Of a stretch of DNA of 64,000 nucleotides, positions 1 through 64,000 are shown one piece after another. The first letter of the stretch is position 1; every line of letters begins with the position of its first letter. This DNA comes from Galerina marginata (taxonomy: Eukaryota > Basidiomycota > Agaricomycetes > Agaricales > Galerinaceae), in contig JAECYW010000036.1 in NCBI GenBank assembly GCA_023014335.1, forward strand, positions 62,001 through 126,000, given 5' to 3'. The translations under genes were made by a program, and so were the position numbers. The notes beneath the pieces are model-generated. The model ran no database searches, was not told where the DNA came from, and saw nothing but the letters and a program-made list of their open reading frames with translations.

Positions 1-2236
1 AGGCGCGGCCGCAACACTTGGCATACCAATGGATGCTTTGAAGAAGCTGACCCGCCGAATGGTTCTTCACTCTTTTTCTATCTATAAACCGTTACTAAAG
101 TTGTAATAACAGCTTCAGGTTCCCGATGCCTATATTGTATATGGGTCCGAGTTCGCGGAAATCTATCAGCGCGTCACCAACCGATGGGTTGTTGCTCAGA
201 CATTCAATCCTGGTGTCGCGTCCAGTAGTACAGGTCGTCGTTTCCTTCGATCTATGATGCGGCCAGATTTACCATTACTCCCTCGTTATTCATCCGTAAG
301 CCCTAAAGGCTCTTAGTGATCTATTTCAATAACCATTAACGACCTTTTAGGACATATACGAAGCCTGGCGTCTCGGCAACGCCTACCTCAGCGACCGTCA
401 GCCTGCGGTTGTTCTGGACTCGGCCTGGGAGTCCGTAGCACTCCTTCGCATTCACAGTAGGCGTCGAGAGTACGTGGGCATAGAAAGTTCCATGTACGCG
501 GGCTATTCTGCCGCTGCGTTGGAAGTGGAAGGGACGCGGACCTTGGCCCCGGCCGTTTTGGTGGACTCTGGATCAGCTTGTGATTATGCGTTGTAGTCAT
601 ACGGAGCCAATTCTCGTCCTTAGTCAAATACAATTATCATCCTGTTCTTGTTAAATTATCATTTAAGAGGCTTGGGTTCCATCCGGGACGTAGTCAAACG
701 ATCTTGCTACATGTCCCTACACTTTTCTTTTGCTACCATTCTTGACAATGAGAAGGAGTTCTTCCTTCTCGCCGCGATTATTGATCACACACGCGCCGAC
801 TTAGTCTATGACGACGCTACGCAAGCTATCTTGGATGCTGCCGATGCTCGTCGCGCTGCTTTCTGCGAGCTGGTGGCCGCCGCGGCGCCACTTAGAACGG
901 ACTTTGTGCCTCCCATCGATGCTCTCGTAGCGTGGACCGAAACCTTTGTGCGTATCTGTTGAAGCTTTTGACTTCTGTTTGACTCAATCCCGTCTCGATT
1001 AAAGCTCCAATTTCCTGCCGAATTGATAGAATTCGGTACCCCCGTCGCGCTACACTTCCTGGGGATAGCCAGTCAATGGGTTTACTTGATCAAAGCTCGC
1101 GCGCGCCCGGGAGTTGCTGAAGTCGCGGTCCAGCGTCATGTGTCCCACGCCGCGGGGGGCATGCTAGAGATGATGGTAGAGCCCAGCATTCCTACCTTGA
1201 AGGTCGCGGACGAGGTATGCTTCTCTTTTGCTCGGTCTCTTTTTACACCTTCTGATTGTCTGGGATCAGACTCTTCAAGCGGTCTGGATGACCGGAAACT
1301 TGTCGTACCATTCCGCTTTCAACTTCGCGCGCTCAGAGGCTGACGAGCAAGCAGAGATGTGTTACGTTAGGGCGATTGGGTGGGCAGTTAACGAGCAAGC
1401 CTTGCGGTTCCCCGTCCAGCATCATCCCGCTCTTCGTCCCTTTGCGATGGATATGTCCCAGGAAACTCCGTCTGATTAAACACGATTTCTGTATTCCTGT
1501 TATAGAATTACTGGCCGCGGCCCAAAACTATAAATTTGAGACTATTTTGCCGCGTCCACTATCTTCTTCGAAAAGACCAATGCCAGCCTTTCTCAGTGCT
1601 GAAGATAGCGCTCCGTCTTCCTTCTACGAGCCCGCGCTGCCCGATTGCTTGCTCGTTCCTCAGGCTCTCTTTAGAGAAGCGTTTGCCGCGGCTGGTAATG
1701 CTGCGGGCAATTTCACTTTCGATGCCCTCTACGATCTTTCCAATGCCTTGGTGTGTACCTTGTTGCCGCGGATCCTATTTCTGTGGCAACCCAAAACTGA
1801 CTTATACTCGTCTAGGCCTCAGTCGGTTCCCCGCCTATAGTCTACGGGACCGCCGTGGCGGACACATACATCGAGGTTTACACCGTCTGGCTACAATTTT
1901 CGGAATCCCTTCGGTCCTTCGAGTTGATCCCACCCGCTTTCAAGTCCCTCATGCTCTGTCCTGAGGTCCCGCGTCTTCCTCAAACATTTGGGGTACGCGG
2001 TCGTTACTCTCGGTTATCTTTTTCTGATCGCGATTTTTCGTCATCAGGGTCTCCACGCGGTCTGGCAAATTCGAAACATTGATTACCAGAAATTTCAGAA
2101 GCGCGTTAGTGAAGAGGAGTACATGCGATGCAACTTCCATCGCATTCTCGAGTATGCTGAGCTGGAGAAGACTTTTCGACCTGTTCGCGACTTCTACCAC
2201 CATCCTGAGGCAATAACCGGAAGCATCCTAGTCTAG
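1..2236 (+). CDS. Unknown intron-rich protein, 5' end outside the window
   Basis: I do not recognise the function. Exons read as one chain: 1-61, 119-295, 351-592, 668-951, 1030-1214, 1270 to about 1470, about 1506-1742, and later exons ending at a TAG at 2234-2236. Introns of 55-82 nt have GT donors and AG acceptors, and phases agree for the first six exons; the junction near 1470/1506 is uncertain. Exon 3 encodes a tract with YEAWRLGNAYLSDRQPAVV and RIHSRRREYVG, and exon 6 begins TLQAVWMTGNL. No membrane segment or catalytic motif is evident. The coding DNA is very rich in CGCG, like the retroelement ORFs on the other strand from 3970. I infer that it may be cargo of, or an old part of, the same repetitive element. 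It could instead be a host gene beside an insertion. Confidence 0.55.
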
Positions 2237-2447
2237 ATGATGTGTATCAGATGGTTCCGTTAATGTGATCAGTGATCGTTTCTATATCGGGGTAACGAAT
2301 TTCCAATAGTGGTAAAGCGTCCGATCAAATGACCCGCCTTTATTATGTTGGCGCGTCGCGATAGCGTACGCGCTATTGCGTAGCTACTGCGTACGCCATT
2401 CATGTGTTATTGCTTACGTCCTGTCTCTTACGAGACTGGTCATGTAG

Positions 2448-3876
2448 ATGACTTTTAGGCTCTATGCAGTGTACACAGTGAAGCGTAGACGCTCGATTTT
2501 TCCTGAACGGTCCGCCCTGCCGCGTCGCTTTTGCCAGACTATAAGTTCAACTGGGCGTCCACCTGGGATTCCCTACCCAATCTTTCCTATAATGCGCGCC
2601 GCACTTAACCCTTCCTTAGAGGATGCCGTTAGGCAAACCTTCTATATTATGCATCACACCACCCCCGAGTCTCCTCACGACATTAAGTCTATAGGTAGCC
2701 TTTGGAGTGGTTTGATCGACGCGGCCAAGTACATTGTGAGCCGCGTCCCCTTTCATTTCTTTTCTATACTAAAGTAACCTTTATCTTCCTCAGTCAGGTT
2801 GGGTCGAACAACCTTACCAGGTCCAGGAGGCCGGTAAAGCCGCTAGGGACATCCCTTTCGGTATACGCCGCGCCTTTCAAGACTACAAGAAAGCTTATCC
2901 GACCAAGTTCACCGAGTACCCCCAGGAGTATCGTCTTATGGCTCGACTCTGCAAGATCATCCAGGAGATCAGGGATAAACCTGCTCCCCCGGTAAGCCTA
3001 GTTGTTTCTTCAATCCCTGCTTGTTGCTAAACTTTGTTTATCCTGTTTCCATTAGACGAACAAGCAGCTTAGCCGCAATGGACTTGAACGCGGCATGGAC
3101 AGAGACGAAGACCAGGTATCTAACTTATTTTTCTTGCCGCGGCCTCTCACTAAAGAGGATTGATTTTTAGGACGACTCCGAGGAGGTAAAGCTCATCCTC
3201 CCTGGTACATTTGTTACCACTCTCTTGACGCGCGCGTTCCAGGCTATGGTGGTGGACGACGAGGGCGGGCCTGGTGGTAGTCAACCACCTGCCGCGTCTG
3301 GTGGAGATCGTACTTTGCGCTTCAAGAAGAAGCAGACCCCTACCAAGGTACGCAACCCACCTCGCTCTTTCGTCCATCAGAAGAAACCTAAGCCTGGGCC
3401 GCGTCCACAAGTCTGCGGAGAAGCCTCGTGCCGACGTGAGTTTACAACTCTTCTTTTATTGTGGAACCGATACTTAAAGGCTCCTCACTTTCCGTAGACC
3501 ACAAAGTCCAACCCTGCCCCTTCCTCAAAAAGGTCAAAGCCGAGTCATCCCGTCGCCGACGGTAAGTTAACAATCTTTACTTTTCCCTATCTTTATTCTA
3601 AACCCTTCCTTAGGGGCGCCCCATGCTGAGCTATCAGCTGGGATGCTCCAAGAGGCTTCTGAACTCGCGTCGTCCAGTGCTCTTCCGACTGATCGGGAGG
3701 GTATTGACCGTCAGATCGCGATGTTGAACGGAGATTTAGGTGACTATGCTTATAAGGTCGCCTATAATCTTCGTCAGCGCGAGATAGCTTTGGCCGAATT
3801 GACTAAGCTTAAAGAAGCTCGCTTATCCATGGAGGTCCCAATTGAAGTCGAAGAGGAGGTGGTTGAGGTTAATTAA
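2448..3876 (+). CDS. Unknown seven-exon protein with C-terminal coiled-coil-like region
   Basis: Function not recognised. The model has consistent phases throughout: exons 2448-2735, 2794-2991, 3056-3115, 3171-3347, 3412-3435, 3498-3561 and 3614-3876, giving 357 aa from the ATG at 2448. Introns are 53-64 nt with good signals, for example GTAAGC...TTAG and a TACTAA branch site in intron 1. The middle is basic and Pro/Lys-rich. The last exon (REGIDRQIAMLNGDLG, then QREIALAELTKLKEAR) is helical and charged, like a coiled coil, and ends in an acidic tail. The stop codon lies only about 93 bp from the stop of the convergent pol frame. Just upstream, 2364-2396 holds two copies of the palindrome GCGTACGC. 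Codon choice is CGCG-rich like its neighbours on both strands, suggesting a shared origin with the retroelement; this is inference. Confidence 0.6.
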
Positions 3877-3969
3877 AAACGACGCGTCCATGTCTAGGTT
3901 TTTCCCATAGTAGACTAGTTCTTCTACTTAGGCACTTTTTCCTAAATATCAAGCAAATTTTTGCCCGCG

Positions 3970-6900
3970 TCACTTTACTCTTTCTGCCTCGTCTTCTTCC
4001 GCGTCTGAATCCTCAGCTAAATGGACTTTGTCTAACGCGTAATCTCGTCTCTTTGGCTCAAAGTCATCTTCTGGGCCATTGACTATCTTAGCTAGTCCTT
4101 CTTCTGATATATCAATAAGATCCAAGATGTTGTCGGGTACCTTAATACGTTCGCGGGCGAAATAAGGTACTACCCTAAAGGCCCCTACTTTATTCTGCCA
4201 GACTGCCCCGTCCATTTCTGAGACAACATAAGAACCGCCGCGGGTCCGTCTTATGACTATCATTGGGCCTAAATAACGCGGCTTCATCTTACTATCTAAA
4301 TTGTCCTCGACTAGCGTATTTCTTACTAGCACCAGGTCTCCTGGTTCGAAGTTATAGTCTTTAATGACAGCTTCGTTATCTTTCTCATAGCGTAGTAATT
4401 TTTCATACTTTTGCTGATCTATTCTGCCGCGCATTTGTTCTATATGGAGCCGGTGCTTGGCTAATGCTTGGGCGCGGAACGCAACTAGTTCTTCGTGGCT
4501 CATCACACCTGTCGGTGGTTTGACTAACCAAGTTGCTTCTTTCACATCTAACGGTAGGATGGGATTAGCACCCGTTATCATAAAGAATGGTGAACACCCT
4601 AGTCGTTTCCGTATAGTGACGCGGTCAGCCCACATCACATATGGTAGAAACCAGAACCACTTATGGACGTTCTTTTCCCCTAGTAACTTGTATAACATTT
4701 GCCTGACGTCCCAGTGAGGTCGTTCAATTGAGCCATTAGCTTGTGAGTTATAAGGCGAAATCCTAATCCCTTTAATGCCATATTTCTGCTCAAGCCATTT
4801 TATCGCGGCGAGGAACGCAGGCCCGTTATCCGTTACAAACTCTACCAAGCAGGCCCATCTACAAATGATATCTTCCCAGATCCACATTCCAATAGACCGA
4901 CCGTCATTTTTCTTTAACGCGCGTCCCTCCATCCAGGAAGTCATCGCGCAGCGTCCGTGAGCAATATAAGGACATCCATTAGACGCGGGCGTCATATGCA
5001 TCACATCCGCGTGCAATGTCTGGAAGATTGACGGCGTATGAGTAATGACTGGCTTTATCTTTAACATAGTCTTCTGACGTTCTTGGCATACGTGGCAAGT
5101 CTTGATAAACCAATTGACGTCTTTCTCCATTTCTGGCCACCAGAACCTCTGTATTAGTAACTGATTGGTAGCATAGAAGCCTCGATGACCAACATGGTCG
5201 TGTGCCGCGGTCAACATATACATCCTTCTTTTCTTTTCTACGTATAACCTATGCTTGGCTTCCTGTCCTCTATGGTACAGTCGTCCCTCATACATTATAA
5301 AACGGTTTGCAAATCTGATAAACTGTGTGTACTCTTTTTCTTTCAAGCCCGCGGGCCTGAACCTTTTATTATTGAACCACTTCAGAACCCAAGATATCCT
5401 ATTATCCTGTTCTTTAGCGCTAGGAGTCCGATGTAATTCTGGGTACGCGCCAGACTTATTCTTGAAGTCAGTCTCGTCTGGTAGGGCTAGCACATTAACT
5501 AACTGTTGTACCATGTCGCGTCTTTCGGGTCCCAATTGTACACTATTAGTGGTCAAATAATTTTCTAGTTGATCCTTTTCTTGCAGTCGGAAGATGTCAG
5601 CCTCTGCGAGCTCGGCCGCAAAGCAATCCACCGACTTTGCAATGCCTTTGAAGTGACCTGGCGTTTCTTCAATGTCATCTACAAAGTCTACTATAGGACG
5701 CGGCAGCGGGTCGGTTACCTCTGCTAATTCTATGCGAGGTCCTACTCCAGCTTGAATAAACACATTATCCACTATGGCTTGTGTGAATCCTTTCCTATTA
5801 TCTATTTGATCCGCGAACTCCTCAATCGGTCTTAACGGCGGATCATCAGGATTTGCTATTTCTATTTCTACCGGTCCCGAAGGATCGTCGTCGTCATTCT
5901 CTGTCTCCGGTGGTTCGGGATCATTAGGCTGGCGGTGGCGCCGCGACAATCCGTCAGGGCCAAAAGTCTTCCCCGCCTTGTGACGTAGAGTAAAATGAAA
6001 CAGCCCAACTTGCTCTATCCAGCGGTTAATTACCGCGTTAGGCATCATGTCCGGATTATGTAGCATTCCCCCTATGAACTGCGCGTCCGTTTCCACTATC
6101 AGCTTCCTGACTCCTATTAACCACTTCTTATTCTCAGTCAAAGCTCTCTTTAATCCATACAGCTCTCGTTTTGGTTGTGAGTACCGCGCCTCCTGATCAC
6201 TTAGTGTGATGGAGCCGAATTTTGCAAAACGATGCTTCTTGGGATCATCCTTATCTTCCTGATAGATGTAGTACCCCACCGCAATATATGAAGTGTCTAC
6301 AGCTAAAACAACTGCCCCTTGTCCTTCGTAATCAATGGGTTGGAGCGCGTACGAATTTCGCACTCCATCTTTTAGCATGGCCATACTCTTTTCTTGATCG
6401 GGACCCCAAACAAATGGAGTGTCGAGCCGCGTCAACTTTTGAAGATGCCGCGCCCGCTCCGCGTAATTGGAGATATACGATCTGAGTACGCCCGCGGTCC
6501 CTAAAAACGCTCGGACATCGGACAGGTCTTTACACGGGCCCCAGTCCTCTATGACCTTGATACGTTCAGTAGTAGGTTTTCGTCCATCCATGGTACACAA
6601 GTGCCCGACAACAGTGATTTCGGCCGCGCAGATAGTCGACTTAGTACCAGAGAAGGTTCCACCACAGTACTTCATCCGTTGTACAATTCTGTTTACATTC
6701 TGTATGTGCTCCCATACAAACCTTCTAATTCCTGCATTTTCTGGTATAGTTTCATATGATCCGTCCTCCAGCTTGTATCGTGTTTTGGGGCCGCGGACGG
6801 GCACATCATCTATGTAGGGTATCGTGCAATGCGGAATTTCCGGCTGTAGAATAAAAGTCACATCATCGTGGAATATTGGCACAGAGTTTGTCCAACCCAT

Positions 6901-7866
6901 AGGTAGTGTTACCAAACGCATTGCCCCGTAGGGCGTCTGAAAAGTAGTGAGGTCGCGGCTTGACTCGTCAAGTATCCGCTCGTCATATCCTACATATAAA
7001 TCAAACATGCCTCCACAGGCGCGGCCCGCGAAATGGGTGGCTAAATCTTCTGTAGCCGGTGGCAGACCCGAATGCGCGATGGTAACTGCATTCAAAGGTT
7101 CCAGACTGTGTACTATCCTTAGACTTTTTCCATCCTTCTTTACTACAGTAAACCATCTAGATCTAAATGACGAGTTCGACGGCTCATAGACTCCTGAGTC
7201 CCTTTTTGACTTGATTATTTTACAAACCTCGTCGTATAGTCCGGGAGGTATGGGAATATTTTTATATACCCAAGGAGTGTGTTCTACGGTAGGGATGACT
7301 ACGGGAGGGAAGAAATCTTCCCTAAATTGTCCGCGTTCAGTGTCATCCCAAGCAAAAGCGCCGTTCTGCTCCATCATAAAATGGTGGACCAGTTTTCTTT
7401 CTTCTGGGAGTAAGAAATCACCGTCGTGTACCTTATCAAATGCCTGTTGTCGTTCCGCGGTATACCGTCCAGTGGGAGTAAACTCAGGTGGGTGCGTACT
7501 TAACTTCGGCATATTTTCTAACGGATCTCCCTTAATTTCTCTCTTGATTCTAAATTTTTCGGGCAATTCAGCATAGACAGGTTTTACTTTCTGAGCTACA
7601 GGCTTGTATTTCTTTCCTAAGAAAACCGACGCGGCAGGTCCAGAGGACGCCGAGAGCACTTCTCCTTGCTGAAAGAAAGCCTGCACTTTTTCCTTGTCTG
7701 ACTTGTCTATGTCGTCTTCGTGTATTGCCGCGGCTAGGAAGGCATTCCTAACACCTTCATCTGAAAACTTCTGTCCTTTCGGTTCAGCATATCCTGCAAT
7801 GGATATAGTCTGAGTTTCTTCATTCAATTCGAACAACAGCGCTACCTCTCCTTGATCAGGGATCAA
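3970..7866 (-). CDS. Ty3/Gypsy pol: reverse transcriptase, RNase H, integrase
   Basis: Makes and inserts the element's DNA copy. In order: reverse transcriptase with TLPMGWTNS and the catalytic YIDD box (about residue 350, near 6804-6816); RNase H with AVDTS, RELYGLK and VETDAQF; an integrase HHCC zinc finger (HVGHRG ... CHVCQERQ, about residues 890-940); an integrase core with [14 protein letters not shown] and the acidic residue in GSIERPH; and a C-terminal GP(M)IV segment resembling the GPY/F module. The frame has no stop over about 1,298 codons, so the copy is probably young. There is no ATG at its 5' end: position 7866 is a TTG, and the frame is open back through 7888 into the end of the protease ORF. 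I infer that it is made as a fusion after a -1 shift from the protease frame rather than started independently. Confidence 0.93.
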
Positions 7867-7880
7867 TTCCTCAAGGTGAT

Positions 7881-7889
7881 CTAAAAAGC
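7881..7889 (-). promoter_or_regulatory. Putative -1 slip site at the protease stop codon, entering pol
   Basis: The protease frame ends GCU UUU UAG and pol is in the -1 frame reading GGC UUU UUA GAU. A tRNA-Phe on UUU can move back one base and re-pair perfectly with UUU while the stop codon waits in the A site. This is a weaker, one-tRNA version of a slip site. Termination and reinitiation is an alternative. Confidence 0.4.
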
Positions 7890-9065
7890 CTGAGCCTTCT
7901 TCCTCTGAAGGACATCCGGACTCTCGCCGCGGCGATAAGTAGGTAGCACAGCTCTGTTATTGCTATTGGGATCGTTAATTACAATCCGTTGATCCCCATC
8001 GTCGCTGTTCTGTACCGTGCTGCTAGTTAGCACATCAAATGGTCGGCCTAGCAGGACGCGGTAAGCGGGATTTTTAATGATGTGCACTTGTAGGTACACT
8101 GTAACCCCTCCAAACTGGAACGCGACATTTTCTGCTAGTCCTAAACTTTTCTCGACTGACCCATTGGCGCTTTGCATGTTAATAGTGATATTAGGATTCC
8201 AAGTTAAACCCATTTCTACCGCTATAGCTTCTGCCATGGACACTATCTGTGACCCACTATCTACAATAGACTCTTCTTGTCCGATATTATTGATCTTCGG
8301 ATAGAGAGATCTCAGAGCATAAGTGTCGCGCGCCACATAGACTTCTTTGGGTACCGCGCCATCATGGGTTTGAGCAAATTGTAGGTACGGATCCGACGCG
8401 ACTTTCAGATCAGGTCTCAGACTTTGGTCGTTAAGTATGCCAGCCAGCATATAATTAGATACTGGTAGCTGATCTACTGTTAGACCTGTCTCGATCTCCC
8501 TACTGCGCGCGTCTTCTTCCAACAATTCCTCCATGAGTACCGGTTTCCGTGTTTTAGTGACGTTCCTTTTCAGCGCGTCGCGAATGTTAGGCGCGTTACC
8601 CAAAAGGTTTCTCAAAGGGATGGACACTGATAAATCCAATATCTCTTCTAGAACCTTTTCTGAATCCGCCTGTTCTTCCACTGGCGCTTGGGTTTTGTAG
8701 GACGGTCCCGGACGCGGCACTTCCTCACTGGTCGTTGGTTGAGGCGTTCCAGTGGGTCGTTGGACTGATTTCAAAGGTGGAACATCTACGTAAGGTAGCT
8801 CCTTAGGTTTTATTATTGCCTTAGGGAGACTCTCCTTTGTCGATGTCCTCTCTTTGACTTTCTTTCCCGGCCGCGTCGGTTCACGACGTACTTCTGCTAC
8901 TTCTTCTTCTTCGCTGTCGGCCTCTTCCTCAGCTTCTGTCTCATTGTCTATCTCTTCGCGGGCTGCATTTCTTTTTGCAAACCTAACGCTTCGACTGTTC
9001 TCCGGGGGTTTCGTTTTGGTTGACTTATCCGCTGGTCTAGAAGAGGAAGTCGCCACCCCCTTCAT
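7881..9065 (-). CDS. Retroelement protease frame (retropepsin-like)
   Basis: A 394-codon frame between gag and pol, in the -1 frame of gag. About the last 150 residues form a retropepsin-like domain: the catalytic triad reads VDSGSQ near residue 266 and the conserved later element reads [10 protein letters not shown]. The N-terminal half is charged and low complexity, with acidic runs and a Pro-rich stretch, and looks like a linker or nucleocapsid extension. An ATG exists at 9063-9065, eight bases after the gag stop. The frame is also open upstream across the gag stop, so it can be reached by a -1 shift at the heptamer at 9077-9083. The frame ends in TAG at 7881-7883, itself inside a U-rich slip site. 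The protease would cut the Gag-Pro-Pol fusion. Confidence 0.85.
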
Positions 9066-9070
9066 CGAAC

Positions 9071-10771
9071 TTACTGAAAACCCGACTGAGACGAGGTCTG
9101 GTCCGCGGCTTCTGCCCTAGCGAATTCAGCCCTTGTTAACACCCTATCGACAGCATCTCTGCCATACTCTTGAGAGAGGAGTGCTAAGTGTCTCGCGATC
9201 TCCGCGTCACTTGCCAACCGATCATGAGCTTGAGTGTAGAAGACGTCGTAGTCTTCGTCCACATCTTGGAAGAAGCCCGTTTGTGGTGCGGGTTGTCTCG
9301 CCGGAACCGCTGGTCTGCCGCGGTTCTTGAACTCAATCACTTCTTTCATTGTCTTGTTTCCGTCTAACGGTACTAGGTCGCCGTTAGGTAGTCGGATTTT
9401 ATTTGTCTCATTCCGTACTACCCAACCATAGGAAACATGCTTACTAGCATGTGGACAATCACCAATGCGATGACCCGTCTCCCTACAGTAGAAACAGATA
9501 TTTCCATTGGAATCGCGGCCCATGTACGCATTGTTCCTGTTGTACATTCCCGGTGGATTAGCTGGTGGTCCGTTAAACGGAGTAGGAGTAGGCGCCCGTT
9601 TCAGTCCATTTATCGCGTTGAACATTTGATCGAGCCGCGTCGATATGTCCTGCGTTGTTCGAGCTTGGAGTTTAACGGAATCTTGTAAGGTTGCCATTCC
9701 TTCTTCTAGCTTTGGGATTGCTTCCTTATCATAAGACGCGTCCGGTCTACCATAGGCCGCGGCAGTTTCGTTAGTGCCGTACCGACTTCCTGACTGGTAG
9801 TTACGTTCCGCGACTATTATCGCGGCATCGATCACATCGTTAAGAGTAAAGCGATCCTCGTTCCTCTTTCGCTCGACGGTACCATCAGGCGCCGTTGGCT
9901 TAGTCCTGTCACTGAGAAGGTCCAGCCTATCTTCGATACGCCTTACAAACTCTGGATGAAGACAAGAATAAAATTTTAAAACTAGTTCCCGGTTAGACAT
10001 TAAAGCTGGAGGCGTTAGAAGTTTAGCAGCCTCGGCACAGAAGGACCTTTTCAAACTCAAGAGTTCTTCTAGGTTTTCCTCTCTGATGCGCCTGCCACCT
10101 CCCTTCGCGCGAATTATCTTTTCCAACCTCTCTAGCGAGCCTGTCTCTAGGGCCGCGGCCTCGGGGTAACTTTTTATAATTTCTTTCTTATAATCTTCCC
10201 AAGTTCCTGGTTCTTTGTAGGAAGCAAACGCCTGCCACTCAGACTCTGTTACGGCTGTCGCGTACTTTCCTAGGAGCTTTTTCTTTTCTGCGTCGTCTTC
10301 TATCTTATTTGTTTTGTACAAGTCCTCGATCCTACTAATAAATCGTAGTAGTTCCGATGGCTGGTCTTCGTCGAACTTGGGCGCGTCTCGCGAGCCCGGG
10401 ATTGGCATAGTCATTTTGTCTGAACTTATTATGGGTTCTGGGACTACGTCGGGTATTGGGTTGACTGTACTTTGTGCTACAGTTGATGGTGTTGTTAAAG
10501 CGAGTGCAGAGGTGGACCTGATTATATCTTCAGGTTCTATACTGGCTCGTCTTTGTTGGTGATCCAAATTAGCTTCGATCCGCTGTCTATAGCGTTCCTG
10601 AGCTGGATTTTTAGGCTTGGCTGGTTTAGATTTACTAACGCTTGGTAGCTTGTCCTGATACGGAACTACGGGTCTATTAGAATTGACTGTGGTTCTCGTT
10701 GGTCGCCGGACAGTTACGGTCTGAGGGACTTGACTTGTGGTCGCGGCACCTTCAGTACTTTCTTGCTCCAC
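9071..10771 (-). CDS. Retroelement Gag with CCHC zinc knuckle
   Basis: Structural capsid and nucleocapsid protein. The central part (PKFDEDQPSELLRFISRIEDL onward) matches the usual Gag/retrotrans_gag layout, with helices and a TWEDYKKEIIKSYPE segment. Near residue 440 there is a clear CCHC zinc knuckle, CFYCRETGHRIGDC. The N-terminal 115 residues are Pro/Thr/Arg-rich. Position 10771 is a GTG, not an ATG. The frame stays open further upstream to a TGA near 10816 without any ATG, and the first in-frame ATG lies at the start of MTMPIPGS. The true start therefore needs either that internal ATG, a spliced leader exon, or a non-AUG codon. The frame ends in TAA at 9071-9073. Confidence 0.88.
   Translation of the reverse strand: MEQESTEGAATTSQVPQTVTVRRPTRTTVNSNRPVVPYQDKLPSVSKSKPAKPKNPAQERYRQRIEANLDHQQRRASIEPEDIIRSTSALALTTPSTVAQSTVNPIPDVVPEPIISSDKMTMPIPGSRDAPKFDEDQPSELLRFISRIEDLYKTNKIEDDAEKKKLLGKYATAVTESEWQAFASYKEPGTWEDYKKEIIKSYPEAAALETGSLERLEKIIRAKGGGRRIREENLEELLSLKRSFCAEAAKLLTPPALMSNRELVLKFYSCLHPEFVRRIEDRLDLLSDRTKPTAPDGTVERKRNEDRFTLNDVIDAAIIVAERNYQSGSRYGTNETAAAYGRPDASYDKEAIPKLEEGMATLQDSVKLQARTTQDISTRLDQMFNAINGLKRAPTPTPFNGPPANPPGMYNRNNAYMGRDSNGNICFYCRETGHRIGDCPHASKHVSYGWVVRNETNKIRLPNGDLVPLDGNKTMKEVIEFKNRGRPAVPARQPAPQTGFFQDVDEDYDVFYTQAHDRLASDAEIARHLALLSQEYGRDAVDRVLTRAEFARAEAADQTSSQSGFQ
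9077..9083 (-). promoter_or_regulatory. Putative -1 ribosomal frameshift heptamer between gag and protease
   Basis: Read on the minus strand, the last gag codons are TCG GGT TTT CAG TAA. This gives G GGU UUU in the zero frame, which fits the X XXY YYZ rule for -1 slippage and is the same heptamer known from barley yellow dwarf virus. The protease frame is exactly -1 to gag and open across the site. I did not model a downstream stem or pseudoknot. Confidence 0.6.
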
Positions 10772-10816
10772 GCGTTTCTCTTTCGCTTTGCCTTTGCCCG
10801 CTATTTTCTTAAAGTC

Positions 10817-13734
10817 TCAGGGTATAGCTGATCCTTCAAAAGAATAGATGGTCTTGGTTTTATGAACGTGTTTGTAACAATTGTTTTATCTAAATTGACT
10901 CTAGTATTAACCCTCCCTCGCGGTGGGCTCCAGATGAGATGCTTGCTGCGGGGTGACTCCGAAACACAAAAGAGACGCGGCCGTAGTAGATAGTTTTATC
11001 TCTCAATAAAACCAATCAACCAAACAACCAAAATCTCCTGTAAATCAGACTCTACAAGTGACGCGGACAAAACACCCAATCAATCAATCAATATAATTGA
11101 CTAGTTCTTTTTGGGAGGGACAGAGGTTTTATAATATCGAGAGTCAAATGAGATTTTCAAAGGTTACGCAGCCGCCGCGGACACTTCGTTAATTGACTTA
11201 AGCGACGCGGCCACCACAGAGGTGAACAGGTATAAAGTTTTAATTGGTATTTGGGGTCGATACTGGGACTACACTTCTTGTGTAACTGAGAAAACGGGCA
11301 CTCGGGCGCGTACTGACTTGTCACTCGGGACACTGAACTCGACGTCACTCGGGACGCGTACTAACGAAACTTGGGCCACCAAAACCCTTTACTAACGTGA
11401 ACGTGATAGATACTACAATGTCCAGAACAGTCTACAACCCTCGAAGTTGTTCCTGCTACAGTCCAGGTCTTAGACACGCGGCGCACTACCAAAGTACTCG
11501 TACCGCGGCTAATCGGATGGCCACTGAAGCCTTGTTCAAGTCAATAAAGACAGGTGAAATAGGATCGTTGTTCAAATCTCTCGAATAGTTATCACTCAGA
11601 TCACAAAGGTGAAATTCCGTTATCAACGCGATCAATCAATTGGTTTGAAATTCCTCGAAGTCAAGTTACAATTTTAGAGACTCTTATTGTGCCGCGCAAA
11701 CGACTGGAGTATAATCTCGTGGGTAGTAAATTGCTTGTCTCTACCTATGTAGTTCTACTGCTTTTATAGTACATTAGAGCTGATACATGTGATACATTTG
11801 CGTAAACTACTTGACCAATCTTTAAGACGCGTCCGCGCGCTAATCTGTATGACTTCAATATCCCGCGTTATCTGTGTGACCTCATCAGACATCAGCTTTG
11901 GCAGGTGCTGACTCAAGTATAACGCGTAAGCCTTTCTGATTGGTTGGCTCCTTGCTCGGCTTGTCTGCCGCGTCGGGTATTCCTTCTATTTTTAGCCCAT
12001 CTGATGCCCAGAGAACTTGGAGGTTCTCAGTCATCTCGGACGCGTCCGTATCTAATCTCACTAGAGTCCATGCTGACGCGAACTTGCACAGTCATCCATC
12101 CTAGAGGACATCGGCGAGACGCGGCATCTCTAGGGACGCGTTTGTCGTCATCAGTTGTCTGATGTCAGCAAGTTCCAGACCGGTCCTCGTCTATTTTTAT
12201 ATGTCCGAGTCACCCGATGCTTCTTCGGTCTGGCCGCGGCAATTGCCGTGACGCGATGCTGAGAAGGAGAAGCTCCGTCCATTGCCTAATGCGGAGGCGC
12301 GCGCTAACTTCATTGGCGCTTATCGTGGCCCCATAACCTCGGATAGTAGTCCTTCCTATTTGTACTAGAGACCTGCACTTTCGATTTACTTGTCCAGGCT
12401 GGCCCGCGTTCACAATACCATGAGGCCGCGGCCTTAATGTACAGATTTAATTGATTCTGTAGTTATAAGTCCGTTCTGCTCGCGGCACCTCGTCGCGTAC
12501 GGTAATTTCCTCTAGTCTATGCAGCATATCTGACTACTCGGACTAGTAAATAGTCACTGCATAGATACTCATTCTAAGTTCAAAAATTATATAGGGTTTG
12601 CGAAATGCAAAGGTTTCAGGGCTAGTCTCAAGGCCGTCCCTTCACCGGAGTCACTTCAGAAAAATGATGCAGGCTCACCAAAGCGTCAAATAGTGAGCGC
12701 CGCGGCCGTATTCACCGAACTACAGAGAAGATAATATGGAGTTAGACGCTGAGGGGTGGTGGAAGGTCGTCGAGAGCCGTAGTGACTGCGTAGATGAGAA
12801 AGTGCAGTGTCTTGTGGCCCCAGTGCATGCCGGGCCCGCGTTGAGGAGTGTGTGTGCGCGAAAGTGCTCGAAGGCGGAGGACTGTTGCACTCGAAAGTGA
12901 TGTCAGAGGTCACACGGTGGCTGTGCAGAAAGTACGGGAAGGTGGAGGAAAAGTCTTCTCTTCGTATGATTATATTCTTCTTAATTAGATCCTAGAAGCT
13001 CCTGTACCAATGTGTAAGTAAACGAATGATCAATCTACGATGTTTGTTGTAGTAGCCTCTTGCCATCGCGTGCGACGCGGTTCCGCACTGCTCGACGCGT
13101 CTCCGAGCCCCAGTCGCCCAGGTCCGGACGGATTGGACCACTCCATCGTGAATAAGCGCTGGCCTAACTTGGCGCCGGCACATGATTGGCTCGGCCATTT
13201 GCTCGGCCATCAATCTATCCCAAAATTTGATTATAATTTATTTTTCACATCTTCTCTTGTTGATCCTCCGCGATGTCTACATTTTTTCGTGCGTTTTTTG
13301 TTTGTTAGCAGGTTAGATGACCTGATGCAAATGTAATATTTCCACCAAACAGCTTAAAATTCGACTAACCGAAGCCTAGTATTGATGGAAAGGAATTTAC
13401 GCGGTCGGATAAGCTGTAACCCACCTGCTCCTCGAATTAGGATTTTTCAATACGGACAGTGGGAATTCATCGTATCTCCGAACCCGAGCCATTTCTAGAA
13501 CAGGATTGTACGTTGTTTGATGCCTTTCACAAACTGACCGTGCTGAACCTCTGACCTGGACTGGGAGCTGGCGACGGCAAGAGTTTCAGGCGGAGTCTCG
13601 CTTGAGTACATTATTTCCTGGCTGCTCAGTTGTGGCTCAGTTTGAGTTCCTGGTCCAGAAATGGAGGCGCAGATACGGCGGGACGGAATCCCTTTTCGGA
13701 ATTCTGGATGCTTAGTCATTCCCGGTTTTTTTCA
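10817..13734. other. Non-coding, CGCG-rich stretch upstream of gag
   Basis: No convincing gene on either strand. The stretch keeps the CGCG and CCGCGG density of the retroelement ORFs. It contains short tandem CAAT/CAAC tracts (about 11010-11095, including CAATCAATCAATCAAT) and many in-frame stops. Best guess: retroelement leader and LTR-like DNA. Its outer boundary is not resolved. Confidence 0.4.
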
Positions 13735-13736
13735 TA

Positions 13737-14364
13737 AGGTAGATGTCGTCCACAAGCTGTAAGATCACGTGGATGGAATGTGACGAGATCAAAAAAGGAA
13801 AGAACGCGGTAATTAAGGCCGAATGCGTGTCAAAAGCACAAGCCCCAGAGGATTTTGCCAGATTTCGTCAATAGGATTTGTTTTAAATATACCCCTTCAC
13901 CCATAAACGCGCACAGACTGAGTTGAACGCGTCAGCTCAAGGTGTAGTTTCCGGAATACAATGTCATCTGCAGAATATGAGGGTATTTTGCTTCTCTTGA
14001 GGGTTTTTGGACGTCCAGCAACGTCCCCAATGTTACCTTCCAGTATATTGTGTGTAGTAAAGTCTACGGTTCATTTTTTTGCGCCGGTATACGGCAGACG
14101 GACAATCTGGTTTACAGCAACGTCCAAAGTAATCTAATCTGCGCACTTGTTTTACTATTCTCCTTCCCAGGGAAACTCTTCAAGATCGGCTGTTCGGATA
14201 GGCGCAAATTTTTGTAGTTTAGGTCAAAACTACTCAATAAACATTTCCTATTGACTATAATAGCCGATCTCCTTCATTTACCCTAAGATATCGAAAAACT
14301 TTCCTTATTTACTTGGTGTTATGTCACAGCACGTGACCTTGCAGCTTGTGGACGACATCTACCT
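13737..14364. mobile_element. Short TIR element with TA flanks (MITE-like)
   Basis: A 628-bp segment bounded by 35-bp terminal inverted repeats at 13737-13771 and 14330-14364 with two mismatches. The outer 22 bases, beginning AGGTAGATGTCGTCC, are identical. It is flanked on both sides by TA (13735-13736 and 14365-14366), as expected for Tc1/mariner-type insertion. No transposase frame is inside, so it would be non-autonomous. Confidence 0.75.
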
Positions 14365-14925
14365 TAACAAGCTAGCGTTTTGTTGAACAACGTTTGCCCT
14401 CCTCCAGCCCGAACGACGGCTTGCCTGCCCTCAGAGCAGGCCTCTGCGTTGTCATCGTCGAGCATATTTTCCCTCACTGTCTTTACCTATGTCCAGCTCT
14501 TTCACTATTACTGGCAAATGAACTAATTCTTACCGATCAACCATGAGCAACACGACGAGTTCGAGGATCATGCAGCTCAGACAGCTTCTCGTGCGACGAC
14601 ACTCTCACTGAAGGAGACGTGGCGTACCCACTTGAAACAGGAGAAAAACCGAAAGCATCAACATACATGGTCGTCATTACTGTATGTGGTCTCGTTTTCT
14701 CTTCTTCGTGCCTTCTTACTCCTCCAGGCCTCAATATCAGCCCCACTCCGCCTACGCTTTTTACCTTTTCAGAATTGGCGCCTCCGAGTCTGTCCCTTCA
14801 CGGAACTTGGTTTAATGGACTACCGCCCATATCGAACAGGCGGACCCATCACCTTCGTGAGTTAGTATCACTGCCATATGAACTAAACCTTATTGTTTCA
14901 CCACCAGCACGACGACGAAAAGGAC

Positions 14926-15252
14926 CTAAAACCTAAAGGTCCCAAGCCAAACGCGAACGGATCCCGGCGACTCGACAATTTGACCAAGGGGAACATGAGG
15001 TCTATGATCGCGTTCAGGTTCATAATCAGAGATGATGCGATGTTTCGAAACCCCACCTAGGATTTCGATCAAGGTATGTAGCAACTTGACCTTGTCTTGT
15101 TCGTGCCTAACAACTCCCAAAACACGATATTCGTCCGCCATAACATCATAACTTTTCCACACCCCATAGGCTCCGCTGCTGTCATCACAGATTACTAGCA
15201 GTCGATCAGCCGGCGCAGGCGGGATCTTAAACAGCCGTATGCACGATCTGCT
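14926..15252 (-). pseudogene. Isolated coding-like fragment, unknown
   Basis: About 109 codons without a stop and with protein-like composition (LLVICDDSSGAYGVWKSYD, later VVRHEQDKVKLLHTLIEILG). There is no ATG at its 5' end, since the first codon of the open frame is TTG. I found no partner exons that make a convincing gene. It may be an internal exon of a decayed gene. Function not recognised. Confidence 0.3.
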
Positions 15253-15559
15253 CAACTCACTGGCCTGCCTTCTGTATGGGTATGTACGCAGCCTTCATGC
15301 GTGTTTTCTCCCCTCTAACGTGTATTATCAAGCGTGCCAGTTCTTCCTGGCCTCCACTCCTGTAACAAAGCTCGTACACCACGCACGTCCATTCAGTCAG
15401 CGCTTGCCATCTTAGTTTTGGCATCGTAGTTCTGCCAACATTTGTAGCACCTTCCAGTTCAGTTCAGCGTAAGTTCTAATTGTTCCTTTTCCTATCACCA
15501 ACACTGATTACGATCTATCACCATCGCCACGGTGTAGCCTCATAAGGACGTCGGCAATC

Positions 15560-16625
15560 TTGACGGAATCAGTGCAACGAGGAGGAGCATAACCTCGATC
15601 TAGCTCAAGGCAAGGAGCATTGGAAACGCCAGCGAGCATGGCCACGAAGGTCTGTGGTGTTGTCAATCATTCTTTTCACCGTCTAACGTCCAGCATCGCC
15701 CGGACTCTCCGCATCCGCCTTTCTTTGTGTGATCCGTCGCACTCGTCACTGACCATTATCAATCTAATTTCGCTCGAAGTTCTTTGACAGGAGATAGCGC
15801 TGACAACCTAGATGTCGTTTTCTACGCGTTGTGCAGGTAAATTGTTGGGTTCGAGGTATCTTTTCTTTTCTTTTCTTCAACACAAGTTCTAATCTTTTCG
15901 AATCTCTTACCAGCTCACGAAAGCCACATTCCATGTCCTTTGTACAATCTCTGCCATGTCATCAGTTTCAGGGACGGTTTAGGAGGTGGTTTTCAGCTGG
16001 CGTTTGCAATATGGATAACCCCATTTTTCATTTGAGGCTTTGGTACCTTCAATATATTCATTCTGGCCTCAGAATCATTACTTACACGTTTGACTTGATG
16101 CTACGCCTCATGGTAACGGTACAGCCATTTACGGCGTTCTTTCCTTCCCTTCTTCCGTGTCTCGTAATGGTACCTTTCCACTTTTGTCGAGTACAACGTG
16201 TTGACTGAATGTTTTGTAGATCTCTTCCTGTGGATCCCATTGTCTTTATCCCGCTCAAGTTGCCAAATGAGGAACATCGACTCTGGGTATGCATCCGTCT
16301 CTTTCTTCGCAGTCATTCTCCTTACACTTCTATCTAGGTCACCATGGCGAGCTGATGCTCCGCTGAGAGCAAATAACACAGTCCGACCAGCCTCTGAATA
16401 TATGTGGTTTGCTTTCCCCTCTTTCTATAATCTATGTACATACCTTTCATCGGTAATTAAGTCGTTCCTTAGGTCAACGATCGCTGTGAGGGCCTGCGGA
16501 GGCTGCTTCTCTCTGCATCGAACATGGGCGGGTCCACAGAGAAGCAGTCTTTCAGGCTTGAGTCAAGGTCGAGCTCAAACCACCTTGCCCGTCCGCAAAC
16601 GCCGCATATATGCATGTCTTCGTAA
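15560..16625 (+). pseudogene. Possible remnant of a multi-exon gene
   Basis: Several exon-like blocks with splice signals lie on the plus strand. The clearest is the last, 16473-16625 (51 codons, beginning VNDRCEGLRRLLLSASNMGG and ending in TAA), preceded by a CCTTAG acceptor. Upstream blocks around 16220-16290 and 16340-16405 are open but do not join in one frame without a stop. I read this as a decayed gene or one with an unusual structure. Function not recognised. Confidence 0.25.
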
Positions 16626-17744
16626 AGAGGTTGGTTCGCGTAACAGCGAACCTTAACCAAATCCTCAAAGCCACGAGCTCGTGTAGGTTCTCCGCCCGGG
16701 CTATGCTCGCTTACAAGGACTTTCTCCGACGCAATAAGGAGGTTTTATGAGTAAAACACCTTGCACCGGGTTTATCAAATACGAGTAACCTTACAAACCC
16801 ACGATAGCTGGTATTTATCGCCATTGAAGTTTCTGACCAAGTGCGTAACATTGTGTTTTATGTCTTTGCATTCATGTTATCTAATACGACCTTCTGTTTT
16901 TATGCGTCTTTACTGGCGGGCCCGTGAACTGTAGCACCCTCAGATTGAACTCTCTGTACGAGCGGTTCATCCATCGGTGAATGGTGCGAGTGAGTCGAAA
17001 ACACCGCTTCACACCGGCACTACCAAGGTACGAGGTTCCTTTAAATTATCTCTCCTCTTCCCAGTCAATTGACACGAAATCTCAGATATTTGTCTTGAAT
17101 ATCTATTCCCACCGTAGTCGCGGCCCTCATGTCGTGCACCTTGACCGCTTTGAAGTAAGAGTCACCCCGACTCCTCCTAGCCTTCAAGCTGAGACCGGTG
17201 CCTACATGTGTACGCATTTCATCGTCCTCCTTTCGAATATATGTTCTTTTATCATTTCCACCCTTAGCTTTTTTCTGCTTGGAACGTCACGGCGGCGGCG
17301 GCGGGTTTCCTAGTTCCAGCCCAAATGGAATAAATGTCTTTGGTGAGGAGCTTCTATCATCTATGGTCACCAGGATTTCGTGGCGTGAACTAAACATGTC
17401 AAACTACAAATGCGTCACTCTACCCAAAACACGTCTGTTCAGCGGAAGAAGGACGCGTTCGTGGTAGTAGTAAGGTGATTACTTTTCAGTTTGTCCTAAA
17501 AACCGAACTTGAACGCGTGTTGCCTTTTTATTGCGCTCAACACCATTGCAGACGTGACTTTGGGTTACTTCAACCAAACTTGTTCACTGCCACACTCACG
17601 GGAACCCACATGTACTTCGCTAGCGGTCTAAAGATCTGAAGTTTGCTTTGGTTTTGGTTCTGTTGTTGAAGATCCCGCTTTTCCAGCTGGCAGACGCAAT
17701 TAGTCAATTATCGCCGGTGTTGAGGTGGAATCCCGCAAGTGGAA
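16626..17744. other. No gene seen
   Basis: Only short, composition-poor frames are present. A GCGGCGGCGGCGG run lies near 17290. I see no splice-consistent gene or inverted repeat here. Confidence 0.4.
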
Positions 17745-17746
17745 TA

Positions 17747-18402
17747 CAGTCATTCACCGGTCAGTGAGACACCCCGCTCAGTGAGACAAACTTAAATTAC
17801 GCCCGCAGTTTTCAAGCAATTCTCTTGATTCTTTTTTTCTTATATAGATACACACTGCGTCTATACCTCCGTCAAATCTTGTAGCTGTCCGATGTTTCGA
17901 TCTTTTGATATTCCTGAATAAAGTCAAATATGGCGATAATGTGAATCTAATTTCTAAGCAGTTGGGGGCCATCTTGGTAAAAACCTTTGTTATTTTTTCA
18001 TAAAACTATAAGAGAGACGCATGCGGTATGTATAAGATACTTTAATAGCCGTTTGAACTATGAGATAAAGTCTAAACGGCGGAAAGGATGGAAATGCGTT
18101 CGGAGGAGAACCAAATGGTCACACATGTCACAGTCAGAAACCGGTGATGGGATTGATCAATTCAAGCCTAATTAAGAAATTGTGACTGTTGTCTCACTGA
18201 GCGGGGTAGCACTGATCCTGGCTTTCGAAACTGATAAGGCTCGATATAACGTTCATCCCTCTTATTTCTACATTTTTTTGGGTATTCGGTATGTCATAAC
18301 ATGTTTGAATACTTTGGCTGACTTATATCGAAAGGATTGCCCTTAAGACAGTATTCTGAGGTCAGTATTTATTTGGGTGTCTCACTGACCGGTGAATGAC
18401 TG
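17747..18402. mobile_element. Short TIR element with TA flanks and subterminal repeats
   Basis: A 656-bp segment with perfect 28-bp terminal inverted repeats (17747-17774 and 18375-18402, outer end CAGTCATTCACCGG), flanked by TA on both sides (17745-17746 and 18403-18404). The left end also carries TCAGTGAGACA twice (17761 and 17778). A second inverted copy of the inner block (ACCCCGCTCAGTGAGACA) sits at about 18190-18207. This fits a non-autonomous Tc1/mariner-like element; no transposase frame is present. Confidence 0.78.
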
Positions 18403-18404
18403 TA

Positions 18405-18919
18405 GGGCCGTTGATGATAAGCCATTTTAAATAGGACGTTAGGACTGAAACTGGTTAATTCTTGTCTCGCGTCTTTTCTTATTCGTTCTTATTCGTTTTT
18501 CCTCCTTACCATTATTCCTTGACCATTTACGATTTAATTCACTTTGATTTAATTCTGCTGAATTCCTACCAGAAATGCATCCTCAGGTTCAACTATCTGA
18601 TCAAAACTTTGTTATCCCACCACTCCACCACTCTCATTCAGAAGGTGTACCCGGAACTTGGAAGACGTCTCGTCGATGAGGAGATCTGGCCATATTAATA
18701 ATTGTCCAGTAAACTGTCAATCCGAAATTTGATATTGAGAGTGATATACATTGTGATTACAGTTGCATCCACTCGTCAGAATTACTGAACTCATTCTTCA
18801 ACGCCTCCTACGTAATGGTAAACGATTCAATTTCTTTTTGGCAAGGAAAAGGTCAGAGAAGAACGTACCACGTCGTCCTCTTTTCCAAATTCATCTTTGC
18901 CGAACTAATGGGAAGTATT
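18405..18919. other. No firm gene
   Basis: An ATG near 18572 opens about 34 codons (starting MHPQVQLSDQ), but nothing supports it as a gene. It has no CaaX end, so it is not a pheromone precursor. The rest is AT-rich spacer. Confidence 0.3.
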
Positions 18920-19421
18920 TTAGTTAGAAGCAGGCAGAGTAAGACCAGCAAGACAACGCACCGCATCAGATGCAACAAACTGTAGAATAGAAGGGCTAAG
19001 AAATATAGAGCGAGAGGAGGGTATATAACAGCTCACCTTCCAATAATAATGCTTGACTGTGCCACCGACATTTTCCTCCTTCTCCGCGTTGACTGTGCAA
19101 AAGACCTTCTTATCCGAATTCGTAGTACAAGTGACGGTGTACTTGTATTCGCCTGTCAAGTCATTGACATCGTTGTAGTAAAACGTCCCTTTGATGATTC
19201 CTTTGCCGCATAAAATGCCATAGGTTATTCCTCAGCAACGAAATGTGTGGATGGAAATAATCACCGCTTAGATAAATGACGGTAGCAACTGCACTTCCGG
19301 TACCACCGAATACCTTCCCCAAATCCTTTGGTTTCATCACAATTTGTATGTGGGCATCTTTGTTTTGCTTGTAGAAAGAAATATCGGCGGAAATGTTATG
19401 AGGATATGTAATCTCTGGCAT
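18920..19421 (-). CDS. Small beta-rich protein, unknown (126 aa)
   Basis: Three exons with consistent phases: 19265-19421, 19037-19200 and 18920-18979, giving 126 aa from the ATG at 19421. Introns have GTGATT and GTGAGC donors. The protein starts MPEITYPHN, has no signal peptide or membrane segment, and is rich in alternating beta-type residues (for example GTFYYNDVNDLTGEYKYTV), with several Lys and Asn. Length and composition recall small cytosolic lectin-like or beta-sandwich proteins of mushrooms, but no diagnostic motif is visible, so no function is assigned. A TATA-like TTATAA lies about 50-60 bp upstream of the ATG, read on the minus strand near 19472-19478. Confidence 0.6.
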
Positions 19422-19481
19422 TATTCGAGATTTACTGAACGGAAGTATGAGCGAATCTCTGGTACGCCCCCCTTATAACCC

Positions 19482-19700
19482 TTAAGGGCTATAGAATTCG
19501 ACACTATTTGGTTCAATCGCGGAGAATACTAACGCACAACATAGCAATAAATAGAACAATAGATAGGCCCATATTGTCAACATCTTCAGCACACGGCTTC
19601 GGCTCAAGTCCTCGTCTTCCAATTTACAGGGCTGAGATTTAGTAGCCAAGACTGGACGTCGGCACTCCGCTTGCTCCGCATAACAGTATGAAGCGCTCAT
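19482..19700 (-). CDS. Possible small single-pass membrane protein
   Basis: An ATG-started frame of 72 codons with a hydrophobic stretch (WAYLLFYLLLCCALVFSAI) near the C-terminus. Nothing else supports it: no family, no clear promoter. It may be chance. Confidence 0.22.
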   Translation of the reverse strand: MSASYCYAEQAECRRPVLATKSQPCKLEDEDLSRSRVLKMLTIWAYLLFYLLLCCALVFSAIEPNSVEFYSP

Positions 19701-19848
19701 GGCTCACACGGCTGTTACAGACCAGCGCTAATTCATAAGCCACACTTAAAATAGACCCCACTACAATTACCAAGTGGTTTGGGAACACTATCGGAAACTG
19801 ACAGACAGAAGCTGTGTCTTTACACAAGGCCTTGCTTCCACGACGCTG

Positions 19849-20820
19849 TCAGGTTGTGAACGTCCAAGTCAATGTTTCGATTTTGCCGACTGAGGAAACC
19901 GGCACCAAGGCCATGTGAACCTGAAATTTAAATATAAATAAGTTACGCCAAACCTGTAGAGTTACGTTTACGCGAGGGGCTTGGACTACACAGTGCGTGT
20001 CTAATAATGTACCTCTAAGCAGAACGCAGCAGAATTGGTTTCACTGGGCATGATCATGAAGTGATCGATCTGCCGCGCACCGGCAGGCGCTAAGTACTCT
20101 ACATATTGACGAATCGGAACGCACATCATGATATTTAAAGAGGTGCCTCGACATTCTTGCTCCCACGCCTCATCTTTCATTGGATAAATACTCTCTTTAT
20201 GAGTTCTGCTGCAATTGGCATCACCTGAACAAATTGCCGTGAATCTCAGACTGACCCGTCAATCAACTCGTTAGTAGCACTAGCGCACATTATCCGATCC
20301 AATTTAGAGCAACGACCTCCTTGTTTGACCAATATTGTTTCCACCAAAATTATTTCGGAGAACTTCCGTGGGCTATCACATGGGCAGGCGGTTCAATAAA
20401 CTGCAGGCGCTTACTGATGTCATGGATGCACTTACGGATAAATTTTACATCCTAATTTTCACGAAGTCCGACATCGGAAGTACACGGGGTACACTGCCTG
20501 TCTACCATGTCAATCGCGTTGACCACGTGGAACTCGAGTGCCTGTTTTTTGATCCATGGGTCAAACTTTCCTTTTATAAAAAAAGCTTCACAATGAGATG
20601 GGGCACACCGATTCTTTTTTTCTACAGAATATCGTAACCAATAGGTCCCAATTGTAGGCAGCGGCGAGTATGAAGGGGAATTCACAGAAATAAGGGAGTC
20701 GCAATTCAACTGTCCAAGCATTCTCGCAATAGGTGAAAAACTCAAGCGAAACTGCTACTGTGAAACTGATGGTTAATTTAGGTAGACACATTTCAGGAAC
20801 AGCCGCCCGCATGGGCAATT
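19849..20820 (-). CDS. Unknown multi-exon gene, 3' exons clear
   Basis: The last two exons are convincing: 20013-20224 (starting after a TTGTTCAG acceptor) and 19849-19920 ending in TGA. They join in frame across an intron with a GTACAT donor and a TTTCAG acceptor. The encoded tract includes MKDEAWEQECRGTSLNIMM and ends IETLTWTFTT. Further upstream, around 20450-20640 and 20640-20818, are open, protein-like blocks (for example KGKFDPWIKKQALEFHVVN), but I could not fix their junctions. Function not recognised. The 5' limit given here is approximate. Confidence 0.4.
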
Positions 20821-20838
20821 TCGAATAGCCCCCAGACT

Positions 20839-21186
20839 GCCACCTTGATTATTGTGGAACACGGATGGTTAAATTAATTGAATACGGTCCCCCGCTAATC
20901 AATAGCATCATAGGCCCGGGTAAACTGGGCAGAGAAGCCTCCGTTATCAGAAGCTGGCTTTGACCTGGGATGGGCGCTTCTTAGGCGCTTACTGGGTACA
21001 AGGGTTATCATCGGAAACGCGACGACATAATGTGCGAAAAATCTAACTATAGAAAACTTTCCTCGTGTCATAGAGTTCTCTAAGTTCTCTGGGATTGCCT
21101 TAATTCATTGAGAATCAGAGACTGCTACATTGTATAAAGAACGTTCAAAATTAGCCACCAATTTCGAAACTTCCCAGTAGCGGACA
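20839..21186. other. Spacer before the DUF5648 gene
   Basis: No gene or repeat seen. It probably holds the promoter of the gene starting at 21187; no clear TATA box was found. Confidence 0.3.
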
Positions 21187-21878
21187 ATGACGAGCCTATT
21201 CGCCCTCCTAGTTACTTTTCTATTTATTTACACTACAGCTTATGGCAAAGCTTTGAATGCAACCCATGATGTGCAGAACGAGGTGTGTAACTTGACGCTA
21301 TCTAACTTGAGGCTTCTTTGCTCATCATCACCACAAGACTCGTGCTGCCAACACTTGCGCTGATCCGACACTCACTTCGGTGTGGGTAGAAGCCTATAGC
21401 CCATCTGCTCGTGCACACACCATTCAGCCGCGATGGATTTATGCCAACCTTGACACTACAGTAGGGAACGACTGGACAATTCAAGGCGCCGTGTTTCTAG
21501 CGTGGGAAGACGTTCAACCATTTACCTTCCCACTATACCTACTCTTCAACCCGACGCTGAACGACTATATATACGTCCCTTCTACGACTGGTAGCCCTCC
21601 GGTTCCCCCAAGCGGGTATGGGTTTGGAGGGATTGTCGGATACGTCTATGCCACGCAAGTGTGTGGGAGTGTCCCGATTTTGTCCGCATTCCAGGCGAGC
21701 TTCGGCGATCACTGGTACACCACCGATGCTAGTGAGCACAGCAGGATTGTCGCAAGCGGGTGGGCTGATGCGGGAATTGTTGCATATGTCTTACCACTAA
21801 GTAAGTGCATTCCCATCTTTCAACGCTCGATATGCGTTTTAATGTTCAACCCCTTCAGACTGCGGCTGTCAGGCTTGA
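21187..21878 (+). CDS. Secreted DUF5648-type protein (192 aa)
   Basis: Three exons with consistent phases: 21187-21282, 21338-21800 and 21859-21878. The N-terminus MTSLFALLVTFLFIYTTAYG is a signal peptide. The mature part has the pattern of DUF5648 repeats found in secreted fungal and bacterial proteins: YLLFNPTLNDYIYVPS, a GYGFGGIVGYVY step, then FGDHWYTTDASEH and ASGWADAGIVAYV. The protein ends NCGCQA; the last intron splits the codon before that. The family has no defined catalytic role. It is often found in extracellular proteins and may be a binding fold. Length is normal for a single-domain member. The secretory signal suggests an apoplastic or wall location. Confidence 0.82.
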
Positions 21879-22242
21879 TCGCGGGCTTTGGGCACTTCCA
21901 TTTACCCACCAATTCCTGTAAACGTGTAATGGATTCCTTACATAAATAGAATCTCTACGTCTGAAAGCATGTCATGGTTTCGGCAGCGGACGAGGTCTCG
22001 GTTTTTTACCTTGCGTTCCCGGTACGGATGATTCGAGTTCTGCTGCGATTTGCGGTGCCCGTACGGCTTGGGCGCTAATCTAATAGCTCACATTATCAAA
22101 AGCGGGATTAACAGCTTTTCCTTAAGCTTCCAACTCAAAAGAGGCAGGTTTCCTACTGCTCACTCGACTACTGTACGCAGAAGCAATTCAAGAATGGTAC
22201 AAACAGTCAACTGCATATATTTTGATACTTTTTTCCCCTAAT
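21879..22242. other. Spacer between convergent genes
   Basis: No gene seen; it holds the 3' regions of the DUF5648 gene and the F-box gene. Confidence 0.4.
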
Positions 22243-24153
22243 TCAATCCTTCCAGTAATCAGCATACTGCGAATAATCTAGCGCTTCTGGATCTGTTGAT
22301 GGCTCCATTTTAAAACCCATACCAACCATGGTATACGATAACAAATCCTTAGCGATCTCTCCATCGTTGAACTCCTCCGCGACCTGGGAAGAAATATTCG
22401 AAATAGAAACATTTTTCAGTTTCGCGAGTCCGACTGTACCGCGTTGTTTCTTCCTGATGAAGTCGATCATTCCCAACGCCGAAAACTCGGTGACGTAGTC
22501 GCATGTTAACTCTTCCAACATGGGGAAGTAAAGGTCGCTACCTTCCATATTAATTTGCTCGAGTAAACTGTCATCGACTCGTAACAGCTGTTCAGCTGTT
22601 TTCTGGTTGTAATATCCATGATAACGCCTTTCGTCTGCTTCCCATTTTTGCATCGGGGACCGCTTAATTGTGAGACTTGTCAGGTCTGGACATTTTCGAA
22701 GAATTTCGAGGAAAGATGTGTGCTTGAGGTAGCGAGAATCGACGACTAGTCTCTGAATTTGAATTGGCGATCGGAAAAGTGGTACGAGCCATGCAGTTCC
22801 TAGTTCAATCACATTAGTTTTAAATTGAATATCCTGTAAGGCGGGCGTGTGGAGACAATCAGTGAGGGGCAAGATATCAACATCTGTTTCAATAATGAGC
22901 CTTCGGAGGAGGGGTAGATGCACCGCCATAATTTCAGTCTCTCCGAATGCTGAATTTTCTCGAAATTGAAGGCGACATTCAACCAAAAGCAGGGCATTCC
23001 CGAGAATCGTGGACAGCGTGGAGAAGGAAAACGGTTGAAAGCCGGCCCAACTTCGTGTCGGGCAACCGAGGTCGAGATGCGTCAACTGGGACCAGTTGAC
23101 ATGAAACCTCCAAATCTCCACGCTTCCTTGTCGAATGGATAGTCGTCGAAGGGATGAGCTCTTGAACAACGCACAATCTGCCCAGTAAGATGCGATAGTT
23201 TGGGGATATGTATCGTCCTTGTGAGGTTCGAAATGAAGGAATAAAGATTCCAAGGATTGCAAGTTCGCAGGAGGCACCTTCAGGAATTGTGTAAAAGAAC
23301 AATAACTTCCCTCCAAGAAGAGAGTCTTCCATCGTGAAGCGAAGGGGATGATGGTACCGACGTAGGGCTCGAAGAACCTATATTTGGGTATTTCCTTCTG
23401 ATTTTGATCTCTGCAAATGGCAATATGAAGTGGGCGGGTTGCTGACCGGTCAAGCCACGTTGAAATAGCAGAAACCCGTCGTCTATCCCATTCTCCAGGA
23501 TCACTGCTGAAATCATTCCCGTTGGAAGGCCCGGACTTTTGGCGGACAACCGAGAGATGAAGCGTTGTCCAGATGGTGGGAGTGGAGATTGCAACTTGAC
23601 GCCAGTTGCTACAAATACGCGTGAAGATCAAGGGAGCGGTGTCATTTCTTAAGTACACGTTACGGTCTTTAGGCAAGCATTGATGAAATATCTCGCGAAG
23701 GATGTCGTCGGGAACCCGCCGGCCAGGGGTGATAAGAGATCGACAGGCCTCTAGCTCGCGGTGGAGATTATCGCGGCTCGCGGTAAGGTTATGCAACCCG
23801 GTCGAAAGACGAGCAATCTCGATCTCCATTTCTTGAAGCTTCTTCGTAGGTCCTGCGAGAAATTTCTTGATCTCCTCCGTCTCCGAGTCTGATGGGATGT
23901 AATTAGAATAAATTAGTGTTGCAAAAGGAAATGAATAGACGAGAGTGTTCTTGATTTGGAGATCCATTGAGTTGGATAGCTTTAGGAAACAAGCGAAAAC
24001 CGATACGTTGGAGATGCCTTCGCTGCGTGGTAGCCGGGGCGCCGTTTGAAATTTGATGTTCCCACTGGCTAACCCGGTGATGGCCGCCTCGCCAGATGAC
24101 GGCGTGCAATCAATTGACCTAGTTTTCTGCGACATAATTTTTGTCGTCTGCAT
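22243..24153 (-). CDS. F-box protein, agaric-type (636 aa)
   Basis: Single-exon gene. The open frame extends to 24177, where the codon is TTG; the first ATG is at 24153 (MQTTKIMSQKT), which I take as the start. Residues about 80-130 form a coiled coil (KKLQEMEIEIARLSTGLHNL ...). Directly after comes the F-box-like core: RRVPDDILREIFHQCLP and then ICSNWRQVAISTPTIWTTLHL. The remaining 430 residues show irregular Leu-rich repeats (for example FLEILRKCPDLTSLTIKR). Such coiled-coil plus F-box plus LRR proteins are a large family in Agaricomycetes and are thought to act as substrate receptors of SCF ubiquitin ligases. The target is unknown. The frame is intact. Confidence 0.85.
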   Translation of the reverse strand: MQTTKIMSQKTRSIDCTPSSGEAAITGLASGNIKFQTAPRLPRSEGISNVSVFACFLKLSNSMDLQIKNTLVYSFPFATLIYSNYIPSDSETEEIKKFLAGPTKKLQEMEIEIARLSTGLHNLTASRDNLHRELEACRSLITPGRRVPDDILREIFHQCLPKDRNVYLRNDTAPLIFTRICSNWRQVAISTPTIWTTLHLSVVRQKSGPSNGNDFSSDPGEWDRRRVSAISTWLDRSATRPLHIAICRDQNQKEIPKYRFFEPYVGTIIPFASRWKTLFLEGSYCSFTQFLKVPPANLQSLESLFLHFEPHKDDTYPQTIASYWADCALFKSSSLRRLSIRQGSVEIWRFHVNWSQLTHLDLGCPTRSWAGFQPFSFSTLSTILGNALLLVECRLQFRENSAFGETEIMAVHLPLLRRLIIETDVDILPLTDCLHTPALQDIQFKTNVIELGTAWLVPLFRSPIQIQRLVVDSRYLKHTSFLEILRKCPDLTSLTIKRSPMQKWEADERRYHGYYNQKTAEQLLRVDDSLLEQINMEGSDLYFPMLEELTCDYVTEFSALGMIDFIRKKQRGTVGLAKLKNVSISNISSQVAEEFNDGEIAKDLLSYTMVGMGFKMEPSTDPEALDYSQYADYWKD

Positions 24154-24899
24154 GGCAAAGATTCGAATAAGAATCAATTATAATAAAATTGGATTAAGAG
24201 CTCTTATAATCGCTTCACTGCCGGGACTGTGGCAGCTTTTGTTCATTACGGTTAGCCAGTCCGGAATAGACGCGAGCATTATACTTTTTAGGCTGTAATC
24301 TGATGGGTAAAGCGAGTGCGACGGAGAGTGAGGAATTGATCAGTGATTGATCTTATCTTATCGGTAGTCCGCACCGCTCCCTCCTGAGCGGGTTGTTCCG
24401 GGCGTGCTGTATTCCCACCAATGCCATCCAAAACATCGCCTGACGTGCTTCATGAAACATCTTTGAACGCTTCTTTATCTCATTCCAATCCCTAGTTCAG
24501 AAGAAAATGTAGTCATGAACCCGGATTTAGCCTCACTTTCTTACACCGCCAGCATGACCGAACCATGCACGCTAGTCTCTACCAGTAGCAGCTGCACAAC
24601 GATCTCTCTGCGCCATTGCCCTGAAGGTCATGATGAGAGTAGCGGGAGCTATTCTCATTAAGATCAGAGCTCACATCCGCAGCAAAGTTCCTAGGTGCGG
24701 GCGCTGGGAGCGGGGAAGGATGGATCGGGTGGTTGGTTACCTATGGGGGGTTGGCAGTCGTGAATTTTGGGATGACGAGGCTGAGGGCGCTCAAAGAACG
24801 AGAGGAGGGGCACTTACGGGGATCGCGTCGTGAGTTATGCCGATGCCTGTGGAAATGGGCTCATATGAGATTCACCTGAGTACCCTTTTGTCGTAAGTT
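24154..24899. other. No gene seen
   Basis: Upstream region of the F-box gene. Only short frames are present. Several GA/GG-rich runs lie near 24700-24820. I see no intron-exon pattern. Confidence 0.3.
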
Positions 24900-26130
24900 T
24901 CCTTATTTTGCTTTGATGGAAAAGCTGGAGCTCATGTTTTTTTTTTCTTTACCTTCAAAGCTGCAATGGTGCTCGTATTCGTTTGTTTGCTCTACCAATC
25001 TGGGGTAGATATTTCACTGTATCTTACTTGTCAGATCCAAGGGGTGCTCAGGTCCGAATACTTTCTTTCTTGTTGTCCTTGGAAGTGGCGCGTCACGCGA
25101 TACCATCGGTTCTAGGCCATGGACTGCTTCAACACATCAGCTCTTTCTGTCCTATATCCACCGTTTTCTCGTCGCCGGCAGCCCAGAGACCCGCCATAAC
25201 CAACGGAGGCTGCGATTCAGATAGCTCAACGTCGAGACTGTGACGCCCAAATTTTGCTCGTTCGTTGAACGTGAGCGGGTTGTTGTTTTGTTTACTTCTC
25301 ACATAACGCTCGTCGCGCAGGTCAGCAGTAACGTTTCTCGATGCACCCATCGCTCTCAGTGTGCATATATCGATGTATGTCGGTCCCATCGTCACATACC
25401 CTTTTTCATAATTCACGACTTCTCTCGACAGACTATATACTGCCAGACATCGACTGCGTCGAGCTGGTTATTGAACCGTATCGAATCTCATACGACTTCC
25501 TCCATGGACAAAACTCAAGGTACATTTCCTTCGCTGCGTTTCTTTTTTATACCTTTTCCGCCCTCTTTCCACTCCCATCTTAACTTTAACATTCGATTTC
25601 TATTCTTACTTCCTTGCTATCTTGATGTTGCTTTAGTTCCGCGAACAAGAAGACATATGGGATAATATACCGCTTTATTTCTCCATGCCACACTCCTTTG
25701 TAACTTGGTGAGAAGTGGTTCATTTCTCTGTCCGCCTGCCTGTTTGCAGATGCATCGAACATGGATTCATGATGAAACCATAGGAGAACGCGTCTGTGTT
25801 AATTATTGAACCCGAAATGGTGTGAATGGTGCGTCTTTTGCCCATCACTCTATTTTTTGGTCAACGGAGTGCATCGATTGACCATTTCATTATAACAGGA
25901 CAACCACTTTTATTTCACGTTGAACTCGACTTACAATGCTGCGACCTAGGAAGCCGAGCCCTCGTATAACAGGTGCTGCTGCCCGCTTCCTATCTTAAAC
26001 ATCGAATGTTGAACCGTCTCTGGCCGCCGTCCTGCATATGTTATTGATTCTTCTGCTACAATGCGCAAGCGTGCATTTCTTAGTAGGTTAATAATCTATT
26101 TTTATAGCGTCATTATTTTTTTTTGCAGTT
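24900..26130. repeat. Dispersed degenerate repeat, copy 1
   Basis: This region is related to 42480-43520 in the same orientation. Shared blocks include the end of the CTCAACGTCGAGACT stretch (25216-25231) against CTCGACATCGAGACT (42661 on), TGTATGTCGGTCC (25375) against TGTAAGTCGGTCC (42795), ACTTCTCTCGA, and near the right end ACAGGTGCTGCTGCCCGC (25970) against ACAGGTGCAGCTGCCCGC (43409). On the minus strand both copies encode similar peptides: GPTYIDIC / GPTYMNIC and GRHSLDVEL / GRQSLDVEL. It looks like a decayed duplicated gene or transposon fragment. Limits are approximate. Confidence 0.55.
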
Positions 26131-26222
26131 TTGTAGCCTTAGGCCACCACATGACATTGCTTAATTGTCCGTGTTTCGAGAAATATCCAATCTGTTCAGC
26201 CAGGAAATACATATATGTATCG

Positions 26223-27528
26223 TTAAGTTTCAATCTTTATGATCACTTTCTCGTTGCTCAGCTTGTTCTCCCTGATTAGCTCCATACCGACTTTCACGCG
26301 TTCTTCCAAAGTTCCCGGGAAGTCAATCAAACGTATGTTGTTTGGTTTGACAAGGCCGGATTGAAGTAGCTCCGGAAGGATTTTAGTAAAGAGATTTTCC
26401 CGAAGGAATGGATCCTCCTGTGAGGTATGGTTTCAAAAGAAATGGGATTTAAGTAACTGCCAAAGTGAAAGACATAGATTACAACCTACCTCCTCCGCTA
26501 AAATGCCCCTTATACCGACATACTTAACTCCCTCAGGCAAAGGATTTACATCTTCGCGGAGCTCCATATACACCTCCGCACCCGATGAATCGACAAGTGA
26601 ATTACCTGGGCTGATAGGCAACAACACCGCGAGATTGCCACCGGGTCTGATAATTTTGGCACAAGTAGCGATCGTCGTTTCCGTCGTGATGCCGTCTATC
26701 ACGATAGGTACTTTACCGTCCCCACCAACGGCCTCGGCGATCTCCTCCACTAATCGTGGGCTGCGATAGTCGAAGCACCGTGTAGCGCCGAGAGATACAA
26801 GGTAGGCGTGATGTTTCGGTGAAGCTGTTGTCAAAATATTCTTATACCCCGCGATGCGGAGTAACTGAATGATAGATTGAGACGCGCTACCTCCTCCGCC
26901 GTAAACGAGAATCGGGGTTGACGCGAGAGGCGGAGGAGTTGTCGCAGGAAACGAAGAGACTGGGAGCGAAAGCTTGGTGAATAAGGTGTAGTAACCTACA
27001 CCGAAGTTGTCCGGGATTGATGCCGCGACGTCGAAAGGCAAATTATTCGGGATCTACAAAAAATAGGTTGAACATTGGAATATGTCTCATACACGTTTTA
27101 TCAAGGCGTACATACCTTTGCGACAGTGGATCTCGACTGAACGCTGAACTCCTGGAGAGCCCTCGCCCGTGTCCCTTTGAATATAAGAGAAACATCTTTG
27201 GATCCACCATACGTCCATGCAATTACCTACAGCACTCAGTTCATCAGATTCTTGAAGAACGCCGCAAGTAAAAACCTACCCGGTCTCCCACTTGAAGGTC
27301 ATGAACATCTTCACCCACACTTACAACAGCACCCGCGGCTCCTAATCCCAAACCCACAGGGTACTCTTCGACGTACCAGCCAGTTGATGCGACATAGACA
27401 TCGAAGCCAGCAACAGATGCATAGGCGACCTTGATAAGGACCTCGTCGGTTCCAGGTGGTTCCGTAGGTACTTGAATCGCTCCGTACACACCCTTGGCGG
27501 TTGTTGCGATGGCGGTGTGCGTGGGCAT
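26223..27528 (-). CDS. MDR-family oxidoreductase (zinc-less quinone/enoyl reductase type)
   Basis: Four exons, all in phase: 27280-27528, 27116-27226, 26490-27053 and 26223-26417, giving 372 aa. The N-terminal GroES-like part contains AGFDVYVASTGWYVEEYPVG and GLGAAGAVVSVGEDV...VGDR. The cofactor-binding fold has ILVYGGGGSASQSIIQLLRI (glycine-rich NADPH loop), followed by LGATRCFDYRSP. The zinc-ligand pattern of true alcohol dehydrogenases is absent, so a trans-enoyl reductase or quinone-reductase type is likely. The substrate is unknown. The start ATG at 27526-27528 is favoured because a TATATATA box lies about 45 bp upstream; a second in-frame ATG at 27597 lies upstream of that box. No polyketide gene is nearby, so a stand-alone role is probable. 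The last intron has two in-frame acceptors three bases apart (26418/26415). Confidence 0.85.
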
Positions 27529-27569
27529 CGTAGAGAAAGTCAGGCTAGGAAGATTCACATACTGAGGGG

Positions 27570-27580
27570 TATATATAGTA
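27570..27580 (-). promoter_or_regulatory. TATA box of the MDR gene
   Basis: ATATATA on the minus strand about 45 bp before the chosen ATG at 27528. Confidence 0.5.
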
Positions 27581-27599
27581 GCTGGAACAGTCAGCATTT

Positions 27600-30500
27600 G
27601 GACTTACAATAGCATGTCGGAGACAAACGGTTTCAGAAACTTTATGTAAATTTGGACGGCCCAGCTACTTTAACTGATTTCGACAAAACAGGGATGAGAA
27701 AATGTGGTTCTAAATTGTGCCGCTGGGAAAGAACTAGGAGAGAAATGTATTAGTATTCGCAGACCCGGAGCGTCAAATCGACTAGAAAGAGAGCGGCTGA
27801 AACTGCTCACATGAGCTTGTACCGACTGCTAGGCGGAACTGCCCATTCTCGTAAGAAAACGGGCAATCAAACGCCAAACTACAAAGAGAACGAGGATAAG
27901 TGAGATAAGTGATACGAGAAAAAAAGCACGCACCCATAGGTTCCTTCATCTCGAAAGTACGGGATCATTCAGACCCACCACGCTTTCCCCGTACCAGCTC
28001 CAGCTCGGGAGGCGCTTCGGTTTCATGGAAAGCAGGCGACTCTCGAAGGCGGCATAGACGACTGGATAACGTTTCCCAGGCAAAGAACGACTATAAAACG
28101 AAGACGGTATAGTGAGGTGAATCCACAAACGGAAAAGCGGACGAAGGCGACTCGTCTGCACGCCTACGGCTAGAGTCATGCCCCGCCAGTCCACGCCAAG
28201 TTCTTCTCCATATCTTCATCTTGGTTTTGCCCTCCTCGTCAGCCGCGATCGCAGCCTCTCCCACATCACAGTCATCCCTCGACGAAGGCGGGGGGAAGGA
28301 GCAGATCTCCTCTACGCGTGACGACGACGACGAAATCCTAAGCATATAATTTCGCTGGGCCATCGAAAGCAGGCTGAGAGGGCTGATCAAGATGATGGAG
28401 GTCTGGGTGACCGGGCTCTGGTGACAGCGGCGACGAGGAGGCCAATAAGGAGATCCAGTCAAAGAAAGCATGTGTGCGGGTAACGGATACGCACGGAGGA
28501 AGGCGACGGGGAATGCAAGGGAGATAGATGTGAGTAACACAGGCGTTGCTGAGCTGATGCTGAAGTCGATGTGGAAGGTCTAGACGAATTTGCAGTCTGG
28601 TGGAGAACAATGAATTGCAGCGTTCTGTATATAGCGATGTTGGACCAGTATTGAGCTCATTGTCGGGTCCTGGCACTTCCACTTCACTCGAACTCCAACG
28701 ACCACCAGAACAAAGGCCGTACACGTCGGACCACATCGCCGTAGGATAACTTCCTGCCTTCTCGGCGTACGTTTGGTAATATCGACTTCATGACAAGCTT
28801 GTTAGCTGGGGAGGCCTAATTGACCAGCTCTGGCGGACATGTAGAGTATAATGAGGTGTCATTCGCCGATCTCCAGTCACGGAGAGATAGAAAACGGGGA
28901 GGTCGTTGAGGTGGTGCCCGCGACGATGGGAATGGATACCGACTATGGATACGGTATATATGCGTATGGAGGAGGAGATCCGGGAGATGGAAGGTAAATG
29001 AGCGGAAGGCTAGTAGGAACGAGTGACGCTACTGACGTAGCAGCCGCAGGTCGAGACCGGGACGTTGTTGCCTATGTTGATGGTGTTGTTCTCGATACTG
29101 AGAAAGTTTTGAGGAAGGTGAAACGAAGTGAGGAGATAGGAGTTGGCGGTAACTGCTATAGTTCAAGAAGGAATCAAGTCGGCGCTGAGGAGGTTGGACT
29201 TGAGCGTGATCCTGAACAAGTGCCAAGCTCGTGCCTGGGTCGCCCAGCTCTCAGTTTCGAGATTCCCGGGATGATGGCAGTCAGCCTGAGCTGGCGTTGG
29301 CTATGACGCACCTAAGAAACTGACTAGTGAGGCATGAATACGCGAGCGCTGAGGCCTGAGGCCTGAGGTCCGAGATGGATAAAGAACTTGATATGCGCGG
29401 TTTGGATGATAGGCCAGGTCGAGGTGGCAGTCGAGGTTCACACCAGCGAGGAGTCCCCGATGAGGGTACAAGAACCATTATTTGCATCGAATGGACTGAG
29501 CTTCAGAAGATCGCGGTTCCATGTTCAATATCCATTCTCAATGCTCGATCTTCGAGGGTTTCTTTCGAATAGGAGACGAGCAACCACTATAAAAAGTTCA
29601 CTCAACTGCAGGCGCACAAGGAGAGCATATTGACTTACCAAGGCGGCGTAGTAGCCTATCATGCCTACCCTAGTAGCTCGGGTCTGGCAATGCTCGGATA
29701 GCACGTCGGGAACAGAGGCAACCTCAACCACCGACTACAGCTGACTAATTGGATGATTTGGATCAATATTCCGGGCCGCTTGCTTGACGCCTCCGAGGTT
29801 GTTTCTCAACGATGACGACTCTGTCCAGCGACTGTTCTATGGGCGCGGCATCCTGAGTGGCTTTCTATCTACTCTTTAGACGATAGTCTCAACAAAAATT
29901 CCAATCACCTTAAGCCAGCCTCCTTGGCTACCTCGACGACGGCCTGTAGATGACCGCTCAGGCTCTCGACCCACCTCACCTCCTTAGCCGATAACGACAG
30001 GTTACGACACCGACCTATCTACTGCACACCCGATTTCGGGTTCTCCTTCCTGACCTGCGAGCCGCCCGCCCTATGTGCGGGCGCGCGATTAGGTGAGAAG
30101 AGTGGGTGGAGAGGGAGAGAGTGATGGCAGGCCGTGTGTGTGGAGCTGAGATGTGCTACGGACATGGTGAACAGTGAGGAAGGTGCATAATGCGTAATCT
30201 GATACTGATGAAAGCAGCAGGAAACTAAGATACCGACCGTCTGTCGTGCAGCTGTCCCATTCTGCGCGCTCTGACCTTGCCGCCAGGCCAATGGCATCCG
30301 AGAATGAGCACATCGAATTTGAGCGTTGAAGAGTGGACGCGGTGGTAATTCAACATCACCTTCAACCTCCTCCATAAAACCCACACCAAAAAGTACAGCG
30401 GCGGGCTCACTTCTGTCCTTCTGCACACACCGACAGATGCTGCTTCTTACCTAGAGCCTATATGCAACCTTGCCGATCCGTCATAGGCCTCGTATGCCTT

Positions 30501-31439
30501 TCATACCAGAAAACACCTCTTATTCTTCGCACCTTGCGCTTCTAAACTGGAGCGGGTAGAAAGGAAAGAGAAAGTCAAAGAGGCAACAAGGTCGTTATTT
30601 GGACTAAACTTTCAGTCACCAGCTACCGTTAAGTTAGATGAGGGCACAAGCAGGATGGGCAGAGAACGCGTACCTCGAATCGACTCTTCAGAAAGCAGGC
30701 TTAAACCTGAAATTCGATGTCAAGTCGCAATCGCAATCACAGTCGCCGCTCCATTTGGTGGAGGAGCGCGTAACCCCAATCGTAAGGCGGTATCACGAAG
30801 GACTATAATTGGAGTCACGAAACCGAGGATGGCATACGCAGGTTCACGTTCTGCATTCGGCTGAGAAAGGTGAGATCTAATGAATTGGTTCGTGTGAGTC
30901 GCTGATAATGGTGCGGCGAATAGGCACGGGATGGCGAGAAAGAGATTGCCGCGGCGGACGGAGAGGAGCTTCTAAAGAGTCCAGAGCGTTACCGCAGTTG
31001 CTGTTCTTATGGATCTCCATAACCAAATTTGTGCGTTCTAAAACCTAGTGTTTTCTCTCCAAAAGTCAATTCCTCCATGAAGACCCGGTGGGAGCCGCCT
31101 GAATGTTCATGTTCACCGCCTGTCAACATCTTGTCAGCTGCTCTGTACTTTACTCCGATTGGTACGATCAAGATGCTGAGCAATTCCGAATTTTCGCCAG
31201 TTCGTCGATGCTTCGAGCGTGTAGGTAAGTAGCACAAAGGTGACTCGCCCATTACCCTCTAAGTGTATGCGCGGCTTCTCCACCAAACGGTCAGGTTGCA
31301 CTGATTGCAATCATTTTACTTTGACCGTACTGATCTCCATGCCGGCTTCGAACATGGGCTAGGATTCTCTAGATAATAATAGCTACCTAAAATTACTGAC
31401 AACTAACATCGTACATGTCAGCCGAATGGAGGCAATTAG
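27600..31439. other. About 3.8 kb without a supported gene
   Basis: Many short overlapping frames on both strands but no splice-consistent chain. Minus-strand frames around 28090-28740 have Pro/Ser-rich, somewhat protein-like composition and may be a decayed gene. 31030-31230 has an open plus-strand block before a GTAAGT donor that might be an upstream exon of the microexon gene; I could not prove it. A small run of GAGGCCT repeats lies near 29350. Confidence 0.3.
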
Positions 31440-34400
31440 GACATTGATTTGATTATCGCGCGGAGGCTGATGCTTAAGTAGATGATCGACCGCATGATGG
31501 CTCATTTTCTCCCCTCTTTCCGCTTCCATCTTCCCAGGGACGAATACATAACCAAGCTCTTAGCGGTGCGTCAGGATGTGTTCCTTAGGTTATGATTTCT
31601 CTCAACACTATTTTAGAACCAGAAACTCCAGAGGGTAGGCGCTTTAATCATCAAGCCACCAACAAAATTGACCATTACCAAACCTCAAGAATAGATGGCC
31701 GAAAATGTAAGCGAGGTATCCGTTTATTTGGGCGAAGACCTCTCAACGTGAAGCCATATTATCATTATTGTAGTTTGTGAGTTTTGTCATTCGTCAACGG
31801 CGTCAAGTCCTTAACCTTTCCCTCTTCGTGTCCTCTAGAATGCAAGCAGATTCTCCCATACTGAGCAGTGGTTATTACGATGCTGATTGTGTTGTTTTCT
31901 CTACGATAATGGCTCGGCTTATCAGTGGGCAAGTATTATCTCTCGGAATAAAAGTTTTAATCCAGGTTTACATCTAAATTTGGGCACCAGGAGGTGCGTG
32001 AACTTGCGGAATACTGGGATTATGTTTGCCAATGCTTTTGCGATGGTAAATCACATTTAGGAAGTATGCGAATATACCTCTTGCTCGGAAAGCGCTTTCT
32101 GACTTATATTTCATCTGAAGAACGTGCGTGGCGACTCAGATACATCAAATATATTAGAAGTCAGCTGACTATTATGGAATGTTGTTCGGTCATTAGACGG
32201 TGAGGCATCTTAACCGGCATAGCCATTAGGTGTCAAATGACTAACTGGAGTTGATACCTGCACAGCCGGTGCGACAGTAGCTTGAACACTGCAGGCGATT
32301 AACTAATGAAGTTGTTTTTCTCGGAAATTCAGGATGTACGTTGAGTCAATCAGATATTGACAAGAATGTGGTAATAAAACTGCCCTTAGAGGTGTCGTAA
32401 GAGAGTAAGTAAGGGTGCTAGGTTGGTGAAATCTCTAACGGAAACACGGTTTGTGTCCTTAGGATGTACGTAAATCCATTAAATATTCTGAGAAATTGAC
32501 TTACAAAAATGCAATGGGTTTGTGTCCTCAGAGAGTATGTGAATCAATTGAATATTCCAAGAAATTGACTTACAAGAATGCGACGGGTTTCTGTCCTCAG
32601 AGAGTACGTAAATCTATTGAATATTCTGAGGAATTGACTTACACAAATGCGACGGGTTTGTGTCTTCAGAGAGTACGTGAATCCATTGAATATTCCGAGG
32701 AATTGACTTACAAAAATGCGATGTGTTTGTGTCCTTAGGAAGTACGTGAATCCATTGAATATTCCGAGGAATTGGCTTACAAAAATGCAACGGGTTTCGG
32801 TCCTCAGGAAGTACGTGAATCCATTGAATATTCCGAGGAATTGACTTACAAAAATGCGATGGGTTTCGGTCCTCAGGAAGTACGTGAATCCATTGAATAT
32901 TCTGAGGAATTGACTTACAAAAATGCGATGGGCTTTTGTCCTCAGGAAGTACGTGAATCAATTGAATATTCCGAGGAATTGACTTACAAAAATCCGACGG
33001 GTTTCTGTCCTCAGAATGTATGTGAATCCATTGAATATTCCGAGGAATTGACTTACAAAAATCCGACGGGTTTGTGTCCTCAGAGAGTACGTGAATCCAT
33101 TGAATATTCCGAGAAATTGACTTACAAAAATGCGATGGTTTTGTGTCCTCAGCTTGTACGTGAATCCATTGAATATTCCAAGAAATTGACTGACAAAAAT
33201 GCGATGGGTTTGTGTCCTCAGCTTGTACGTGAATCCATTGAATATTCCGAGGAATTGACTGACAAAAATGCGACGGGGTTGTGTCCTCAGTTTGTACGTG
33301 AATCCATTGTTAATCCGAGGAATCGACTTACAAAAATGCGACGGGTTTCGGTCCTCAGGAAGTACGTGAATCCATTGAATATTCCGGGGAATTGACTTAC
33401 AAAAATGCGATGGGTTTGTGTCCTCAGTATGTACGTGAATCCATTGAATATTCCGAGGAATTAACTTACAAAAATGCGACGGGTTTCGGTCCTCAGTTCG
33501 TACGTGAATCCATTGAATATTCCGAGGAATTAACTTACAAAAATCCAACGGGTTTGTGTCCTCAGGAAGTACGTGAATCCATTGAATATTCCGAGGAGTG
33601 GACTTGAATATGAAAATTCTCAGTCGGTACATGAATCCGTTGCTTTTCTTCTGCTTTCTGTCACTCACTCTCACCATCCTTTTTTCATCTCAATAGCGAG
33701 TAAGTGTACTGCTGTCCAGTATTACCTGTTATTTATCTTTTACTTACTTTATTTTACAGGTGGTGCATCTTTTACTCCATTCTTTTTTGTTTTTTCTTGC
33801 CAACGTACATGTTAAAGAACAGATACCCCACCTGTAATTTCACTATATTTTCTAGATGGTGTATTCTCCGTCACTCATATTTTTTACTCCAGTGATCAAT
33901 GGCGTCATTAACGCATACATTCATAATCATCTTCCAATTTTCCTTCTAGATCTTGAACAAATGCAACTTGTCCATAGAGGTGCTCTTGCGACCGTTTTAT
34001 TGGACAAGACAACAATATTTATGGAACATTGTACCAACAATGTGTCTGAGAAAGACGTTCACTCTATTACCACAAACTGGATAACTCAGGAGACATCATA
34101 TTCAATTCTTTCCCATCGATGGCTTCCTGGTGGCGAGTTGGCATTTACTGATATATTAAAATTTGCAGATTATCAAGGCATACTGCGCGAGTTGATCAAA
34201 TTTGACTCTCCAAGTCAAGGTGCAAATATTGCGATCGAGGTGATTATTGTTGTTATGAACAGTGCAATCCACACTCAGTCAAACTGCCCAGTTGGACAAC
34301 CCTATGAAGAAGTCGTACCAAGCGTTGTTTCCAGCCGATCAAAAAGAAACCCGCTTTCCAAGCTTCGTAAAGATCATCATCTTTTTCTGGATCTCCGCTC

Positions 34401-35407
34401 AACGCTCCTGCCGCTTCGTTTGGTTTGACTCCGGTTGTATTAACAAAAGCAGTAGCGCCGAGCTTGAGGAATCAATTCGATCCATGTTTAATTGGTACTC
34501 CAAATCCAAGGTTTGCATTGTGCACCTTGCCGATACCACAGACGTGGAAAGCTTTCGTAAAGATCAGTGGTTTACACGAGGCTGGACTTTACAAGAACTC
34601 TTGGCGCCGAAAAGCCTGAAGTTCTTTCATGGGAAATCATGGAGACCCATAACAACCTCTTCCTTCAACGATGATGATAACGACAAAATCGCTAATTCTG
34701 CATTAAAGCAACATCTCTGGAATCACATCTCGGATATAACAGGGATTTCACCGGACCACCTCACCACATTTAATTCCGGGATTGACCATGCCAGAGACGC
34801 TCTTGTGTGGTTATCAAAACGGAAGACAACCCGGATCGAAGACATGGCCTATTGTCTCATTGGTTTATTGGGCGTTCCACTTACCATCGCTTACGGTGAA
34901 GGGGAGATGGCATTTTATCGATTGCAGGTAGAGATTTTCCAACGTACCGCAGACATAGGACTATTTGTCTGGCAGGGACAGTCATCGGTCGGCAACAGCA
35001 TGCTTGCGGCTAAGCCAGAGAGTTTTTCATCTGAATCGTCTTTCACGATCCAGCCATTTTCATCCTCAACATCAACAGACAATATCGACCCGTCTTCCTC
35101 GTTGACTAACCTCGGCTTGCGGATCTCGTTATGGGTTTACAGAATTCCAGCCGACAAGTGGTTCATGGACAACAGTAAACAGAAAATTACTTTGGCCGAA
35201 CCGTTGAATATCACTCTGAAGCTCCAAGCCGGCCAAGATTATGACCTCTTCGAGCTCGCTTTTCTTGGCACGGTAGACAATCGAGGGTCCCTCGCCATCT
35301 TGCTAGGCTCCAAAGCCGGCCAATGGAAACGGATATCAAGCGACTACACCTTCCTACATCATGATTGTCCCAGAGGCACTTCCCTCCAAATGAGATTCAT
35401 TCGCTAA
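31440..35407 (+). CDS. HET-domain gene whose 5' half is a series of codon-sized microexons
   Basis: Model from splice signals. Early exons: 31440-31477, 31538-31565, 31617-31634, 31695-31706 (ATG GCC GAA AAT). Three-base exons follow: 31774 TTT, 31839 AAT and 31926 TGG (both with GC donors), 31991 GAG, 32061 GAA, 32121 AAC, 32197 ACG, 32266 CCG, 32333 GAT, then one of 15 nt (32390-32404) and 32463 GAT. Then come 17 from the repeat array, then 33697 CGA, 33760 GTG and 33856 ATG. Introns are 51-93 nt, mostly with a CTNAC branch site. Read together the exons stay open and encode a charged, helix-like linker. The last part enters the HET exons at 33950. To reach the HET frame one needs either a 7-nt form of the CGA exon (donor at 33704) or an intron 33980-34089. 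The true 5' end is not known. All of this is inference from signals and needs RNA data. Confidence 0.5.
32466..33623 (+). repeat. 69-bp tandem array: 66-nt intron plus one variable codon per unit
   Basis: Seventeen units start at 32466, 32535, 32604, 32673, 32742, 32811, 32880, 32949, 33018, 33087, 33156, 33225, 33294, 33362, 33431, 33500 and 33569. All are 66 nt plus 3, except one of 65 nt and a shorter last unit of 55 nt. Each unit begins GTACGT (twice GTATGT), has CTTAC or CTGAC about 35 nt in (the last unit only CTTGA), and ends TCCTCAG or close to it. The three bases after each acceptor are, in order, AGA, AGA, AGA, GAA, GAA, GAA, GAA, AAT, AGA, CTT, CTT, TTT, GAA, TAT, TTC, GAA, TCG. 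The neighbouring intron ends hardly change. Because 69 is a multiple of three, long unspliced frames exist on both strands (23-residue repeats); I regard them as by-products. Confidence 0.9.
33950..35407 (+). CDS. HET (heterokaryon incompatibility) domain coding region
   Basis: Two coding segments, up to 34239 and 34292-35407, join in phase across a 52-nt intron. HET-domain landmarks occur in order: SYSILSHRWLPGGELAFTDI, then FVWFDSGCINKSSSAELEES, WFTRGWTLQELLAP, and later ARDALVWLSKRKTTRIEDMA with YCLIGLLGVPLTIAYGEGE. HET domains are found in fungal non-self recognition and cell-death proteins. The C-terminal 130 residues are Ser-rich and then beta-like, ending RGTSLQMRFIR. An ATG at 33961 would give a protein of 464 aa without the upstream microexons. 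With them, the HET domain would sit behind a codon-by-codon variable linker. The reading frame is intact. Confidence 0.85.
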
Positions 35408-36078
35408 CGTTCCACAGCCGTGGTTTTCCAGGTAAGTCGTCTTTCGATAAACGACACTCACAAGACACCCATAAATTTCCTAATTTCAATCCCAGTCGTG
35501 GTCTCCACTCAAGTTGCACTCAAGACCCGTAGTTCTGTTTAGAAAATGTCCGATACTGTTTATAGTTCAAGTTTCTCTTTCACAATCTCGCTTCGGCTTT
35601 CTCAATTTTTTTTTCGCACCAGCCCAGGAATTTTGCCGAAAGCAAATCAATAGTAAAAAGAAATTCCCGACTCCCGTTCTTTGCCCGTCGTTGTAATAGT
35701 ATGTAGGACTCAGGAAAGTGACAAGTCAGCTGTAGTTGTAGTCGAGTATTCAACGTGTTCTGTTCGTCTTGCTCGTTACCAACCATTCAACAGGTGAACG
35801 TTGGGTGAACGTCGTCCTTCCTATGACTCACGTGGTACGTGTTGAAATCAAATTTTCGTCCTCCCGCCCTCGCCATCACTCTTCCATCTCTGTTGTCTCC
35901 TCGCACAATCGTCTCTCAGTCTACTTACGGGTTACTGAATACAGTTCAACTTTGACCTATATTCTTGGGCATCTCGACGCATTGAAGATCCCAGCCATTC
36001 CTGGGACGCCGGCGCTTTCAAGTTGTGCATGCTGTTACTCTTTTTCTTTTCCCGGACTTCCTTCAGGATCTCCAGGGT
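35408..36078. other. Spacer between the HET gene and the MULE
   Basis: No gene seen. A CAG|GTAAGT-like site just after the HET stop (about 35431) hints at a 3' UTR intron. Confidence 0.3.
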
Positions 36079-36087
36079 GGCGTCATG
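36079..36087. repeat. Left target-site duplication of the MULE
   Basis: GGCGTCATG, repeated at 39938-39946 directly outside the right TIR. Confidence 0.8.
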
Positions 36088-36088
36088 G

Positions 36089-39000
36089 GACACATGCAAT
36101 ACCACCCCTGCAAAAAGCAGATCACGTGCATCACGGTATCGCCCGTTGGGCTGGAACGCACATTGGAGGTGTTGGCGGTGGGCAATTCGTACGCAGATAT
36201 AAACACATACAAGTCTATTCAATATTTAGTCAAGATAAAGAGTATTTTTAGTGCTATCCCTCCATGTCTGAGGGTTTTTGCGGCGCCTTTTGTCTTTGCC
36301 AATATCCCCACCGACTTCCTCTACTTTCTGAAACATATTGGCGAAAATGGATGCCATCTTTGGATGAATTCCAGTCGGGCTCGCTGCAACACCTAAAATA
36401 TCATCAAAACATCTCTTTAAATTCATTATTTTCGCAGGAGAGAAGTGGATCTGAGGTCAAAGTTGAGCAATATGTCAGGATTTCCGTTATCAAATGTTTT
36501 CTCACCCTTGGTTCGTCATCTTCAGGGTCCTCGCCTACCGTGCCCACGGTGTCATGTTCCGTCAACGAATTATCCAAGCTGCCACTTTCCTCTTGCCTTG
36601 TTCCCTCCAGACCTCCACCGTCACCCGAGTCTTCGTTTCCGGAACTTCCTGTGTCTGACCTCAAACTCTCGCTCCCTTCTCGAGAACGAGTCCGCATTTC
36701 GGCGGTGTACCCTCCTAGGATCAGGATGCCTTGTTGATCGTCCTCGAGCTCCTCTCTATGTTCATTGGGTTCCGGACTATGGATACCGGGTATGTCATAG
36801 AAAGGCGCATCCCGAGCTCGACATAGCCTGGAAAAGAAGCGGAGGTTGGTACAGGGATTGCCGTTTAATGTCGTATTTGCCTTCCTAACAAGATGCTTGC
36901 AGAGAAGGAATCTACTCGTTAGGTATGACGGACAACTGCATGTCCACTTGTCAACACTCGTGTGGTGAGTTCCTCGGTCGCGCATCTCTTCTTCTGCGAT
37001 CTGCGCTAACCTTTCTTCTCGTTCCTTTCCTTTTAGATTGCCCTTCCGCACAGTGAGCTCTTTCTGCACGAGGCGCTCCTCGTCAGACTTGCCCATGTCG
37101 ATCCACTGTCTTTTAAATTCAGTTTGCCATGGTGCAAGAGCTTTCGCGCGGCCAATGCGTCGCCTCCCGAGCACAGAATCTATTGTCAGCTGAACCCGTG
37201 GAAGAACGCCGGAAATAACAAGGTGTGTGACGAGATCCAATCTTGGTCGATTAAATTGTGCGAGATCACGGCGTTTGAAATGTTTCCACAGATTTTCGAC
37301 GACCATAGTTGTTTTCAGACGGGATATCGAATGTGAGGCTGATCGCGCCCATAGGGACCATTGGTTGGGCGTGTACCAACGGTTCCACATGTATGCCCAT
37401 ACCTGGCTGAGGTTGTTTTCGAAACAATACTGATACATGTCCTTGACGGCACCGTGGTGTATTTCTTCAGCCGTAAAATATGTTCCCTTCTCATCGTCGA
37501 ATGGGATTGCTGGATGCTGGTGGAAGTGTATCCGAAACTTGGCAACGATCATGGTACGGTGTTCCTTTCCACAAAATATTGGGCGGTCGGTTTCTGATAT
37601 CTTCGGCGGCGCCGGCCAGATAGGTATCCTTTTATTTCCTACTGTAATGACCAGGACGGGAGGTCGACAAGTTCTTTCCTTATGGTATATGAGCAATTTC
37701 GAACAGTTGGAAGTTTTGCTACCCTGATTCTGACCTTTGATATATCCACATCCGGGGGCATGGGTTCTGCGTCTTGCTCCACTTCAGCATCGCTCTCGTG
37801 GACACCCTCTTCTATCCAACCAGAGCTCACACCTGGAGCCCATGTCGGATCAATGAAGTTAAATACCTTGTTTGCACGGATAGCGCTGTATTTCGCAGGT
37901 GGTTTGTCCTGGGCAAGCCTCTCTTCAATATATCTGACACCGTGCCAATAGCAGAGTTGGTGCCGTGCATGAGGGATTTCCGTTCGAAAGCCATTGATTT
38001 CAGTTAAGTCCTTGTCGGATAAGGTGAACTTTATGTTAGCGCATTTTTTGGCGACAAATCTGATAACAGTTCGTAGAAGCCGGTCCTTTGCGCCTTCCAA
38101 TGCCGTGCCGTCCGTTGACGCGGTGAAACAAAATGCTAGTGGGACAGCTCGCCCGTTTAACTCCCCAACGAGACCATAGAGCTCATAGCCAGCGGCGTTG
38201 GTTTTCCCTGTAAGTAATTAATCAGTAATTGACCTTCCGAAACATGTTTGGTGACATACATGTAGAATCCATAGCCACTTCAACGATGTCACCCCCAACG
38301 TCTTCAAGAATCCCTTTGAAGGTAAATGCGACCGCGCTGATCCCGTCTTCGCGGATGGTTGGAATAATCTCGACTTCGTGTCCTTCCTTACTCTGTAGTA
38401 GTTTGGTGGCAGATGAAACTTGATCGTCGTCCAATCGCCATTTCTCCTCGTTCAGTTGGGCCCAACGAGCATAAATTTGCTTCTCTGTCAACTCTCCCTG
38501 CTCCTTTTGTGCGAGAATTGAATCCCATGCCTAAATGAATGTATCTGAGTTCCATTACCTAAAAAAAATTACCTTAGCTCACCTTCGACGCAGGCATATT
38601 GATCATGCTTTGAATGATTGCGTCAACTTTATCTGTCATCGAAATGTCGACATATTGGGAATGGGGTCGATGGTGAGTGATTTTTACCCCAGCTAAGTTG
38701 GGACTGCCATCCACCATCGTGATCCTCAGCCTTCCATTGCATTCAAAGCGGTCCATAGTCATCCTGGCTCTCCTTTTTTTGCTGTTCTCATTCAGTTTCT
38801 GTTTTGTTTCCTCGCCGTGTAGCTGGGCACAGAAGAAGGCAAATGATTTTATAGAGTCAGAGGTTCTGCTCTTCTCGCATTTCTTATACCTGTTGTTTCG
38901 ACGTGAGTTTCAATGCAATTGTTTAGAAAGAATTGACCGCCTTACACGAATCGGTACCCTGTGGCCTTCCATAACTTGTTGCCAATGTCTCGCGCTATTT

Positions 39001-39937
39001 CATGATTTCCAGCGGCTCGTTGGTCTTCCAAAAGGTCTGTGAGATTAATCTCGGCATCTAGTTCAAAGGCGTCTGATCTATGTTTAGTAACCAAGCCTAT
39101 AAAGTCTCCCCAAGATAAGCTCATGCGAGATTCCGTGCCGTCGCGTGCCTCAGGACCCTTCCTTTTTGGGGGTGTCCGTGAACCCTCCTCATCGAGAGGC
39201 GGGTCCTCTTTCTCTCCGCGTTTACTTTGCCTGAAGGTCTGTTGCTTTGCTGTGCAAGCATGGCACGTTTTAAGAGGCTTTAGATTTCGTCCGCGCGGGA
39301 ATGCTTCTGGCGCGAGCTTATTCATGCAACGCGAGCACTTAACCGTTCCTTCTATTACATGTTGAATTTGATGAAACTTCATGTCGGAAAACTATAGCTA
39401 GCATACCTGAGCTCATTTGCGTTGTTCCGAGTGGTGAAAAACAATTTAGCATGAAAAGAAAGTGATTTGTTGGCTTGTAAATCCTCATACGCGTCGGACG
39501 TCGTGAGCTTCTTTTTAATTAATGCATGTGGATCGTGATCGCATTGTCGAGTACAAAAAGAGTAAAAAATTACAGTACCTCAAGGAATCGATCCCAAGTC
39601 CTTCTCGAGAGGCACTGACGTGAATTAGTTCACCTCTTTTAACCAACTCTTAACGCATATTCAACAGACTCGGCCAATCTACCGTTGTTGATTGAAAATT
39701 TTTATTCGGATAGGCTATGTTAGACTTAGGTCGTGTTTTAAGGTCTACGTGCAACATATACTTTATAAATTGCTGTATTTCGCAATTTGGCCATACAATA
39801 AGTGCAACTACTGTTCAAATCCGTGAAATACGACGACCTACAGGCAATTGTTATCACTTTTACCGAAAAAGGAGACACACCGGAAGAGGCCGGAATTCAC
39901 GTGATCTGCTTTTTGCAGGGGTGGCATTGCTCGAGTC
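36089..39937 (-). mobile_element. Complete MULE (Mutator-like) DNA transposon with TIRs and target duplication
   Basis: 40-bp terminal inverted repeats at 36089-36128 and 39898-39937 share GCAAT then CCACCCCTGCAAAAAGCAGA and TCACGTG, with differences only in the outer 15 bases. The ends are flanked by a direct repeat, GGCGTCATG, at 36079-36087 and 39938-39946 (a tenth base differs). A 9-10 bp duplication is the MULE norm. The inside is filled by one transposase gene, so the element looks autonomous and recent. Confidence 0.88.
36404..39382 (-). CDS. MULE transposase with N-terminal CxxC finger and SWIM zinc finger (about 924 aa)
   Basis: Five exons in phase: 38946-39382, 38583-38889, 38260-38530, 37723-38207 and 36404-37678; the fourth intron is only 44 nt. 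The N-terminus has a two-pair Cys finger (CSRC ... CHAC). Residues further on read ITHHRPHSQYVDI, then the transposase core with AMDSTWKTNAAGYELYG, the catalytic region FTLSDKDLTEI and HQLCYWHGVRY, and near residue 700 a SWIM finger, WTCSCPSYLTSRFLLCKH. These are the usual parts of basidiomycete MULE transposases, which cut and paste the element through its TIRs. No internal stop is seen. The C-terminal 100 residues are acidic and Ser-rich. The gene starts at an ATG at 39382. Confidence 0.88.
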
Positions 39938-39946
39938 GGCGTCATG
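39938..39946. repeat. Right target-site duplication of the MULE
   Basis: GGCGTCATG, matching 36079-36087. Confidence 0.8.
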
Positions 39947-40379
39947 AGTTCTAGATTTCCGGTGAGGAAGGACGTTCTGTTGGATTCGAGCTTTTACTAA
40001 TCTTTTTCAAGAGTAATGGCTTTTGAAGCTTGAAGCTTGACACCCACCTGATTCTGCGATTCTTCCATTGTTACAAGGCCCACTGCGAGCGCGGCGATCT
40101 CGCATCTTCATAGGAATTGCAGTGCGGGTCCTTAGTGCGGAAACCAGGCGACTAGGTACGTGCTTTCTCACTTTTACCTCTCTCGGGAGTCGAAGCTGAA
40201 CAAACTTCGTAGTTCTCAGCTCGCCGTTGGCGTTACTTTACCCCATTCCAAGACCAAGATCTCCTCCTCCATCGATACCCTCTGTTGAGCCGCCCAGAAG
40301 ACCGGTCAGCAAAACCACGATAGTTGACCGCCACGTCTATTCGTCGCCTTCCTCCGGCTGGACCCGCAACGATTGTCTC

Positions 40380-42350
40380 TTCTTGGGGGAAGGGTGCACG
40401 ATCCAAATCCTCTTAGTCTTATCCTCGTTCGGCGTCGTCTCAGCCCTCCTGCTCATCCCCCCTCCGTCCCTCTGTCATGCTCGTACCCTGGCCGTTCCCA
40501 CCGCCTGCTGCTCCACAGTTCTTGTCACTCCCAAAAGCAAAGCAAGCACGCATGGGTCGTAGGCGCCGCTGGTTCTGGGGTATAGGCGTGGGTATTGACT
40601 GCTGGAGAAGCCCCGACAGGAGAGTTTTTATCAAGTTCGTGTGATGGGTTGTTTGGGGCAGGGAGAGGGAGAGGGTCGGGAAGGCGAAGGGGCGCGCAGC
40701 TTGGTGCTGGTGCTGCTGCCGGCCATGATTGGGAAGTCAGAGAGAATGACGTCGGCTCTATCTCCTCTGTACTTGTCTCGAACTTGCCACATCCACGTCT
40801 ACGCCCAATCTACGCACACCTACCCCGCCAGTCGATGATCCGGCTGCAGGCCTACATCCGTTCAACGTTTTGGGTTCCAGCCAAGAAGATGCTGCTCAAA
40901 TCTCAAACTCCTGCCTTACTCCCTTCCCCTTCCTCCTGCCTCCTGTCTCAATGCAGTGTCCGCCCCAACTGATGACCCGCGCCCGCGCCTGCCCCAAATC
41001 TGCTAGTGCGGCGTCATCACAGCCCTCATCACAGCCGCATCCAGCGCCTCCTTCCACCCGATGCATGCCCGCATCTGCCCATCTTACCACGAAAACCGAA
41101 TCATATAGCGCGCTCCGAAGCTCGTATGGATCGTGCCATCGTCACCAGTGCTGGAATTGTCCCCTGGAGAGATTCTTTATCGTGATGGCGGGTGGGTGAG
41201 GGGTGGGTGGGACTGAAGAGAGGTGCGGTGACGTGGGGTAGGCCGGGGCAGTGGCGGGCAGCTGGCGTTGTCAGAGGCCAATCGGGAAGGAGGACGAGGA
41301 CGAAGGATGGCGCTGTCGTTGCCAATACGAATGCGAGAACTTTTGATGAAGACCGCATCCTGAGCTCCTGTCTCTCCTTCTGCTCGCCCTTCTGACTGCC
41401 TGCCTCCGGGCATGCACCCCCTGTTCGGGATTGGTCGTCGCCACCACCAATCCCACTCCCTACAATTGCATTTCGTCGACCCTCGGGTCTCTACCCTCTT
41501 GGGCAGGGTGTAGGGTTTCCATCCATATCATCGCCTCCACATCCACATCTGCTCGTGCTCGTGCTCCGCCGTCGCATCCCTCCCGCTGCTACCACACCCT
41601 CCTTCCGTCCTTCCGTCCGACCCTCTCAGCCCAGCTCGTATCTTACTATTACCCTTCCTCACCCCGGCGCTCTGCGTTACCCATGTCTCTTCGCTCCCAA
41701 AGCAAAGTAAGCCCGTAGATGGCCCTGGGCTGGGGTACGAGCATGGGCATGGGCTGGTGGAGGAGTCGCGAAGGGAAAGTGTTCACCAAGTTTCGCGGGA
41801 TGGGTGTTTGGGGGAAACGCGACGCGTACGGAGCAGGGTGGGGTTGAGGCAGGGGCGGGGCAGGGCGGGCAGCTGATGTTGCTGGCGCGCTGCTGCAGGC
41901 AGCGCCGCAGCAGGTTGGGTTCGCAAGTTGGCCATGATCGAGGACGAAGAGTGGATGGTGTTCTGCTGGGACGCATATACTTGAGTACGAATGCGATGAC
42001 GACGGACCACGGTGCCTCCCTTCTCAACCACAGGATCAGCTCACGTTCTCTGTACTACCTCGACTTGGCCACAGTGGCATCTACGTTTTGCAGGTGCCCA
42101 TCGATGATCAGGCTGCAGGCTACAGGCGGGCATAGCAGTGAGGACGAGCCTCGGGCTGCTGCTGCTGCTGCTCCAGCTGCTCCAGCAGTGCTTGCTTTTG
42201 TCGTGTTGGAAGCTGTGCGGTGGAACGAAGGGAATCAACGAACAATATCGCGCCTGCAGATGCTCCGTTCAACGTTCAACACCTCCCTTCATCCACTGCA
42301 TCGAGCATCCCGCTCTTTCCATGACTATATGGGCTCATATGAGACAAAAC
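40380..42350. repeat. Degenerate tandem duplication, no intact gene
   Basis: Two related blocks of about 1.2 kb spacing. Matches include CCCAAAAGCAAAGCAAGC (40529) against CCCAAAGCAAAGTAAGC (41697), GATGGGTTGTTTGGGG (40643) against GATGGGTGTTTGGGGG (41799), and GATGATCCGGCTGCAGGC (40833) against GATGATCAGGCTGCAGGC (42100). The open frames here are low-complexity and Pro/Ser/His-rich on both strands, so I call no gene. A GCTGCTGCTGCTGCTG run lies near 42155. Confidence 0.5.
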
Positions 42351-42479
42351 TGATGCTCGATCCACCCACCACCAGACCAGGGCCTTGTCGTTGGTATGAC
42401 TCTTCCTCTGAACTGGAATCTAAAGCTCACGATCTTGTTTTTTTTGCCCCTCAAGTCATTTTTGTTTGTTGCTCCGAGT

Positions 42480-43520
42480 CCAGTAATCCGAGGGCGGATA
42501 CTTCACTATATCTTTCCTTGTTGTCGTTGGATTTGGGGCACAGGCGGAAAGGACAGTTCTAGGTCATGTCCTTTGTCAAAGCATCGTCTCTTCCTGCTCG
42601 TTTTTCTCATCGCATGCGCTAGGGATTTAGATCACCCAACGGGGGCTGCGTATCATCTAGCTCGACATCGAGACTTTGCCGCCCGAGCGCATTAGCATTC
42701 TGGGTGCGTCTCGGGTACTGCTCGTTATGCAAATTAGCCCGAATTGCTTCCCGGCGCTGGTCATGATGCCATGCAGCTGGTAGTGCGCATATATTCATGT
42801 AAGTCGGTCCAATTTCGGTAGCGTTTTTCAAATTTCACAACTTCTCTCGATAGGTTACCTACTTTGGGACCATGACTCGTAGAGCCCGTTAACGAGTCGG
42901 ATCAGATTTTATATGCCTCCCCTGGGCAAAAGGCAAGACTCGCCTTCGTTTCTTTCCTATACCTTCTTTCTCAACTTGAATATTGAATACCCGTCTTTCC
43001 ACTCTCAAACCGTCCCTTCTTGGTCACTGATCCTGAGACCGCGACCTGGGAAACATCAGATTATTAACCTCTTCATTTTTCCCTGTGACACGCCTTTGTA
43101 ACTCGGTAAGAAGTGGTTTATTTTGATTGTTTTCCTTGATCGCGTATGCATCGAATATATCAGCCTGCTTTGACTGAATCGTGAATTCGCGTGGTTGGAG
43201 CATCGCCGTCTACGATTCGTAGAACTCACTGAAATTGCTATTGCACCTGGAATGGCGTTAATGGCGCGTCCTCTGCCCCTTTCGCTGTATATATGTACTT
43301 CGGTCGACGTGGTGCGTCCCATCCATTAGCCAAGTCATCGTAACAAGACAATTATTTTGTTTCTCGTTAGACTTTTTTCAGTGTTGTAACACAAGCCCTT
43401 CGTACGACAGGTGCAGCTGCCCGCTCTATCTCCTCTCGTCGCCGTCCAGCCCTTATTATTGATTTTTCTGCTCCAACACTCAAGCTTACATTCCGTAGTA
43501 AGTTGATAATTTATTTCTTG
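42480..43520. repeat. Dispersed degenerate repeat, copy 2
   Basis: Counterpart of 24900-26130, same orientation; see that entry for the matching blocks. It directly follows the tandem duplication. No intact gene is present. Confidence 0.55.
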
Positions 43521-43659
43521 GCGTAATTCTCGTTACACTAATAATTACTAAGCATGTAGACCGTACCGCGCCGACCTTGCCCATCCCACTGAATTATAGC
43601 CGTACCCCACGTTCCATACACCAAAGACGGCCAACACACAAAGAAAAAAAAGCGCATAA

Positions 43660-45518
43660 CTAAGCCTTTGTAGCCTCAGGCCTGGCGCTGGTGCTCGTTG
43701 GGTGAACCTTGGTGACTTTGGGCTTAGGCTTCGTCGCCGCAGGCCTAGGTTGAACTTTTGTAGTCTTGGGCTTAGGCTTCGCAGCCGGCGGCCTCGGGTT
43801 AGCTTTTGCAGCCTTAGGTTGAACCTTGTTACCCTTGGGCCTGGCGTTCGTACCTTTGGGCTGAGTACCTTTAGGCTTAGCCTTGGTAGCCGGGGGGCGA
43901 GGGTGTGCCTTCGTAGTCTTAGGCTGAACCTTGCTACCTTTTGGCCTGGCGCTCATACCTTTAGGCTTAGCCTTCGTAGCCTTAGGCCTGGATGTCGTCG
44001 CCTTCGCCTTCGCCTTCATACCCGTAGGCTTAGCTTTCACCGCCTTAGACCCCGGCTTCGTAGCTTTGGACTTGGCCTTCGCCGACTTGGCCAAAGATTT
44101 AGCTTTCGCGGCCTGAGAGCTGCACTTGGCATCGGAATGGGTCTTGCTTGAAATCTGCATAGACCCCGAAAAGGTCAAGGAGGACGACCGATCGTTGATG
44201 TTCGAGAGCACGGACGCGATGTCAACGGAATCTATATGACTGAAATTAGTACTGCTCTTTGACTCGTAGGATATGAAGCCCACATTTATAATGTTTGCCC
44301 CCATTTGGGTCGCTTTTAGACGTGCGCTAAAGAGAAAGGTCAGCAACTGCCGCCTTTGGATGATGAAGTTGGTAAATACAGCGTCGTCGTAATTGAACCA
44401 CACGTAGCCGGTTGCAACGTAAGCAGCGGATCCTTTGCCCTGGACATTACACGTCTTCGTTGTTATCTGTAATGTAGATGTAGCGTCCCAATCGCCAACT
44501 AAATAAAAGTATAAACATACCGTCCCTAGACAGTTTTGGCCATCCCCAACGTTATAGGTGATAGTTTGAGTAGTTTGGTCGCTAGCAGTAGTTGAGAAGC
44601 TGTGGCGAAACCGTTATCATGCTTATTTCTCAGTCTCAGTGGGATAAAAACTACCTGTTGGCAAGTGAATTGGTAATAGTTGCGGTTGTGGTAATACTGG
44701 CTGATACGTCGGCAACTTCTGGAATTCCTACGGTGACGCTGAGCGAGGCGCCTACAGCTAACGAGCTTTCCTCTGTAATTGATGTGATCAGTTAAAGCTT
44801 GAAATATAATCGAGTAACTTGACTTACGCGTAACCGTCCATGTTCCTGTGTTTGAATAACCCTGCTGAAGGGAGATACTGTTCTGTCCTGACGTTCCTTT
44901 GGATCCGCTGTCCATCTGGCTAGAAGTCGAGGTACAGCTCGGCGCGCCTAGTTGAAAAAATTAAACGTGTACAGCCAAGGCACGGTGATTCTTACCCTGT
45001 ACCTGAATCGGTACTACACCATCCTTCAAACAGACGACCGCAGGACGGTCGGGATACTGGAAAAAAAAATTTAGTCCTCGGCGAATTTTTTCAAAGGTTG
45101 AACTAGCTGACCTCTGATGGGTTGACCACAATGTTCACGCCACCACCACCATAAGTATCTGAGGCATATTGTTGGATTTTAGACCACCCCGGTACTGATC
45201 ATGGTCAGAATATTCGAATCCAAAGCATTTCTGTGGATAGGCTCACATTGTTTTAACTGCTCTATCGACAATGGAGAGCAGCCTGACGCTCGTGGGTATA
45301 TCGATGCGACGTCTCCGTGGTAGTACGAATCTTCATGGGTATGCTTGATGACATGCTTGATATCTGCAGATCCTGCGATTTTACTAGCTGGAAGTGCGGA
45401 GGCGAGCTGTATGCCACTGAAAAGGAACAAAACCTAGGATAAGAAGAAGTAAAAATTAGCTGACCGCCTGTAAATATGTAGAAGCAGAGATACTGACAAT
45501 ATATTTGGAGGTCATCAT
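43660..45518 (-). CDS. Secreted protein with aerolysin-like region and long Lys/Ala/Pro tail
   Basis: Multi-exon gene; approximate exons are 45498-45518, 45170-45433, 45070-45160, 44995-45060, 44830-44950, 44525-44800 and 43660-44403. The first two exons encode a short hydrophobic signal peptide. The middle shows a long Ser/Thr-rich stretch with alternating small polar and hydrophobic residues (44590-44800), as in the pore-forming module of aerolysin/ETX-MTX2-like proteins. It is followed by a beta-rich block containing VWFNYDD and DRSSSLTFSGSM. The final 150 residues are a repetitive basic tail of KAKPKG, KVQPK and RPPA units, like a histone H1 tail. Family assignment rests on pattern only. 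If correct, the protein belongs to a group that includes membrane-damaging proteins; activity here is not shown. Exon borders are not exact. A TATA-like CTATATAAT lies near 45646-45654, minus strand. Confidence 0.5.
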
Positions 45519-47006
45519 AGAATGGCGGCTTTTATTCTGGCGAAGTTTGGATAATGCAAAGAACGATGGGTCAACCAAGTTCTTCGTAAGAGATAAAGAA
45601 AGAGACCAGCTCGATCGTTGTATTTTCCTGAATCCTTGAGCCACATTATATAGGAATTCCGAATTGACCTTGGGTTTGGAGACATGTAATTGTGAGTTTG
45701 TAACCACGAAAGGCATGCGGACGGTTTGAATAAAAATAGATATTCCAGGGTTTCCCAGTAACCAAGGCGCAGTCAAGAGTTACTTCTTTTGATCAACTAG
45801 GCACGGATAGCAACATCAAGGCGCCTAACAGATCCAGTAAAAGACATCTTCGAGGTTGCTGATGCCGACGCCACATAAAGATGTGGGCGCGTCGGTCGTT
45901 AGTTCTCAATTCAGACACTGGCCTTGGATGTATGCCATTCATACCTGTGAATTTCCCTACGTCGAAAACTAAGATAAATTTGCACATTTTGTTTGCGCAG
46001 ATGGCTTCACCGGACACGGGCTTGGGACATTCCTATTTCTATGGCACAGCCCTCAGCGTGGATTTGTACTTTGAACCGAGATAATTGGTTCTTGTTGACC
46101 GAAATAGACATCCATGAAATTACTTCAGGTAGACAGGCTGTCATCAGGGCAGATAAGGACGTTGTAACTACCATCAGCTGGAAAATACCACGACCATCTT
46201 TCTCAAGCAGTCGTTTCAATTGTTGGAACAATGGACAATGAACAAGGTAACTCTTCACTCTGACAGGTAGCCGTCTATTATATTAAGGACCACTCAGATG
46301 ATGTGACGGAGAACCAACTCATCGCTTTCGAGGTAACGAATAACGTGCCCCGTCTTGTCGGGAACGTTTGACAGCGTGTGGAGAAAGTCCTCCCACATTG
46401 CGAAAGTTGCTTTGCTGGGTGTGTATATCGAAGACTGCGTCGACGTTTAGGTTGGCAGGCGGGTAGGGTCAAGCCGCCATTCAACCAATTGCCTAGGAGG
46501 AGGTTGAGTAATCCGAGTGCTGTGATTCCTGAAAAGCGCCGTTAGGATATCATAGAAGTATCTAGCACTTCGTAGATCAATTGTGATGAAGTGAAAATAA
46601 CCAATGCAACATTAGGCCCTCAAACCGTCACTTTTACCCTAACATTTGTGAACGCTCGCTTCAATCTCCGACCGCAGCCATTGGGTGGGTGGCCTCAGCC
46701 AACTCGAGATCGAAAAGCATGCTCTCACCGCCCTTGCCGATATACCTAGGGATATATACGTTGAGAGGACGATTCAATGTTACACGGGTTTTACTGCCTA
46801 ACAAGAATTACACTATTGATGAAACGAGCCTTCTTTCTGTTTCTATCAAATCTTCGCCATTTCTTTCCCTTCAAAGAAATTCCATCTTCTGTTTCGGTAT
46901 ATTTTGAGAGTTTCTTTTTTACCTCTTCTCCGGGGTGTGTAACGCATGAGAATTCTGAAGAGAACAAATTTGTCAAATGTATTAATATGTACACGTTGGA
47001 TGTTAA
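45519..47006. other. No firm gene
   Basis: Short frames only. A plus-strand block at about 46000-46240 (with EITSGRQAVIRADKDVV) and a minus-strand block at 46330-46530 look coding but end quickly in stops. They may be remnants. Confidence 0.3.
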
Positions 47007-47885
47007 TTATGCATGCGTCTCAAATCCCCCAATTATTCCCTGCTTTTGAACCGGAGAGAGAGGAATATTTTGATCAATCCCAAGGTTTTTCCTCTCTCTG
47101 AAATTTTCTGACAACCGTCGCCGGGTGTGTAGAATATAAACGCGCCATACGCCCAGTAGCAGGGTTAAAAAACCAAGAACTCCTAGACAAATTCCTACAA
47201 TTTCTCCTTTACTGAGTTTGGGTTTGCTGGGTTCGCCAAAGATGCAAGAGTGATCGGCTAGAGAAAAGACGGTCAAAATAATATCAATTAATTCAGGTAA
47301 AAATCGACGCTCACTACTATCTTGAATGTTGAAAGGAGTGGACTGGTTGGATACACCGACGCCATCAACAACATTCAGAACAAAAGAATCACCGACTTGA
47401 GTCGAAAGTTGAGTTACAATTTTGTTTATTGTAAAATTGGGAGCTCACCGAAGGCCAGCGATAAATCAAAAACCCAATTGAAAGAAGTGCCGTTCTGAGG
47501 CTCGAATTGCACAAGTTGGGTAAGGCTTTCGGCCGTCTGATTGTTTAGATTACTAGCCAGAAATAAGTAATAGCAAAGTATTCTCGGCTTTGGAAGGCAT
47601 ACTCCTCGTCAAGACTAAATGCGTAAGGGGCTATAGCCGACAGAGATCAGCATTTGGCTTCCCAGGGATATGGAAGCACTCACGAGTTCCCCCGGACCAG
47701 GTAAGCGTGAATGGTTTACAGACGGCGACGGTTCCACTAATTTGAAGGTCAACTAATTGAGTGTCAAAAATTCTAGTGGAGTAGGACGACCGAATTACTC
47801 ACGGATTATTGACCATCAGAGGCTCAAAGGCAACGCCCCTAGCCGCGAATAACGTAGCAGTGGAGAGGGCAGCAAGGAACTTCAT
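47007..47885 (-). CDS. Single-pass membrane protein with secreted Ser/Thr-type ectodomain (199 aa)
   Basis: Six exons, all in phase: 47803-47885, 47684-47736, 47603-47630, 47449-47552, 47315-47395 and 47007-47257. It starts MKFLAALSTATLFAARGVAF, a signal peptide. The ectodomain has the pattern CKPFTLTWSGGT then PPYAFSL, common in secreted and anchored basidiomycete proteins of unknown function with an Ig-like beta fold. Two N-glycosylation sequons (NQT, NGT) are seen. Near the C-terminus IVGICLGVLGFLTLLLGVWR forms one membrane helix, followed by basic residues (HTRRR) that set a cytoplasmic tail. Role: probably a cell-surface protein. No catalytic motif is seen. The exon phases agree well, so the model is fairly sure. 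Confidence 0.72.
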
Positions 47886-50615
47886 TTGGGAGCAGAGACT
47901 ATAGCTCAGGGATTGGGCGTAAGGTAAAGGCTACGGAGGAAAGACGAGAGCTATTCGAATTCGCGATATTTTTATGTATCACTGCGGCAGCTCAAAGCCT
48001 GTGGGAAGTTCCTCATTTTGGCATGCATCTGTCAACATGCGGTCTGGTGACAAAGTCGTGTAGTTTATCTATACACGAGGCACGCTGATTTGAAGATAGT
48101 AGGTACTTAGAGATACGGCTTCATGAGACCGCTGTAGTGAGTGCGCTGAGGTGCCCAAGCCTCAATTATAGATCGCACAGCCTTTTGTGAGTAATCTTGG
48201 AGTAATCCCGCTTCCAATCCTTATACCTGTCGCGTCTGCCTTATATACGAGAGCTGACCAGCTGTTTTTTGCGCTCTTCCTCCTGTTTTGTGATCCTTTT
48301 GGTTCCTGTTTCGCATCACTCGGGATCACGCTTCAGCAACAAACGCTCGTCTGTCCGCCACGCTCGTCCTCTGTACTCGAGACGACACAGATCCGGACAC
48401 CATGACTTCCGATTTCCTTTTTCGCAAGAGGATGCGGACGTCAGTCAGACACTGGAAAACCCCAAGATGGGTGTCGCTGATTATGGAACTGCCTCGGTTA
48501 CCCAACTTACACGTGTCTTATGCTCTTTTGTCGGACGTCCTTTCTGACCTGCGCTCTGACCTGCGCTGTTAGTTACCCGACGAGTCTGTCCTGAGTGCAC
48601 TGACGGGGTGAGTGACTTCCTTTGCCTCCTTCCCTTTCTTTTCAACTTACCCCCCAAACTTAGCTTTCCGCGACCCATCTTCGTTTTCTCAAGCAAACAG
48701 ATCCTTGCGTTCGGACTGAACTCTACTTCGATCTTTGTTTCAACTTCGGCGTCAGCACCGGCATTACGTCGACTTTAGCGCCTACCTTTTCAGCAACGAA
48801 AGGAGGATGTTATTCAACTATTCCTCCAGACCCAAAGCTTCAGTTTCCATTGGCATTTCGCCGTCAGCACTATTTAGTACCCAGCCTCTGAATTTACCTC
48901 AATAAGTAACCTCCTTTTGTATCTACTCAATGTTTTACGAATTCTGAACTACCATCACTTTTTCATCATTTGCGGCCTACCCGCCCTCGCCGTCCTCGCC
49001 CATCTCCTTGTCATGCTCGCTCGGCGTCGTTGGGCTGCGATGATACCCCCGGCGGGAGATGCCATCATTGCAGTTAGCTTTCCCTACACCCTCCAATTCG
49101 CACTTCTCGAATGAGGCGTCGACACCACGGCCACTGCCGATGACGGGCCTGAGAAGTTAGAGCGTATTTTCGATAATTTTTTCCTACCATGAACTCTGCG
49201 GGATGTATGACCCAATTGTTTAGATATGAAGACTTTCCAGTCCCACACTTGGCTGTCTGCCAGCAGTTTGTCGGACTCGACAATAGAGTTCCCGTAATCC
49301 CTTTCCTAATTGATAAACCTCCGAGGGCTATACCTTTATTCCACTCCAAGACTCCTACATGTTTTGCCAACGTGGCCGCACATGTCACGAATTTAAGGTG
49401 AGTTCTTCCTACTCCGTGCTCGAGGTAATTTTGCTGAAAAACTCACGTCTCAATAATAGTGGGCAACCGATAATCCGAAATAAGGCTTGTATAAATTAAA
49501 CAAACTGTGACAGCACAATTTATCGCCTTCTCAGACCTCAGCATATGTCGCCAGCTCTTCGGAAACATCGATAACTTCCTTCTCCAGCGCTTATTGTAAT
49601 GTAAGTGGGATTATTTTCAAAAACTTTAACTATGCCTAAAAAAATGCCATGAGAAGCTTCAACCATGACGTACCGACGTATGCAGTGCCGCCAATGGGAA
49701 AGGCGACCTGAAACTCAACTTTACAACAGAATGATTAAAATTGCGTGATTGCTCTTTCCGCTGCGTTATCGTACATGCCACCAGTTATGACGACCTTTCT
49801 GTCCCACACTTGTTCGGATCCGAGGATGACTTACTCCCACCGCCCCATTTATGGCAATTTCTGCCATTTCCGAATGCATATATACATATTCCGCTCCACA
49901 TTCCCCACTGTCTGCCAATGTGCTCCGAGGGTGGAGGTTCTCCCTGCATATGTTATATTTTCTCATCCTATATACTTACATCTGATAACGGATAACTTGG
50001 GATGTCATTAAACGACGACATGTAAAGTATTAACATATGGGAAATCGCAGAGGTTGACGTCAATTCTCTTCAATATAACGTTAGTGTAACTGATAAGAGA
50101 ACCTTTCAAGTCAACTGACAATGTAGTACGCTGAAGGCTTGATATATTTTGTTCACTAATGACGAACAGTTGAGAGACAGGAATATCTCACCTGAACATC
50201 ATGCACGGTGCACGAATCGCCTTTTCTGGAGACTGGCGTGCCTCCGCTTAGGAATATGTTATCAGTGTTCCCAAATCATAATTGCTCTTTTTCTTTATTG
50301 TTGACAGCGTGGTAGGATGTAGTTCCGGAACCATGGGCGAGTAATTCGGTGTCTCCCTTATCAGTGATTCTTTCGCTCAACGGTGCCATCCTAGCAGGCA
50401 TTTGTGGAGCCTGCCAAAGTACGGAGAATTTTCAAAGTGTTGCGCAATTTCTGATCTGCTTTGCGTGTTTCAGTGGCATTGGCACCCTCATCTTTCTCGA
50501 ATACAATTCCACACTGTTCGCTGAAGAATGAATAAAAGGCGACTGGATTTTGAGCGTTCTATAACTGAAAACGCAGCGTCTTCAGCTCTAGTTCTCTACC
50601 TACCGCATTATCAAT
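47886..50615. other. No gene seen; weak internal repeats
   Basis: Only short frames. Two stretches share blocks: 49230-49335 and 49799-49935 both contain GTCCCACACTTG, CTGTCTGCCA and CTCCGAGGG in the same order, and a third weak relative may lie at 52780-52850. They look like decayed dispersed repeats. The 50350-50615 stretch is the promoter side of the next gene, with an ATAAAAGG box near 50532. Confidence 0.35.
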
Positions 50616-51345
50616 ATGTTCGCCTCTCGATTCTTCGCCTCCTTTTTGGCCCTCAGCGCTATTGCGGCCTATGCTAGTCCGGCCCCCATCGAGGTCCAAA
50701 AACGCGCCGATGTATCCAACGTGCTTGGTGTCGTGAGCACCCTCCAAAGTGCTACATCGTCTATTCTTCCACAGCTCAGTACGTTGGTCAAGCTGCATCG
50801 TCATTTTTCAAGTCCTGATTTGTTCCTCCAGATTCTCTCGCAGGAAGCAATCAAGCCACCCAGGCCAATATTTCTCCTCTTCTCACCCAACTAGTCGGCG
50901 CTTTCAATACTGCATCTACCTCCTTGAACGGCATTGGCCCCGTCGATGCCACCTCCGGAGGAACCTCTCAGGATGTCGCAACCGCTTTCGCCCCTATCCT
51001 CATTGTAAGTTACATCGCATCTATATAGCAAGAAATTTGGCATTAACTGGCGTTGCTTGTACGTCAGGAAATCGCTATCACGTTGAAAGCTGTCGAGGCA
51101 GCCGTTCCAGGCCTTCCGGTTGTTTTGGCAGGTATCGGGTTTGACCTTGCTGTTGACGAAGTCCTTATTGGATTGGGCATTGTGCTCGATGGAGTCCTTC
51201 ACCTTATTGCTGGATTGTAAGGCATACTGCTTATACCCGAAGGCAAGATGCTAACGTACCCACTCTATCCCCAAGGTTGTTTGACGTTTCTGCTATCTTG
51301 CGAAATCTTGGATTTGTCCTCACCCTTCTTACTCTCGTGCTGTAG
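50616..51345 (+). CDS. Small secreted protein with Kex2 site, copy A (184 aa)
   Basis: Four exons, 50616-50778, 50832-51004, 51068-51216 and 51276-51345, in phase. The N-terminus MFASRFFASFLALSAIAAYA is a signal peptide, followed by a short pro-region ending in KR, a Kex2-type cut site. The mature part is Ala/Ser/Thr/Leu-rich and probably helical (NVLGVVSTLQSATSSILPQL), with a GPVDATSGGT turn. The C-terminal third is very hydrophobic (VVLAGIGFDLAVDEVLIGLG and VLTLLTLVL). There are no cysteines, so it is not a hydrophobin. It may bind surfaces or membranes; no family is assigned with confidence. The copy at 54065-54799 has the same exon lengths. A box ATAAAAGG lies about 85 bp upstream of the ATG. 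Confidence 0.82.
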
Positions 51346-54064
51346 ATTGCATTCGCACTGTAGGGGGGTTTTATTCGAGGTTTTTTTTACCTTCGACTCA
51401 ACTTATATTTGGGATTGTAAAGACCCGGGCCATCGATAAATAAATTCATTTGAGTCATGTTATGCGACGGTCATCAACTATAATGTTTTACATATACGCC
51501 CTTAGGCTGAATCATGAGAGAACACGCCGTGCGGCTTGAGACTCACATCAGCAAAAAGGCGTGTCGCTTAGATCGCCTTACCATGTTCACACGGCACGAT
51601 AATAATTCCATGTTGATTACACGCGTCTTGAGTTAGGATAGAATACTTTTAGCCACCTCGTATATGTTCGGAATAATTTACTTGCCTTCTATGTGCGTGA
51701 AATACTTCTGAGCCCATCGCAATACACCTAATAATACGGTAAAAATGCTTTTTGCGCATTATAATGCCTTGTGTCGGGCGCCTGTAACCAAAAAGGGAAA
51801 TTAGCTTACTTATTGAGTAAATTTACTTCCTGTTATTAAGCCGCTGTGGCATAACGGTTAAGCGCTCCAACTTTGCCTTGTTAGGCTCCCATGTTCGACT
51901 CTCGGTAAAGGTAAAAAAAATTAAAATCCTACAACTGTGGTTGGAGTTGAATAAACCTTTTGGCTATTCGCAAATTTGACGCGCCTGCACCGCTTATAAT
52001 GGATTGTGACCATGGAAACCCTTATAATGGTCGGAAACCTTGCAGAGTTTTTAATAATAGTGTCTCTAATATGGGAAATTGCAATGCGCTTGTGAGACTT
52101 GCTAACATTTTAACGACTTGCGGACATTATAAGTAATTTTTATAGCTCCTATATCGCCATGTAAGCCGCACACCTTTTCTCTGATGCAGGATCAATCCTG
52201 GTAGCGATTTCCAAGTGCTTTCGTTTAAACCAGTTTCTACATTGGCCAGTAGTCTATATTTGGCGTTCGGAGAATACTATCTGAAGGGATATATCCAGAA
52301 TTTGAACGCTTTTGTTCCTTAGGAGATTGTGGGCTCCATTTTTCCTTAACGGATTCCCACCCCACTGTCTCCCTGTTCCAAGACCTTCGAATTGCGTCAC
52401 AGCATCGGATTTACGAACTTTATCTGCCTACCGTCGTAGTGGAAAATCATCGACTAGCCTTACTCTAATAGTCTGTACGAGCGCTAAATTGACACGGCGC
52501 CACACCTTCGCCGCGCCTACTGGCGCCAACTGGGAGTTCACTCGGTTGTAGTCGCCACATTTGATAGTGGTGATACACCAGAGTCAAATTACTGCAAACT
52601 ACGTCTTCCTTTCTCCGCGAAAATATCAAAGATATAACACAGCAGTTTCAAAGCATTCGATCAACATGGCGTAATTGTGCGTTATCGTAAAAAGCGTAAG
52701 ATATGACGGCTCCGAGGCTCACACTTGACAGATTGCCAGTATGTATCGAATCTTAGAATAGACTTTCCCTGCCTCACTCTGTCTCCTGAGCGGACATACC
52801 TTTACCCCGCTCCGAAGTTCCCCACCATCTGCCAGACTGCTTCCACGTAGGGGGGACAGCGGCGGAAACTCCGAGAGTGTATTATTTTTGTCTAAAGATA
52901 CTCACGACCCCACTAATTATGAATGACGGGCTTCCTGTTGAACAGTAGGATTATTAAAAATTCTGCCATTGCAAAAGTAATAGAAAGAAAGTGTTCTATC
53001 TGAAACCCATGCCGATGTGGTTCGTCGCCAGTAAGGCCAGCGGGAAGCTACAACTCTGGCGACAAAAATGTCTTTCGAAGGTGAGTTCTATGGGTTCCCA
53101 CGTATGATATTTTCCAAATATACTGCATAGATCCTTTTAAACATAGCCGTGAGGTAATTGTCCGTCAAAATTGCGCAAGCCGTCTGTACACATGGCCCTG
53201 GATCTCTGTAACTGTGTTTTGATAAATCTGGGCAGTTGGGAATATGATGTCAGTCTTCATGAATCACGTCAAGACGTACACTTTGCACTGAAGACGTGAC
53301 TGCTTTTCGAAATAACGAAAATCTCTCAGCCGCAGACAGGATCGAACCCGTGCAGTGTTTCGCTCTCCTATAAAAATTCACCTCGGTCCTACAGCGGACG
53401 GGCTCCTTGTTGCCTGTCATTATCTAGTGACATCACCTAAACTTCGATTCCAATGTTTTGTTGTTGAGTTCTTTCTGTTTTGAGCCGGCGCAAACTTGTT
53501 TCTCTATCGGGAAATTTTTTGAGCTTAAGGTATGCCGTTCCCTCCTTAGGTTTTGTCCCCTTAAATAAATTCGAAATGGGTTCCTTAGCACATGCAGGCA
53601 CAATATTATGTCCTGAGTTTCACTTCCTTGTCGTATAAGATTAAAGCACTAGGTTCAGAAATACGGTGATGCGCATAGCCCTGAGTATTTTGAATACCAA
53701 AACATATGTGCGTCATTGACCCACCTAAATTCTGACTCCTTCTTACTTCCATATTGTTTTGCGTCGACAGCGTGGCAAGGTGATGCTCCATTATCACTGA
53801 GTATTTTTCTTCTATCACTTCTTTCGCTAAAAATTTCGTTCTTAGTATTCATTTGTGGAGCCTGCCAAATGATTGAGACGTGGTGAGGTTTGGCGTCATT
53901 TCTAAAGTATTTGGCGAGCTTTTCTGACGGTTGATGTGGTTAGGCGCTGCAAATCCAAGCACACCAGCTTTCAGAGAAATGCATAAAAGGCTGCTATGTT
54001 TTGAACAATAAACTACAGACAGCATCTCGTCTTCAACTCCAGCTCTACTCACTCAATCGCCAAT
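51346..54064. other. Spacer between the two paralogues
   Basis: No protein gene seen. It contains tRNA-like remnants (51840-51915 and, on the minus strand, about 53335-53400). A block upstream of the second paralogue (53851-53880) repeats the sequence upstream of the first (50399-50430). Confidence 0.4.
51840..51915 (+). other. tRNA-like sequence, probably a degenerate tRNA or SINE head
   Basis: It has an A-box-like TGGCATAACGG and a B-box-like TGTTCGACTC about 40 nt apart, and an A-rich stretch follows. Acceptor and T-arm pairing are poor, so it is unlikely to be a working tRNA. Confidence 0.3.
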
Positions 54065-54799
54065 ATGTTCGCTTCCCGATTCTTCGCCACTTTCTTGGCC
54101 ATGAGCGCTCTTGCTGCCTATGCGAGCCCAGCTCCCGTCGAGATCAAGAAACGCGCCGACGTAACCGACGTCCTGTCCGTCGTCAACACCCTCCAGGGTA
54201 CTACGTCGTCCATTCTTCCACAACTTAGTATGTCTCCGTCATTCTGTATATGCATAGCATTTGTTGAACTCGGTGTTCCATCCAGACGCCCTCGTGGCGA
54301 ATAATCAGGCAAACGCTGCATCTGTTACTCCCCTTGCTTCTCAGCTCGTTAGTGCCTTCAATACTGCTAGCGGCTCTTTGAATGCAATTGGTCCCGTCGA
54401 CGCCTCCTCCGGAGGAACCCCCAATGATGTTGCGGTTGCCTTCGCGCCTATTCTTTCTGTAAGTGACTGCGCCTTAGACAGTATTGAGATTTTCGACATC
54501 AATTAACCGTCTCCCAGGAAATTGCCATCACTTTGGAAGCCGTCGAAGCAGTGGTTCCAGGTCTTCCAGTAGTTTTGGCTGGTATCGGCTTCGATATTGC
54601 TGTCAATGAAGTCCTTCTCGGATTGGATATCGTACTTGCCGGAGTGCTTAGGCTCGTTGCTGGATTGTACGATTTTTTTTTTTGGTTAGTAATAGGAAAG
54701 AACTTGCTAACATTCCCCTTATCGTTCAGGTTGTTCGACGTTGCTGCCATATTGAGAAACCTTGGATTCGTCCTTACACTCCTCACTTTAGTGTTGTAG
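54065..54799 (+). CDS. Small secreted protein with Kex2 site, copy B (184 aa)
   Basis: Paralogue of the gene at 50616. Exons are 54065-54227, 54286-54458, 54518-54666 and 54730-54799. The lengths (163, 173, 149 and 70 nt) are exactly those of copy A. It has the signal peptide MFASRFFATFLAMSALAAYA, a pro-region ending KKR, a helical Ala/Ser/Thr-rich middle, a GPVDASSGGT turn and a hydrophobic C-terminus ending VLTLLTLVL. Most differences from copy A are conservative, so both are likely functional. The introns differ in sequence and two of the three differ in length by several bases, arguing against a very recent duplication. An ATAAAAGG box sits about 80 bp upstream, as in copy A. Confidence 0.82.
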
Positions 54800-57700
54800 A
54801 ATGGGCTCGTCCTTCAGAGAGTGCTCTCGAAAGAATTTATCCCATTAATTGAACATTGACAGTCGAATTTATGCTACTTGTAGTTTTTCCCGTGTTTGAA
54901 TCAAATGTACTTGTGCTGCAATTCCCTTTCCGTGAAAATCTGGGATATTTATTCGTGTGAGTGTATTTTACTTATTTCCTCATTTTTTCCTTCTCCGAGT
55001 CCTGGCCGACCACACACCATCTTCCGGACAATGTCAATATAAGTTGAGAGCGTTATAGCCAGTCTCTGGGCTGCCCGTGGATCGGCGCTAAAGGCAGAGA
55101 CCATTTTAGCCATGGAGGTTGAACATGCGACGAGAACGAGTCAGTTGCAACAGAAAAATATAACAGATCAGTTCCAACAAATGCCTTGGAATTACCGCCA
55201 GGGAGTCAGAAAAGAGGGAGGAAACCGGTAGAGTAGAGGAACGAACAAAGACCAGAGGGCTGCTCCTGCAGTACTATTTCATTTCAGTCTGTATTCCGTG
55301 TGGTAAAGCTGAAGGATTGTTTATTTATATGAGCTCGAGACAAGAATCGATGAATGAAGAATGAAGGAGATCAGTGCCAGGTCATGTTGATACGTAGATT
55401 GCGGTTCCATCATTGATCAGGGTCCGTGCGAGAATACCGATTGTCGTTACAGTCGGCCCGCCCAAATCCCTCCGTGCGAAACCGTGTGGACTGCCATCAT
55501 TTCTTTCTTCCTTTCCCCCACTTCGCCTCGCGTTGCGTCGAGGGTCTTTGGACATCGCCAGTGGAACTGAATGTATACTCCTGTGAACAATTCCGCTCAC
55601 TATGCCCATCCTGTTACTCTTGACAGTGGACTCGCCGTCGACGTGTCGTGGACCGATGGTACGCATTCTGTTCTCTGCTCTACGCCTATTGTCAAGGTCT
55701 AAATTGCATACAGTTGTCTTATGGTTTCGGCGCTACGACCTACGAGCAACGGAGCGTTGATATTGTTCCAGTCATAGCCTCACAGGAGGCCCTCGTTCAG
55801 CCTTGGAGGCAGGTAGGAGAGCCGTCGAACAATCATTTCAGGTACGATGTTACTTGCGTTATTCTAAGACCTACCATATATCATAAGCTTATGCTCGCGT
55901 CTCAGATCATGGTCGTCCTGGAGTTTTGACTGACACCATCGTAACTTTTGTCGTTGAAAAACTCGCTCCAGGGACAAAAGCTTAGGCTGTTCGTCTCTTT
56001 TCTCGACTTCCGTTTCCTGCTTTCTCGTAGGTATCATCTCTTTCTCGACCGAATTCGACTTTGACGGTATCGACTGACATTATCTCCCTATAGGCAATTC
56101 TTATTCAGTTCAACTGACTGCCCAGTAGCAGTTCTGGATGTCTTGTATCCTGAACGTTTGAGCGTTAACTTTCTGTATGCCCCTTTATTCTCAATGATCT
56201 TATATACTCCTTACTTTTCTTGCTAGTGCCCTGATGTTTGACCGTACCAGCGGGCCATCGGGCGTCGGTGTCATCGAGGTTCTCCCTCGTAGCCTACGAC
56301 GTTCAAACGTGGACCTGGATTCTATCAGTTCAACAAGGCAAACAGAAAGGCTGAATGATGTACGGCTTTTTTTCTCGTTATGTGCTTCACCAGAAAGACG
56401 CCAACGCAGACCCCGATATTCAGTTCGTCCCGATACCATAGACGGCCTTCTGCTTCGGCTTCGAGTACATGCACCGATGTCCCCACCGCCATGGATGGTC
56501 GGAGACTCCGAGTGGCCGCAGTCCTCCGACCCACCATTTGGCAGCGACTGACTCCGCTGGCAAGGACGTCCCAACCGAGGACAACATTCAGCTCCAAGAT
56601 CGTTTTTCCACTTCAGGCTCGAGTGAACGTGAGAATAACAAACCCGTCCTCGACGTCCGCGTGTCGTTCGCAGTCGTTGTCGACGTTGGCGCTCCGAAGG
56701 ACAACGATTGTGGGCCTTTTGAGTTCCTATCTGCGAAAATCGTGCTCGCCAGTTCGCTCGATTTTGACGGTATATCACGCCTGCTACTGTACGTACTGTT
56801 TGCTATTCCTCACGCCATATTTATCCCTTATGTATTATTTCAGTTAGTCCGTCCAGTCTCCCTGTAACTAGTATGTTGCTGCCAGCGTGCAGGTGGCGTA
56901 GCAACAGCCCAGATTACGGACGTCCGGATAGTATCTTGGCCTTTATTCTTTCTCCAAATGTAGTTGAATGTTGCTTAACTTCCGTCTTGTGCGAGATATG
57001 GAGGCTTATAAATGTGCAGAGCTCTGGGACTGAGCTAATGCGGTTTTCAAATTCTTACTCTTTCGACTTGCCGCTTGCGGAAGCAATAGGTGCGGTTTCC
57101 GTTCTATTATTTTTTTCCCTTTTTCTGAACAGTTCTGAACCGAACTTGACTTTGACCCCTATTCTGTGACAGTACGACGCAAATTAAATGAATGCGCAAT
57201 CCACGGCTGCGTGAACAGTGGGGTCAGTATGAAGTATGTTGCATCCAATGTTGCATCCATTACCTCCCAATATTCTCCTGGCAGGCGGAACCTTCTAGAA
57301 ACACTTCTTATTGCTGCCGCTAACGTTCTGCAGCACGAATTCAAATCGAACGATATTCTTTTTGTTGTTCATACCTCCAAATATACGGTTGCTTTCCAAT
57401 CAGAACCTTTGGGATTATTTAGTTCGTTTTCTATTTGCCTGTTTTCTGAAGTTGTATTGATAACTAAAAAGTAGCTTCGTCGACCGAGTCGCCCCTGCGT
57501 CAGCCTGAGGCTGACGCGAATATCCCTCTTGTGGGCTCATGCCACATGTAACTTACATTCATGTCTTATCCTGCATGTTGATGTCGAACTGATCATCGAC
57601 GTCGTTGTAGACAACAAGGTGAATTGGAAGCCTACTATTCACTGGCCGTCAATTTGCACGTAATTCCTTATCCAGCCTTCCATGCCGCGCCCGCCGCTCG

Positions 57701-58433
57701 ATTTTCAAAGATTTTGAATAGCTTTTTCTGAGCAAACCTCGCACCAGGCCAACCGTTTAACGTTTAACGCTCATCTCGTGGGCCTGGGCGGCTCGCTATT
57801 CTCCGTGACTGGTGCTGATATGGGCTTTCCATTACAATTCTGCCTGGTTCTTTATTTTTGAGGCAAGGCCCTACCGCGAACCTTCTGTCCTCAGGATAAC
57901 ATCGGCCTCAAATTGTATACAGAAATGCGTAGGGTTCATCTATGGGGCCTGGTTGCCACTAACTTCACGCCGAATGTGCTACGCCATGGACCGAACCCCT
58001 ACACCGGTGACCGTATGGATGTTTTTAATTAAACCCCTGTAAAAGGTCCTTTTTTAATTGGACAGCGCCCTGCGCCGAAATTTCCCATAGTGCGAATTGT
58101 GGGTGGATTGCCACACGACAGGAATCCTGCCTGCGACTATAATTTGACCCGACACCAGAAGTTCAATTCAGTCACCGTGAGCGTGGTACTGTCCTATAAT
58201 TTTATTAAGGTGGGACCCTTATTTGACGAAAACGATGCCTGAAGAAGCCATAGGACCCTGACATTTCTCATGCGCCACGATCGACCAGTCACTTGATTCC
58301 GTTTAGGACCGCCAGACGGATTGTATTAATACCCAGTGTGCGAGGAAACAACCGTCAACCTTTCTTTTCCCGGCCATATACACGAACGGCCACCACTTCC
58401 CTCAACTTCCGCTTACGACTACGACGACCAGTG
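54800..58433. other. About 3.6 kb without a firm gene
   Basis: A plus-strand block at about 56540-56780 (with DVRVSFAVVVDVGAPKDND and then FEFLSAKIVLASSLDFD) looks like a real exon followed by a GTATAT donor, but upstream blocks contain stops. I read it as a decayed gene. The remaining frames are short. Confidence 0.3.
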
Positions 58434-60301
58434 ATGCCCCCCCCTCCTAGCTCAGACTTCCTCCTCGAGGGAATATCGGAAACGCAACTAACATCATACG
58501 TTTGGGGTAAGTTGCTTCAGCATTCTCCACTGGCAACTAAGCTGACACGAATCGTCCGTGGAAAGTCTCCGGCCTAACAGTGATAGTTTACGACACAATC
58601 TCGACTCTCCCCCGCGAGGTGGGTAATATCCTGGTCACTGTACTTGTTTTCCTCATCGCTCCAAATAGGTGACTTATATTTGGAGGTGAAATGTTTGATT
58701 CAGGCAACCCGCTACTCTAGTGACTGACGAGCGACGCGATAGTGGAAGATGGTCCCTTCCTACAGGGTTATATCTGGTGCTGCGATACTGGGGCCTCGCT
58801 CAGACATTGTAAGCCTCGCATTCTCCACCCGACCTTGTAAGACGAATGCAGATGGCGCCTTTTCCAGGTTAAACACCATTGGTGAGTTTATACGGACTTA
58901 CTTCCAGCCTTGTAGGAAGTTTATTGATAATGCACTCACAGTTTATTCGACTGTCCAAACTTCTGTAACTGTGAGTAACTAAATCCTCGGTTGCAACGAA
59001 CTTGGTAGCTGATGGGAACACATTTAAAGAGGTTTGTTGTTCTGAATACCAAGTTCACAAGCCCTTTTTTTTACTGTATCGCCCGGACATTCAGGTGTCA
59101 TGTTTTCTTTGGCTTTGCTGTGTCCTTGTAAGGGCATGCATTTTGTGTTTTGACCTACAACTCATCATATGCCTATAGTGGTTCAAATCCATTTCTATTG
59201 GGCCTTGTTAACGGCATCCTCGGCATTCGTTTATACGCCCTCTATGGACGCAGCCTTCATGGTAAGAAATATAGCACGCTTCATTGAATAATTTCACTAA
59301 TTTCACCCGAAATTTCCGTTGTACAGTACTGAGTTTTCTTTGTGTTCTTTTTTCCGGTACGTAGCATTCTCGAGTCGCTCTACAATATTCGTAACACTTC
59401 TGCTTTAGGCGAGATTGCGGTAAGTTCTTTTTATGCCTCTTTACAGTCCGACGCACTTATATATCAAGTCTCAAGGTTCAGCTATATTTCGCCGTTAAGA
59501 TAGGCAAGTCGACCGTGAAAGGAACAATTGCGACTCCTTCCGGCGTACGAATACTGGGGTGCCTCACCGGCCCTGTTGATCTTTCAGGTATTACAACTAT
59601 GTGGTAAATAATTACTCTCGTTGACTACCTAGTCGCCCACTAAATACCTTACAGGACCGTGTCTATAATCGTCTCAGGTACAATTCGATTTATCGGCTGA
59701 ATATCAAGAGCTGATTAAAGCGAGCAGTAATCTGTTTTATCATGACACTCGCCCAATTCATTAATAGTGCCAGGGAGGCTAGGCGAGCTGGAGGGAGGTA
59801 TAGATTGTCGCCACTAGCAGTGGCTTTTATCGGAGACGGGACCGTGTATTTTCTCGCGTGAGTTGAATCTCGAGATCACAAGTTATATTAGTTATGTTTA
59901 TTTTAACCATCCTTTTAGTGTCGTCGGTAAGTCGAACTTGTTCTGCGTTTATTTGGGACTCATTTCTGCTCAGTGACTCTAATCGGTGGTGTAATCACTG
60001 GTGAATTGGTTTCCGGGCCTTTGACAATCCTATATGAGCCGTGCGTACCTCTATTCCATCCCTTTGTATGGACTGATCGAATATTCCTTTAGGTGGATGG
60101 CTATTTCGCTCATTGTTGCAGTAAGTATATCGGCCAGTTAGGTATACTACTGGGTTGATAATTTTAAAATACCAATAGGGTTCGCGACTCGTGCTCAACT
60201 TGCGCGAGGCTGCCGCGTGCGATGTTTCGACTACGAGGATCCCGTCATCGATCAGGGCCTTGGAGACTTTTAATTCGACTGGGATTGAGTTTGTTAAGTG
60301 A
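58434..60301 (+). CDS. DUF6533-type multi-pass membrane protein with many small exons
   Basis: Recognised from the N-terminal DUF6533 pattern: VIVYDTISTLPREVTYIW, then WSLPTGLYLVLRYWGLAQ. The first exons are 58434-58506, 58581-58618, 58669-58685 (17 nt), 58743-58808 and 58869-58882 (14 nt), all in phase. Later exons include one with GILGIRLYALYGRS, a conserved loop of the family, and the last one ends ...SRLVLNLREAAACDVSTTR... with TGA at 60299-60301. The family comprises fungal membrane proteins with about seven helices and unknown role, often in many copies in mushrooms. I did not fix every exon between 58920 and 60180. The start ATG at 58434 is followed by a Pro-rich lead of about 15 residues. 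Confidence 0.72.
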
Positions 60302-60712
60302 TAGACAGGAATTTAAACTTCAGTACTTTGGACGAACTGTCATTTCCCTGGCTGTAAATCAGCCTGAAACGAGAGCGAAAAGCGAAGGAAAAGATATAAG
60401 TGGATGCGACGCCGTGAAAAAGAAGGTAAGGAGAAGCGCGACACATTAGTTGGAAAGAAAAAGAAGGTTGCATCAAGGAATGTAGAGGTACGACGACTCG
60501 AGAAGCCGCTTAATCTCGACGTCAGTCAAGGCGAAGAATGAGACGATTTCGAATCCAGCCGCTGTCGACGGTGCCTGTCGACGACTCCACGACGAGAGAG
60601 AAAACAAATAAACGGTCAGAGTATATGCAGGAGCGATTAACGGCGAATTCTCTTCAAATACTGAATTTTGATTTTGGTTTTTATTACAGGCAATCTAGCT
60701 ATCTAGCACGCA

Positions 60713-62377
60713 TCAGAAATCGACAGCAGTCGCCGTAAACAACAAACTCTCCGGCCTCCCGGATCCACAAGTATAATTGAAATACTCATCGTTAGTATAC
60801 CACATAACATGTAGCCCGGTCATCTCTTCGAGGGACGTCATATCTAAATTCGTCCACTTGGATATTTCCCCGATGTCCAGTGTCTGGATCGGCGTTGGGC
60901 GGGTGCGAAGGAATTGTAAGAGCGGTCGTACATTGACACTGGCATGACTGGTGTTCGCGCCGGAATCAGAATCAAACTCTGGGTGGCGCTCTTTAAGCAC
61001 GCGCATTCTGAGGTTATGGAGGTGAGGGAAGAAGGCGGTAATGCGGTCAGCTGTTTCGGCGTTTTCGGGAGGGGTAGGGGTAGGGGTGGAGAGGATGGTG
61101 GAAAGGGTTTGCTCGTCGGTGGAAAGAGAGCCAACTGATGAGAATGAAGAAAAAAGAGGGGAGAAGGCGGGGAGGTTTGTGGGCGGTAAGTGGGGAATTG
61201 TCAAGTCGAGCTGTAACACGGTCGAGAAGTCGCAGTTGGAAAACAACGACGGGAATAAGTCGTACGACTCTGGAGGTAGGGGCTGCATGGCAGGTGTGAT
61301 AAATGTACTGAATACCGGCTTATGGGTGCAAGGATAAGCTGTTTTGTCGAAAACCCAAAATCTGTTAGATCCGAGATCAAAGCGGATCGATGTGACGTGG
61401 TTATTGCAGAGGTAGCTCTGGAACCAACTGGACAGAGGACGGGATAAAGCTTGCAGATCTTCGCTCACATTCGAGCTGAACTCGCTCGTGCAGAGAAGAC
61501 TGCATCCGTTCGATGGGCGGATGTGTGTTATAAATTGTGTCACATGGGGTAACCAGACGTCCGTAAAACTTAGGGAGGTTAGGTTGGCAAGAATCACGGA
61601 GGGTAGAGAAGATGAATCTAGGGAGAATTCTTCCGTGCCAGATATAGCGAGGGTTGTAAGGAATGGTGTCGAACGGAGAGCGTTCAGGATTTCGGAAACA
61701 GAGACGGGGTGAAAGAGGTGGAGAATGCGGAGGTCCGCGAGCCATGGAGATCTGAGGCTGAAAGAAAAACTATGCGTGCAAAATTTGCGTAATACAGGTG
61801 CATGGTTGGAAAATAAAGGTGTTGAAGGTTTGTTAGAATTAGACGCCGAAAAAATGGGTACCCGTCTCAAACCTAAAGGAACAACAGAGAACGATTGGAG
61901 GAATGGCGCTGGCTTTAGGAGAGGCTGCCACAGATCTTCGTCGATAGGCGGGTCCGTGATGATTATGTTGAGGTGCTCGATTCGTTCCCAGTACACACTG
62001 AGAATACGATAGAAGAACTCTGTTCCGAGGCGGGGGTGAGTGAGCGAACCTGATGCGCGGCCGTATATCCAAAGGAGGCTGTTCCCGCTCCGGTTTAAAA
62101 CTTCCTCCCTCCAATGCTCGCTACACTGTTCCAGTGCGCTCAGCTTTAGGAGACGGCCCCATATGGTGGGAGAGTTAAGAATGAGTGATCGCCAGCTGTG
62201 ACAGACTTGAGAACATAGACGAGTAGTGTCCAGACAATTTCTTTCTGTGAAAATGTTGGCATTAGATAGGAATACTTCGCGAAGGATATCGAGGTGAAGC
62301 ATCGTAATTGGCGAGTTCGTTTGGCTGGGCGATTCAGATCCTGTTTTTTGATTTTGAGTCATGTTTACTGATTCCAT
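60713..62377 (-). CDS. F-box protein (554 aa)
   Basis: A single-exon gene from an ATG at 62377. The F-box-like motif is at residues about 25-75: ITMLHLDILREVFL, then CSQVCHSWRSLILNSPTIWG and RLL. The rest shows irregular Leu-rich stretches (LADLRILHLFHPVSVSEIL, NLTSLSFTDVWLPHV) as in other agaric F-box proteins. The conserved PTIWG step is the same as in the F-box protein at 22243. No coiled coil precedes the F-box here, unlike that gene. The likely role is a substrate receptor in SCF ubiquitin ligases; the target is unknown. The frame is intact. Confidence 0.85.
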   Translation of the reverse strand: MESVNMTQNQKTGSESPSQTNSPITMLHLDILREVFLSNANIFTERNCLDTTRLCSQVCHSWRSLILNSPTIWGRLLKLSALEQCSEHWREEVLNRSGNSLLWIYGRASGSLTHPRLGTEFFYRILSVYWERIEHLNIIITDPPIDEDLWQPLLKPAPFLQSFSVVPLGLRRVPIFSASNSNKPSTPLFSNHAPVLRKFCTHSFSFSLRSPWLADLRILHLFHPVSVSEILNALRSTPFLTTLAISGTEEFSLDSSSLPSVILANLTSLSFTDVWLPHVTQFITHIRPSNGCSLLCTSEFSSNVSEDLQALSRPLSSWFQSYLCNNHVTSIRFDLGSNRFWVFDKTAYPCTHKPVFSTFITPAMQPLPPESYDLFPSLFSNCDFSTVLQLDLTIPHLPPTNLPAFSPLFSSFSSVGSLSTDEQTLSTILSTPTPTPPENAETADRITAFFPHLHNLRMRVLKERHPEFDSDSGANTSHASVNVRPLLQFLRTRPTPIQTLDIGEISKWTNLDMTSLEEMTGLHVMWYTNDEYFNYTCGSGRPESLLFTATAVDF

Positions 62378-63173
62378 TTAGAACCTCGGGGTATAATCCA
62401 GAATAACAGAAGTAGTAAAATAAGGCGATTTACTGTCGAGGGTAAGGTGGAAGGAGATCCAACAGGACGGTGCGGTTCCAGTCGGTATCTAATCTTTGCC
62501 ACTATATCGGGTTGGTGTTGGGTGTTTGGCGACTGGCTCGTCGACATCCCGACACCGTCCGGAGCGCCACCGTCACAGGGTCCGTGCGACAACCTATAAA
62601 GTCAGGACCGAAATCGTTTCTGCCTGCCCTCCTTGTTTCCCCCGCCCATCTCGCCTGGCCGCTCCGCTGTTTGCATGCCCTTCGTCACTTCGTTCTTCAT
62701 GGCGAACCACACGCCCAATATGTTACACCAATCTCGGGATCGGCCTGTCTTCCTGGCTTCTGCCTGAACGCAGGTAGATAGGGCTTCATTTTTTTTTTTC
62801 GTTTTCGTACCTATCTTGACGTGGTTTTAGATATCCGAGGTTCTTACTCCTTGGCCGTTGAACCGCGATTTCCGCACCTTTAGTCTTAAGAAACGCGTCA
62901 AATTCGTTAGGATTAACTGTAGACCGGATGATTATTATTGGGCCATCCCCACACCCCACCCCCAAAGTACGCTACCACGATTGTTTCTGATATTTGTGGA
63001 AGATGTCTGACCCTATTACCAATTTTTCTAGGTGTTGTCGACCACCTCTCCCATGAAGTCTTTACAAAATATTGTAAGTCATTTGTTACATTTTTTCTCT
63101 TCGTTTTGTACGAGGTTTCTTGTACCTCGTTACCCAAACATAATGCAATCCGATCCGCTGAACCTCTCGACAG
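62378..63173. other. No firm gene
   Basis: Upstream region of the F-box gene and possible 5' part of the gene below. A T-run lies at about 62790. No TATA box was identified with confidence. Confidence 0.3.
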
Positions 63174-63537
63174 GCTTTTTCCTTTGTTTGACCCAGCCCT
63201 GTTGGACGATTGGCGACTTGGAAAGTGTCGGTGTGTGGTACGTTTCATTATTCCTTCATCGACTCGCTATTAATCACTTAGCGACGTAGGCGCGTCCAGT
63301 AGCTTCTCGGCGTCGACAACTGGCTCTCTCCTCACTCTTGCGCTCAGAGAACAACTGCCCTCCCTGTTTTCCCGACAACAGGATCGAATTGCCCTCAACG
63401 GTACACACGAAGTTACCGCTTCCACCCTGTCCTGGCCCAGTGCCTTATTGCGTCTGCTACGGCGATGGTTCAAACTAGCGCTTATAATTATAATTATTGA
63501 GCAACCCCACCACCAGGAGCAGGCTCAAGATCTCTAA
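63174..63537 (+). CDS. Unknown gene fragment, two exon-like blocks
   Basis: Block 1 (63174 to about 63229, after a CTCGACAG acceptor) reads LFPLFDPALLDDWRLGKCR. With a GTGTGTGG donor it joins block 2, 63282-63537, which reads ASSSFSASTTGSLLTLALRE, then a stretch ending in a run of isoleucines (ALIIIIIE) and a TAA. A small ATG exon near 63051 (MKSLQNI before GTAAGTC) may be upstream. Function not recognised. The model is tentative, and the gene may continue beyond other exons. Confidence 0.35.
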
Positions 63538-64000
63538 AACGATTGCCTCCTCCCATAAGGTATGCTTTCATCTCTCCCTACTCCAGAGTGCGCGTATTCA
63601 ACACCGCCTTCAGCTCCGTCAGCTCGCGTTAACCTCCTCTGACGTTGCCCTTCGGGACAAACGTATCCTGGGCCCTGCGAGCCAGCGCTCCCCAGCCTGG
63701 CCTGGAGACCGGCTCTCAAGCCCAGCATCCCTCCTGAATTCGTCCCATAATCCTCCTTCTCTGGGCGGCGGGTTGGGTGCTCACTATGACAGGCATCGAC
63801 GACGTTGTAAAACGGTTTCACTTTGCTTATTGCCTGCTAGTTCAGATTCTGGGTAACGGCGGCGACATTTTCGTGGCCCCCTATCGAGGACGTTGGGGGC
63901 CGACGGTGCTTTTTGTCATTCCTCCTTTCGTTTCCTCCAATTGAATTATTTATCACCAAGTCGTCTGTAGTACGTTTCTTTACTCGTAAAGAAACTGCGT
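63538..64000. other. No gene seen to the right end
   Basis: Short frames only on both strands. The window ends in the near-palindrome TTTACTCGTAAA. Confidence 0.3.

Follow-up and report, generated by a model that had tools for sequence, protein, structure and literature searches.

The window, that is, the whole 64,000-nt stretch of Galerina marginata DNA that was analysed, carries on its forward strand a HET-domain ORF preceded by a long series of triplets enclosed between splice-like sites (Table 1). Thirty triplets follow one another between 31774 and 33762, each with an AG on its left and either GT (28) or GC (two, after the triplets at 31839 and 31926) on its right, which bears out the two GC-AG introns and the invariable AG acceptors described in an earlier note on this DNA. 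A chain search for AG-NNN-GT/GC sites in which agreement with the splice consensus was rewarded gave this series a score of 188 (30 members), whereas the best control reached 14 (two members) among 114 windows of 2.1 kb taken from both strands of the same 64 kb, plus-strand windows over the array being left out. The 29 putative introns between triplets measured 55-84 nt and the two flanking ones 67 and 93 nt, giving 55-93 nt overall; from the range of 51-93 nt given in the earlier note the upper bound was recovered, while the lower bound in the window is 55 nt. In a nearby alcohol-dehydrogenase-like gene (family assigned by eye), two gaps between ORFs, 53 and 62 nt long, look by eye like introns that begin with a GTRNGT donor and end in a TAG acceptor, so that the introns of the array would be of ordinary size for this region. 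The series is composite. Its first ten triplets are separated by mutually unlike introns, while the following seventeen belong to a tandem array whose 69-nt unit consists of one codon plus a 66-nt intron, with a single 65-nt intron after 33291.

Table 1. Features of the predicted gene (positions in the window)
Feature	Positions	Strand	Evidence or remark
Start exon ATG GCC GAA AAT (MAEN), donor gtaagc	31695..31706	+	Aligned ATGG in 6 of 7 copies
Ten single-codon exons with mutually unlike introns	31774..32404	+	Flanked by AG and GT/GC in all 7 copies
Their codons	31774 TTT, 31839 AAT, 31926 TGG, 31991 GAG, 32061 GAA, 32121 AAC, 32197 ACG, 32266 CCG, 32333 GAT, 32402 AGA	+	
Seventeen single-codon exons of the tandem block	32463..33568	+	TRF array, motif list, chain search
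Their starts	32463, 32532, 32601, 32670, 32739, 32808, 32877, 32946, 33015, 33084, 33153, 33222, 33291, 33359, 33428, 33497, 33566	+	
69-nt tandem repeat, 16.8 copies, 89% match	32448..33605	+	TRF
Last three single-codon exons: 33624 TCG, 33697 CGA, 33760 GTG	33624..33762	+	AG/GT in other copies too
HET exon with distal acceptor (TAG ending at 33855)	33856..34219	+	Phase 0 with codon series
Proximal acceptor CAG of HET exon	33890..33892	+	AG kept in 7 of 7 copies
Putative small intron, 43 nt, joining two HET ORFs; uncertain	34220..34262	+	
HET-domain ORF to stop	34263..35407	+	Pfam HET PF06985, dN/dS

DNA and protein searches of the whole genome (69.3 Mb, 43 contigs) identified six further copies of the gene, L009 to L014, carrying 28, 28, 28, 28, 23 and 26 triplets, which makes 191 triplets with those of the window. 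Taken with the chain score, these copies uphold the earlier claim of about 30 codon-sized exons that follow at a spacing of three bases. Donors over the 191 triplets were GT in 178 cases and GC in 13, the acceptors were CAG (138), TAG (42), AAG (8) and GAG (3), and the introns between triplets ranged from 51 to 85 nt (n = 184). Since the chain search itself demands the AG-NNN-GT/GC spacing, a second count was anchored on the intron core alone; by eye, 100 of 101 units kept AG-NNN-GT/GC in its usual context, the one exception being a unit of L014 in which the context is lost and a shifted AG-TTT-GT lies nearby. The last three codon exons also showed one exception, L013, where a deletion removes the equivalents of those at 33624 and 33697. 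Within the non-repetitive part of the series, two out of 44 splice-dinucleotide columns varied among the seven copies compared with 208 out of 627 columns inside the introns (Fisher P = 1.4e-5), and both variable ones were C/T changes at the second base of the donor. When the series was slid by 1 to 12 bases in either direction, 6 to 19 columns were variable, as against two in the unshifted position.

Read behind the ATG at 31695, the 191 triplets contained no stop in phase 0, 22 in phase 1 and two in phase 2. For the tandem units, 0 of 92 codons were stops versus 8.1 expected when each codon position was permuted, a value of zero being reached in none of 20000 permutations; a slightly wider set without L011 gave 0 of 86 versus 8.1. 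When each of the 19 distinct triplets was counted once, stop avoidance was not significant (P = 0.17). As the units are related by descent, the permutation test overstates the effect, and its true strength lies between the two counts. The start ATGG was aligned in six of the seven copies, with start exons of 12, 12, 27, 27, 15 and 15 nt and a conserved donor after them. Because the start exons used for the frame analysis were picked by a script that requires an in-frame ATG, their phase is given by construction, and it is the aligned ATG that supports the start independently. L012 lacks the aligned ATG; there, an in-frame ATG further upstream gives a start exon of 96 nt. Part of this longer exon repeats the beginning of intron 1 (GTAAGCGAGGTATCCG-like), which was apparently absorbed into the start exon.

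These data change the upstream part of the model. The earlier note had counted four larger exons (31440-31706) as coding, which is not supported. Translation more probably starts with the ATG at 31695, also the first base of the range given in that note, and in L012 the stretch of the supposed upstream exons carries a 1-nt deletion and a rearranged segment. Accordingly shortened, the spliced sequence would measure 102 nt from this ATG to the HET exon instead of the roughly 200 nt once expected, with the predicted product MAEN-FNWEENTPDRDRRREEEENRLLFEYFESRV. What that note called a plausible charged linker consists in large part of 13-17 hypervariable codons, which follow a conserved FNWExNTPD-like lead. 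On the 3-nt spacing, openness in phase 0, donors that only exchange GT and GC in the non-repetitive part, and the presence of an in-frame ATG exon and, in six of seven copies, an in-frame HET exon, a gene with about 30 codon-sized exons appears to be the reading that best fits the seven copies.

Downstream of the series, the larger HET ORF matched the Pfam HET domain (PF06985) at 40.2 bits, with a cut-off of 22.5 (E = 5.6e-10). A Pfam scan of 33856-34218 plus 34265-35404 at E up to 0.1 returned this domain and a sub-threshold bDLD3 match only; neither a NACHT domain nor WD repeats were found in the two HET ORFs at that limit, which sets the gene apart from the NWD/HNWD type. The HET ORF is under purifying selection (dN/dS 0.22-0.39 in 15 pairs from six copies, L011 being left out as near-identical to L010), and it is broken in two of seven copies, split over two frames in L009 and interrupted by a TGA in L014. 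Exon 33895-34219 had few changes among the copies other than L014, and no clear ratio could be read from its values of 0.41 to 5.3. Proteins similar to the HET ORF are numerous (5775 among 8000 scored). The nearest named ones among the best 120 listed were partial models of Galerina marginata, one 87% identical over 63% of the query and the other 83% identical over 67%; a Psilocybe cyanescens protein reached 60% over the whole query, with metagenome proteins of 69-70% ranking ahead of it among the matches listed. The two HET ORFs need either a 43-nt intron or a frame change at their joint, and the choice between these is uncertain: all seven copies have a frame change or a small intron within 34190-34300 of the HET coding region, while proteins of other species read through the region of 34220-34262 without an intron.

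How the series is connected to the HET exon depends on two acceptors. With the distal one, a single frame stays open from the start exon across the series to the HET exon in six of six copies that have this acceptor, L014 being without it; joined to the proximal one, the series runs at once into a TGA or TAA in seven of seven. The distal acceptor would thus lead to a fusion protein in this species, or the two acceptors may be alternatives; fusion is rated more likely. One could also imagine that the series is spliced codon by codon and yet remains unfused to HET, releasing a free peptide of about 30-60 residues, or that the choice of acceptor switches HET on and off. In keeping with such an arrangement, the proximal AG and the stop behind it persist in every copy, and among seven proteins of other species compared by eye, P0001, P0004 and P0030 start at the V that this acceptor would provide, P0003, P0005 and P0014 have no similarity ahead of that V, and P0002 has a loose one. 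We hold it to be unlikely, given the open frame that the distal acceptor provides wherever it exists and the absence of an evident start for the HET exon without fusion, the ATG at 33856 being AAG in L009.

The codons of the tandem block are hypervariable on uniform introns. Over the 92 tandem units of the seven copies, differences per site amounted to 0.66 in codons and 0.10 in introns, and among the 82 units that measure 69 nt, diversity was 0.68, 0.67 and 0.55 at the three codon positions, compared with a maximum of 0.47 and a mean of 0.097 elsewhere in the unit. Forty-four pairs of units had identical introns; their codons differed in 27 pairs and agreed in 17, of which 13 occupied the same position in L010 and L011, two the same position in L013, and two were neighbours in L012. 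Three units of L010, for instance, share the same 66-nt intron and carry the codons CTC, GCG and AGA. L010 and L011, which lie on two contigs resembling two haplotypes of one region, differed at five sites over ~4.8 kb, two of which turn one codon exon from ATA to ACT while a third affects the adjoining donor. Adjacent units had the same codon in 20 of 82 cases, compared with 12.6 after shuffling (P = 0.01), as expected if the block grew by tandem duplication. Counted from the 5' end, paralogues agreed in 1-5 of 13-15 codons outside the L010/L011 pair, and the window and L012 in none.

Selection for amino-acid change would be the most likely cause of this diversity, but tests at the amino-acid level gave weak or neutral results: the synonymous share of differing pairs was 0.024, compared with 0.030 (sd 0.004) in permuted sets, and for pairs differing by one letter it deviated in the opposite direction (0.122 versus 0.106 permuted). 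Helix propensity of the codons was above that of permuted sets, a value from which we draw no claim as the units are not independent. The ten older codons behaved differently, with 11 of 30 positions variable compared with 208 of 627 in intron interiors (P = 0.69); they vary as the intron interiors do, so rapid codon change is peculiar to the tandem array. When the ten older introns were compared with the 69-nt unit, those at 32333 and 32402 resembled it (z about 3) and the other eight stayed below 2. With only two of them alike, a single origin of the whole series is not supported.

Several other readings of the array have to be weighed against codon-by-codon splicing. The whole series might be removed as one large intron, with the triplets serving as recursive-splicing ratchet points that are mostly skipped and the peptide rarely or never made. 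Sites that stand 3 nt apart are indeed hard to use together, skipping is frame-neutral, and the ten older codons are no more conserved than the introns around them. At a recursive ratchet site, however, the acceptor abuts the donor directly, leaving an exon of zero length, and here three bases separate AG from GT/GC in 191 of 191 chain members, a spacing that the search itself demanded. The lack of phase-0 stops among all 191 triplets, the start and HET exons standing in phase with the series, and the fact that the fast-changing site is the codon and not the intron also speak against this reading, which we likewise regard as unlikely. A dead minisatellite, in which tandem duplication in a decaying gene merely carries splice-like motifs along, would account for the true tandem array of the 3' block and for the two broken HET ORFs; it is very unlikely, since the ten older units hold the pattern in seven copies with mutually unlike introns, the dN/dS of the HET ORF is low, and a neutral repeat would hardly focus its variation on the one codon between splice sites.

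Mobile introns of the introner type, inserted at codon boundaries into an exon that was once of the ordinary kind, could place near-identical introns between unlike codons, and introner-like elements have been reported in fungi (PMC4457414). We give this origin scarcely any credence, as the codons of paralogues disagree, contrary to an old shared exon, and the exact codon spacing would remain unexplained. Introners form dispersed near-identical copies in unrelated genes; when the array was used as a DNA query against the genome, it matched the seven copies only (13 matches, seven candidates scored, to be taken as a lower bound). That the array is an unspliced coding repeat of 23 residues, one of them hypervariable, has next to no chance of being true, even though the unit is 69 nt long and 77 of the 82 introns that measure 66 nt contain no stop in that frame, for no such repeat is common to the ten older units. 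The best frame of the whole series contained 16-27 stops in each of the seven copies, 17 of 101 tandem-type introns were not multiples of three, and diversity by codon position (0.106, 0.084, 0.099) had no third-position excess. As for a structured RNA, no Rfam match at the gathering score was obtained for 31000-34500, and three units folded no better than their shuffles (z = -0.76).

The array was confined to this group of copies in the searches made. None was found at 22 more distant HET relatives of the same genome (L023-L044, with ~1.5 kb of flank each), L025 giving a chance chain of three with a score of 5.5. In other species, the unspliced repeat as query returned nothing at E 0.001 (8000 candidates scored), and a search with residues 1-110 of the protein predicted here was equally negative at that limit (20 candidates). 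Two of the gene copies lie on C30, the contig of the window, and five on C43. These contigs match in reverse order (window 18600-51000 against C43:248000-305400), with 97% identity between window 45001-51000 and C43:248279-254288, a drop to 88% and 71% nearer the gene, and 78-82% on the other side. Such a pattern would be expected of two haplotypes whose gene cluster is divergent and variable in copy number, a state that balancing selection can produce, while it may instead represent a segmental duplication. Of the features of fungal heterokaryon-incompatibility (het) genes, whose alleles cause incompatibility or cell death on fusion, the locus shows the HET domain and divergent haplotypes.

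We consider it probable that the locus encodes a HET-domain protein whose N-terminal peptide is assembled from about 30 consecutive one-codon exons and forms a hypervariable recognition segment. Each short intron would be recognised as such and spliced out. Simultaneous use of sites 3 nt apart is hardly possible, and we therefore infer that the introns are removed in sequence. Joined in phase 0, the codons would then link the ATG exon to the HET exon. The 3' block, of 13-17 codons, could gain and lose members through tandem duplication of the codon-plus-intron unit, and unequal exchange or conversion would keep the introns uniform within and between copies. What maintains the codon diversity of the units would most likely be selection that favours new recognition peptides, another process being possible. 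If the gene resembles HET-type allorecognition genes, its peptide is probably the variable part of a cell-death protein that serves in recognition or regulation. We would give about even chances to a broader proposal, in which the gene is a codon-by-codon diversity array: the intron would act as a recombination scaffold, the exchange of units would rewrite the recognition peptide residue by residue, and in-frame skipping could add splice variants. Since skipping leaves the frame intact however many codon exons are lost, a single gene could yield many peptide variants; on the other hand, with so many of the 66-nt introns open in phase 0, retention of a single intron would also be in frame.

In anatomy the gene is closest to the micro-exon genes (MEGs). 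These are defined as having at least seven exons, at least half of them micro-exons (<70 nt and a multiple of three), with a run of at least four (PMC7653826), and the predicted structure, with 23-30 consecutive 3-nt exons in each of seven copies, would fall within this definition. Like the MEGs of schistosomes and tapeworms, it has many consecutive, very short exons in multiples of three that can be skipped without loss of frame (PMC7653826, PMC10526429). MEG exons are mostly of 15 nt (range 6-81 nt), 10-20 in number, with introns of ~100-5000 nt (PMC10526429), whereas here all internal exons are of 3 nt, about 30 in a row, the introns measure 51-93 nt (51-85 nt between codon exons, below the long introns of schistosome-type MEGs), and part of the series is a tandem repeat. 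The likeness is anatomical, and no homology is claimed. The bicycle genes of aphids, which evolve fast, also have numerous internal exons that are unusually small and share one phase (PMC9168663); they are in phase 2, with ~17 exons on average and no single-codon run in the accessible text (PMC9168663), whereas the present exons are in phase 0. That the spliceosome can use exons of 1-3 nt is shown by a 1-nt exon in Arabidopsis APC11, another in Fusarium CYP621A and a 3-nt exon in Drosophila homothorax; as described in the sources available, those are isolated, whereas here they form a run.

For the variability, the HET-domain genes HET-D and HET-E of Podospora (NWD) offer a model by analogy, with repeats that evolve in concert and few positively selected codons per repeat (PMC1805685). 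They resemble the present gene in combining a HET domain with uniform repeats that hold few variable codons. Their repeat, as far as the accessible text describes it, is a coding WD-40 unit with four strongly selected codons, whereas the uniform part here would be an intron with one exon codon per unit, so that the intron would take the place of the scaffold. The PRDM9 zinc-finger arrays likewise contain near-identical repeats with hypervariable codons; those repeats are coding, whereas here the scaffold is intronic. We are aware of no gene in which a variable part of the protein is kept codon by codon in repeat units, and our literature search, with most subscription journals and bioRxiv outside its reach, brought up no report of a run of single-codon exons. 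The anatomy may thus be that of a micro-exon gene at its limit, with a possibly new principle in the way codons are diversified. If spliced as read, it would to our knowledge be the longest known run of single-codon exons and a natural test of the spliceosome on sites 3 nt apart, thirty successive times; introns that serve as a uniform scaffold for codon diversification would, if confirmed, be a new route to a hypervariable peptide. Exons this small are easily overlooked by gene finders, and similar arrays may therefore sit unnoticed in other genomes.

The neighbourhood of the gene has some further features. Upstream of it, window 27840-30340 has no sensible long ORF, and a stretch ~75-84% identical to it lies upstream of other copies. 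Between the HET gene and the next shared stretch, 36100-39940 is a possible transposon, 71-76% similar to sequences on C41 and C26, with an ORF (36404-37696) that gave a sub-threshold SWIM match. Diverged tandem repeats of 48, 21 and 63 nt (TRF), possibly encoding a repetitive protein, occupy 43718-44081. Window 10001-12650 is a repeat element with six further near-full copies on other contigs at 96-98% identity, which indicates that it was recently active.
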